Origin: a virus
Virus record (IMG/VR): IMGVR_UViG_3300034073_001823
Span: 1-35,933 of that record
Length of the DNA: 35,933 nt
Direction: 5' to 3' (one strand)
Shown here: in pieces, positions 1 through 35,933 of the stretch
How positions within the stretch are numbered: position 1 is the stretch's first letter
How the letters are laid out: the number at the start of each line of letters is the position of its first letter
Notes under the pieces: model-generated
Told to the model about the DNA's origin: nothing
The model's input: only the letters and a program-made list of their open reading frames with translations
The model's database searches: none
Position numbers and translations under genes: made by a program

Positions 1-127
1 GTCCCCAGTTTGATGTGCAACTGCTCATCTAATACCTGCTCTCCCGTCCGCTTCAATCGCGCCCGGGTGATCGGCACAATCCAGCGGTCGTGTGTGTGTC
101 CCGAAACAACGATCTTCGCGTCGGGCA
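1..127. repeat. Terminal direct repeat, left copy (circular overlap)
   Basis: Identical over 127 bases to the last 127 bases of the window. The metallophosphoesterase reading frame continues through the join, so the two copies are one locus in a circular or circularly permuted molecule of 35,806 bp. A length of exactly 127 equals a common largest assembler k-mer, which suggests an assembly overlap rather than a physical terminal repeat. Confidence 0.95.
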
Positions 128-716
128 AATAGACGGCCTTCCGGCTGGTTTGAATTACGTCCTTTGTGACCGGCCCGCCCCCGCCGTAGCCGTGATGGTA
201 AGCCATTGGAATCGTATGCACTTTCCCGCCTGACTTTTCATATTCAAACACCCACACCACCCAGCCCGCGTAAGTCCCGCGCTCGCAACCCAAAGCGAAA
301 GCAAGGCGGTCGGTTAAGTCGGTTTCATGGCGTCCGAGTATCGCGGTTTCATGGTTTCCCGGCGTGATAAACTTTATCAGATGGCGGTACGGCTCAAAGA
401 ATTCGGCCGTGGTTTTTACAAGCGCGTCCAAATAATTACCCTGCTGATGTTCCGGCCGCATTTCGCCTTTGCTGGATCGTTTATCGAACTTCCCTTGCAT
501 GGCGCAAAACAGGTCGCCAAATATCAGTACGGGCGCATCAGCCGCCTTCGCTTCTTCAAGGTGACGAATAAGTAGCGCCCGGTCGCATTTAGGGTTATCA
601 ATGTGCAGATCGGAAAGTAAAAGCGCCCGGCCATGCCAGTCTGAAGTATACCTGTACCGCACCCGAATATGGAGCGTGTAAGGCTGCGTTTTTTCGAGTG
701 TCAGGTCGTTTATCAT
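1..716 (-). CDS. Calcineurin-like metallophosphoesterase (5' part, continues across the circular join)
   Basis: Residues 1-238 of a predicted 283-residue protein whose C-terminus is at the right end of the window. All metallophosphoesterase metal-binding motifs are visible: SDLH (D36, H38), GDLF (D68), GNHE (N121, H122), a histidine pair at 174-175, and GHTHD (H207, H209). The family hydrolyses phosphomonoesters or phosphodiesters with two metal ions; the substrate here cannot be told. The ATG at 716 overlaps the stop of the upstream M15 peptidase as ATGA, so it is translationally coupled and is the last gene of the lysis cluster. There is no signal peptide, so a cytoplasmic site is likely. 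It could act on nucleic acid or on cell-envelope precursors; I see nothing that decides between these. Confidence 0.9.
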   Translation of the reverse strand, partial: MINDLTLEKTQPYTLHIRVRYRYTSDWHGRALLLSDLHIDNPKCDRALLIRHLEEAKAADAPVLIFGDLFCAMQGKFDKRSSKGEMRPEHQQGNYLDALVKTTAEFFEPYRHLIKFITPGNHETAILGRHETDLTDRLAFALGCERGTYAGWVVWVFEYEKSGGKVHTIPMAYHHGYGGGGPVTKDVIQTSRKAVYLPDAKIVVSGHTHDRWIVPITRARLKRTGEQVLDEQLHIKLG

Positions 717-1084
717 TTTCGCCTTTTGGATGCGTAATAGTGAAAAATAACCGGAATACCATCGCGGTCATCAATATGTACCGCGTTTTCCATGATGCCA
801 ACAGAAAGCCCCAGAGACAGAGCAGCCCGGACAATCCGCCACCGCTGATCTCCATTCGCCACCCGCACATCCACCGCCCGGCCGGATAAGTGCATCGAAT
901 AGTTAGCACCGCCGATCATGGCGTTTTTTTCCGGTGTGCGGTAAGATGAATTTAAAACGAACGGGAACCCTGCCAGTTCGCGGCATTTGTCCAGTTTGTC
1001 CAAAAACGCCGGGTTCATTTTATCGCTCACGTCTTGACCATCCATTCGAAAGTCGGCCGCCGTGAAATATTTTAGTTTCTTCAT
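713..1084 (-). CDS. M15-type zinc peptidase, probable endolysin
   Basis: A 123-residue single-domain protein. The zinc-site motifs of the peptidase M15 (D-Ala-D-Ala carboxypeptidase / L-Ala-D-Glu endopeptidase) family are present: SMHLSGRAVDVR, with H65 and D72 as ligands, and VHIDD (H103, D105). The family cuts peptide bonds in peptidoglycan stem peptides, and phages commonly use it as an endolysin. No signal peptide is visible, so release would depend on a holin, and small membrane proteins lie directly upstream (1086-1968). Its start is one base from the stop of the upstream gene, and its stop overlaps the metallophosphoesterase start as ATGA. The length is typical of phage single-domain M15 enzymes. 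Confidence 0.88.
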   Translation of the reverse strand: MKKLKYFTAADFRMDGQDVSDKMNPAFLDKLDKCRELAGFPFVLNSSYRTPEKNAMIGGANYSMHLSGRAVDVRVANGDQRWRIVRAALSLGLSVGIMENAVHIDDRDGIPVIFHYYASKRRK

Positions 1085-1085
1085 T

Positions 1086-1349
1086 TTATTTCAGGTTTGG
1101 AAATTTTTGCGATAATTGAACGATCAACCCCTCTACCCGCGCCTCGAGCCGTGCGCGCTCCATGTCGCACTTTCGTATTTCATCAATCTGCTGATCTATT
1201 CGGGCGCTCTGCTTTGATATAGTTTCCTTTAGTTCGGCCACCTGTGCGTTGTTGGTGGTGTGTAAAAACACAATGGCGACGGAAAGCAGCACCACGTTAC
1301 CGCCTTGTTGGCGCACCCAGTCGCCGAAAAATTTGTAAGCCTCGCTCAT
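1086..1349 (-). CDS. Small membrane protein with a C-terminal coiled coil, lysis accessory candidate
   Basis: An 87-residue protein with one membrane segment near residues 17-32 (GGNVVLLSVAIVFLH) followed by a charged, heptad-like helix over residues 36-82. One membrane span plus a long coiled coil is the layout of inner-membrane spanins (Rz-like), and of some small holin-like proteins. I recognise no specific family. It lies immediately upstream of the M15 endolysin and downstream of a hairpin at 1363-1394. No separate lipoprotein (Rz1-like outer spanin) was found embedded or next to it. The lysis role is inferred from position. Confidence 0.7.
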   Translation of the reverse strand: MSEAYKFFGDWVRQQGGNVVLLSVAIVFLHTTNNAQVAELKETISKQSARIDQQIDEIRKCDMERARLEARVEGLIVQLSQKFPNLK

Positions 1350-1362
1350 GGTTGATTCTTTG

Positions 1363-1394
1363 AAAAGCGGGCGAAGGCGTTACCCTCCGCCCGC
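1363..1394 (-). terminator. GC-rich hairpin followed by TTTT inside the lysis cluster
   Basis: Read on the minus strand, GCGGGCGGAGG pairs with CCTTCGCCCGC around the loop GTAACG (11 pairs including one G-T), followed directly by TTTTC. The U tract is short, so it may be a partial terminator or attenuator between the holin-like gene and the downstream endolysin genes. Confidence 0.5.
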
Positions 1395-1413
1395 ATAGGA
1401 CAAAACAGACAGG

Positions 1414-1704
1414 TTAGTTTTTTTTCGGCACGATCGGCGCAATCGGCGTAGCCGTGAACCACACCCGCAAAATCAGAATGATTGCAGGGAAAATGCTTGC
1501 AATGGTTTGGAAAACATTTTCCCCGGCTTTGATGTCATGCACCGCCTCCACCACTTGTGGCCCGGCCTGCTCAATGGCTGCCAGTTGTTCGGGCGTCACC
1601 TCGCTTGCGGTCAAAAAGCCCGTAAGCAGGTCGCCGCCCACCAGTAAAAGTGTTGATGCGCTGAAAAGCACGATCTTAGATTGATACCATTTTTTCGGTT
1701 CCAT
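1414..1704 (-). CDS. Holin-like membrane protein
   Basis: A 96-residue protein with two hydrophobic segments, about residues 10-32 (IVLFSASTLLLVGGDLLTGF) and 66-84 (TIASIFPAIILILRVWF). An amphipathic, acidic stretch (EQLAAIEQAGPQVVEAVHD) lies between them. It starts with the MEPKKWYQSK-type basic head often seen in small phage membrane proteins. The size, two spans and place just upstream of the endolysin fit a holin. No family signature proves this. The C-terminal tail PIVPKKN is basic, which is also common in holins. Confidence 0.65.
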   Translation of the reverse strand: MEPKKWYQSKIVLFSASTLLLVGGDLLTGFLTASEVTPEQLAAIEQAGPQVVEAVHDIKAGENVFQTIASIFPAIILILRVWFTATPIAPIVPKKN

Positions 1705-1723
1705 ATCTGTATTTTTAAGTGAA

Positions 1724-1837
1724 CTAATCCATTTTATTTAGCACCCACATCCCGATAAGCAGCGGCACAATAAACAGACAGTACATGACCGCGAACACGG
1801 CTATACAAATACCATTTTTGATGCCTAATTTGCTCAT
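1724..1837 (-). CDS. 37-residue single-span membrane protein
   Basis: A short reading frame, MSKLGIKNGICIAVFAVM and onward, with a hydrophobic core over about residues 9-32 and a charged C-terminus (NKMD). Its ATG overlaps the TGA of the next upstream micro-gene as ATGA, the same coupling used all along this genome, which is the main reason to accept it. The function is unknown. The position in the lysis region suggests an antiholin, holin subunit or membrane accessory. Confidence 0.6.
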   Translation of the reverse strand: MSKLGIKNGICIAVFAVMYCLFIVPLLIGMWVLNKMD

Positions 1838-1968
1838 GGGTGGACTTTTTCAATAACCCAAAGCAGGGCGTTAGCGATGAAAGAAACGATCACCAGCCCG
1901 GCCAAAATTGGAATGGCGATAAGCCCGGCAGCGCAATAGAAGCCGTTTTTTAGAAATAGATTCATCAT
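1834..1968 (-). CDS. 44-residue membrane protein
   Basis: A short frame beginning MMNLFLKNGFYCAAG with one or two hydrophobic stretches over residues 10-38. It is coupled at both ends by ATGA overlaps: its start overlaps the stop of the 217-residue exported protein, and its stop overlaps the start of the 37-residue protein. Like its neighbour it begins with a short head containing a KNG motif before the membrane segment, so the two may be related by duplication. No family is recognised; the lysis role is positional. Confidence 0.6.
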   Translation of the reverse strand: MMNLFLKNGFYCAAGLIAIPILAGLVIVSFIANALLWVIEKVHP

Positions 1969-2618
1969 AAGCGAAGTATAAATTTTAGATCAAGAGATAC
2001 CCAGCGGTTTGGCGCTTCTTTGAACAAGTCCACCGCCGATATTTCAGGTGTAATGGTATCCGAGCCATCGTAACGGCGTATCCTTATCCAGTTGCGCGAA
2101 ATAATATCCAGCATAAAGTTCTGTGTTCCCTGCCTATAAACCAAGCGCCCGGCGGCATTTCGGCGGATTGATGCGGTAATCGGTGCGCCGCCGTCAACAC
2201 GCATAATACATTGCACGGATTCGGCCTGTTGCCCGGTTTCCTCATCAGCAGCGCCCAAAAATTCAGCGGCCAAAAGGTTGTTTGTTACGTCGTAATAATC
2301 CGAGCCGATAAGTGCGGTAAGCGCCGTGTTGGCCGCTGCAAGTTGAGCGCGGAACTTCGCTATGCGGGCGACCTTTGCCGCCTGCTCTGCGAGTTTAGCG
2401 CCCTCCAAAAATACCGGCCCGATAATGGCGTTGACTACCGATGCCGTATCCGTACCAATAGGCGTTTCTTCCGTCACAATGCGCCCGGACTGGTAGGTTG
2501 TTTTCGTGACCGTGTAGAAGATGCCGCCCCGGTTTTCATAAGCAACGGCGGTTGTGTCGGGCTGATCTTGCGCGAACAGACCGAGCGGGAAAAGAAGAAG
2601 GAAAATGATGTGTTTCAT
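1965..2618 (-). CDS. Predicted exported protein with N-terminal signal peptide, unknown function
   Basis: A 217-residue protein. Residues 1-16 (MKHIIFLLLFPLGLFA) form a clear Sec signal peptide, with a likely cut before Gln17, as in many Bacteroidota signal peptidase I substrates. The mature part has a possible beta-rich N-terminal region, an Ala-rich helical stretch (about residues 70-105, AKLAEQAAKVARIAKFRAQL), and a beta-rich C-terminal half. I recognise no domain. It sits just downstream of the giant fibre, which also carries a signal peptide, so the two may work together, perhaps as fibre plus chaperone or adaptor. It could instead be a periplasmic protein linked to lysis. It has no lipobox cysteine. 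Confidence 0.75.
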   Translation of the reverse strand: MKHIIFLLLFPLGLFAQDQPDTTAVAYENRGGIFYTVTKTTYQSGRIVTEETPIGTDTASVVNAIIGPVFLEGAKLAEQAAKVARIAKFRAQLAAANTALTALIGSDYYDVTNNLLAAEFLGAADEETGQQAESVQCIMRVDGGAPITASIRRNAAGRLVYRQGTQNFMLDIISRNWIRIRRYDGSDTITPEISAVDLFKEAPNRWVSLDLKFILRL

Positions 2619-2633
2619 ATTTTAGTGTTTGTT

Positions 2634-5600
2634 TTATCCGCGTTGCATGATTACCCAATTAGTGCCGTCGCTTACCAGCAGCGCCCACGCACCATCGGCG
2701 GCTGGCAGGATGCTTGTTGTTGGAGATGCGGTTGGAGGGTCGGTAATTGCAATAATATTTGAGCTTGCAGAAACAACCGTTTGCGCCTGTATGGTTTTGA
2801 TGGTAATTTCCCGCCCGTCCCAGTCGGCTGCATTTGGAAGAGTAATTGTTGTAGATGACGAGCGGTTTACAATTATCCATGTGTCGTCGTCGAGTACCGC
2901 GTAAGGGGTTGCTGTTACAGTTACGGGCGTTTTGCGACCGAGTGAGCCGGATATTTGTAGTTTGTTTTTGGGATTGTTTGACGACCCAATGCCGATATTG
3001 CCATTATTTTCAATAACAAAGCGCTGGGTAGATGATGTTGCGCCGTTTGCCGTGGTGTTAATTGTTAGGCGCGATCCGCCTGCTGTGGTACTCCATGTTT
3101 CGGCAGCCCGGGCAGATATAAGAACCGCTGATGCGCTCGAAAACGCATCCCCATTATGACCTCGAAAAGCAAAATTGCATATAATGTCGTTATTATTAAG
3201 CCCGGCCGGTGATGACAATGTTCCGTTTGCGCGCCGAACCACAAATGAAGGGCTACCGCCATATCTATCATAAGAAAAAGCACCTGCATCCCCGCCCTGA
3301 GTGCCGACAACTTGTAAGAGAAATGTAGGGTCTGGAAAATTCAGACCTAAGCGGCTGTTGGTTGCGTCATAAAACAAATTACTCGACCCCGACGCCCGCC
3401 CATTCGCATCCGCAAACAACACCCGCCCCGCCGTATCCAGCCCCGTCCCCGTAGCCGAAAGTAACGGCGCTTCCCATCCACCCGGCTTGTAATACTCCAG
3501 CGCCCCGATCGTGCTATTGTATCGGACAATACCGTTGTCATCCGGTAGCGCCGGCCGCTGCAAAGTTGTACCGTTTGGCACTACAATACCAGTTGTACCG
3601 CCGACTGCAACAAGATTGCCGTCGTCTGTAATTAGTGAACTTCCTAATTGCGATGCGGAAGTCCACTTTGGTATCGTGTTGGCTGTTGGTGTGCCGCTTA
3701 TTGTCGGGTGCCCGGTTGTGTTGAGCGCGCTGCCCGACATAGACAGGTTTGTGCCTAAAGTAATCGCGGAAACGTTGCCCGTACTTCCGCGACCGAGTAG
3801 GTTAGATGAAGAGAGCGCAACCTGATTAACGCTTCCGTCCCCAGCTGCATTTCGAGCCAAAACGCTATTCCCTGTAATGTCCTGAAACTTATCAAAATTA
3901 ACGGCGTTGTCTGCTATCCCAGCCGTCGCCACCGTGCCAAACCCCAAAGTAGTACCCGACCTACGCAACACAAATCCGTCTGTACCCGCGTTTATTTCGG
4001 CGAAATCCCCGGCGCTGTTTGCGCTTCGCCCAACTACCGAAAGCCCGGCGGCTGCGCTGTTCTGCATTTTTGCAAAGGTGATAGCGTCGTTCGCTACCTT
4101 TATCGTGCTTATCGCCGACGTGTCCACCGTCCACGTAGCGCCCGATCCGGTCACGTCTATATCGCCTTTGTCGCCGTCGGTCACGCCGCCGCTGGATGGG
4201 AAGCCGATAAAGTTCGTAACCCCGGAAGCGTCTAAGGTGTTCGCTACTATCTTAACCTTGGTATCGCTTTCAATGGTTAGTGAATCATTTTCAACAAGCG
4301 TGTAAGTGTTGGCGTCTGGACTTGAAATTCGGACTGTGCCGCCCGAATTACTAATGCCGATTGCTTCGCCGTCGCCCGTGTCGTATTGGAATCCAAAATA
4401 CCCTAACACATTTGGTATAGTGTTATCCGGTACGTTGCCCGACCCGCTATAAATACCGCTGCTATCCACGCCCGGCCGCCAATTAGTCCCGTTCCATTCC
4501 AGCGGCGTCCCGGTGGCTGCACCCCACCCGCCGTTAAGGTCGTCAACCGATAGTGTTTTGTTGCCGACGTTTGTAGAGTCCACCACGTCGGCGTCAATCG
4601 TCCAAGTAGCGCCCGACCCGGATACTGTTATGTCGCCCTTGTCGCCGTCCGTTACGCCAGCACCACCGCCGCCGATACTGTCGTTTGCTATCACCCACGC
4701 TGAACCATTGTATTTGATTATTTGCCCGGCGCTTGCTCCGTTCGCTGCAATGTCCTCGAGTAAGATTGTAGCGTTGGCGATTTTCCCGGTAGTGATTGCG
4801 TTTGTGTCAACTGTCCATGTAGCCCCCGAGGAAGTCACGTCTATATCGCCCTTATCCCCGTCGGTCAAAGTAAAGCCGTCAAATATCTCCGAAAAAGTGA
4901 GCGCGGTAGAATTTATGGTCATTTCCGGCTCTGAAGAAGTGGTAAGCCTAAAAAATTTGCCACCATTAGCGGTGCCCCTTTTGATGTAAACAATAACGCC
5001 GCCATTCAATTCGTCATTTACGTCTAAATCGGTCGCGCGCGACCAAGCGCCCGAAGAAACAACCCAAATTCCGTTTTCGGACGCGGTATTTTGGTTTTTC
5101 ACTAAAACGCGATTGTTTGCAAACAAATTTATACCGTCTATTGATTGGGTTCCGCTTAACGTAATATTGCCAGTTGTGGCGACTAAAGCGTTTAATTTAA
5201 CACTACTCGCTGATGTCCTTACGTTTATTGTTGGATTGCCAGATACGCCATCGGGGAAGCCGATACTAAGGGCGGCGGTTGAAGCGGCATCGGCTGAAAC
5301 GGCTATACTTCTTGTCGCCCAAGTATTTGTTGCAGTCCTTACGGCGATTCCATTTGTACTAAGCCCCTCCACCGCTGCAAGGTCATCTGCAAGCGCAAGT
5401 GTAATATTTCCGCTCGACGTGATAGGGCTATTACTTACGGTTATGCCAGCGGCCGGTGCGGTAATGCCCACCGATGTAACTGTGCCGCTATTTGTGGCCG
5501 CAATCGTAACCGTCCCCGCGCTGCTCGACCCGCCTGTCGATAGACTAATACCAGCACCTTCGATTAATTGCACCGACCCGCCCGAATTAGACAGGGTTAC

Positions 5601-7763
5601 TGTGTGGCTGGTGGCGTCGGATGTGTTGGCGATTGTTTGCAGTTCGTTAGTGTCTGATTGGTCTGCTGCTGTAAGTGCAAAGTTCGGGTAATTAGAAACA
5701 ACCGTTATTCCGGTTCCGGTTATCCCGACCGTCTGATCGGGCGCCGAATTAGTCACCGTCACCGTGCCGCCGGATATACTTGTGGATATTCCAGTTCCAG
5801 CCGATACCCCTATAACCGGAAGCGTAACACCGCTTCCATTCGATATTGAAAGCGATTGGCCGGATAAAGAAAGGTCTTGTAATTCGTTTATCGTAGAGCC
5901 GTCGTTTTCAGTTGCTGTTATTGTGATAGTGCCGCCGTTCGAACTTGTTGTTTCTGTAATCGCAACAATGCCACCGCCCGCAATAGTTACAGCGTTCCCG
6001 GTTGTCGTATTTGTTGTAATCGTGGCGGTCGTACCCGATCCAGCACCTACGCCTAAAATACCCTCGTTCGAGGCTGATCCGTCTGACTCGGTGCTGGTCA
6101 CGGTAAAATTAGGGTAGGTGCCCGTAACTGTTGAGATGCCCGCGCCTGTAATCGCCACCGTCTGATCGGGTGCGGCATTCGTTACCGTCACCGTGCCGAT
6201 GCTCGACGATACAGATATTCCGGTTCCGGCCGATACGCCTACTACGGGCAATGTTACGCCTGTGCCGCTGGATATTCCGAGCGATTGACCCGAAAGGGTA
6301 AGGTTCTGTATTTCATTTGTTGCGCTACCGTCCGCCTCGGTACTGGTTATGGTGAAATTCGGATATGTGCCCGTTACAACCGAAATCCCCGCCCCGGTTA
6401 TCGCCACCGTCTGATCGGGCGAAGCGTTGGTAATTGTCAGCGTTGAATCGGTTGTCGATAATGTAATGCCCGTACCTTGCGCAAAGGCTACATCCGTCCC
6501 TGAAGAGCTATTAAGAATGTAAGGCGAAGAAGCACCCGTCCAACTTAAATCCGTCGAACCCGCGCCGCCTGTATTGTCCGCCGCCGCCGCCCATGCTGTG
6601 CCGTTCCACTTAATCACCTGTCCGTTAGATGCGCTGTTTTGGCCGATGTCTTCAAACAGGATTGTGCCGTCTAATATTTTCCCGGTTGTGACCGCGCCCG
6701 TGTCAATAGTCCACGTTGCGCCGGAAGCCGTCACGTCAATATCCCCCTTATCCCCATCCGTTACCCCGGCCGCCACCGTTGACCATTGCAGTTGGCCGCC
6801 CGTCGTAAATTGCAGGTATTGGCCATCTGTTCCGGTTGTTGCCGGAAGTGTGTATGTTATATCCGCCGACTGTGCGCCGACCTGAATTTGCGTGTAGTTG
6901 GTTCCCGATCCGGTAGGCTCTAACATGCGCAACTTTGCACCACCTGTGCCGCCCCAAAGTTCGATATTCCCGGTTGAGCGAAGGCCGACCTTAGAAGCGG
7001 AAATCAAAACAGAAGAAGCCAGCGAAGGGTCGGCCAAATAAACCGTGTCGCCAAAATCGTCCATGATAAATGCGGTATTGCCGCTTGGCCACTCAAAGCG
7101 CAAATAACTATTAAGTGGCAAGGTCGCGTCGGTGTTGGTTGGTATATCTCCGTCGCCACTATAAATGCCATTGCCGTCTGTCCCGGTATTGTCGGCAGCG
7201 GGTCGCCAGTTAGTACCGTTCCACTTTAGCACGGATCCGTTTTGTACACCCCACGAACCGTTAAGGTCGCTAAGGCTAAGCGTCTTGTCGCCTACTTTTG
7301 TCGAGTCAATGGCATTATTATCTACTTTGATATTCGTGACCGCCGATGTGTCAATAGTCCACACAGTACCCGAAGCACTCACATCAATATCGCCCTTATC
7401 GCCGTCACTTACACCACCGCCACCGCCACCGCCGCCCGCGTTAATAACCACCCACGCGCCCGAACGGTAGTAGTACAGCGAATCGCAGCCATTTATAACG
7501 AAGACGCTTTGGCCTTTGCCCGGCGTGTAAGCAGGGGCTGCACAACCGCCGATAGTCTGGATGCGTTCACCGGCAAGATTCCACGCGCCACCGTAGTAGG
7601 CGTACAAATCAAGATTCGCGGTATCAATCGCCCACGCCGAACCGGAAGCCGACGGTGTGTGCGAAGGCGTTGTAGCGGTGTAAGGGATGCCCGCTGTTTT
7701 GAAAATTTGCGCCGATCCCGAAAGCGCGAAAAGAGAAAATAGGATTGCTAATTTGTATCTCAT
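2634..7763 (-). CDS. Giant repeat-containing tail-fibre-like protein with signal peptide
   Basis: A 1,709-residue protein, very rich in Gly, Ser, Thr and Asn. It starts with a signal-peptide-like segment, MRYKLAILFSLFALSGSA, followed by Gln19. The ATG at 7763 overlaps the upstream stop as ATGA, so the start is well fixed. Repeats: five copies of a DGDKGDI(D/T)V..SGATWTIDT unit (near residues 119, 335, 967, 1038, 1195); three PDQTV(A/G)ITG.GI units (449, 532, 674); two SLSGQSL/TLPV(V/I)GVSAGTGIS units; and two LNG.WG...WNGTNWRP units (167, 1076). An eight-Gly run lies at 110-117. A module near 886-941 (RVLVKNQNTASENGIW) resembles phage fibre repeats. The C-terminus (1590-1709) looks like a beta-rich fibre tip (NGNIGIG, TTITLPNAADWDG). 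It probably binds the receptor. There is no S74 chaperone domain and no type IX secretion tail. Confidence 0.85.
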   Translation of the reverse strand: MRYKLAILFSLFALSGSAQIFKTAGIPYTATTPSHTPSASGSAWAIDTANLDLYAYYGGAWNLAGERIQTIGGCAAPAYTPGKGQSVFVINGCDSLYYYRSGAWVVINAGGGGGGGGVSDGDKGDIDVSASGTVWTIDTSAVTNIKVDNNAIDSTKVGDKTLSLSDLNGSWGVQNGSVLKWNGTNWRPAADNTGTDGNGIYSGDGDIPTNTDATLPLNSYLRFEWPSGNTAFIMDDFGDTVYLADPSLASSVLISASKVGLRSTGNIELWGGTGGAKLRMLEPTGSGTNYTQIQVGAQSADITYTLPATTGTDGQYLQFTTGGQLQWSTVAAGVTDGDKGDIDVTASGATWTIDTGAVTTGKILDGTILFEDIGQNSASNGQVIKWNGTAWAAAADNTGGAGSTDLSWTGASSPYILNSSSGTDVAFAQGTGITLSTTDSTLTITNASPDQTVAITGAGISVVTGTYPNFTITSTEADGSATNEIQNLTLSGQSLGISSGTGVTLPVVGVSAGTGISVSSSIGTVTVTNAAPDQTVAITGAGISTVTGTYPNFTVTSTESDGSASNEGILGVGAGSGTTATITTNTTTGNAVTIAGGGIVAITETTSSNGGTITITATENDGSTINELQDLSLSGQSLSISNGSGVTLPVIGVSAGTGISTSISGGTVTVTNSAPDQTVGITGTGITVVSNYPNFALTAADQSDTNELQTIANTSDATSHTVTLSNSGGSVQLIEGAGISLSTGGSSSAGTVTIAATNSGTVTSVGITAPAAGITVSNSPITSSGNITLALADDLAAVEGLSTNGIAVRTATNTWATRSIAVSADAASTAALSIGFPDGVSGNPTINVRTSASSVKLNALVATTGNITLSGTQSIDGINLFANNRVLVKNQNTASENGIWVVSSGAWSRATDLDVNDELNGGVIVYIKRGTANGGKFFRLTTSSEPEMTINSTALTFSEIFDGFTLTDGDKGDIDVTSSGATWTVDTNAITTGKIANATILLEDIAANGASAGQIIKYNGSAWVIANDSIGGGGAGVTDGDKGDITVSGSGATWTIDADVVDSTNVGNKTLSVDDLNGGWGAATGTPLEWNGTNWRPGVDSSGIYSGSGNVPDNTIPNVLGYFGFQYDTGDGEAIGISNSGGTVRISSPDANTYTLVENDSLTIESDTKVKIVANTLDASGVTNFIGFPSSGGVTDGDKGDIDVTGSGATWTVDTSAISTIKVANDAITFAKMQNSAAAGLSVVGRSANSAGDFAEINAGTDGFVLRRSGTTLGFGTVATAGIADNAVNFDKFQDITGNSVLARNAAGDGSVNQVALSSSNLLGRGSTGNVSAITLGTNLSMSGSALNTTGHPTISGTPTANTIPKWTSASQLGSSLITDDGNLVAVGGTTGIVVPNGTTLQRPALPDDNGIVRYNSTIGALEYYKPGGWEAPLLSATGTGLDTAGRVLFADANGRASGSSNLFYDATNSRLGLNFPDPTFLLQVVGTQGGDAGAFSYDRYGGSPSFVVRRANGTLSSPAGLNNNDIICNFAFRGHNGDAFSSASAVLISARAAETWSTTAGGSRLTINTTANGATSSTQRFVIENNGNIGIGSSNNPKNKLQISGSLGRKTPVTVTATPYAVLDDDTWIIVNRSSSTTITLPNAADWDGREITIKTIQAQTVVSASSNIIAITDPPTASPTTSILPAADGAWALLVSDGTNWVIMQRG

Positions 7764-8350
7764 GGCGTACCAATTTTTTTAATGATTCCGGCCGGGATTG
7801 CATCATTCCCCGGCGCTACTACATATAATTGTCCTGTCGTTAATCCGTCGGCCATTGCGGCGTCGTCATCCACATAAGGCCCGAACACCTGAATAAAGTT
7901 GTCGCCGGAAGGTATCACCAGTTCGCCGTCGTAATCACCTATCGCGCCCACCCGGTTCATTCTTACAGAGTAATCGCAAGAAACGCGATACTCCCTCGGC
8001 TTTTCTTCAAACGCGTCTGTTTGGCCTTCATAATTCAACCAGTCAATACTAATCAGTTGACCGCCGATCAGCACGTCGCCCCGGAAGTAGTCCAGCACGT
8101 CCCGCAAAATTTTTGCAATATTATTAGCCAGCGAGTAAGAATCTGCATAGCAGTCCACCTGCACCATCACCGCGTCCACGTCGCCGGAGCCGGTCTTTGT
8201 CGCGTTAGGCTGCACCATCACGATATTAATAGCCACGGCCGGCAAAGTGTATTGTATCGGGAATACCCCCGGATACACACGGTTTTGCAGCGCCGTGTTG
8301 GCGGTATTGTCATTCGCAATAATTGCGCGTATTGGCCCGGATATATTCAT
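7760..8350 (-). CDS. Tail-terminator-like protein (DUF3168-type) with a C-terminal appendix
   Basis: A 196-residue protein. Residues 1-130 have the pattern of phage tail completion/terminator proteins: a helix, then NRVYPGVFPIQYTLPAVAI, then a strand VMVQVDCYADSY and the helix SLANNIAKILRDVL. In phages this protein caps the tail tube and joins it to the head. Residues 159-196 (YVDDDAAMADGLTTGQLYVV..GNDAIPAG) match a segment at the end of the next upstream protein. The usual site for this gene is between the connectors and the tail tube gene; here it lies after the tail-tip gene. It is coupled at both ends by ATGA overlaps. The assignment is by eye and moderately certain. Confidence 0.6.
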   Translation of the reverse strand: MNISGPIRAIIANDNTANTALQNRVYPGVFPIQYTLPAVAINIVMVQPNATKTGSGDVDAVMVQVDCYADSYSLANNIAKILRDVLDYFRGDVLIGGQLISIDWLNYEGQTDAFEEKPREYRVSCDYSVRMNRVGAIGDYDGELVIPSGDNFIQVFGPYVDDDAAMADGLTTGQLYVVAPGNDAIPAGIIKKIGTP

Positions 8351-10806
8351 AATACAACCTTTAAGACGCCTTCAGGTATAGCGTCGTTACCTTTGTCAAC
8401 AATATATATATCACCCGCTTCAAGTCCGTCTGCAATCGCCGCTGTATCGTCAACGTATTTACTCAAAGTCCAAGATTTCCAACGCGAATCCCCGGCGTCC
8501 CAAATTAACAGGTCTTTATCCGCCGCACCGCCGGGCAACTTAAATGCACTTAATAACGGCTTCTTCAGGATAAAAGACGATGCCGGATAATCCAGTAGCA
8601 GCGTCCCGGTTACGTCGAGGCTTGTGTCGTTATCCTGACTGGTGGCCGATATTGTCAAATCCTCAAAAAAGCCCTTGATCGGGTGAACGATCGTCACCAC
8701 GTCACCGTCCACAAAGTCGCCAAATACCAGGGTCTGCTCAATATCTATTGTAGTCTTAGCGCCCGCCGCGATTTCTCCGTCCGTAGTGGCATAGGCCACC
8801 GGGCGCAAAATAGAGGCCGACGGGCTGCCTATGTTTTCCGTTTGCGGGCCGCCACCCGCCCCTGCATTACCCGAAGGTACGTTGTCCTGCGAAGGGTCGG
8901 GCGCTGTATAGGTATATTTTTTGCGCTTGATAGGCGTGGCTGGTACACCTTCCGCACCGTAGTGTAATTCGAACCAGTTACCCGTCAATTCGTCCCGCGA
9001 CGCGTTGAACGTTCCGCCCATCAGCAGGTAGCGCGTTGAAGCAATTTTAAACGGCTTCTTCAGATCAAACCCGCCCGTAAGGGTGCCGTTCATCCGTTTG
9101 ATCGGCTTGTTTTGGCCTTTGAACGTGTACTCTGAAAGTATTTCAAGTATTGGTTTGTTCCGGGTTGCGTTGCCCACACCCCAGTTTTGTGTATTGGTTA
9201 GGGACGTAGAAGAGGCGCCTGTCTTTAAGCGGCCTATCGAATTGGGGTTAACATAATAATCTCCGACCAATGTGTTAATAACTGCAATGGCTGTGTTAGT
9301 AGCCGCTTCGTTTGAGTCTGTAAAATACACCACTTCGTCATCATTCAAAGACGGTTGCCCAAAAGAAAGCACCTCCAGCCACGCATTATCAAAGTCCCAA
9401 CTAATCGTAAAGTCCCCCAAAAATAGGTTTTGTTCCGCGCCGGAACCGTCAAAGGTTTTAACGCCAACTAAATCCATAGCGAACTCTGAAGTGCCAGCCG
9501 AAGAACCCTCGAGTAGCGGCGGCGAAGTCCAGTTTATCGGTATGGTATAGTTTAGCGTTTGCCCCGTCGAAGGTCGCGGCCATGCCGACAATATGTAAGA
9601 TATACGGCTTCCGCTTCCGGTTTCCCACGACGCATTAGAGTACGACCAGTTGTAGAACTGTATTTGATACTGCCTAAGCGCGTACTTTGTCCCGACCTTG
9701 ATCTTGATCTCAAAAATAAATAGCAGTTGTTGCGCTGAACCTGTGTAGTCATCATTTGTGACTGTCAGATTTATATTGCCTGTAAGCCGTAGCGTAGTTT
9801 GTCCGCCGTTGGTTTCGACGGGCTGGTATATGGTTAGGGTTTTATTGCTATTGTCTATCTGTGCGCTTCCGATCAAATTCACGCGGTTGTTCACCTCGTG
9901 GATTATCCGGGTATGCCGAAGCGGCGGAAGGTAATCGTATTGTACAAGTGTAAGCCGTGCGCCATTTACGGTCTGATCTATGTCGTTTGCGCCGCTTATT
10001 GTTGAATTACTTAAATACGATCCGGCTTTGCTATATCGCCGCGATTCGACATTAGTAGAAGTTCGGTATGTGATCTGATCCACAAAATAAGCGCCGTCAA
10101 CGTGGTATATCCTACACCCGAACGTCGTGCAGATATTGTTAATAACATCCCAACAAGACTTGTATTCGCGCTCCCCTTTCGTCTTAAAATCGTAAAAAGT
10201 AGCGTGATCCACCCACGATAAATAGAGCGGGTCGTTTGACTTTGAACTGGTCATTGTTTCCTCCCACCAGTCCACCGACGTTATCAAGAAAATATCCGTA
10301 CTGTTGTAATGCCTGTCTATGTGACTAAGTTTGGTTATGGCGTTTGTCAGGTGAGTGATCAAACGCGCATCACCAAAGTAGGGGTCGCCGTCATTATTGT
10401 ACGGTATATTCTTCAGCGCTGCCAGTCCGTCCGTAGCCTTAAGCGTAAAAAGGTACGGATATTGAATATCCTCGTAAATAGAAATATCCGGCATAACCCG
10501 GCCGATCCATTGCCGCGCGAACCCGTCGCCCCGGGTGATGTAAACCGTAAATCGCCCTTCCTGACTTGCTGCCAGTTCATGAATAATATCCTCGCTGGTT
10601 TCCCCGGTAATTAATATACTAATTTCCGCCTCCGATCCAATCACCGCCGAATACCGTTCCCCGTTTTCATTTCCGTACCTTATCGAAATACCTGGCTCTG
10701 CCAGTTCGATCTCCACCGAATCGCCCGTATGCTCACTATCCCAAATTTCCACGTCAAAGCGTGAGCCTCTAAGATTGTAAAAAGTACTATGAAAACGTTT
10801 GGCCAT
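8347..10806 (-). CDS. Tail tip / baseplate protein
   Basis: An 819-residue protein immediately after the tape measure gene (TAATG overlap), the position of distal-tail and tail-tip proteins in siphoviruses. The first 130 residues look like a beta-sandwich (STFYNLRGSRFDVEIWDSE, ITRGDGFARQWIGRVMPDIS), followed by a helical stretch (DARLITHLTNAITKL) and a Cys-containing part (CWDVINNICTTFGCRIYHVDG), as in hub-like proteins. Residues 784-819 carry the YVDD.AA.ADGL..G..Y.V..GNDAIP motif shared with the downstream protein. No enzyme domain is seen. The function is inferred from order and overall look, not from a recognised family. Confidence 0.7.
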   Translation of the reverse strand: MAKRFHSTFYNLRGSRFDVEIWDSEHTGDSVEIELAEPGISIRYGNENGERYSAVIGSEAEISILITGETSEDIIHELAASQEGRFTVYITRGDGFARQWIGRVMPDISIYEDIQYPYLFTLKATDGLAALKNIPYNNDGDPYFGDARLITHLTNAITKLSHIDRHYNSTDIFLITSVDWWEETMTSSKSNDPLYLSWVDHATFYDFKTKGEREYKSCWDVINNICTTFGCRIYHVDGAYFVDQITYRTSTNVESRRYSKAGSYLSNSTISGANDIDQTVNGARLTLVQYDYLPPLRHTRIIHEVNNRVNLIGSAQIDNSNKTLTIYQPVETNGGQTTLRLTGNINLTVTNDDYTGSAQQLLFIFEIKIKVGTKYALRQYQIQFYNWSYSNASWETGSGSRISYILSAWPRPSTGQTLNYTIPINWTSPPLLEGSSAGTSEFAMDLVGVKTFDGSGAEQNLFLGDFTISWDFDNAWLEVLSFGQPSLNDDEVVYFTDSNEAATNTAIAVINTLVGDYYVNPNSIGRLKTGASSTSLTNTQNWGVGNATRNKPILEILSEYTFKGQNKPIKRMNGTLTGGFDLKKPFKIASTRYLLMGGTFNASRDELTGNWFELHYGAEGVPATPIKRKKYTYTAPDPSQDNVPSGNAGAGGGPQTENIGSPSASILRPVAYATTDGEIAAGAKTTIDIEQTLVFGDFVDGDVVTIVHPIKGFFEDLTISATSQDNDTSLDVTGTLLLDYPASSFILKKPLLSAFKLPGGAADKDLLIWDAGDSRWKSWTLSKYVDDTAAIADGLEAGDIYIVDKGNDAIPEGVLKVVL

Positions 10807-13295
10807 TATCTAAACCTGTTACGCTGTTTTTCTGTACGTTCAAGAAGCACCAATAGATCGTTGCCGCTGATGCGTGTTTGTAGTTCCATGCCCCCGGAAG
10901 GCTCGATAAGGTTTTTTAGTTTTGATAGCGGCGCTATAACTTCCGGGTTTGTGGATGCGCCGGGGTATTCGCCGACAAGTCCGAGGGTCGGGCCGTACAC
11001 GACGCCACCGTCGGCGAATTTAGCAGCCCCCACTACCCGCTTAAATGCGGCGGATGCAATAACGCCCGCGCCCGCTGCTATTGGAATTGCAGCCGGACCG
11101 AGTGCGGCAATGGCTGGCGCTTTGGCTGTATTAGCAATTATTTGAGCCACAAATTGCTGCACCAATTTACCAATAACATCACCAATCGCTTCAACGGCTG
11201 CATTCTTAAAAGTAGCCCACCCGTCTGTTGCGTCACCCAATCCACTTGCAATGGCATTTGATATTCCCGTGATCGTATCACCAAGAAGGCCAAATTTATC
11301 TATGCTTGTTACTACTTCATTGTCAATAACCTCAAAAAGTAGCCCGGCCTTTTGCGCGAAATTAGTCAGCGTATCAATATTCTTTTGCACCGGGTCAACA
11401 AGCGCCGCCATACCTTCAGCGGCCTGCCTTGACTTATCCCGGATATTATCCAACCCTTTCTCGATCTGTTTTAACCCGCTACCACCCTCAACCGCCCCCG
11501 GCGTCTGAATAGTTGGCAGGGTCGCGAAGTCTTGGAATTGCTGGCGCGAGCGGCGTAGGGCTTCTAAGTCTATGGGTGGCGCGGCGGTGGGTGCGCCACC
11601 GCCCGGCGCGTCCGGCTCTGGTGTTGTTTTTGTTTTCTTGAAAAGGTCGTCTAAGTTTTGATTTGCATCAATAAGTTTTTCAAGCGCCGCCCTTTGATCC
11701 TCGTATGCCTTTTTGGCTTTGGCTGCGTTATCTGTAACCTGTTGCTGCCCTTTTGCTACCGCCTCCTGCACAGCCGAAAGAGCTTTAAATGGATTAAGTA
11801 CAGATTTTGCAGCCGCCTCTAACCCAATTAACCCCACCTGCACAGGCGTTAATTCCGCCTCTTCTTTCAAGTCGGCCATCGCCAACTCTAACTGCGCTAT
11901 CTTATCGGTCGCCGCTTTTATGGTGGCCACCCGTATTAATTCATCTCGGTATAACTTTGTTGCCTCTGTTAACTGCTCTGTCGTAACCTTTGCGGCGTCA
12001 AGTTGTCCATAATATTTTGGGGCAATCTCTTGCAGCCTTTTAAGTATTCCTTCCTTTTGCTCTTGCGTCGCATTCTCTTTGTTAAAAGCCCGAACCAACT
12101 GCTCAACCTCTACAATCTGCGATGCCGCCTGCTCTTTGGCCGTCGTTTGGATTTCAGATAATATCTTCGCCTTTTTTGCCGCTTCATCACTTGCTGAAGC
12201 GTAAGTTGCGACGGCGGCTGCAAGCGCTATAAATACGCCGATAGCCACGCCTGTAATCGTAGCCTTGGTAGTTGCGTCGAGCGCCTTAAATGCTGTTATA
12301 AGCCTGCCAACACCCGTCGCGCCGCCTGCCATTGCGTTTCTTAATTCACCGTTAGCAAATCGGGCAAATTTAGCCATCGCGATACGCGCGTCGCCGTATG
12401 TTGTGACAAAAAGCCCGCCTAATCGAATAGCCGGACCGAGTGCAATAGCAAACCCCGCGACAGCAAAAATAGCGCGTTGGGTTTCGGGTGTAAGGTTTGC
12501 GAAGGCGTCTGCTACTGTTTCTATAAATGTAGCAAATTTATCAATCCCGCCCTGAATATTAAACGCCTTATTTAGCGCATCTCCAATCCTTGCGGCGGCG
12601 GCCTGAATTGATACCTGCGCATTTGTTATACTGTTAGCAATCCCTCCCGCAACTCTTGGGGCTTTTGCTAATTCTTGGGTCAATCTTACAACTAATTCTT
12701 CTGCGCTAATATTAAGCGCCCTTAAGCCTTCTGCATCAGCCGTGCCAAATGCGCTTACCATTGCCCGGCTTATTGAAGGCATATTTTCTTTAAGGATTTT
12801 TAAGTCCTCGTTTAAAATTTTGCCTTTGCCGATTATCTGGGATATTTGAGTGGTAACGCTATTTAGGTTGTCGGCTGTGCCACCAGCTGCCGCAACGCCG
12901 TTAGCGAATTGGGCAATAGTTTCTCTGGCTTGATCCGCTGATAAACCTACCGCCTGAAGCCTTAAAGAGCCTTTTACGGCCTGCTCAAAGTCAATCCCCG
13001 GCGCTCTTGCAACTTCTCGCAATTTCTCCAATTCCATGCGAGCTTCTGCGATAGAATACCCGGCACCCGCCATTGTAGCCTCTAACCCTAACTTCAACTT
13101 TTCAAATTCCCCGGCCGCCTGCACCGCACCCGCTCCAATAGCCAACAATGGGACAGTTACCCCCAATGTCAGCGTATTGCCGATAGACGCCATGCGATCG
13201 GACGCCTGTTGAAGCGAATTGGTCGCCTTGTTAAGTTCACGATTGAACTCACGGGTCGAAAGCCTTAGCGCTACGTTTAAATCAGTTAGTGCCAT
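10806..13295 (-). CDS. Tail tape measure protein
   Basis: An 829-residue protein. The N-terminal third (about 1-250) follows the tape-measure N-terminal pattern: an amphipathic start, the hydrophobic Gly/Ala stretch at 42-61, then ARAPGIDFEQAVKGSLRLQA and ILNEDLKILKENMPSISRAM, a hallmark of this family. Further hydrophobic segments lie at about 275-297, 345-366 and 735-765. A long charged helical region lies between, with a Pro/Gly-rich break near 565-590. Tape measure proteins set tail length and are ejected with the DNA. At the usual ratio the tail would be roughly 120 nm (inference). It overlaps the tail chaperone frame by 14 bases upstream and the tail-tip gene by TAATG downstream. Confidence 0.93.
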   Translation of the reverse strand: MALTDLNVALRLSTREFNRELNKATNSLQQASDRMASIGNTLTLGVTVPLLAIGAGAVQAAGEFEKLKLGLEATMAGAGYSIAEARMELEKLREVARAPGIDFEQAVKGSLRLQAVGLSADQARETIAQFANGVAAAGGTADNLNSVTTQISQIIGKGKILNEDLKILKENMPSISRAMVSAFGTADAEGLRALNISAEELVVRLTQELAKAPRVAGGIANSITNAQVSIQAAAARIGDALNKAFNIQGGIDKFATFIETVADAFANLTPETQRAIFAVAGFAIALGPAIRLGGLFVTTYGDARIAMAKFARFANGELRNAMAGGATGVGRLITAFKALDATTKATITGVAIGVFIALAAAVATYASASDEAAKKAKILSEIQTTAKEQAASQIVEVEQLVRAFNKENATQEQKEGILKRLQEIAPKYYGQLDAAKVTTEQLTEATKLYRDELIRVATIKAATDKIAQLELAMADLKEEAELTPVQVGLIGLEAAAKSVLNPFKALSAVQEAVAKGQQQVTDNAAKAKKAYEDQRAALEKLIDANQNLDDLFKKTKTTPEPDAPGGGAPTAAPPIDLEALRRSRQQFQDFATLPTIQTPGAVEGGSGLKQIEKGLDNIRDKSRQAAEGMAALVDPVQKNIDTLTNFAQKAGLLFEVIDNEVVTSIDKFGLLGDTITGISNAIASGLGDATDGWATFKNAAVEAIGDVIGKLVQQFVAQIIANTAKAPAIAALGPAAIPIAAGAGVIASAAFKRVVGAAKFADGGVVYGPTLGLVGEYPGASTNPEVIAPLSKLKNLIEPSGGMELQTRISGNDLLVLLERTEKQRNRFR

Positions 13296-13623
13296 CTTTT
13301 TGCCGTTTAATTTGCTCCGCTATTGCTGCATCCATTGCTGAAAGCATCGGCGCGGCGGCGTTAATATCAATCTCTGCGAACTCAACAACTGTATCCCACG
13401 GAAGCGGCCAAAATTTCCGCATGTTTGGCACGGGTTTAAACTTTCCGGCGTTGGCGGCATAGAATGCAATTACCCGCGTAAATTCCGCCTGCGTTCTTTC
13501 CTCTGATTTTTTGGCCTGTATTCGAGCGTGAAGAAAAGCGGGCGTAGTCCTCCAAAATTCCGATTCACTCATTCCGGCGTAAGCGGCGGCGGCTATCAGC
13601 TTTTGCCAATAGCCGCCTTGCTC
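13282..13623 (-). CDS. Tail assembly chaperone, downstream frame (made by -1 frameshift as a fusion)
   Basis: This frame is open from the slippery site at 13623-13629 and so extends 17 codons upstream of its first ATG at 13572. The extension (EQGGYWQKLIAAAAYAG) runs into MSESEFWRTTPAFLHAR, which resembles the W.kLi..A...G.s..eFW..TP pattern of GpT-like or GTA-type chaperones. The extension has no separate start codon signal. I expect the main product to be a 225-residue fusion of 112 residues from the upstream frame plus 113 from this one, as in lambda gpG-T. Starting separately at 13572 (96 residues) is possible but less likely. These chaperones bind the tape measure protein, which is encoded next. 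Confidence 0.85.
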   Translation of the reverse strand, partial: EQGGYWQKLIAAAAYAGMSESEFWRTTPAFLHARIQAKKSEERTQAEFTRVIAFYAANAGKFKPVPNMRKFWPLPWDTVVEFAEIDINAAAPMLSAMDAAIAEQIKRQKDGTN

Positions 13624-13629
13624 TTTTTT
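13588..13629 (-). promoter_or_regulatory. Programmed -1 ribosomal frameshift signal
   Basis: The heptamer A AAA AAG (13629-13623), in the zero frame GAA AAA AAG, is followed after a 5-base spacer by a hairpin. Its outer 9 pairs are perfect: GGCGGCTAT (13617-13609) with ATAGCCGCC (13596-13588). Two G-T and two G-C pairs continue inward to an AAAA loop. The zero-frame TGA (13598-13596) lies inside the hairpin. Slippery site, spacer and stem all match the classical design, and the -1 frame leads straight into the second chaperone frame. Confidence 0.88.
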
Positions 13630-13958
13630 TCGCCTTGTTCAGATTCGGGCTCATCACTCGCTGGAATACTAAACGCGTCGTTCATTATACGCGCAAACTT
13701 TTCGGCGGCCGTCGGGCTTTCTGCTACCCATGCAGCAACATCGCGCGGCCGGAAGTCCACAACACCGCCGCGTTCACGGATTGGAACTACCAGCGCCGTG
13801 TACATCAGGTCCACAATCTTCACAAGGCTGTTACCTGTTACGATGTGGTTTATATCCTCATGTAGCGGCCGTCCGGTAGTTACCTCGTAGTCGTAAGCCA
13901 GTCCCATGTCAACCTGTACGGCGCGTTCTTTGCCACCAATAAAAAGAGTAACCTGCAT
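13596..13958 (-). CDS. Tail assembly chaperone, upstream frame (gpG-like)
   Basis: A 120-residue protein placed between the tail tube gene and the tape measure gene, the invariant place of tail assembly chaperones. It begins MQVTLFIGGKERAVQVDMGL, has the typical LAYDYEVTTGRPL pattern, a helical middle, and an acidic, Lys-rich end (PESEQGEKKSKAAIGKS) that contains the slippery A AAA AAG. Normal termination gives this short form; -1 shifting gives the long fusion. In known systems the ratio of the two forms matters for tail assembly. Confidence 0.85.
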   Translation of the reverse strand: MQVTLFIGGKERAVQVDMGLAYDYEVTTGRPLHEDINHIVTGNSLVKIVDLMYTALVVPIRERGGVVDFRPRDVAAWVAESPTAAEKFARIMNDAFSIPASDEPESEQGEKKSKAAIGKS

Positions 13959-13974
13959 ATTTTGTCTGTTAAGA

Positions 13975-14388
13975 TTAGGAAGTCGTGAACTCGGTCAACG
14001 CGCCCGATCCCTGAATGGAAAAAGAGAATGTTGAATCTTCATTATCCGGCGTGTCGGCCGAAAGCGAAGTGATGAAGCCAACGCCGGAATAACCCTTGTC
14101 GCCGGATACCGTGGACTGGAAAGCAAGCGTTAATTGCGTGCCGTCTTTCCAAGCGGTGTAAAGGGCGCTAAAGCCTTTCGATGCGTCAAAAGCCAGTTTG
14201 GCTTCGCCGCCCATTGTCCACGATGTGCGGCCAGCCAAAAAGGCGGCAGCGTTGCCCACCGTGTCTTTGCAGGTGGATTCGCGCGGCTCCATGGTCATCT
14301 CGAGCGTGCTGTTTGTTTGGCATGTGACGGCCGTGCTGTCAACATATATTTTAATCAGTCGGCCGTTAACGGTTCCAGTTGTAGGCAT
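13975..14388 (-). CDS. Major tail tube protein
   Basis: A 137-residue beta-rich protein. It opens MPTTGTVNGRLIKIYVDSTAV and contains CKDTVGNAAAFLAGRTSWTMGGEAKL, with late strands (GYSGVGFITSLSADTPDNED, STFSFSIQGSGALTEF), the layout of the TP901-1/lambda-V-like tail tube fold. The order head-connector genes, tube, chaperones, tape measure supports the call. The length is typical of small siphovirus tube proteins. There is no extra Ig-like domain. Confidence 0.88.
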   Translation of the reverse strand: MPTTGTVNGRLIKIYVDSTAVTCQTNSTLEMTMEPRESTCKDTVGNAAAFLAGRTSWTMGGEAKLAFDASKGFSALYTAWKDGTQLTLAFQSTVSGDKGYSGVGFITSLSADTPDNEDSTFSFSIQGSGALTEFTTS

Positions 14389-14409
14389 GGCAAAAAACTG
14401 TTTTTTAAA

Positions 14410-14631
14410 TTAGAGTTGGCCGTTTCCGGCTTTTGTTTTTTTCGTGCCTGTCGTGTCTTGTTTGATCGGGTGCGTACATTCTCCGTAAAGTTCCGCATCC
14501 TTTAGTTTGCATGCCGTGTCCTGCGGCACCCAAACTGCTAATCCATTGTCCAGCATCTCTTGGGCGTTGTTAAAGTCTGCAACCGCGCCCGCCGGGATGC
14601 CTTTATATTCTTTGAGAAGTTTTAGCCTCAT
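14410..14631 (-). CDS. Small protein of the head-tail region, unknown
   Basis: A 73-residue protein starting MRLKLLKEYKGIPAGAVADF, then NNAQEMLDNGLAVWVPQD and a Lys/Thr-rich tail. The K-L-L-K-x-Y-x-G-x-x-A-G opening followed by a helix and GLA is common among short phage proteins coded in head-tail modules. It resembles the 75-residue protein at 15983-16210 in layout, so the two may be distant paralogs. It starts with an ATGA overlap on the HK97 gp10-like gene. It occupies the site where a tail terminator gene usually lies but does not look like one. Confidence 0.7.
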   Translation of the reverse strand: MRLKLLKEYKGIPAGAVADFNNAQEMLDNGLAVWVPQDTACKLKDAELYGECTHPIKQDTTGTKKTKAGNGQL

Positions 14632-15107
14632 AATGTTTTCAATCTTTGAATAAGCCGCTTTTGAATAATCCTGTACGCCGTTTGCCTCGCAGCCGCCGCG
14701 CCTTTCGACCTAATCCTTTGCGGCCGTATCCCCCTTGCGGGTGCGCCACGATCCACAAATCGGAAATAGTACCCATCCACTCGAGCGCCCGAAAACTTAC
14801 CGCGACTTCCGCCCAACTTCGGCCCTACTATTGCGCCCGGCACCTTTCTAAGGTCAAGATTCAGTATTGATCTGCGAAGGTTGCCCGGGTAATATTCTGC
14901 TATCTTTTGTCCGTTTGAATACCTGTAATGTCGCCTGTTATATACTGGTGTTTTTTCGGCTATTTTTTTTGCGGTAAACTCGGCGGCCGGCTTTACGATC
15001 TTTTGTGCGTCCTTTTGAATATCCGTACTCCACCGTTCGAGCTGCTGAACAAGCACCTTTGCTTCTTCGTTGAACTTCCGAACATCTATGCTTATTCCGC
15101 GCGCCAT
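14628..15107 (-). CDS. HK97 gp10-like head-tail protein
   Basis: A 159-residue protein when started at the ATG at 15107, which overlaps the upstream TAA as TAATG; a TTG six codons upstream is less likely. It shows the gp10-family pattern: an N-terminal helix (FNEEAKVLVQQLERW), AAEFTAKKIAEKTPV, a NLRRSI segment, and a C-terminal basic helix (AAARQTAYRIIQKRLIQRL). The family works in head completion and tail joining. It follows the head-tail adaptor and precedes the tail tube gene with one small gene between. Confidence 0.8.
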   Translation of the reverse strand: MARGISIDVRKFNEEAKVLVQQLERWSTDIQKDAQKIVKPAAEFTAKKIAEKTPVYNRRHYRYSNGQKIAEYYPGNLRRSILNLDLRKVPGAIVGPKLGGSRGKFSGARVDGYYFRFVDRGAPARGIRPQRIRSKGAAAARQTAYRIIQKRLIQRLKTL

Positions 15108-15451
15108 TATTTCCTCAACATGCAAATTAACTTAGTAAATCGCTTTCTACCCTCGTGTGATATATTCTCAATATCGTACGCGTCGCCCGCATAAAATATT
15201 CGGTCTTTTGATGTAACGTTCGCACGGTAGCGCACGGTGAATATTACGGGGCGATATTCTTTTATGGTTTTTCCGTTTACATCCTCCATTTGTCCGGTCG
15301 TACTATACTCTACGTTTGCGTACAATGTAACGAGCGGCGACCATGCGGGCGTTTGTTCGCCGTACACCGTAGTACTGTACGTTGGTGTCTGTATCTCAAT
15401 AATTTGATCGAGATGCCCGATGCGTGTTTTTTTCGCGCTTAGGTTATCCAT
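15107..15451 (-). CDS. Head-tail adaptor (SPP1 gp16 / pfam05521-like)
   Basis: A 114-residue protein with the family layout: IGHLDQIIEIQTPT, GEQTPAWSPLVTLYANVEY, PVIFTVRYRANVTSKDRIFYAGDAYDIENI. These small beta proteins form the stopper/closure ring at the head-tail interface. The ATG at 15451 overlaps the upstream TGA as TGATG and is preferred to a TTG one codon earlier. Stop and start with the next gene overlap as TAATG. Confidence 0.85.
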   Translation of the reverse strand: MDNLSAKKTRIGHLDQIIEIQTPTYSTTVYGEQTPAWSPLVTLYANVEYSTTGQMEDVNGKTIKEYRPVIFTVRYRANVTSKDRIFYAGDAYDIENISHEGRKRFTKLICMLRK

Positions 15452-16017
15452 CAAGTCATTGTTTTTTCGTTGTGCAGGATTAGATTAAACGAGCGGACGC
15501 GCGGATCGTTGCTGCCTGAAATTGGCATATCCTCGCGATTTTCGTAAAAGAATGCCAGTAGCAGGCAAATAGCTGTTTTGAAAGTGTCCGGCACGTCTGA
15601 AGCCGTCGCGTATCCGGTAGAATATTCGATCGAAACAGCGTTCGGGTAACTTCCTGTTGTAGGCCATGCTTTGTCCGGGTTAATCCAAATACGCGGGGCT
15701 TTGCTTACAATGTCCGCCGAATAATCCGATGAAGAAACGGTTTGTTCTGTTCCGGTTTCGTCTTTGTACTTTACGGCGGTTATACTGTTCGCCGGGAAGG
15801 ATAGTTCGATCTGATACGGCGGAAATCCGTCAAAGTATTCTCGTACCGTTTGAGTAAGTAGTAATTGTCCGCTGTATTGTTCGGCCTTGCGTCGCGCCGC
15901 ACTAATTAGGCTTTCGATCAGCGCGTTCTCGGCGCTATCGTCCACCTTTAGCCATGCCTTAGCCTCGGATAAGGTTATCGGCTCAACGCTTGGTCCGCTT
16001 ACTACTTCCCACGTCAC
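15451..16017 (-). CDS. Head-tail connector (gp6-like / phiE125 gp8 family)
   Basis: A 188-residue protein with the family opening SGPSVEPITLSEAKAWLKVDD, a helix AENALIESLISAARRKAEQYSGQ, a central beta region (ANSITAVKYKDETGTEQ) and a C-terminal helical part (FKTAICLLLAFFYENRED). Members form the adaptor ring under the portal. The likely start is the GTG at 16017, which overlaps the upstream gene by 35 bases; no ATG start fits the conserved N-terminus. Confidence 0.87.
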   Translation of the reverse strand: MTWEVVSGPSVEPITLSEAKAWLKVDDSAENALIESLISAARRKAEQYSGQLLLTQTVREYFDGFPPYQIELSFPANSITAVKYKDETGTEQTVSSSDYSADIVSKAPRIWINPDKAWPTTGSYPNAVSIEYSTGYATASDVPDTFKTAICLLLAFFYENREDMPISGSNDPRVRSFNLILHNEKTMT

Positions 16018-16210
16018 GCTTTTCGATTTTAGGCGTTAATTTTTCCGGTGTTTCGTATTGGCTCGGTTGAGCCGGGTCGTCGGCTATCAAATCGACGATC
16101 CCGGCGTCAACCAGCCTTTGCTTATGAAATTCCTGAACAATTCCAACTTCTCCGAAATTGTAGGCGTATCCATAAGCCACGCCAGATTTTTTAAATCTGA
16201 CAAGTGGCAT
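15983..16210 (-). CDS. Small head-region protein, unknown
   Basis: A 75-residue protein starting MPLVRFKKSGVAYGYAYNFGE, with a middle VQEFHKQRLVDAGIVDLIADD and a basic tail (KIEKRDVGSSKRTKR). Its start overlaps the capsid stop as TAATG, so it is translated with the capsid. The layout of an N-terminal small beta part, QRLVDAGI, then a charged tail is common for short proteins between capsid and connector genes. It resembles the 73-residue protein at 14410-14631. The role is unknown. Confidence 0.72.
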   Translation of the reverse strand: MPLVRFKKSGVAYGYAYNFGEVGIVQEFHKQRLVDAGIVDLIADDPAQPSQYETPEKLTPKIEKRDVGSSKRTKR

Positions 16211-17601
16211 TAGGACGGATACAATTCATCGCACTTACAGAAAGAAGCGGCTTGGCGGATTGCGTGGTCAAACCATGCGTTAACAATAACCTCCACCGTA
16301 GCCTCTTTGCCCTTCGTGTAAGGGTTAATAAGGATGTCCACGCCACCGAATTGGCCGATCAGCAAGTCCGCCCAGTTGCCGAACACACCACCATGCAGCA
16401 CGCTGGTGAATCCACCTTTTGACAGGTTTTTCGGAAGCAGGTTGGATGCGTAGGCTTGGTAGCCGTTCACGCTTGCGTTCATGTTCGGCCCTTCCCAGAT
16501 GAAGCCGTTACCAGCCACGTCGCGCTTGGTGGTTTTCAATTTGCCAGCCACTTGCGGCGTGAACAGGTAACCGAGGCGCCCCATGTCGGCGTTATCGGCC
16601 GCCACTTCGCTCTCGAACTTCACGACAAGTTCCCACGTCAAGTCGCCGCCGTTGGTGCCGATCGTGATGTCGTTTACGCCGGCCAAATTGAAGATACCCG
16701 TGTTGTCCGAGTTCGTGAAGCATTCTTCTTCAAGTTTGCGGAACAGGGCTTCATTCAGGCGGTTACGCACAAAGTTCTCCATGTCAATGTTCGACTGCAG
16801 AATAACCTGCTTCGACACATCCACAAAGGCCGTGTAACGAACCGGGCGCAACTGCACCTGATCGAACGTCGGGCTGGTTTCGTCGGCGGTTGCAACCTCC
16901 GTCTTGCGGCCAACGGCGGCGGCGGCATCGTTTCGCGGGAAGTCCACGTTTCCGGTCAGCCCGGTCAGGTAGGTAGCGCCCAGCTGGCGAACCGTCAAAC
17001 GCGGGTCAAGGAACGGGATCAGTTCACCAACCTCGGTCTGAACGGTAAACCCGCCAGCCGTGGTAGTACCTGCAAGCATGTCGCGCTTTTCGATCGTGCG
17101 CTTGTCGCGCTTTTCGATCGTGCGCTGGTTGGCCACCATGAAGGCAGGCAGGGTGATTGAACCCGTGCCGTAGTCGGTGATCCCGGCTTTGCGCGCTTCC
17201 ATTTTGCCCTGCTGGTCAATTTCGGCGGAAAGGCCTGTGAGATTCTTACCGTATGCGGCATCGCGCACGGCATCAAACAGGCTGAAGCGTTGCGCCATGC
17301 GCTCTTCGCTGTCGCCCCGGTTTTCGCTCTTGATAATGTTCACGGTCATAGGGTTTGCGGCGGTTGTGGTTTCGCTGCGCTGCTCCTGTCCGGTCTTGTA
17401 GGTACTGGTTGCCAATTCCAGTGCCTCAAATTCGGCGAAGCGGCGTTCGGCCTCTTGGCTGGTTTTGAGTTGAGATTTTGCGGCTTCAAGGGCTGCTTGA
17501 TCAGCCTCGCCCCATTGCCCGGATTCGGCCTTAGCCCGCAGATTTTCGATCTGCTGTGCGGCTGCCGCTGCGCTTTGCTGCGCTTCGAGTTTGTTTTTCA
17601 T
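16210..17601 (-). CDS. Major capsid protein, HK97 fold
   Basis: A 463-residue protein. Residues 1-75 are a helical, charged delta/scaffold domain. The capsid core starts near residue 175 (MLAGTTTAGGFTVQTEVGELIPFL). Typical HK97-type landmarks follow: LDPRLTVRQLGATYLTG, VDFPRNDAAA, YTAFVDVSKQVILQSNIDMENFV, LNEALFRKLEEECF and a C-terminal DILINPYTKGKEATVEVI. A prohead protease is encoded directly upstream, so cleavage of the delta domain is expected. Residues 160-174 contain an exact duplication of eight residues (RTIEKRDK) coded by a perfect 24-base tandem repeat, close to where cleavage would be expected. Confidence 0.93.
   Translation of the reverse strand: MKNKLEAQQSAAAAAQQIENLRAKAESGQWGEADQAALEAAKSQLKTSQEAERRFAEFEALELATSTYKTGQEQRSETTTAANPMTVNIIKSENRGDSEERMAQRFSLFDAVRDAAYGKNLTGLSAEIDQQGKMEARKAGITDYGTGSITLPAFMVANQRTIEKRDKRTIEKRDMLAGTTTAGGFTVQTEVGELIPFLDPRLTVRQLGATYLTGLTGNVDFPRNDAAAAVGRKTEVATADETSPTFDQVQLRPVRYTAFVDVSKQVILQSNIDMENFVRNRLNEALFRKLEEECFTNSDNTGIFNLAGVNDITIGTNGGDLTWELVVKFESEVAADNADMGRLGYLFTPQVAGKLKTTKRDVAGNGFIWEGPNMNASVNGYQAYASNLLPKNLSKGGFTSVLHGGVFGNWADLLIGQFGGVDILINPYTKGKEATVEVIVNAWFDHAIRQAASFCKCDELYPS
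17079..17126 (-). repeat. Perfect 24-bp tandem duplication inside the capsid gene
   Basis: Two adjacent identical 24-base units (17079-17102 and 17103-17126) add eight residues in frame to the capsid N-terminal region. The absence of any difference between copies suggests a recent duplication. Confidence 0.9.
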
Positions 17602-17613
17602 AATGTGATAAAT

Positions 17614-18195
17614 TTATTGGCACGAGGCTAAAATGCAGTCGATTTCAGCCAGTTTAGATTTCATTTCAGATTCCTGCAAACGCTTTTTGTACTCATCCAG
17701 CGAGCGTTGCGCCGCCGTGGTATCCGGGTTTGCTGGGAAGGTCACGGGCGATGCGTCAAATACGCGCTTGACCTTTGTGATTGTGCGGTAGTCTTTCCCG
17801 TCCTTTCGCGTCCATTCAGCGGGCGGGTTTTCGTAATCATATTCCAACTGAAAACCCCAGGAACTTTGGGTAATATCGCCGCGCTCCAATGCCACCCGGA
17901 CGTTTTCCCCGTTGGGGGAATCGGGCAATTCCGCCTCATAAAAAAGCCCGGTCTTGTCAATGGCTATCCGCGCCGTTCCTGCACTCGTGCGCCCCAAAAT
18001 CAAATTAGGGTCGTGGTTGAACAGGATGCGAACATCCGACATATCCGCCTCATCAAGTGCGCCCGCCGCTATTTCTTCTGTAAAGAAGCCCATGTCGTAA
18101 GGCACGCCGAATTTCAGCGCATAGCCGCGAAGCGTCTTTTTCCCGTCTTTTGCCCGGATTTCAAAATCCGAATTAATATACCTGCGTTCAATCAT
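17614..18195 (-). CDS. Prohead maturation protease (HK97 family, S78-like)
   Basis: A 193-residue protein with the family pattern LRGYALKFGVPYDMGFFTEEI, RILFNHDPNLILGRTSAGT (catalytic His61 in NHD), TGLFYEAELPDS, then RGDITQSSWGFQLEY (catalytic Ser near 111-112) and FDASPVTFPANPDTTA. It cleaves the capsid delta domain during prohead maturation. The ATG overlaps the portal stop by 8 bases. The short C-terminal tail after residue 165 is helical and charged. Confidence 0.93.
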   Translation of the reverse strand: MIERRYINSDFEIRAKDGKKTLRGYALKFGVPYDMGFFTEEIAAGALDEADMSDVRILFNHDPNLILGRTSAGTARIAIDKTGLFYEAELPDSPNGENVRVALERGDITQSSWGFQLEYDYENPPAEWTRKDGKDYRTITKVKRVFDASPVTFPANPDTTAAQRSLDEYKKRLQESEMKSKLAEIDCILASCQ

Positions 18196-19549
18196 TGTCG
18201 GTCATTTGTGGCGATGCCGCCGGTTGATCTTCTGTGTCCGTCTCTTCTACGTCCGGCTCTTCTACGTCCACCCCTTCAGCCTGCTCAATTTTGCCCTCTA
18301 ACAATTCAGAAAGCATCCCGACGGGTGCCATATTCTGCTGTATATATCGTTCGTTTCCGTCCGCCATTGTTGGCAGGTTTAATCGTTGCCGCCACTCGTT
18401 TTGGGTCATTATCCCGTTCTGGATGGTAGAGGCTATAAGTTGCGCCGTGCTTTGGCTGTCACCCATGCGCACGAATGTATAGTCAAATTGCACGAACGCC
18501 CGGCGCTTTTCGCGTTCCAGCCGGGTGAATAGTTTGTAGTTGAACTCCTGCTCAATCTTTTGCGTCCACGTTGGCAGGCAATGCGCGTAAAAATCATTTT
18601 CCTGCTGTTCGATGTTTGAGTACGTCGAACGGTCAAGGCTGGAAAGCATGTGCAGCGGTATCTTGAAGATCCGGCTGCAATCCTCAACGCTCAAATTTCG
18701 GAAGTCCACCAGCGCGGCCTCTTGCGGCCCCATACTGATTTTCTCGTACTTCACCCCGGAATCCAGCACCATCACCTTTCCCGCATTATCCGAGCCGGAA
18801 TGGTCGCGGGCGAATTTATCTTGCACACGGTCGCGCTGATCCTTTGTCAGCGACTGCGGAAAGATAATAGCCCCGGCAACGGCCGCGCCATTTTCAAAGA
18901 ACTGCTTTGTGTAGGCTTGCGCCGATAGTGCCGCCCCTAATCCGTCTTTGTGCGTAAGGGTAAGGCGTTCGCCTTTAATGCCGTTGAACGATACCCCCTT
19001 GATATGTATAACCTCATAATCCTGAAGTGTCGCGACAATTTGCAGCCCGCCAAACACCGTGGCCGGCGCCGGGTTGCCCCAAACGTGGTAAAGCATCGCC
19101 CCGGACTGGGTCAACTCGATACTAACAATATCGCGCGGCAAAACCTCGAGCGCGTAAGGCGCGCCGGACTGGTCAAAATGGATACGCGCGTACCCGTCAC
19201 CCAAAAGCGCATTTGAGATCAGCGCCGATAAAAAGTCGAACTTTGAGTAATACCGATGTGGCCGATCAGCGATAAGGTATTGCAGCGGGTGGTTAGGCGT
19301 CTTAATGTTGCCCTCGGGCGTGCGCCTGTAAACATCCAGCGGCAACATAGCCACCCCTTCAGAAATATAGCGGATTGCAGACCAAACAGGGCTAAGCCCC
19401 AAAATATTTTTGTCCGTCGCGCGGGTGTTGGTTACGGGCGACATTCGCGCATGCTCTATCAGATAGTTTTGGCCGGTAAATCCCCCCGCCGTGCGCTTTT
19501 CGGTCGCGGGTGTGCGTTTGAGTGAAATATCGTAACCAAATATCCGCAA
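18188..19549 (-). CDS. Portal protein, HK97 family
   Basis: A 453-residue protein. Family landmarks are SPVWSAIRYISEGVAMLPLDVYRR, HPLQYLIADRPH, an LISNALLGDGYARIHFD stretch, AQAYTKQFFENGAAVAGAI, and MLSSLDRSTYSNIEQQENDFYAHCL. It forms the dodecameric gateway for DNA and anchors the tail. The C-terminal 40 residues are acidic (EQAEGVDVEEPDVEETDTE). The best start is the TTG at 19549; the next in-frame ATG would remove 35 residues, including the normal N-terminus. It is the first gene after a strong terminator, so a late promoter is expected between 19550 and 19600, but I see no clear consensus there. Confidence 0.92.
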   Translation of the reverse strand: MRIFGYDISLKRTPATEKRTAGGFTGQNYLIEHARMSPVTNTRATDKNILGLSPVWSAIRYISEGVAMLPLDVYRRTPEGNIKTPNHPLQYLIADRPHRYYSKFDFLSALISNALLGDGYARIHFDQSGAPYALEVLPRDIVSIELTQSGAMLYHVWGNPAPATVFGGLQIVATLQDYEVIHIKGVSFNGIKGERLTLTHKDGLGAALSAQAYTKQFFENGAAVAGAIIFPQSLTKDQRDRVQDKFARDHSGSDNAGKVMVLDSGVKYEKISMGPQEAALVDFRNLSVEDCSRIFKIPLHMLSSLDRSTYSNIEQQENDFYAHCLPTWTQKIEQEFNYKLFTRLEREKRRAFVQFDYTFVRMGDSQSTAQLIASTIQNGIMTQNEWRQRLNLPTMADGNERYIQQNMAPVGMLSELLEGKIEQAEGVDVEEPDVEETDTEDQPAASPQMTDND

Positions 19550-19599
19550 TACTATATTTTTTGCAAAAGTGCGTACCCTCTAATTAACGCGCGGTAAAT

Positions 19600-19630
19600 A
19601 AAAAAGCCCGCCGACTTTCGTCAACGGGCT
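19600..19630 (-). terminator. Strong intrinsic terminator before the structural operon
   Basis: On the minus strand AGCCCGTTGAC pairs with GTCGGCGGGCT (11 pairs, two of them G-T) around a GAAA tetraloop, followed by TTTTTTAT. It ends the transcript of the terminase/glycan genes just upstream of the portal gene. Confidence 0.9.
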
Positions 19631-19655
19631 GCAATACCAACTACACAAAAAAAAT

Positions 19656-19871
19656 CTAAGGCTTTACTAATTTTAGAAGCAGGTGCCTGTTTAGTTCGCC
19701 CCGCCTGTATCGCGAAAAAGCCACCTGAAAAGACTCGTAAGTCATGTAACGATTATACCCGCCTGTAAACTTTGCCAAATCACGTTCGGTCTTTTTCCAT
19801 GCCTCTCGCGGCGTGCAGCCGGACGCAAGGTGTTTGCCGTAAGCCCCGAAGTAGTCAGCGTTTTTCAGCAT
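19656..19871 (-). CDS. Small protein of a paralogous pair (copy 2), unknown function
   Basis: A 71-residue basic protein. Shared with the neighbour at 19878-20120 in the same order are YFG.Y near the start, AW, a Glu, GY.R, then (S/L)FQ.AF..Y..G.L. The pattern continues through almost the whole length, so they are tandem paralogs that have diverged. No family is recognised. It looks like a compact alpha-helical protein. It is the last gene before the terminator at 19600-19630 and belongs to the glycosyltransferase transcript. Confidence 0.75.
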   Translation of the reverse strand: MLKNADYFGAYGKHLASGCTPREAWKKTERDLAKFTGGYNRYMTYESFQVAFSRYRRGELNRHLLLKLVKP

Positions 19872-19877
19872 GGCGTT

Positions 19878-20120
19878 TTACACGTTAAACCAAATAGGCC
19901 TATAAGTTAAAGATACGTTTTTGCTTAAATTGCCTGCCTGGTATTCATTAAAAGCGCTCTGAAATAGATCAAAAGACGTAAATCTACTATATCCGTTTGT
20001 GGCATATCGAATCTCTATCTCTAAACACTCCCATGCCAAAATCGAATTACCGTTATTTTCTTTTAATATTTCATTATATCTTCCAAAGTAGGCGTCATTT
20101 GTAAAAGGCATTTTACTCAT
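19878..20120 (-). CDS. Small protein of a paralogous pair (copy 1), unknown function
   Basis: An 80-residue protein beginning MSKMPFTNDAYFGRYNEILK, sharing YFG.Y, AW, GY.RF and FQ.AF.EY..G.L with the next gene. It is more acidic and less GC-rich than the copy at 19656-19871. A 33-base gap separates it from the upstream glycosyltransferase gene. The function is unknown; the co-occurring glycosyltransferases suggest a role in the same surface-modification process, but this is inference only. Confidence 0.75.
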   Translation of the reverse strand: MSKMPFTNDAYFGRYNEILKENNGNSILAWECLEIEIRYATNGYSRFTSFDLFQSAFNEYQAGNLSKNVSLTYRPIWFNV

Positions 20121-20153
20121 AATATTTTTTTTATTAAGGAATCATACCGATTC

Positions 20154-21080
20154 TTATTCACAAAGACAAGCGTACCTCACGCAGGCCTGCTCGTAAAGGT
20201 CATGATCTTTTACAACTTTTTCCCTTGATGCGCGCCACGCGTCATGTATCACCGATTCGGTAAAATCAAAATCGGGCAAACAGGTCTCCCACCCCGATTT
20301 TCCCGCATAATTTGTTACACACGCGCCCCCGCCCATTGTCGCCTCCAGCCACGCGATGTTGGATTTTCCGTCATTGAATACGGAAGGCAGCAGCGGCTTC
20401 CACATCAAGTTGATGCCCGCGTTTTTGACATAATCCAAGTACTTAACAATACTTGTCCCCTTCTCCACCTTGTGTTGCGCGCCGGGGCTAAGCGGCCACG
20501 GCTTCCAGCCCATCCAATGCCACATATCCGGCTCGTCTTTGATTCGGTCGTACCACCCGGAAGCCCACCCCTGTAATACCACGTCCGTATATTGCGTCGG
20601 TTGGCCGCGCCACCCGGCGGACTTGGTGATCGGCGCGGGTTTTTCGGGTAGCCAGTAAAGCGGTATTGCGTTCGGAATCACGATAGCCTTATCCAACCCA
20701 ATGCTATCTTTAATGCTTTGGGTTGAACACCACAACACATCGGCGGTCACGGCGGCCGTGGCTATCACCTGCTTGCGTTCGGGGTCGTTGAATGTATCGA
20801 ACGCCGGGTGCATGATCGGGATGTTGAATAGGTCGTCATCATAATCCACGGCGACTTTTACGCCTAACTTTTTGGCCGTGGCGATCATTTCCATTTCAAT
20901 CGGCTTAGAAGGCCGCGCCAAAATCAGCCAGTCGTACATCATTAGTTCACCCTCCTTGAAGTCCTGTTTGACATCGAAGTCGAAGTTGTTGAAACTTTGG
21001 CGCATCGCTTGCAAGGGCTGATACAGCCTCCAATATCCCACGGCTCCGAGTGCGGGCGGCTCGATAATAAGTACTCTCAT
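20154..21080 (-). CDS. Glycosyltransferase, GT-B-like
   Basis: A 308-residue protein. The N-terminus MRVLIIEPPALGAVGYWRLY is the start of a Rossmann half. The motif DYDDDLF (79-85) is frequent in phage-encoded GT-B enzymes. VIPNAIPLYWL then matches the PN.(I/V) linker between the two halves, and INLMWKPLLPSVFNDGKSN with LEATMGGGACVTN looks like the donor-binding region with its Glu. It would move a sugar from a nucleotide donor; the acceptor is unknown. It lies in a block with a second glycosyltransferase and a methyltransferase between terminase and portal genes. Confidence 0.78.
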   Translation of the reverse strand: MRVLIIEPPALGAVGYWRLYQPLQAMRQSFNNFDFDVKQDFKEGELMMYDWLILARPSKPIEMEMIATAKKLGVKVAVDYDDDLFNIPIMHPAFDTFNDPERKQVIATAAVTADVLWCSTQSIKDSIGLDKAIVIPNAIPLYWLPEKPAPITKSAGWRGQPTQYTDVVLQGWASGWYDRIKDEPDMWHWMGWKPWPLSPGAQHKVEKGTSIVKYLDYVKNAGINLMWKPLLPSVFNDGKSNIAWLEATMGGGACVTNYAGKSGWETCLPDFDFTESVIHDAWRASREKVVKDHDLYEQACVRYACLCE

Positions 21081-21089
21081 ATTTTTTAT

Positions 21090-21212
21090 TTACAAATTTT
21101 TAAAGGGGTCGTCATCTTCAGCCTTTTCTCGGTTCATAACCTGTTTTAAGGCGTCATAAACGACCCATGTGGACAAGATCACAATGGCGGCCATTGCAGA
21201 GTAGATAAGCAT
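21090..21212 (-). CDS. 40-residue membrane micro-protein
   Basis: A short frame beginning MLIYSAMAAIVILSTWVVYD: one membrane span over about residues 2-19, then a charged tail (NREKAEDDDPFKNL). It overlaps the end of the upstream glycosyltransferase by 34 bases and ends 10 bases before the next gene, filling what would otherwise be the only gap in this block. No family is recognised; it might anchor one of the adjacent transferases to the membrane (inference). Confidence 0.5.
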   Translation of the reverse strand: MLIYSAMAAIVILSTWVVYDALKQVMNREKAEDDDPFKNL

Positions 21213-21904
21213 GATTCGTACAGATTTTCGATAAAGGATTCACCCTGCTCTTTCCACTTCTCGTGGTTGAGCGCGTGTGGGTGGTATAGCAGATCGGGAT
21301 TGCCGACCATCGCGGTCATATAGTTAATGGCTTTTTTTCTGAACTGCTCGTAACTACGGACAGGGTAGTGTTCATAAAAGAAATCGTCCCGTTTTTCGGA
21401 AAACTGGGTGTCAAATTGGTGGCTGCCATAACTAAGCGTCCAAGCATACGGCACCCGCCCGAATACCTTTCTTTGCGGCTCGTGCCATCGTGATTTTCCG
21501 TTACAGAAATTGTCGCGGTAGGGAATGGAAAAACTGCAAAAGTAGAACTCGCTGGCATCGGCCAATTCTTCCAAGTATTTGTGCAGATCAAAATCCGGGA
21601 TCGTGCTGGCTGGCTGCTCATCCGCGTCAATCGGAAATATCCAGTCATGGCCATAATGGATGGCTTTATCCTTCATGAAGTTGTAAACCTCGCGCCCCGG
21701 GTAGTTTAAGATATTACTGTTCATGATACTTACAGTAATATCCCCGGCTTCCGCTTTAAACCGCTCCACCTCCTTCATGGAATTGTCAGTAGAGCAGTTG
21801 TCTGTAAGGTAAAAGGCTTGTATGCCGATTGCCTGCCATTTCTTTAGTGTTTCGTAAATGATGTCTTCTTCATCTCGAAACATCATGATAGCCGCTGGAT
21901 TCAT
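21179..21904 (-). CDS. Glycosyltransferase family 2-like (GT-A)
   Basis: A 241-residue protein. The start MNPAAIMMFRDEEDIIYETL, followed by FYLTDNCSTDNS (32-42) and WIFPIDADEQP (88-98, DxD metal/nucleotide-sugar motif D93-D95), are hallmarks of the GT2-like group that opens with a motif about distant events (RDE.D). The second half has aromatic and His-rich segments (HYPVRSYEQFRKKAINYMTAM) typical of this subgroup. The reaction is sugar transfer from a nucleotide sugar; the acceptor is not identifiable. Confidence 0.85.
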   Translation of the reverse strand: MNPAAIMMFRDEEDIIYETLKKWQAIGIQAFYLTDNCSTDNSMKEVERFKAEAGDITVSIMNSNILNYPGREVYNFMKDKAIHYGHDWIFPIDADEQPASTIPDFDLHKYLEELADASEFYFCSFSIPYRDNFCNGKSRWHEPQRKVFGRVPYAWTLSYGSHQFDTQFSEKRDDFFYEHYPVRSYEQFRKKAINYMTAMVGNPDLLYHPHALNHEKWKEQGESFIENLYESCLSTLQWPPL

Positions 21905-21928
21905 GATAAAGGCTTTAGATATTTATAG

Positions 21929-22552
21929 TCAATGCCGTATTTGAGTAATAGGCTTCGTTACTGGTGGAAGTTGCGGAATTTTATGTAATGGTTTTAATAT
22001 TACAGTAAACCCGTTGCCGACCTTATCGTCGGTTTCAAGGCAGTCAATTACAAAGAAGCCGTGCGCCTCGCACATATCGCAAAAGGTTTTCGGCGTCCAT
22101 CGGGAATAATGGCCGTGTAGGTCAATTTCCGGCGCTGGAATGTCGCCCGAATGCCTTAACTCAATTTCTTCGATCGGCGTTAATGGCAGCGCCCGATCAG
22201 ATTCCAGCGCGTCACGCTTTGGGCAGATAATATAGATATATTTTCGGGCTATCCTACTCCACTCCTTTAGCGCCGCAATCGGATCGAAAAAATGTTCGAT
22301 AACGTGGCTGCTAATTACGAAGTCGAAAGACTTATCCGCCACCGGGATTTTTGCCCCGTCGGCCACTATATCAACGGGCATGTATTCGCCGCACATTTGC
22401 ACCTCGGATTGCTTAAACACCGTGTTCGGGTCGTCGGTATAGTCCACATTAAGCGTGTTCAGCCCGAAGGCGTTGTGCGCCGACCCGCCTACCTCTAAGC
22501 CTGTGAGGCCGTCCAGCCACTTGTGGGCGTGTTGTGATTCGGGGAATTTCAT
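21929..22552 (-). CDS. SAM-dependent methyltransferase, class I
   Basis: A 207-residue protein. A motif I-like LEVGGSAHN (19-27), then DIVADGAKIPVADKSFDFV (61-79) and ISSHVIEHFFDP (80-91) give the Methyltransf_11 pattern, followed by ALKEWSRIARKYIYIICPKRD. These enzymes often methylate sugars or small molecules in glycan clusters; it lacks the NPPY/DPPY motif of DNA amino-methyltransferases. It is coupled to the large terminase gene by an ATGA overlap, and downstream come two glycosyltransferases. Probably it modifies a glycan or its precursor. Confidence 0.85.
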   Translation of the reverse strand: MKFPESQHAHKWLDGLTGLEVGGSAHNAFGLNTLNVDYTDDPNTVFKQSEVQMCGEYMPVDIVADGAKIPVADKSFDFVISSHVIEHFFDPIAALKEWSRIARKYIYIICPKRDALESDRALPLTPIEEIELRHSGDIPAPEIDLHGHYSRWTPKTFCDMCEAHGFFVIDCLETDDKVGNGFTVILKPLHKIPQLPPVTKPITQIRH

Positions 22553-24270
22553 ACTTTTATAATTTTAGAATCCTCTTCAAACAAATACGACCCGCCCGTC
22601 CGCTGCTCCCCCCGATCGTGCAACCAAAGCCCGATGGCATTTAGCAGCGCCGCAACAAAGTCAATTTTATCCGGGCTGCTGCCTTTCGACGGTAGGCGGT
22701 TTTCGTTGCGGTCGTACTGCATCGCGACGTTGGATAACATCCATCCGGCGACCGGGTTGCCCTCGTGGAGCACTTCACCCCGTAGCATCATGTTTTCAAA
22801 TACCTGTGCGGCTGGTGACAGGTTGCGCCACGATTGCCCGTAGCTTATCACCCGGATACCATCCTGCTGCAAAAGCGGCGCAAGGTAGCCGGATAAGTGC
22901 GGATCATACGCGATGCCCTGCAATCGAAGGTTGCCGCAAATTTGGTTTATATCCTGCCTTATCAGTTCGTAGTCCGTACTATTGTCCGATGTGATCGTTA
23001 ACAGCCCGTCCGCCGCCCATTGTGTCACGAACGGCCGGCGTTTCCCGTTGCGCTCTATACTATCCTCGGTAGTCCAAAAATATGGCAGGATAAGGTGTTT
23101 TTCGTCCGCGTTTTGCGACGGGTAAAACAGGACAAAAGCGTTGAAGTCGTTCGTGTTCGCAAGGTCAAGGCCACCCCAACACTCCCGCGTCTGTATTTCC
23201 TCAATCGGTATATCGCCGATGCAGGCCTGCCAAAGTTCGGAATCAATCCAGCCGTCTTTGGCGTTCCATTCCTCGTTTAGGTTCTTCACCCGGAAGTTCT
23301 TTTCCGCCGATGCGCCGCCCGTCGTGATCTGGTTAAATTCCATTTGCAGGCCTTCCATTGTGACGGATATACCAAGTCCCGGGTTTGCCTTGATCCAGTT
23401 GACGTGGTCTTTCCAGTCGTCGGCCTCATCCAGTTCGTAAATGAACGCCAAAAGTTCCTCGTTTTGGATTGTACCCTGAAGCATATTCTTGCAGGCCTTC
23501 AAAAAATCCGAGTTCGGGCCGTTGGGGTTAAATCCGGCCGTTGTGATTATCCACGTCATCGGCACGACTGATGGATCGGGGAACTTTACCATACCCGATT
23601 CCAATACCTCCATCACGCCGTTGTCTGTCCATGCGTGGTACTCATCCACCAGTACGCAATACGGGCTTAATCCGTCTTCGGTCTTTGAATCTTTACCCAT
23701 ATAAGACACCCACGAAAGGCTGTCCCGCTTGCTGATCTTGCTGGAATTGTGGCCGATCGGAATATTGAGCATTGGGGACAATTCCGGGTTATCCGCGCAA
23801 AGTTGTTGCAAAGATTTCCGCTGCCTATCCCACCCGATTTTTGACTGGTCGCGTTTCGTGGCCGCCCAATAGATCTCCGAATCGGGCACGCCGTCGAACA
23901 AGAAGGCGATGTTCCCAATCACCACCAAGTTCTCCGTCTTTGCGTTTCCGCGTCCTACTTTGATATACACCTTTCGGAACTTTCGCCCGCCGTCGGGCTT
24001 CCGCCACCCGTAGAAAATATACACAATGGCGGCAAACCACGGCATAATATCAAACGGCTTTCCCGCGTATGCGCCCTTACTGAACTTAAAGAACTGGAAC
24101 AGGTTTAGCGTTCTTTCGGCCTGTTCCTCATCAAAGTAGTACGGGAAAGCCTCGGTTTTTTGGCGTTTTAGGTCGTTTAGGTGGCGTTTTACGGCCAATT
24201 TAATCCACTTACAAGCCGGTATTTGGCCGGTTTCGATGCCTGCAATATATTCCTGTGCTTTGTGGGTCAT
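22549..24270 (-). CDS. terL: Terminase large subunit
   Basis: A 573-residue protein of the HK97-type terminase family. The ATPase domain has Walker A VGRGNAKTE (105-113) and Walker B YCVLVDE (204-210, with D209-E210), then a coupling-type motif WIITTAGF. The nuclease domain has CWGGLDLANTND (D369), GIAYDPH (D456) and KIDFVAALLNAI (D537) as likely metal ligands. It pumps DNA into proheads and cuts concatemers. It follows the P27-type small subunit with a 6-base gap. Unusually, the next gene is a methyltransferase and not the portal gene. Confidence 0.95.
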   Translation of the reverse strand: MTHKAQEYIAGIETGQIPACKWIKLAVKRHLNDLKRQKTEAFPYYFDEEQAERTLNLFQFFKFSKGAYAGKPFDIMPWFAAIVYIFYGWRKPDGGRKFRKVYIKVGRGNAKTENLVVIGNIAFLFDGVPDSEIYWAATKRDQSKIGWDRQRKSLQQLCADNPELSPMLNIPIGHNSSKISKRDSLSWVSYMGKDSKTEDGLSPYCVLVDEYHAWTDNGVMEVLESGMVKFPDPSVVPMTWIITTAGFNPNGPNSDFLKACKNMLQGTIQNEELLAFIYELDEADDWKDHVNWIKANPGLGISVTMEGLQMEFNQITTGGASAEKNFRVKNLNEEWNAKDGWIDSELWQACIGDIPIEEIQTRECWGGLDLANTNDFNAFVLFYPSQNADEKHLILPYFWTTEDSIERNGKRRPFVTQWAADGLLTITSDNSTDYELIRQDINQICGNLRLQGIAYDPHLSGYLAPLLQQDGIRVISYGQSWRNLSPAAQVFENMMLRGEVLHEGNPVAGWMLSNVAMQYDRNENRLPSKGSSPDKIDFVAALLNAIGLWLHDRGEQRTGGSYLFEEDSKIIKV

Positions 24271-24276
24271 TCCTGT

Positions 24277-24750
24277 TTATTGCGCCTTTTTGGTCACGCT
24301 CATAAAGTCGAGTATTGAAGTAGTCGGTTTTGGCTTTTCAATCTTAATCCGCGCCCGGTCGGCGGGTGTCAATCCGAATGCCGCCCACAAAGTACGCAAC
24401 TCTTTTTGGCTTTCAACCATGATACGCCACGCCGGGTTGACCTTCGCCCCGGTGCTGGTTTCAATGATAGTACCCTGTTTATTCAGTACGGCATTGGCGT
24501 CCTCAAATCGGAAGAAGAACACAACGTAAGCCCGGATACTATCAAGGTCTTGCGTTGCGAGCGTCCCCATTTCCTGCATGTTGCTGGTAAGTTCCAGCCA
24601 TTTAGCGGCGTGGCGTTCGTCGAAGTCGGCGGGTGGGTCGGGTAGATTCTTTGCGGGCGCTACCTCTAATCGGTTAGCGTGCCGGACGGGCTGATAGGTG
24701 CCGTCGGCTTTGTGCCTTGTGGTGGGTTTGGCTGGGCGTCCTTTAGGCAT
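24277..24750 (-). CDS. terS: Terminase small subunit, P27 family
   Basis: 157 residues from the ATG at 24750 (MPKGRPAKPTTRHK), the usual start of P27-type small terminases. The protein then shows LPDPPADFDERHAAKWLELT, LATQDLDSIRAYVVFFFRFEDAN, and PAWRIMVESQKELRTLWAAFGLTPADRARI, the family end. The frame stays open for 74 codons upstream, but that part lacks family features and has no good start. It binds the packaging site and regulates TerL. Confidence 0.9.
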   Translation of the reverse strand: MPKGRPAKPTTRHKADGTYQPVRHANRLEVAPAKNLPDPPADFDERHAAKWLELTSNMQEMGTLATQDLDSIRAYVVFFFRFEDANAVLNKQGTIIETSTGAKVNPAWRIMVESQKELRTLWAAFGLTPADRARIKIEKPKPTTSILDFMSVTKKAQ

Positions 24751-24817
24751 AAATCTCAATTTTGCATACGTTTGCGTGATGGGGGGCGACCGATTTTCCG
24801 GCAGGTAACAAAAAGTT

Positions 24818-25144
24818 TTAAATAGGCCCCTGCCTTGCCTCTTTTGTGTTGGCTCGTTGCCGCGCCGTCTTAACGGCGTTACATCCCTTACATAGTCCTT
24901 GCAGATTGTCCATATCCCACGCGCTGCCACCATCGCGAATAGGCACGATGTGGTCAACGGTGTGGGTAGCATCCTGCTTACATATCACGCACACCGGGTC
25001 ACGCGCCCGTATCAGATCACGAACAGCCCGCCATCGTGGTGTGTTGTACACGGTATTGTAAGTAGTACGTTCTTCTTGCGTCCTATGGTGGCTCCACGGC
25101 TGCTTAGGCTTTAATGATGATAGTGTTGGCGGCCTCTTTGGCAT
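24818..25144 (-). CDS. HNH endonuclease
   Basis: 108 residues from the ATG at 25144. The HNH core is complete: C52..C55 (CVIC), DH at 64-65 (TVDHIVPI), the conserved Asn80 (DNLQGLC), and C85..C88 (CKGC). Such a gene next to the terminase genes is standard in HK97-type phages with cos-type packaging, where the nuclease assists terminase. This supports cos packaging here, but the site itself is not identified. A perfect 11-bp stem-loop lies just upstream of the start. Confidence 0.9.
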   Translation of the reverse strand: MPKRPPTLSSLKPKQPWSHHRTQEERTTYNTVYNTPRWRAVRDLIRARDPVCVICKQDATHTVDHIVPIRDGGSAWDMDNLQGLCKGCNAVKTARQRANTKEARQGPI

Positions 25145-25156
25145 GCTTATATGTTT

Positions 25157-25193
25157 AAGGCTATTGACCCACGCACGGCGGATCAATAGCCTT
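25157..25193 (-). other. Perfect 11-bp inverted repeat in the dNMP kinase-HNH gap
   Basis: AAGGCTATTGA (25157-25167) and TCAATAGCCTT (25183-25193) pair perfectly around a 15-base loop. No U tract follows on either strand, so it is not a clean terminator. It occupies nearly the whole gap between the kinase stop and the HNH start and might process or protect the mRNA. Confidence 0.55.
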
Positions 25194-25197
25194 TGAA

Positions 25198-25746
25198 TTA
25201 ATAGAATATCTTGCCCATCTCCTCGAGCGCATATATCTGTGCCTTAATAGCCAAATCCCCGTTGCCCGGGTTAATGATGGTTTCAAGGTTGAGTAGATCA
25301 ATCGCTTCTTCTGATTCGTGCGCCGGTGTGCCGCTTTCGTAATTAGGTCGCGATACCCGGAATACCACACCGCCCGCATTCTGTATGGCGTTTACCTCAT
25401 TCAGGAAGCGCACGTCGGTAATGATATAGTTCTGGGTAAAGTCCAGCGCGGAAAACAGCGCGTATATCCAAATATCTTCATGGAAATGCTTTCGGAATAA
25501 ATCCGTGCCGATCTTCTGAAAAGCCTCGCGGCGCGTCATTCCAAAGTCCGACATTCCGTTTTTCCATTCCAGCGAATCCTCGACCGTTTCCCCGCTGATA
25601 GTCGAATACACCTGTTTGAGCGGATCAGCAAAGGCCACCTTCCGAAAGCGCATCCCCGGGTAGTAATCGCAAAGCACGTTCGCCACATAGTTTTTACCGT
25701 GGCCGGCTTTGCCTGCAAGTCCGATAATAAGGCCGTTTTCACTCAT
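25198..25746 (-). CDS. Deoxynucleoside monophosphate kinase
   Basis: 182 residues from the ATG at 25746, which overlaps the upstream stop by 8 bases. The P-loop is GLAGKAGHGKNYVA (residues 9-22), followed by KVAFADPLKQVY and GTDLFRKHFHEDIW, then the NYIITDVRFLNEVNAIQNAGG strand-helix of T4 gp1-like and phage dNMP kinases. It phosphorylates dNMPs to dNDPs to feed phage DNA synthesis in the cytoplasm. The fold and motif order are clear; nucleotide specificity is not. Confidence 0.88.
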   Translation of the reverse strand: MSENGLIIGLAGKAGHGKNYVANVLCDYYPGMRFRKVAFADPLKQVYSTISGETVEDSLEWKNGMSDFGMTRREAFQKIGTDLFRKHFHEDIWIYALFSALDFTQNYIITDVRFLNEVNAIQNAGGVVFRVSRPNYESGTPAHESEEAIDLLNLETIINPGNGDLAIKAQIYALEEMGKIFY

Positions 25747-26626
25747 AGTGCTCAAAATCTCCACGTTTTTGTAATTTTTGATACGCCTTTTTCCCGATCG
25801 TTAGCGCCGTCGCGTCCTCTCCATGCCACAATGCTAATTCCAGCCGTCGGCTTTGCTTGTGGTTCTCGGTTGCCACTTGTGTACGCATCCATGCAGCCGT
25901 AACTGCAAGCCCTTGCTTACCTTTCTTTAGATGCGGCCACAGTTTAGACCGCTTCACATTCCCGTAGCCCCAGTTAAAGGCCAAAGATTTAACCGCCCAT
26001 TGTTGGCGGTGATTCAGCCCCGGTAAATCCTTTTTGATCTGCTCTCCGAGATCATGGAAGGTTTGGTACATCATTTCGCGCGCTTGCGATTCAGTTACTT
26101 TGTAGCCCTGTTTCTTGATCGTGTTTTTCCATCCGGCTGATAAATACTTAATGTGATTGCCGTATCCAATCGCCCAAGTATCGCCGTCCTTATAGCGCTC
26201 CAATTCCTGCCCGGGTCGTCCCATCGCTTCGCGCCGCTTTGTTTCGCAAATCACAATTTTGAAAACATTTATATCGCCGCTTTCGGTTTGCCATTCGCTC
26301 GCTTGTTGTTGAGCGCCTGAAATTCGCCGCACGGCTTCACGGATGCCGTTACCCATTCCGCTGCCAGCTTCCGCCGTCGACACCCGGACATTGCCTTCGG
26401 GCTGAACTTCAGCGCTTGGGTCGGGTTCGTATGGCGGATAGGCTTCATAGCCGTCGGGATATGTTTTATTTCCGTCGAAATCGACGGGATTAGATTCCGG
26501 TATTTCCATCGTGCGGGTCGCTTTGCCCTTGCGCCACGTGAACGGGGCTGCGAAGTAAAGGGTAGCGCCGAGCGCGGCCACCATTATCCAGCCGCGGATT
26601 TCTTTTTGTTTGTCCTGCTTTGTCAT
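25739..26626 (-). CDS. Membrane-anchored GH24-like lysozyme (possible SAR endolysin)
   Basis: A 295-residue protein. Residues 12-29 (GWIMVAALGATLYFAAPF) form one Ala/Gly-rich, weakly hydrophobic membrane segment, as in signal-arrest-release endolysins. Residues 30-118 are a Pro/Glu/Ser-rich linker. The lysozyme domain (about 121-290) has Glu128 as a likely acid, YKDGDTWAIGYGN (145-157), LNHRQQWAVKSLAFNWG (204-220) and RRLELALWHG (260-269), all at family positions. In T4-type enzymes a Thr precedes IG.G; here it is Ala152, with Thr150 nearby, so the active site is atypical. It lies far from the M15 endolysin gene, in the dNMP kinase/terminase transcript. Confidence 0.78.
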   Translation of the reverse strand: MTKQDKQKEIRGWIMVAALGATLYFAAPFTWRKGKATRTMEIPESNPVDFDGNKTYPDGYEAYPPYEPDPSAEVQPEGNVRVSTAEAGSGMGNGIREAVRRISGAQQQASEWQTESGDINVFKIVICETKRREAMGRPGQELERYKDGDTWAIGYGNHIKYLSAGWKNTIKKQGYKVTESQAREMMYQTFHDLGEQIKKDLPGLNHRQQWAVKSLAFNWGYGNVKRSKLWPHLKKGKQGLAVTAAWMRTQVATENHKQSRRLELALWHGEDATALTIGKKAYQKLQKRGDFEHYE

Positions 26627-26633
26627 CGTAAAT

Positions 26634-26853
26634 TTATTTTGGACGTGATTCTAAGGTTTCTTCGGCATTAGGTATTATTGTTCCAGCCGATTTAATGTGA
26701 CGGGTTAAGCCTACTTGTCCTATCCAGCTCGTTACCTTTTTTGGCTCATTTGCGAACCAATACATTTGACCATCCCAGTCCGTAGCCGCATAGTTAGCCC
26801 ATTCGGGCGCTTCGTCCCACGGGTAGGGGGGGCTGCTTTTGTTCTTTTTCCAT
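26634..26853 (-). pseudogene. Small conserved-looking gene interrupted by a C7 tract (+1 frame)
   Basis: From the ATG at 26853 the frame reads MEKEQKQPP and stops soon after. Dropping one C from the run of seven (plus-strand G at 26826-26832) joins it to a 60-codon open frame beginning YPWDEAPEWANYAATDWDG and ending at the TAA at 26634, giving 72 residues. The pattern aPeWAnYAa.D.DG...W....P is common in small phage proteins, so the downstream frame is real coding sequence. It has no start codon of its own. Either the gene is broken, or it is expressed by slippage at the C tract, or the base count is wrong. Confidence 0.7.
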
Positions 26854-26872
26854 AGTTGTAAAGTTTTAAATT

Positions 26873-26956
26873 TTAACGGTTAGATTTCCGATCGTCCCAG
26901 CGCTGAATCGCGCAAAGCAGCATGTAAGCCGCGAATACAAGAATAATTAAGTTCAT
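26873..26956 (-). CDS. 27-residue membrane micro-protein
   Basis: A short frame, MNLIILVFAAYMLLCAI then a charged tail (QRWDDRKSNR): one membrane span and a cytoplasmic basic end. Another in-frame ATG at 26974 would give 33 residues, but it lies only 4 bases after the TAAATTTG promoter element, upstream of or at the expected transcription start, so the ATG at 26956 is preferred. It is the first gene of the lysozyme/kinase/terminase transcript. Confidence 0.5.
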   Translation of the reverse strand: MNLIILVFAAYMLLCAIQRWDDRKSNR

Positions 26957-26978
26957 GGTTGCTGTCGTTGACATGGTG

Positions 26979-27010
26979 CAAATTTAAGTTAAAAAAGTTT
27001 AATAATCAAA
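26979..27010 (-). promoter_or_regulatory. Bacteroidota-type promoter for the lysozyme-terminase transcript
   Basis: On the minus strand TTTG (27010-27007), a 20-base spacer and TAAATTTG (26986-26979) match the -33/-7 consensus of Bacteroidota housekeeping promoters. It overlaps the end of the upstream gene. Confidence 0.7.
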
Positions 27011-27323
27011 TTTTATCATTCAGGTATCCAGTCAGCCAGTTGTACCGTTTCCGCGTGTCAAACATCGCTTTGCCAAAATTAGCAAACATCGCTCGGTCAA
27101 TCTCAACGTTTTTTAAGTATTCGGCCTGCAAATACTTAGGTACATCGCGCATCGGCAAATCGGTGCCGTTGATAATCGCCTCGGTGGTCGCATCCGCCAC
27201 CTTGCGCGCCGCTGCCACGTTTTCTTTCGGCCGTCCATCTTCGCGACGTTCGCCGGAAAACGCCATGTGGTACCGGATAATGAACTTTTTGCAGTTGAGG
27301 GCGACAAAATTAGAAGTCTCCAT
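27006..27323 (-). CDS. Hypothetical protein, 105 residues
   Basis: Starts at the ATG at 27323 (METSNFVALNCKKFIIRYH) and overlaps the nuclease gene by 14 bases. It contains a Gly/Arg-rich SGERREDGRPK segment and a helical second half ending TRKRYNWLTGYLNDKI. I recognise no family. The frame remains open further upstream inside the nuclease gene, but there is no convincing start there. Its end overlaps the promoter of the next transcript. Confidence 0.75.
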   Translation of the reverse strand: METSNFVALNCKKFIIRYHMAFSGERREDGRPKENVAAARKVADATTEAIINGTDLPMRDVPKYLQAEYLKNVEIDRAMFANFGKAMFDTRKRYNWLTGYLNDKI

Positions 27324-27630
27324 AAATACAATTTTTAATGTTAGTAAATGTTTCGGTTGTGAGTAGTTTCTCGGGGGTTGTTCTAAGAAGCAGGATTCCG
27401 GCACAAGCGAGCGCGTTATACTTTTCCATATCCGCCAAAAAACCTTTCGGCCTCGTGTGCCTGCCTTGTGACCAGACGCCGCCTTCTACCTCCAGCGCCA
27501 CCCGGCGGCCGTTCGCCTCGAAGTAGTAATCTATCCGCCACTTGCGCTTTGGGTCAAATCGGTATTCGGGCGTTGGGGCTGGCAGGTGGTAGGCTTCGCA
27601 GGCTTTGATGAAGAAGTTGGCGGTGCTCAT
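27310..27630 (-). CDS. PD-(D/E)XK-type nuclease, small
   Basis: A 106-residue protein. RFDPKRKWRIDYYF (Asp34) followed by VALEVEGGVWSQGRHTRPKGF (Glu47 or Glu49) and DMEKYNALACAGILLLRTT is the pattern of small phage PD-(D/E)XK nucleases of the VRR/VSR-like kind. It likely acts on branched or damaged DNA during replication or recombination. It follows the helicase loader gene after a 71-base gap that contains an 8-bp palindrome. Confidence 0.8.
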   Translation of the reverse strand: MSTANFFIKACEAYHLPAPTPEYRFDPKRKWRIDYYFEANGRRVALEVEGGVWSQGRHTRPKGFLADMEKYNALACAGILLLRTTPEKLLTTETFTNIKNCIYGDF

Positions 27631-27669
27631 GCTGGTACTTTGAATGGTTAGTAAATCTGTCGGGTATCA

Positions 27670-27689
27670 TTTTCGTGACGCCACGAAAA
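27670..27689. other. Perfect palindrome between helicase-loader and nuclease genes
   Basis: TTTTCGTG and CACGAAAA flank a 4-base centre (ACGC on the plus strand). Eight pairs, no U tract of terminator type. It could be an operator half-site pair or an mRNA hairpin. Confidence 0.5.
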
Positions 27690-27701
27690 AGGTCGCGCCC
27701 G

Positions 27702-28505
27702 TTATCGCTTCGACCCGCCCGGAAACAACACCCCGGTACACATCCCCCGCACCCGATCAAAAGCGGGCGCTGAAAGCAGTTCCTGCACGGTGTTGGTATC
27801 TCCGTTGGTTATGAAGTGGGTTAGTTGGCCATACGTCCGATTTCGCGTGTAGCGCGCTTCAATCAGTTGTTCGTTTATGTCCACTTGGTCGCCAAAGTAC
27901 GACACGTTGCCAGTATGCCGCAAAAACTCATCAAGGCAGCGGTCAAACGTAGCCACCTGCATGAAGTCGTACTGCTTATTTGTGCGGGCTGTGCCGTACA
28001 CGTCGCTCATACTGCTCCACGAAAATTTTTTGGGCGAATCCACCAGCAGGCAGAAACCCATCATTATCCGCATCATTTCTGTTTTGCCAGCGCCCGGAAG
28101 CCCGTAAATAAGCAGCCCCTTGTTCAGCGGCCACGGGCATTCAGGGTCGTTAATGAAGTACTGAATCAGCCCGCGGATCGTCGCTGCCAGTTCGCTGTCT
28201 TTCGGTATATCCCACGCGAACGGCGCGCCGCTGATGCCCTCGATTTCATCAGCCCGGAAGTTGAGCAAATCCACCACAATTTTCCGCGCTTCCGAATAGG
28301 CCATTATTTGCCCGTAGGATCGTTTATTTTTTGCCTCGCGGCGCGTAGTACTGTACACCTTGTTCCAGTACGCCTGAAGGGCAGCAGCGGCCTCCTGCGT
28401 GGTTTCTGCGTTTTGTTTTCTCGCGGCATTTTGCCGGGCGCGTAAATCTTCGAGGGTTAACCCCTTCGCAAGTTCCAGCGCGAGTTCGTCAATGTTCTTT
28501 TCCAT
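27702..28505 (-). CDS. DnaC-like helicase loader ATPase
   Basis: A 267-residue protein. A helical N-terminal part (1-90) is followed by an AAA+ ATPase domain with the P-loop YGLPGAGKTEMM (134-145). Further on come a KFSWSSMSDVYG stretch and FITNGDTN with the sensor-type Asn, then DRVRGMCTGVLFPG with the arginine expected near the end of such domains. DnaC-type proteins load the replicative helicase at the origin. It directly follows the putative initiator, the same order as lambda O-P. No phage helicase or polymerase gene is seen, so host replication proteins are probably recruited. Confidence 0.85.
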   Translation of the reverse strand: MEKNIDELALELAKGLTLEDLRARQNAARKQNAETTQEAAAALQAYWNKVYSTTRREAKNKRSYGQIMAYSEARKIVVDLLNFRADEIEGISGAPFAWDIPKDSELAATIRGLIQYFINDPECPWPLNKGLLIYGLPGAGKTEMMRIMMGFCLLVDSPKKFSWSSMSDVYGTARTNKQYDFMQVATFDRCLDEFLRHTGNVSYFGDQVDINEQLIEARYTRNRTYGQLTHFITNGDTNTVQELLSAPAFDRVRGMCTGVLFPGGSKR

Positions 28506-28508
28506 AAG

Positions 28509-29366
28509 TTAAAAAATTTGTTTGCGTTTGTAGGTTTCGGCGTCTAAAGTGACGTCGTTGATCCCGTTTTTCCGGCTTGGGCCGGGATTCGGCGCGCCGA
28601 CCCCGGTGAAATTCCGTTTTTTCCGCACCCATGCGACAAAGTGCCGAACCAAATCCACCTCGGATTCGTGAACCTTCCCTGTGGCCTGCATTTCGGCCGC
28701 GAACGCCGCGCGCAAATTTTCGACCCGCTCAACCGATAACGACCCTTCCGCTTCCATCGCCAGCAGGTCGGCTGTTTTTTCGGTCAAAGCTGCCATTATT
28801 TTTTTTTCTTCAAAAATTGAAGACGACGGCGACGTTGGCGACGGCTCGTGCGTGCGCACGCACGTGTCATCAACATCTACTTTATCTTTATCTTTATCTT
28901 TACTTTCCTTTATCTTTACTTTATGTACTTTAGGCGTCGCACTCCCGTCTAAAACCGGGTTATGGACGTCTATAACTCCCAGCGGGGCGTCTTTTTTCCC
29001 TTTCATATTCTCAATCCATCGGCGTTTTCTCTCGCGGCTGTCCTGTAAAGGCTGCATTCGCTCAATAAGCGCGGGACATTCGATGTATTCTTCGTTTTGA
29101 TCAAATAGTTTTAGACGTCTAAAACTCGACATAATGCGTTCCAATTCCTGAACATCAATTCCAAAGTCCCCAGCCAGTATTTCCATCGTAAGTTCGTCCA
29201 CCTGTATCCTGAACTGGTCGGCCTTGGTAAGCACCTCCAGCGTCATGCAGTAGATAGCGTAGCCTACAAGCCCGTGCTTTGCCCGCAAGGCTTTGATGCG
29301 TGGATTGTCCCGCATATCATTATCGTGGCTGAAGTAATCGGCGTTGTTTTTTAATGGTCGTGCCAT
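28509..29366 (-). CDS. Replication initiator-like protein (DUF4373 N-terminal domain)
   Basis: A 285-residue protein. It opens MARPLKNNADYFSHDNDMRD, then NPRIKALRAKHGLVGYAIY, the winged-helix DUF4373/Lin1244-type start found in Bacteroidota phage replication proteins. Residues 147-185 form a low-complexity hinge (KIKESKDKDKDK, then a Ser/Thr/Pro stretch). The C-terminal part (190-285) is helical with a basic VRHFVAWVRKKRNF segment. The hinge is coded by tandem AAAGATA-type repeats followed by an 18-bp palindrome, a possible origin as in lambda O. The helicase loader gene follows after 3 bases. Confidence 0.82.
   Translation of the reverse strand: MARPLKNNADYFSHDNDMRDNPRIKALRAKHGLVGYAIYCMTLEVLTKADQFRIQVDELTMEILAGDFGIDVQELERIMSSFRRLKLFDQNEEYIECPALIERMQPLQDSRERKRRWIENMKGKKDAPLGVIDVHNPVLDGSATPKVHKVKIKESKDKDKDKVDVDDTCVRTHEPSPTSPSSSIFEEKKIMAALTEKTADLLAMEAEGSLSVERVENLRAAFAAEMQATGKVHESEVDLVRHFVAWVRKKRNFTGVGAPNPGPSRKNGINDVTLDAETYKRKQIF
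28847..28928. other. Candidate replication origin inside the initiator gene
   Basis: On the minus strand, about 48 bases of A-rich repeats (units of GATAAA and a 16-base AAAGTAAAGATAAAGG-like unit, 28881-28928) lie 16 bases from a perfect 18-bp palindrome, CGTGCGTGC/GCACGCACG (28847-28864). Iteron-like repeats plus a palindrome in the hinge-coding part of the initiator gene recall lambda ori. Confidence 0.4.
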
Positions 29367-29367
29367 G

Positions 29368-29661
29368 TTACGTCATTTCAATGGTTTGCAAAAAAGTAGG
29401 CAGCGTAGCATCCACCTTACTCTCGAGCGCCATGCACTTCATCCGGATTTCAGCCAGGGTGTCGGCGTCCGATCTTTGATTGCCCCGCAGCGCCTTTTGC
29501 GCCGTCCGCATCTCCAGCACCAACTTAGCAAGCCCTTTGCCGGCCATCCGCGCCGCGCCGTTAGCTTCCAGTTCGGTTTGCGCTACCTGTGCCGCAAGGT
29601 CGGCGGGGTCAAAGTAGCGGATTTCGCCGTCGGCGTCTGACAGGCAGATGAACTCGTTCAT
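29368..29661 (-). CDS. Hypothetical protein, 97 residues
   Basis: Starts MNEFICLSDADGEIRYFDPAD, with one long helical middle (LAAQVAQTELEANGAARMAGKGLAKLVLEMRTAQ) and a second helix at the end. No family is recognised. It ends 1 base before the initiator gene and starts with an ATGA overlap on the upstream gene, so it is translated with the replication block. It has no membrane segment or signal peptide. Confidence 0.75.
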   Translation of the reverse strand: MNEFICLSDADGEIRYFDPADLAAQVAQTELEANGAARMAGKGLAKLVLEMRTAQKALRGNQRSDADTLAEIRMKCMALESKVDATLPTFLQTIEMT

Positions 29662-30026
29662 AGGTCGTTCGTTTGTTGTGTCATCAGTTCGTCCGCGCGT
29701 TTCTTGTCGGCGGCTGTCATATCCTTTTCATCAAACGGCTCGTTCGTGTCGAGGCGCATTATTGTTTTCATCCCCATTACAGGCATGTGGTACACCACCT
29801 CACACTTGACCGGGCGTTCTTCTGTCCCATTGTGCAGCATGTCGGTAAGGTGCTGCACCTCGGCCGCTTCGCCCATGATCTGCATTTTAAATTTCTGCAT
29901 TTCCTCTTTGCGCTGATCTTCAAGTTCCCGAAGGCGCATCAGTTTTTCCGTAAGGTTTTGCCCGATCTCGATTTTTTCTTCATCAGTCAGGGCGACGGGA
30001 ATCATAAGTGTTTTAATCTCTTGCAT
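29658..30026 (-). CDS. Hypothetical coiled-coil protein, 122 residues
   Basis: MQEIKTLMIPVALTDEEKIE and then a long charged helix (about 20-65, LTEKLMRLRELEDQRKEEMQ), followed by a small beta part with PVKCEVVYHMPVMGMKTIMRLDTNEPFDEKDMTAADK. The closing R.DT.E....(K/R).M...(E/D) pattern is found in small phage proteins of early regions. The function is unknown. A 2-base gap separates it from the DnaQ-like gene upstream. Confidence 0.75.
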   Translation of the reverse strand: MQEIKTLMIPVALTDEEKIEIGQNLTEKLMRLRELEDQRKEEMQKFKMQIMGEAAEVQHLTDMLHNGTEERPVKCEVVYHMPVMGMKTIMRLDTNEPFDEKDMTAADKKRADELMTQQTNDL

Positions 30027-30028
30027 GT

Positions 30029-30769
30029 TTAAGAAATTTGAATGTTAGTGTAATCGGCCACTATCCTACGGGATTGCGCCGGGAAGTCATTTCTGAGAAA
30101 CCAAATCGTAAACGGGTCTTCGGCCGTGACGGGCTGATCTTTGTTTTTGCCAAAGTTCCAGTACAACTTCCGGCCGTTATCCTGCCAGTAGGTAAGGTTT
30201 GCGAAGTCTGCAATGTCTTTACCGAATGCGGAAATTTCATGCAGTTGCTCAAGGTCGGTCAGCCCGTACATTTCCCTTTGGCGCTCGAATATTTGACGTA
30301 CCAGTTCCACGTCGCCCGTGTTTCTTTGGGGGGCTAAGTATTCCCTGTTGAGGTAGAACTTTACAGCGGCGGCGAAATTGCGCGGCTCCATTTGGTGATA
30401 GATGCTTTGAATGTCAATTATGGACGCACTTTCGTGCGGGAAATTATCAATGCCTGAACGGGCAAATTCTTCAGCGAGTAAAGGCAGGTCGAGGCGCCGG
30501 ATCGAAAAACCCATAAAGTCGCAACCTTCCAAATACTCTTTCACGTCCCACGCGATACTTTCAAACGGCGTTCGGGGTAATTTTCGGGCTGTGGCCACCT
30601 TTGCCTCGTTCTGCATCGGGTTGACGGTGAAGTTCGCCCGGCTACATTCGCCCGTTTCATAATCCACCCGTACCACGTCGATCGTGGCGATATAGCAGTT
30701 GCTTACGATCGTTTTGCCGTGCGGGTTGTATTTCCCCGCCTGAATTTCAATAATTGCTATCTTAGACAT
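30029..30769 (-). CDS. DnaQ-like exonuclease fold protein, probably inactive
   Basis: A 246-residue protein. The middle matches DnaQ-type 3'-5' exonucleases found in Bacteroidota: YLEGCDFMGFSIRRLDLPLLAEEF (motif II area, one Asp kept), then IDIQSIYHQMEPRNFAAAVKFYLN and DVELVRQIFERQREMY. The C-terminal WNFGKNKDQP...WFLRNDFP resembles their extra FGK-type end. However, the N-terminal DLET motif I is absent (IAIIEIQ instead), and the His before the last Asp (HsAl.D) is not there (NTGDV). Two or more metal-binding residues therefore seem lost. It may serve as a binding or structural protein. By-eye alignment only. Confidence 0.72.
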   Translation of the reverse strand: MSKIAIIEIQAGKYNPHGKTIVSNCYIATIDVVRVDYETGECSRANFTVNPMQNEAKVATARKLPRTPFESIAWDVKEYLEGCDFMGFSIRRLDLPLLAEEFARSGIDNFPHESASIIDIQSIYHQMEPRNFAAAVKFYLNREYLAPQRNTGDVELVRQIFERQREMYGLTDLEQLHEISAFGKDIADFANLTYWQDNGRKLYWNFGKNKDQPVTAEDPFTIWFLRNDFPAQSRRIVADYTNIQIS

Positions 30770-30793
30770 ATTTCAGTAGTTAATTTTTTTCTA

Positions 30794-30827
30794 AACACGG
30801 CGGCCACTCTTTTGCAACCGCCGTGTT
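30794..30827 (-). other. Perfect 10-bp stem-loop between tRNA-like element and DnaQ-like gene
   Basis: AACACGGCGG and CCGCCGTGTT pair perfectly around a 14-base loop. On the minus strand it is followed by TAGAAAAAAATT, not a U tract, so it is not a normal terminator. It lies 25 bases upstream of the DnaQ-like start and may mark a processing or regulatory site in the mRNA leader. Confidence 0.6.
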
Positions 30828-30846
30828 GTAGCCTCATGAAAGTGAG

Positions 30847-30924
30847 TGACCGAACCGGGATTCGAACCCGTTAAAAAAACTGCCCTCAGAAAAATCGCTG
30901 CTTCCCAGCCAGCCGCGTTCGGTC
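30847..30924 (-). ncRNA. tRNA-like element, degenerate
   Basis: On the minus strand GACCGAA (30924-30918) pairs perfectly with TTCGGTC (30854-30848) as a 7-bp acceptor stem, followed by A as discriminator. Just before it lies a T-arm with the loop TTCGAAT and GGG/CCC stem (one outer mismatch). GCTG/CAGC can form a D-like stem. The total length, 78, is tRNA-sized. But position 8 is C, the D arm is displaced by 2 bases, and no 5-bp anticodon stem with a 7-base loop can be drawn, so no amino acid can be assigned. No CCA is encoded. Confidence 0.45.
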
Positions 30925-30925
30925 G

Positions 30926-30957
30926 TAAAATCGGCGCTAATTTTCATCCGCGCCGAT
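30926..30957 (-). terminator. Terminator-like hairpin after the YqaJ-type nuclease gene
   Basis: On the minus strand ATCGGCGC pairs with GCGCCGAT (8 pairs, 12-base loop), ending in a run TTTTA that is partly in the stem. The U tract is short; the hairpin ends 5 bases before the tRNA-like element and may also be a processing site. Confidence 0.4.
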
Positions 30958-30990
30958 AGCAGAATAACATCTATGCAACAAGTCTCGTTC

Positions 30991-32049
30991 TCAAATCTTG
31001 GTGGCAACCCGCAAAACCCGCACCCCTTTATCGTTGGCTTTCCACGTCACCTTACCAAGGTCGCCCATGTCTATGCCGTCGCCGTCGCCGATTCGCCGCA
31101 TCAGTTCGTTTGCGACCTCCTGTCTGCTTTCTTCCAGCACTTTCTTCTGTGCGTTGATTTCGGCGTAGCGCTTTGCCAGCCGTATATCCTGCGCTGTGGC
31201 TATTTTCATCTCCCCGCCGTTCGCCGCAAACCGCTTGCGCATAAATTCTTCATACGCGGGCGACCCGTCGGCTTTTGGCTCATACTGCTCCACCAGTCGC
31301 ATGTAGTCTGCAAGCGCTGATCTGTCCGGGTTTGGCTTTTCTTCTTCTTGCAGGTATTGCAGGGCAAACTTACGGGCATTTTCGATGCGCTGCCAAAAAA
31401 CTTCAGCGCCTTCACGTATAACCTGTTGCGCGTTCGGGTCGGCGTCAAACTGGATCACTTGCAGGCTGTTGCCGTCTTTGAGTAGTGCCAGTTCGGCGTA
31501 CTGATACCCGGTCACCAGCATGTATTGTTGAATCTGATACAGGTACGAAGGCGGCACACCAGCCGCCCATTGTTGGCTGTAAAACCCGTTGATCGTCTTG
31601 CATTCCAGTACCCCGCGCCCGATTTTGCCCGGAACGCTATCTATACGCCTGTCAATGTTGGCGATAAGGTAGGGCGTTTCCGCCAGCCAAATCGTGCTGT
31701 TTGAGTAACTACATTTTCTTATGGGCTTGCGTTCGGCATAGTTGGCCATTAATGAAGCCTCGTCGCCATCCCAAAAGCGCCACAATTCGGCGATGTGTGA
31801 TTCCATGAAGTTCCCCATGAACATTCGCATGTTGCCCGCGCCTTCTTCCTGAAAAAGCCCCAACTTTTCAAAAAATAACTGGTTGGCGGATTTCCACGGG
31901 TTGACGCCTAACACCGTACCGATCTCCGATCCGCCGATACCACGGCTGCGAAGTGCCAGCCATTCGGCGCGGCTCTCATATTTCGCTAATACGCGCCCAC
32001 CTCGTTTGGTGGGCGCTGTATTCGGACTGTTACCGACTTCTTTACTCAT
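30991..32049 (-). CDS. YqaJ-like viral recombinase nuclease (PD-(D/E)XK)
   Basis: 352 residues from the ATG at 32049, which overlaps the upstream stop by 8 bases; another ATG lies 12 bases further upstream. The pattern is RSRGIGGSEIGTVLGVNPWKS (start of YqaJ domains), then LIANIDRRID (Asp133), GVLECKTI (Glu149, Lys151) and YLYQIQQYMLVTG (QxxxY). Together these form the active site of lambda-exonuclease-like enzymes. The C-terminal 150 residues are helical and charged. It probably resects double-strand ends for recombination with the ssDNA-binding-like protein coded just upstream. No RecT/Bet annealing gene is recognisable. Confidence 0.88.
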   Translation of the reverse strand: MSKEVGNSPNTAPTKRGGRVLAKYESRAEWLALRSRGIGGSEIGTVLGVNPWKSANQLFFEKLGLFQEEGAGNMRMFMGNFMESHIAELWRFWDGDEASLMANYAERKPIRKCSYSNSTIWLAETPYLIANIDRRIDSVPGKIGRGVLECKTINGFYSQQWAAGVPPSYLYQIQQYMLVTGYQYAELALLKDGNSLQVIQFDADPNAQQVIREGAEVFWQRIENARKFALQYLQEEEKPNPDRSALADYMRLVEQYEPKADGSPAYEEFMRKRFAANGGEMKIATAQDIRLAKRYAEINAQKKVLEESRQEVANELMRRIGDGDGIDMGDLGKVTWKANDKGVRVLRVATKI

Positions 32050-32743
32050 GGGTGGCGGCATTTTGAATTTCAAAAGGATCACTATTCATGAATAAAGCGT
32101 CCATGTTAGGCAGGAACGGTAGCGAGCGCAAAGCGGCCAGCAGTTCGGCCGGCGGGTCGTTTTCTTTGGTTTGCTGTACCGTGTAGGTATAGATGTCGAA
32201 GGGTTTGCCCCCGATCACTTTTTTGGCGTCGAACTTCTTGATAATTTTCAAGTCCGACTTGAAAGGATTCGGCGCATCGGCGGAAAAGCGCAACTTCTCA
32301 AAAAGGTCGTCGAAAAGCTTGGCCTGCGATATGGTAAGGATTTCCACCCCGCCCGACTTGTAAGAATACACCAGCAAGGCCAAAAACTTGCGCGGCTTAT
32401 CCTTTTGCCAGCCCCGAAATTCAGCAGGCGTGACAATCGCTTCGCCTTGACGGTAGCGCTTTACGGCACTCTCTACCTTTGGCGCGCCGTCGTCGCCCGT
32501 TATGACCTCGCCCGTTTCCTCATTAATAGCCGTGCGACGGAACCACACTTCCGCGCCGTAAACGGGTTTGTCCACCAGCCGGAAGCGGTTTTCGCCTTCT
32601 TCAAGGCGTGTGAAGTTGTTTAGTTTGACTTCTTTGGCGTCGGCATCTATGGCCACGCCGAAGTCGGTCAGGCTCAAAAAGTTTTTGAGCGGGTCGTCAA
32701 TAATGACGAGCTCCGCTTTTTCGATTTTTGCAATCTCTTTCAT
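32042..32743 (-). CDS. Probable ssDNA-binding protein (gp32/OB-like), recombination partner
   Basis: A 233-residue protein. Segments FTRLEEGENRFRLVDKPVYG, KPRKFLALLVYSYKSGGVEIL and ISQAKLFDDLFEKLRF, followed by DLKIIKKFDAKKVIGGKPFDIYTYTV, recall phage ssDNA-binding proteins of the T4 gp32-like kind (a gen.fRlL strand, a kf.allVydy strand, then a Dl.I.k strand). There is an acidic N-terminus but no typical acidic C-terminal tail, and no zinc-binding Cys set. It lies directly before the YqaJ-type nuclease, where phages code an annealing or ssDNA-binding partner. The assignment is by eye. Confidence 0.62.
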   Translation of the reverse strand: MKEIAKIEKAELVIIDDPLKNFLSLTDFGVAIDADAKEVKLNNFTRLEEGENRFRLVDKPVYGAEVWFRRTAINEETGEVITGDDGAPKVESAVKRYRQGEAIVTPAEFRGWQKDKPRKFLALLVYSYKSGGVEILTISQAKLFDDLFEKLRFSADAPNPFKSDLKIIKKFDAKKVIGGKPFDIYTYTVQQTKENDPPAELLAALRSLPFLPNMDALFMNSDPFEIQNAATHE

Positions 32744-32768
32744 GGTTGAAAAATTTATAGGTGAAAAG

Positions 32769-32867
32769 TTAGATCACTTTTAATTCGCCCGTCGCGTCCG
32801 CCTGGTACTCTCCAAGCCGGAAGCCGTGCGGCTCTTTTCGTTTGATCGTGGATAAGAAATTTGGCAT
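32769..32867 (-). CDS. 32-residue micro-protein
   Basis: A short frame beginning MPNFLSTIKRKEPHGFRLGE. Its ATG overlaps the TAA of the 35-residue frame just upstream as TAATG, the coupling seen between certain genes here. A longer frame in the same phase exists (to 33122), but it would overlap two other genes and its extra part is Arg-rich shadow sequence. The function is unknown. Confidence 0.5.
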   Translation of the reverse strand: MPNFLSTIKRKEPHGFRLGEYQADATGELKVI

Positions 32868-32974
32868 TATAACCGTGATAACCTCGATCGCGGCCTTTCT
32901 TTTGGCGGTTGGTAAAACATGGATTTTATGCGCTCTAATTCGGCAATACCTGACTTCGAGTGCTGATAATCCAT
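32867..32974 (-). CDS. 35-residue micro-protein
   Basis: A short frame beginning MDYQHSKSGIAELERIKSMF and ending in a basic tail (RPRSRLSRL). It is accepted because it begins shortly after a 12-bp stem-loop, fills the gap between two genes, and ends in TAATG with the next micro-gene. No family is recognised. Confidence 0.48.
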   Translation of the reverse strand: MDYQHSKSGIAELERIKSMFYQPPKERPRSRLSRL

Positions 32975-32988
32975 GTAGCAGCCGTTTA

Positions 32989-33023
32989 GTGCGCCGATCA
33001 ACAAATAATAATGATCGGCGCAC
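32989..33023 (-). other. Perfect 12-bp stem-loop
   Basis: GTGCGCCGATCA (32989-33000) and TGATCGGCGCAC (33012-33023) pair perfectly around an 11-base A/T-rich loop. No U tract follows on either strand. It lies between the stop of the 101-residue gene and the start of the 35-residue gene and may be an mRNA stability or processing element. Confidence 0.6.
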
Positions 33024-33037
33024 AAGTGGGCGGTGGT

Positions 33038-33343
33038 TTATTGCGCGCATCTTTCGGATTCGAGCGTTTTGTCTATTTGATCGTGTTGGTGGGATTCCCA
33101 GCGGGCTATGGTTTCGTCCCATTGCATTTCAGCAAGCAGCGCATTTTCGGCCGTTTGGTTTTTTACGGCGCGCAAAAGGTATAGGCGCGCAAGAACCGGA
33201 ATTTGGGAAACTTGTACCGGCTCGCCGTTTTTAAAGGCTTCTGTCGGCTCGACAATATCGCTGTTGTCAAATTTAGCGACATAAAAGTCAAGGTCAACGT
33301 TTAGGCGGTCTTTGAAGAAAATGGAGGAAAATAAATCGTTCAC
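33038..33343 (-). CDS. Hypothetical early protein, 101 residues
   Basis: MNDLFSSIFFKDRLNVDLDF with a GTG start 26-30 bases after a strong promoter. The middle (QVSQIPVLARLYLLRAVKN) is helical and the C-terminus is charged (ARWESHQHDQIDKTLESE). No domain is recognised. It is the first gene of the transcript that continues to the recombination genes. Confidence 0.75.
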   Translation of the reverse strand: MNDLFSSIFFKDRLNVDLDFYVAKFDNSDIVEPTEAFKNGEPVQVSQIPVLARLYLLRAVKNQTAENALLAEMQWDETIARWESHQHDQIDKTLESERCAQ

Positions 33344-33375
33344 GTTGCAAAATTTTAATTATCAAGTTAACGGTA

Positions 33376-33405
33376 CAAAGATACAGCCTTTATTTTTATG
33401 CGCAA
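33376..33405 (-). promoter_or_regulatory. Early promoter with repeated box
   Basis: On the minus strand TTG (33405-33403), a 19-base spacer and TATCTTTG (33383-33376) form a Bacteroidota -33/-7 promoter. The spacer contains GCGCATAAAAATAAA (33403-33389), found identically in the promoter at 34093-34126. Confidence 0.8.
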
Positions 33406-33455
33406 GAAAATACCCAACTTTTTTTCAAAAAAAATTCAGGAGCGCTCAAACCAAT

Positions 33456-33485
33456 AAAAAAAGCGGCACTTTCCAGCGCCGCTTT
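33456..33485 (-). terminator. Intrinsic terminator of the RHH-protein transcript
   Basis: On the minus strand AAAGCGGC pairs with GCCGCTTT (8 pairs, 10-base loop), followed by TTTTTATT. It separates the transcript from 34060 from the one starting at 33370. Confidence 0.88.
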
Positions 33486-33540
33486 CCGAATTTACCACTA
33501 AAAAATCTTGCCTGTCGCGCCCGGCTCGTTTGCCGAACTA

Positions 33541-33687
33541 TCATTGCTGAATTTCTTTGAGATACTTTCGAAGCGCTTTTTCTACCGTTTCGCTCCTGTC
33601 TTTTTTTGTCGCCTCGTGCAGGTCGGCGGGAAGTGTAATGTTAGCCGAAAGCCTGTTCTTTTTTGGGCGACCTCTTTTTTTATCCAT
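33541..33687 (-). CDS. Small ribbon-helix-helix DNA-binding protein
   Basis: 48 residues from the ATG at 33687 (MDKKRGRPKKNRLSANITLP). A basic N-terminal arm containing RGRPKK (AT-hook-like) is followed by a strand SANITLPADLH and two helices (LHEATKKD, SETVEKALRKYLKEIQ), the ribbon-helix-helix pattern. Such proteins bind DNA as dimers and often repress early promoters. The start overlaps the upstream stop by 8 bases, so it is co-translated with the 126-residue protein. A plausible target is the box shared by the two nearby promoters (inference). Confidence 0.75.
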   Translation of the reverse strand: MDKKRGRPKKNRLSANITLPADLHEATKKDRSETVEKALRKYLKEIQQ

Positions 33688-34060
33688 TCCTGAATTTGTC
33701 TTTGATTTCTGATTCGATGGAACGCACCCGCAATTCAGCCTGTCGCTCCATGTGCTTAACCCGATCGAGTTCGGTTTGGATTCGCCCCCATGATTCGCGG
33801 GCATCCTCTAATTCGCGGGCTGCCAGTTCCGCTTCGTCCGAAAAGTAACGGCCTGCACGGGCATATCCCTGATAAACAATGGCTTGATGTAGCCCGGCAG
33901 CCCTTGCGCTGATGGTGTCCAACTCCTGAATAGTAAACCATTCCGGCGGCTCCGGCTCTACCCGCGTCGGCTCCCAGCCGTCCGGGCGCTTGGTGCATTC
34001 GATAAGGCATTCGTGATTGTTTTCGGTAAGGTAGTAAAATCTGATCGTTACATCTTGCAT
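33680..34060 (-). CDS. Hypothetical early protein with C-terminal coiled coil, 126 residues
   Basis: Starts at the ATG at 34060 (MQDVTIRFYYLTENNHECLI), about 30 bases after a promoter. The N-terminal 40 residues are beta-rich, then EPPEWFTIQELDTISARAAG, and residues 65-126 form one long charged helix (AELAARELEDARESWGRIQ). The frame is open further upstream, but that part crosses the promoter. The function is unknown. Confidence 0.75.
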   Translation of the reverse strand: MQDVTIRFYYLTENNHECLIECTKRPDGWEPTRVEPEPPEWFTIQELDTISARAAGLHQAIVYQGYARAGRYFSDEAELAARELEDARESWGRIQTELDRVKHMERQAELRVRSIESEIKDKFRNG

Positions 34061-34092
34061 GGTAGTAAATTTAAAAGGTGAATAATGTGCTG

Positions 34093-34126
34093 CAAAGATA
34101 CGCGCTTTTATTTTTATGCGCACAAA
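34093..34126 (-). promoter_or_regulatory. Early promoter with repeated box
   Basis: On the minus strand TTTG (34126-34123) or GTG (34123-34121) precedes TATCTTTG (34100-34093) with a spacer of 22 or 20 bases. It contains the same GCGCATAAAAATAAA box (34121-34107) as the promoter at 33376-33405. An inverted repeat (TCCAGC-GTAT-GCTGGA, 34162-34177) lies upstream. Confidence 0.75.
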
Positions 34127-34204
34127 AATAAAGCAAATATTTTTACTGACATCCGCAGGCCTCCAGCGTATGCTGGAAGGGCGCGCCTCGATATCCCGCA
34201 TTTT

Positions 34205-34236
34205 AAAAAAAGCCGGGCAACCTTACAGCGCCCGGC
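34205..34236 (-). terminator. Intrinsic terminator, second of a tandem pair
   Basis: On the minus strand GCCGGGC pairs with GCCCGGC (7 pairs, 11-base loop), followed by TTTTTTT. The sequence before the stem also ends in a T run, so it may work weakly in both directions. Confidence 0.9.
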
Positions 34237-34275
34237 AAAAAGAAACGTCATTATACACCCTAAAAAATCATACTC

Positions 34276-34310
34276 AAAAAATGCCGCCCACCAAAAGGCA
34301 GGCGGCGGCA
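34276..34310 (-). terminator. Intrinsic terminator, first of a tandem pair
   Basis: On the minus strand TGCCGCC pairs with GGCGGCA (7 pairs, 15-base loop), followed by TTTTTT. It lies 13 bases after the stop of the gene at 34323-34568; a second terminator follows about 40 bases later. Confidence 0.82.
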
Positions 34311-34322
34311 ACCATGAAAAAA

Positions 34323-34568
34323 CTACAACGAACAATATATGGACTCCTTAAATACATACCGGCCGGGCGCGTGCGCTGTTAAAATTTTCATGAGGCGCTT
34401 AATACCTAACTTAACCTGCCTGCCATTACGCACCACCCGACCGGATGCCGTATGCTTTGCCACTAATATCGTATTGCGGTCGCGCGGGCTTAATTCAGCC
34501 CACCGCGCCGGATCGGTGATAAACCGCTCAAAATCTAACCACGCTTCTTCTTGCGTCATTTCTTTCAT
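34323..34568 (-). CDS. Hypothetical protein, 81 residues, single-gene leftward transcript
   Basis: MKEMTQEEAWLDFERFITDP and then RWAELSPRDRNTILVAKHTA and a basic half (GRVVRNGRQVKLGIKRLMKIL). It could be a small helical DNA- or RNA-binding protein given its basic C-terminal part, but I recognise no family. A -7-like TAACTTTG ends 6 bases before the ATG, so the mRNA may be leaderless or use the ATG at residue 4. Two tandem terminators follow. It faces the rightward HTH-membrane gene across a 132-base divergent control region. Confidence 0.75.
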   Translation of the reverse strand: MKEMTQEEAWLDFERFITDPARWAELSPRDRNTILVAKHTASGRVVRNGRQVKLGIKRLMKILTAHAPGRYVFKESIYCSL

Positions 34569-34573
34569 AGGGG

Positions 34574-34581
34574 CAAAGTTA
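34574..34581 (-). promoter_or_regulatory. -7 promoter element for the leftward gene
   Basis: TAACTTTG on the minus strand fits TAnnTTTG and ends 6 bases before the ATG at 34568. No good -33 TTTG is visible at the right distance, so it may be weak or activator-dependent. Confidence 0.5.
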
Positions 34582-34634
34582 GAGCGCGTGAATTAAAGTA
34601 GTTTAATTTTTTTATATTTTTTTTCGGCGGTCGC

Positions 34635-34666
34635 TTGCAAGTATGAAACAAGTTTAATTATCTTTG
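34635..34666 (+). promoter_or_regulatory. Rightward promoter in the divergent control region
   Basis: TTG (34635-34637), a 21-base spacer and TATCTTTG (34659-34666) fit the Bacteroidota promoter pattern. The start codon at 34701 is about 30 bases downstream. The nearby A/T-rich stretch contains two copies of AGTTTAATT (34600-34608, 34651-34659), possible operator sites. Confidence 0.75.
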
Positions 34667-34700
34667 CCGAACATTACGCAACCTAATAATTATTTGGACC

Positions 34701-35378
34701 ATGACAGCAGAACAATTTGCCACCCAGCACAATCGCCCAATCGATTCTGTACGAATGAAGCTTAGCCGGATACAGCCCGGCGTCCGCTTTGACCGGTTCG
34801 CCGAATTATCCGAGCGAACAATCGAGCAACTGCTAAACGATAAGCGCAAAAAGTCCGGCGAACAATACGCTGAACAGCCGGCCGAAAAAATGAAGCGGGC
34901 AAAGCGGGCGCGTACAATTCGCCGCGAACAGCCGGAAGCAGATCAACCCGCCGAACAATACGGCCTGCAAACCATAAACATTGAACAGCCGGAAGCCGCC
35001 GAACAATCCGGGTTTGATATCGGCACTATTCGCGGGCATTTCCTGTCGTTTGTGCTTTTGTCCGTCGTACTCGGTCACGCCGCTCTTATTTGGTACGATT
35101 GCGGCGACCTTTGGGGTGAACCCGGCACGATCGGCGGTGGCGTTGCGTTCCTTATTATTTTGGCGGCCGTGCTGCTCGCTACTGATGAAACGCGCGTCCG
35201 CACTTCAGGCACCGCCCTTTGGTTTGTATTTATAATTGATATATGCGCTTGGTGGGTGCATTATCCGACGTTTCAGCGCATCGGTGTGTCGGATGTGGTT
35301 ACGGGGTGTTTTTGTGCTTTTTTGTGCGCTTGCTCGTGGGCGGCGTTATTTCTTTACCGGGATAAAAATATTGATTAA
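34701..35378 (+). CDS. HTH-like protein with four C-terminal membrane segments
   Basis: A 225-residue protein. Residues 1-45 (MTAEQFATQHNRPIDSVRMK onward) look like a helix-turn-helix domain. Residues 50-104 are a charged linker with repeated E(Q)P(E)A/EQYAEQP units, mirrored by near-repeats in the DNA. Four hydrophobic segments follow at about 113-131, 142-161, 171-187 and 197-218, separated by short turns, so both ends should be cytoplasmic. I recognise no named family. It is the first gene of the only rightward operon, with its own promoter and terminator. It could be a membrane-tethered regulator or a superinfection-exclusion or immunity factor; both are inference. Confidence 0.75.
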   Translation: MTAEQFATQHNRPIDSVRMKLSRIQPGVRFDRFAELSERTIEQLLNDKRKKSGEQYAEQPAEKMKRAKRARTIRREQPEADQPAEQYGLQTINIEQPEAAEQSGFDIGTIRGHFLSFVLLSVVLGHAALIWYDCGDLWGEPGTIGGGVAFLIILAAVLLATDETRVRTSGTALWFVFIIDICAWWVHYPTFQRIGVSDVVTGCFCAFLCACSWAALFLYRDKNID

Positions 35379-35614
35379 TGGAAAACTACATTTTAAGCGC
35401 AAAGGAAAGTGCAGAGTTAATAACAGAAGGCTTTCCGATCAAAAAAATACATATAAATGTTGATGATTTATTGGCTGAAATGCCCTCAGTAAAAATTGAA
35501 TACGTAAATGGATATTGGACTGTTTGGTATTATCATGAAGGTTGGCCTTCGGAAAAACTAATAATGGCTTTAGTTGAAGTGTGGCGATGCCGCTATCGAA
35601 TACCAATATATTAA
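35378..35614 (+). CDS. Hypothetical protein, 78 residues, partner of the HTH-membrane gene
   Basis: MENYILSAKESAELITEGFP, then IKKIHINVDDLLAEMPSVKI, and an aromatic second half with YVNGYWTVWYYHEGWPSEKL. Its start overlaps the upstream stop as TAATG, so it is made with the membrane protein. It has no membrane span and no recognised family. Its base composition is more A/T-rich than the neighbouring genes, which may mean a different origin. A terminator follows 29 bases after its stop. Confidence 0.72.
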   Translation: MENYILSAKESAELITEGFPIKKIHINVDDLLAEMPSVKIEYVNGYWTVWYYHEGWPSEKLIMALVEVWRCRYRIPIY

Positions 35615-35643
35615 CACCCCACCCAAAATAACACCAATAACCC

Positions 35644-35673
35644 AGCCTCGCCCACCCCGGCGGGGCTTTTTTA
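35644..35673 (+). terminator. Intrinsic terminator of the rightward operon
   Basis: AGCCTCGCC pairs with GGCGGGGCT (9 pairs including one T-G, loop of 6), followed by TTTTTTA. It lies between convergent genes. The minus-strand metallophosphoesterase ends right at its T tract, and the hairpin may also end that transcript, though no U tract is seen on that side. Confidence 0.9.
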
Positions 35674-35933
35674 TTGGCACAATTCCGCCCAATACTTCAT
35701 CTCGAACTTTGCAGGCTTAAAATGCAGCCACGCACCGCCCAACGGTTTAGGCGGCATTCCTTTTTCTACCGCCCACCCTTTGCCTACCGTATATTCGTCT
35801 TTGTACGTCCCCAGTTTGATGTGCAACTGCTCATCTAATACCTGCTCTCCCGTCCGCTTCAATCGCGCCCGGGTGATCGGCACAATCCAGCGGTCGTGTG
35901 TGTGTCCCGAAACAACGATCTTCGCGTCGGGCA
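35671..35933 (-). CDS. Calcineurin-like metallophosphoesterase (3' part; 5' part at 1-716)
   Basis: The C-terminal part of the 283-residue protein that starts at position 716. This copy runs in frame from the right edge (35933, equal to position 127) to the TAA at 35671. It includes the GHTHD metal site (in the duplicated 127 bases) and ends in a Trp- and Lys-rich C-terminus (GGAWLHFKPAKFEMKYWAEL). Counting the overlap once, the gene is 852 bp long. Confidence 0.92.
   Translation of the reverse strand, partial: PDAKIVVSGHTHDRWIVPITRARLKRTGEQVLDEQLHIKLGTYKDEYTVGKGWAVEKGMPPKPLGGAWLHFKPAKFEMKYWAELCQ
35807..35933. repeat. Terminal direct repeat, right copy (circular overlap)
   Basis: Identical to positions 1-127. 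See the left copy for its interpretation as closure of a circular map. Confidence 0.95.

Follow-up and report, generated by a model that had tools for sequence, protein, structure and literature searches.

What would a phage do with a protein that appears to join a helix-turn-helix (HTH) head to four membrane spans in a single chain? The question is raised by a 225-aa gene that runs rightward in the window, by which we mean the whole stretch of 35,933 nt (35.9 kb) of viral DNA analysed here, against the leftward direction of the other assigned genes, ORF2 (Table 1) excepted. The preliminary description had taken the product for a membrane-tethered DNA-binding protein that might couple an early switch to the membrane state or exclude other phages; a tethered DNA-binding protein is still the best reading of the anatomy, that is, of the HTH model of the head, the positive charge on the inside, the four spans and the purifying selection, although no family match backs it. 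We consider it quite possible, if short of probable, that the protein is anchored in the membrane and acts on phage DNA, most likely on its own divergent control region.

The phage, the gene and its membrane part

The window codes for terminase and portal as well as for lysis and replication proteins, and head and tail genes can be read from its ORFs. Its two ends are the same 127 bases (1-127 and 35807-35933); since G009 and G002, two contigs from a different assembly, have these identical 127 bases as their overlaps with one another and with the window ends, the repeat probably stems from the overlap used by the assembler on a circular map rather than from packaging. A Bacteroidota host is likely, because an 819-aa tail-region protein has matches limited to the Cellulophaga phages phi12:1 and phi12:3 and because the early intergenic regions contain TAnnTTTG boxes, the Bacteroidota -7 consensus (PMC7366714). 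There is no evident sign of a classical lysogeny switch, as domain searches of the genome returned neither Phage_integrase nor the HTH_3 domain of Xre-type repressors, the controls being positive in 14 of 14 genomes for each. Elsewhere in the window, a lone tRNA-Glu (UUC) gene lies amid DNA metabolism genes (30846-30924, minus strand), and many repeats of the DGDKGDI type are found in a 1709-aa tail-region protein (2634-7763, minus strand), which reaches 52-64% in its best segments between relatives, well below the conservation of most of its neighbors.

The 225-aa ORF is a genuine gene, in the rightward orientation reported for it earlier. Close homologues were detected in three IMG/VR contigs only (L001, L002 and L003); at the sensitivities applied, searches of cultured phages, of plasmids and of the genome-contig collection yielded none, the one match, at E 0.6, being due to chance. 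Homologues lacking the N-terminal part, for which the preliminary description had proposed a check, were not found; the L003 homologue is interrupted by the contig edge before residue 45. All parts of the gene are under purifying selection: dN/dS between the window and G001 is 0.058, inside the range of the capsid, tail and lysis genes (0.017-0.127), with the membrane part under the tightest constraint in most pairs and the linker the least conserved. On the sequences compared, the selection profile is core-like and unlike that of decaying or fast-diversifying cargo.

The four spans claimed earlier are borne out by four hydrophobic peaks on the Kyte–Doolittle scale (residues ~114-132, 142-160, 168-186 and 199-217) and by the distribution of charges. 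Counted as K+R versus D+E, the loops carry 0/3 (loop 1), 2/2 (loop 2) and 1/1 (loop 3) and the tail 2/2, which is compatible with an N-in/C-in topology placing loops 1 and 3 outside and loop 2 and the tail inside; the head, with its 20 K+R, would by this pattern lie in the cytoplasm. In the homologue comparison, H126, D133, D162, D180 and H187 and four cysteines of span 4, all in or near the spans, are invariant, and these residues and the constraint on the membrane part seem to exceed the needs of a mere anchor. The linker is repetitive, as described, with EQ(P/Y)AE / EQPEA motifs and, at the DNA level, a 14-nt and a 19-nt unit, each present three times. The full-length AlphaFold model is poor (pLDDT 47.9), and it is solely in this low-confidence model that a helix of residues 38-72 runs on into the linker; a fold search with it gave a top match of E 0.008 yet TM 0.26 and was left unused. 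Pfam matches to MASE9 and EccD, at E 0.01-0.04 and below the cut-off, were taken as chance matches of hydrophobic stretches.

Table 1. Positions of the features discussed, in window coordinates
Feature	Position	Strand	Remarks
Whole gene, 225 aa	34701..35378	+	Homologues L001 95%, L002 94%, L003 84%
Predicted helix-turn-helix head, residues 1-51	34701..34853	+	AlphaFold model, Foldseek neighbours
Charged linker, EQPAE/EQPEA repeats, residues 52-112	34854..35036	+	Least conserved part
Four transmembrane spans (predicted), residues 113-219	35037..35357	+	Kyte–Doolittle, charge pattern
Rightward promoter: TTG, 21 nt, TATCTTTG	34635..34666	+	Bacteroidota-type -7 box
Leftward-promoter -7 box TAACTTTG	34574..34581	-	Fits TAnnTTTG; unchanged in L001 and L002
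Candidate operator, palindrome AATTAAA-GTAG-TTTAATT	34591..34608	.	Single copy in window; retained in L001 and L002
Second AGTTTAATT copy	34651..34659	+	Abuts rightward -7 box; direct repeat within chance
Terminator T1 of 81-aa gene, left cassette bound	34283..34306	-	10-pair hairpin then ATTTTTT
Divergent 81-aa basic protein	34323..34568	-	pI 10, no known family; same cassette
ORF2, 78 aa, variable cargo slot	35378..35614	+	1-nt overlap with stop codon of 225-aa gene
Terminator T2, right operon bound	35644..35667	+	9-pair stem, T run; before convergent metallophosphatase gene
Segment replaced by diverged allele in G002/G009 variant	34237..35806	.	First and last difference
M15 peptidase	713-1084		Lysis set
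Rz-like spanin	1086-1349		Lysis set
Two-span holin-like ORF	1414-1704		Lysis set
Lysozyme	25739-26626		Lysis set

The predicted head and the control region

For the head, a model built from residues 1-53 plus two near-identical relatives (AlphaFold model mb0467f701bf8) has helices at residues 3-9, 14-24 and 38-46, with a pLDDT of 77.7 (84-87 over residues 1-20) and a pTM of 0.58; wing strands are absent from it. DNA-binding proteins account for 27 of the 37 listed PDB matches in a Foldseek search, every one at E >1. The top solved fold is pSK1 Par (TM 0.55, E 2.3), RacA lies within the top seven (TM 0.53, rmsd 2.6, E 5.4), and the other neighbours listed include the MerR-type CadR, PbrR and NmlR and LacI-type heads; among viral structure models, MerR-like and HTH proteins match with similarly weak scores. 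The profiles of Pfam, NCBIfam and PHROG gave no usable match to the head or the gene, and targeted searches of the window, G001 and G002 for HTH_17 (PF12728) and MerR_1 (PF13411) gave none at E <= 10, the controls being positive. Matches of the head to EutK_C and Sirohm_synth_C (E 0.07-0.13) were too weak for use. Because the fold neighbours are weak and the profile and targeted searches empty, the DNA-binding head is a supported prediction of the modelling rather than a family assignment. The HTH-like N-terminus of the preliminary description thus stands as a model and not as a member of a sequence family, and the comparison with HTH structures that it had suggested returned mostly DNA-binding neighbours, albeit none of them significant.

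The likeliest target of such a head would be the AT-rich divergent control region just upstream. The promoter and the terminator that the gene had been said to possess are both present as signals, the former with its -7 box TATCTTTG at 34659-34666, whose form TAnnTTTG is retained in two relatives (L001 and L002), and the latter at 35644-35667. Two leftward early promoters (33376-33403 and 34093-34121, both on the minus strand) have a common GCGCATAAAAATAAA upstream of TATCTTTG; judged by its sequence, the rightward promoter is without GCGCATAAAAATAAA and may be under different control. In the control region itself, no operator stands clearly above chance. As an operator, the palindrome AATTAAA-N4-TTTAATT is only suggestive: 16% of shuffles have one (P 0.16), which is within chance for the palindrome alone, and the lower values for the palindrome with a third half-site (4% of shuffles, P 0.04) and for the heptamer count in the early gaps (P 0.014) are post hoc. 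The direct repeats described as flanking the AT-rich core fail as operators, the 9-base repeat AGTTTAATT at 34600 and 34651 being within chance (12% of dinucleotide shuffles have one, P 0.12); the copy at 34651 is altered to AGTTTAACT in L001.

The cassette and its exchange

Between two terminators lies a cassette made up of the divergent 81-aa gene, the control region, the 225-aa gene and a variable downstream slot. The earlier account of the operon was right about the rightward gene but overlooked the second rightward ORF (35378-35614), and it also missed the divergent 81-aa gene, which has its own terminator and belongs to the same cassette. The 81-aa protein retains 98% aa identity in G001 and G002 (dN 0.011-0.013, dS 0.15-0.39). 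For ORF2, no credible homologue was found, and matches to L113/L114, covering 28 residues inside a tail gene, were dismissed as chance. The slot that it occupies holds a 270-aa phrog_5931 protein in L002 and nothing in L001 and L003; the 270-aa protein (L002:6705-7517) has a weak ParB-like match and a VDGQHRLNA motif.

In the variant represented by G002 and G009, the 225-aa gene has been exchanged jointly with the control region and the divergent gene. The two contigs are identical to the window, with zero mismatches, over 1-23547 and 23421-34236; then follow 99 substitution sites in 34237-35378, corresponding to an allele ~9% different, and ORF2 is swapped for the 270-aa phrog_5931 protein, with differences continuing to 35806 and identity resuming in the last 127 bases. 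The exchanged unit consists of the 81-aa divergent gene, both promoters, the HTH-membrane gene and the cargo slot; its right junction is defined by a single 127-base overlap, to which mixed-strain assembly could contribute. G001 matches the window at 91% identity from ~34200 up to where the 225-aa gene stops; to the left of this block it has a different gene, and its ORF2 slot is empty, yet the 225-aa gene is still accompanied by its control region and by the divergent 81-aa gene. By sequence comparison, this cassette alone has been exchanged between genomes that otherwise agree fully, a sign of selection or of frequent transfer at this spot; that the gene changes together with its control region and divergent neighbor is what one would predict of a protein working on that control region.

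The slot can also be followed into other phages. The distant phage G008 shares with the window its terminase (35%), portal (31%), metallophosphatase (58%) and tape measure, and has a very similar layout, with nearly all genes leftward and one rightward operon (L108, L109; 35781-36793) that codes for a 72-aa soluble protein and then a 256-aa four-span protein and whose terminator faces the metallophosphatase gene. The 256-aa protein (L012:1159-1929) is like ours in its slot, its opposite direction, its four spans and the terminator before the convergent metallophosphatase gene, but its long cytosolic part is C-terminal and the two families showed no homology in profile comparison (probability 0.1-0.5%, both profiles being thin, which leaves room for a remote link). 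On this comparison, we rejected homology of the 225-aa protein to that second four-span family, which remoter phages with a related metallophosphatase also carry, beside RuvC-like and dCTP deaminase-like genes as read from translations. Cellulophaga phage phi12:1 has the common tail protein and a reverse-strand block adjoining the lysis genes, and no such four-span/head gene was seen on inspection of that block. This slot may recurrently hold a four-span protein, with the family differing between phages.

Possible functions and known counterparts

From the anatomy and the exchange of the cassette, we infer DNA binding, its site and its purpose, which could be regulation, anchoring or both. The cytoplasmic, winged-helix-like N-terminal head would bind phage DNA, and the flexible repeat linker would connect it to the four spans, seated in the inner membrane, from where the protein would control the two divergent promoters or hold the phage genome in place. 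What counts against DNA binding is the combination of no usable family match, Foldseek matches at E >1 and no operator rising clearly above chance. A single-protein DNA–membrane module, in which a Par/RacA-like head and a four-span domain would fix the genome at the membrane, as a site of partition or replication, or, as a one-chain device resembling Rex, open a channel on foreign DNA, and the cassette would be exchanged whole, is a speculative extension that we hold to be improbable.

The main rival is exclusion or abortive infection of the Rex/Sie kind, which we find doubtful: the four spans would act as a pore or keep DNA from entering, and the head would sense invading or replicating DNA, making the protein a one-chain equivalent of a Rex-like pair. 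There are known exclusion proteins with four spans, CarolAnn gp43 and Sbash gp31, which have been compared with lambda RexB (PMC6426606), and P22 SieA is an inner-membrane protein that blocks DNA passage (PMC11436027); a cassette with its own promoter and a swappable cargo slot, exchanged between otherwise identical phages, would also suit this role. Such systems are, however, usually prophage-borne, and no Phage_integrase was found in the record, although an integrase of another kind or a plasmid prophage is conceivable; moreover, the gene shows core-like constraint rather than diversification, and searches of the Pfam, NCBIfam and PHROG libraries gave no match. That the membrane part is the most constrained could also speak for a host-takeover or replication-platform protein whose spans would carry out the function, for example by binding a host membrane protein, and whose head would make a protein contact instead of binding DNA. 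We regard this as unlikely, as the fold neighbours of the head are mostly DNA-binding and no partner is known, but in G008 the slot holds an unrelated four-span protein with a separate 72-aa soluble ORF before it, and the replication of phi29 is thought to be anchored through the membrane proteins p1 and p16.7 (PMC4974454). Both explanations are kept alive by the polar residues and cysteines that are invariant within or close to the spans. A holin or other lysis protein, brought to mind by a small multi-span phage protein adjoining the lysis end of the genome, is hardly credible given a lysis set located elsewhere (Table 1), a promoter of its own on the opposite strand and a charged head of 110 residues.

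To return to the membrane-anchored DNA-binding protein that we favor, its closest parallels in design are the transmembrane transcription regulators, an established class of which 27%, as we read the source, have more than two spans (PMC10269533). The likeness is in a DNA-binding domain, predicted here, and a transmembrane region within one chain; the 225-aa protein differs in being phage-coded, in a head without a curated HTH family match and in its four spans, multi-span forms being a minority of the class. The second parallel is with DNA–membrane tethers such as RocS, a membrane-binding chromosome protein with a MerR-type head, for which Par and RacA are the two reported fold relatives and with which Par has a C-terminal membrane-helix sequence in common (PMC11500499). 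Like pSK1 Par, RacA and RocS, the 225-aa protein has a small N-terminal HTH head (here predicted), a linker and an attachment to membrane or pole at the other end; these proteins, however, have a coiled coil and an amphipathic helix (C-terminal in RocS) or a pole-binding end, whereas here four spans provide the membrane attachment, and no sequence similarity to them was found and the fold match is not significant.

Among phage proteins, p16.7 (and p1) of phi29 are alike in being membrane proteins proposed to hold DNA replication at the membrane (PMC4974454). No sequence link between p16.7 and the 225-aa protein was found. The architecture of p16.7 is presumably different. With CarolAnn gp43 and Sbash gp31, the protein has in common four predicted spans and a phage-coded accessory operon, and with Rex/Sie-type exclusion proteins generally the multi-span character; lambda RexB, gp43 and gp31 have a separate cytosolic partner and act from the prophage, whereas in the 225-aa protein the cytosolic part belongs to the membrane chain itself, and searches of the window for Phage_integrase and HTH_3 gave no lysogeny genes. 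We have filed the gene under none of the MerR, HTH_17, HTH_3, RacA/Par or Rex families. If its head binds DNA, the protein could by itself bring a particular segment of phage DNA to the inner membrane; we know of few phage membrane tethers, and of none from Bacteroidota phages. With a small cassette, two promoters and natural alleles, regulation, anchoring and exclusion should be separable by simple assays. Membrane-tethered regulators and DNA–membrane tethers are known kinds; what would be new here is that a phage codes for one, with four spans and an orphan head, in a cassette that can be exchanged.
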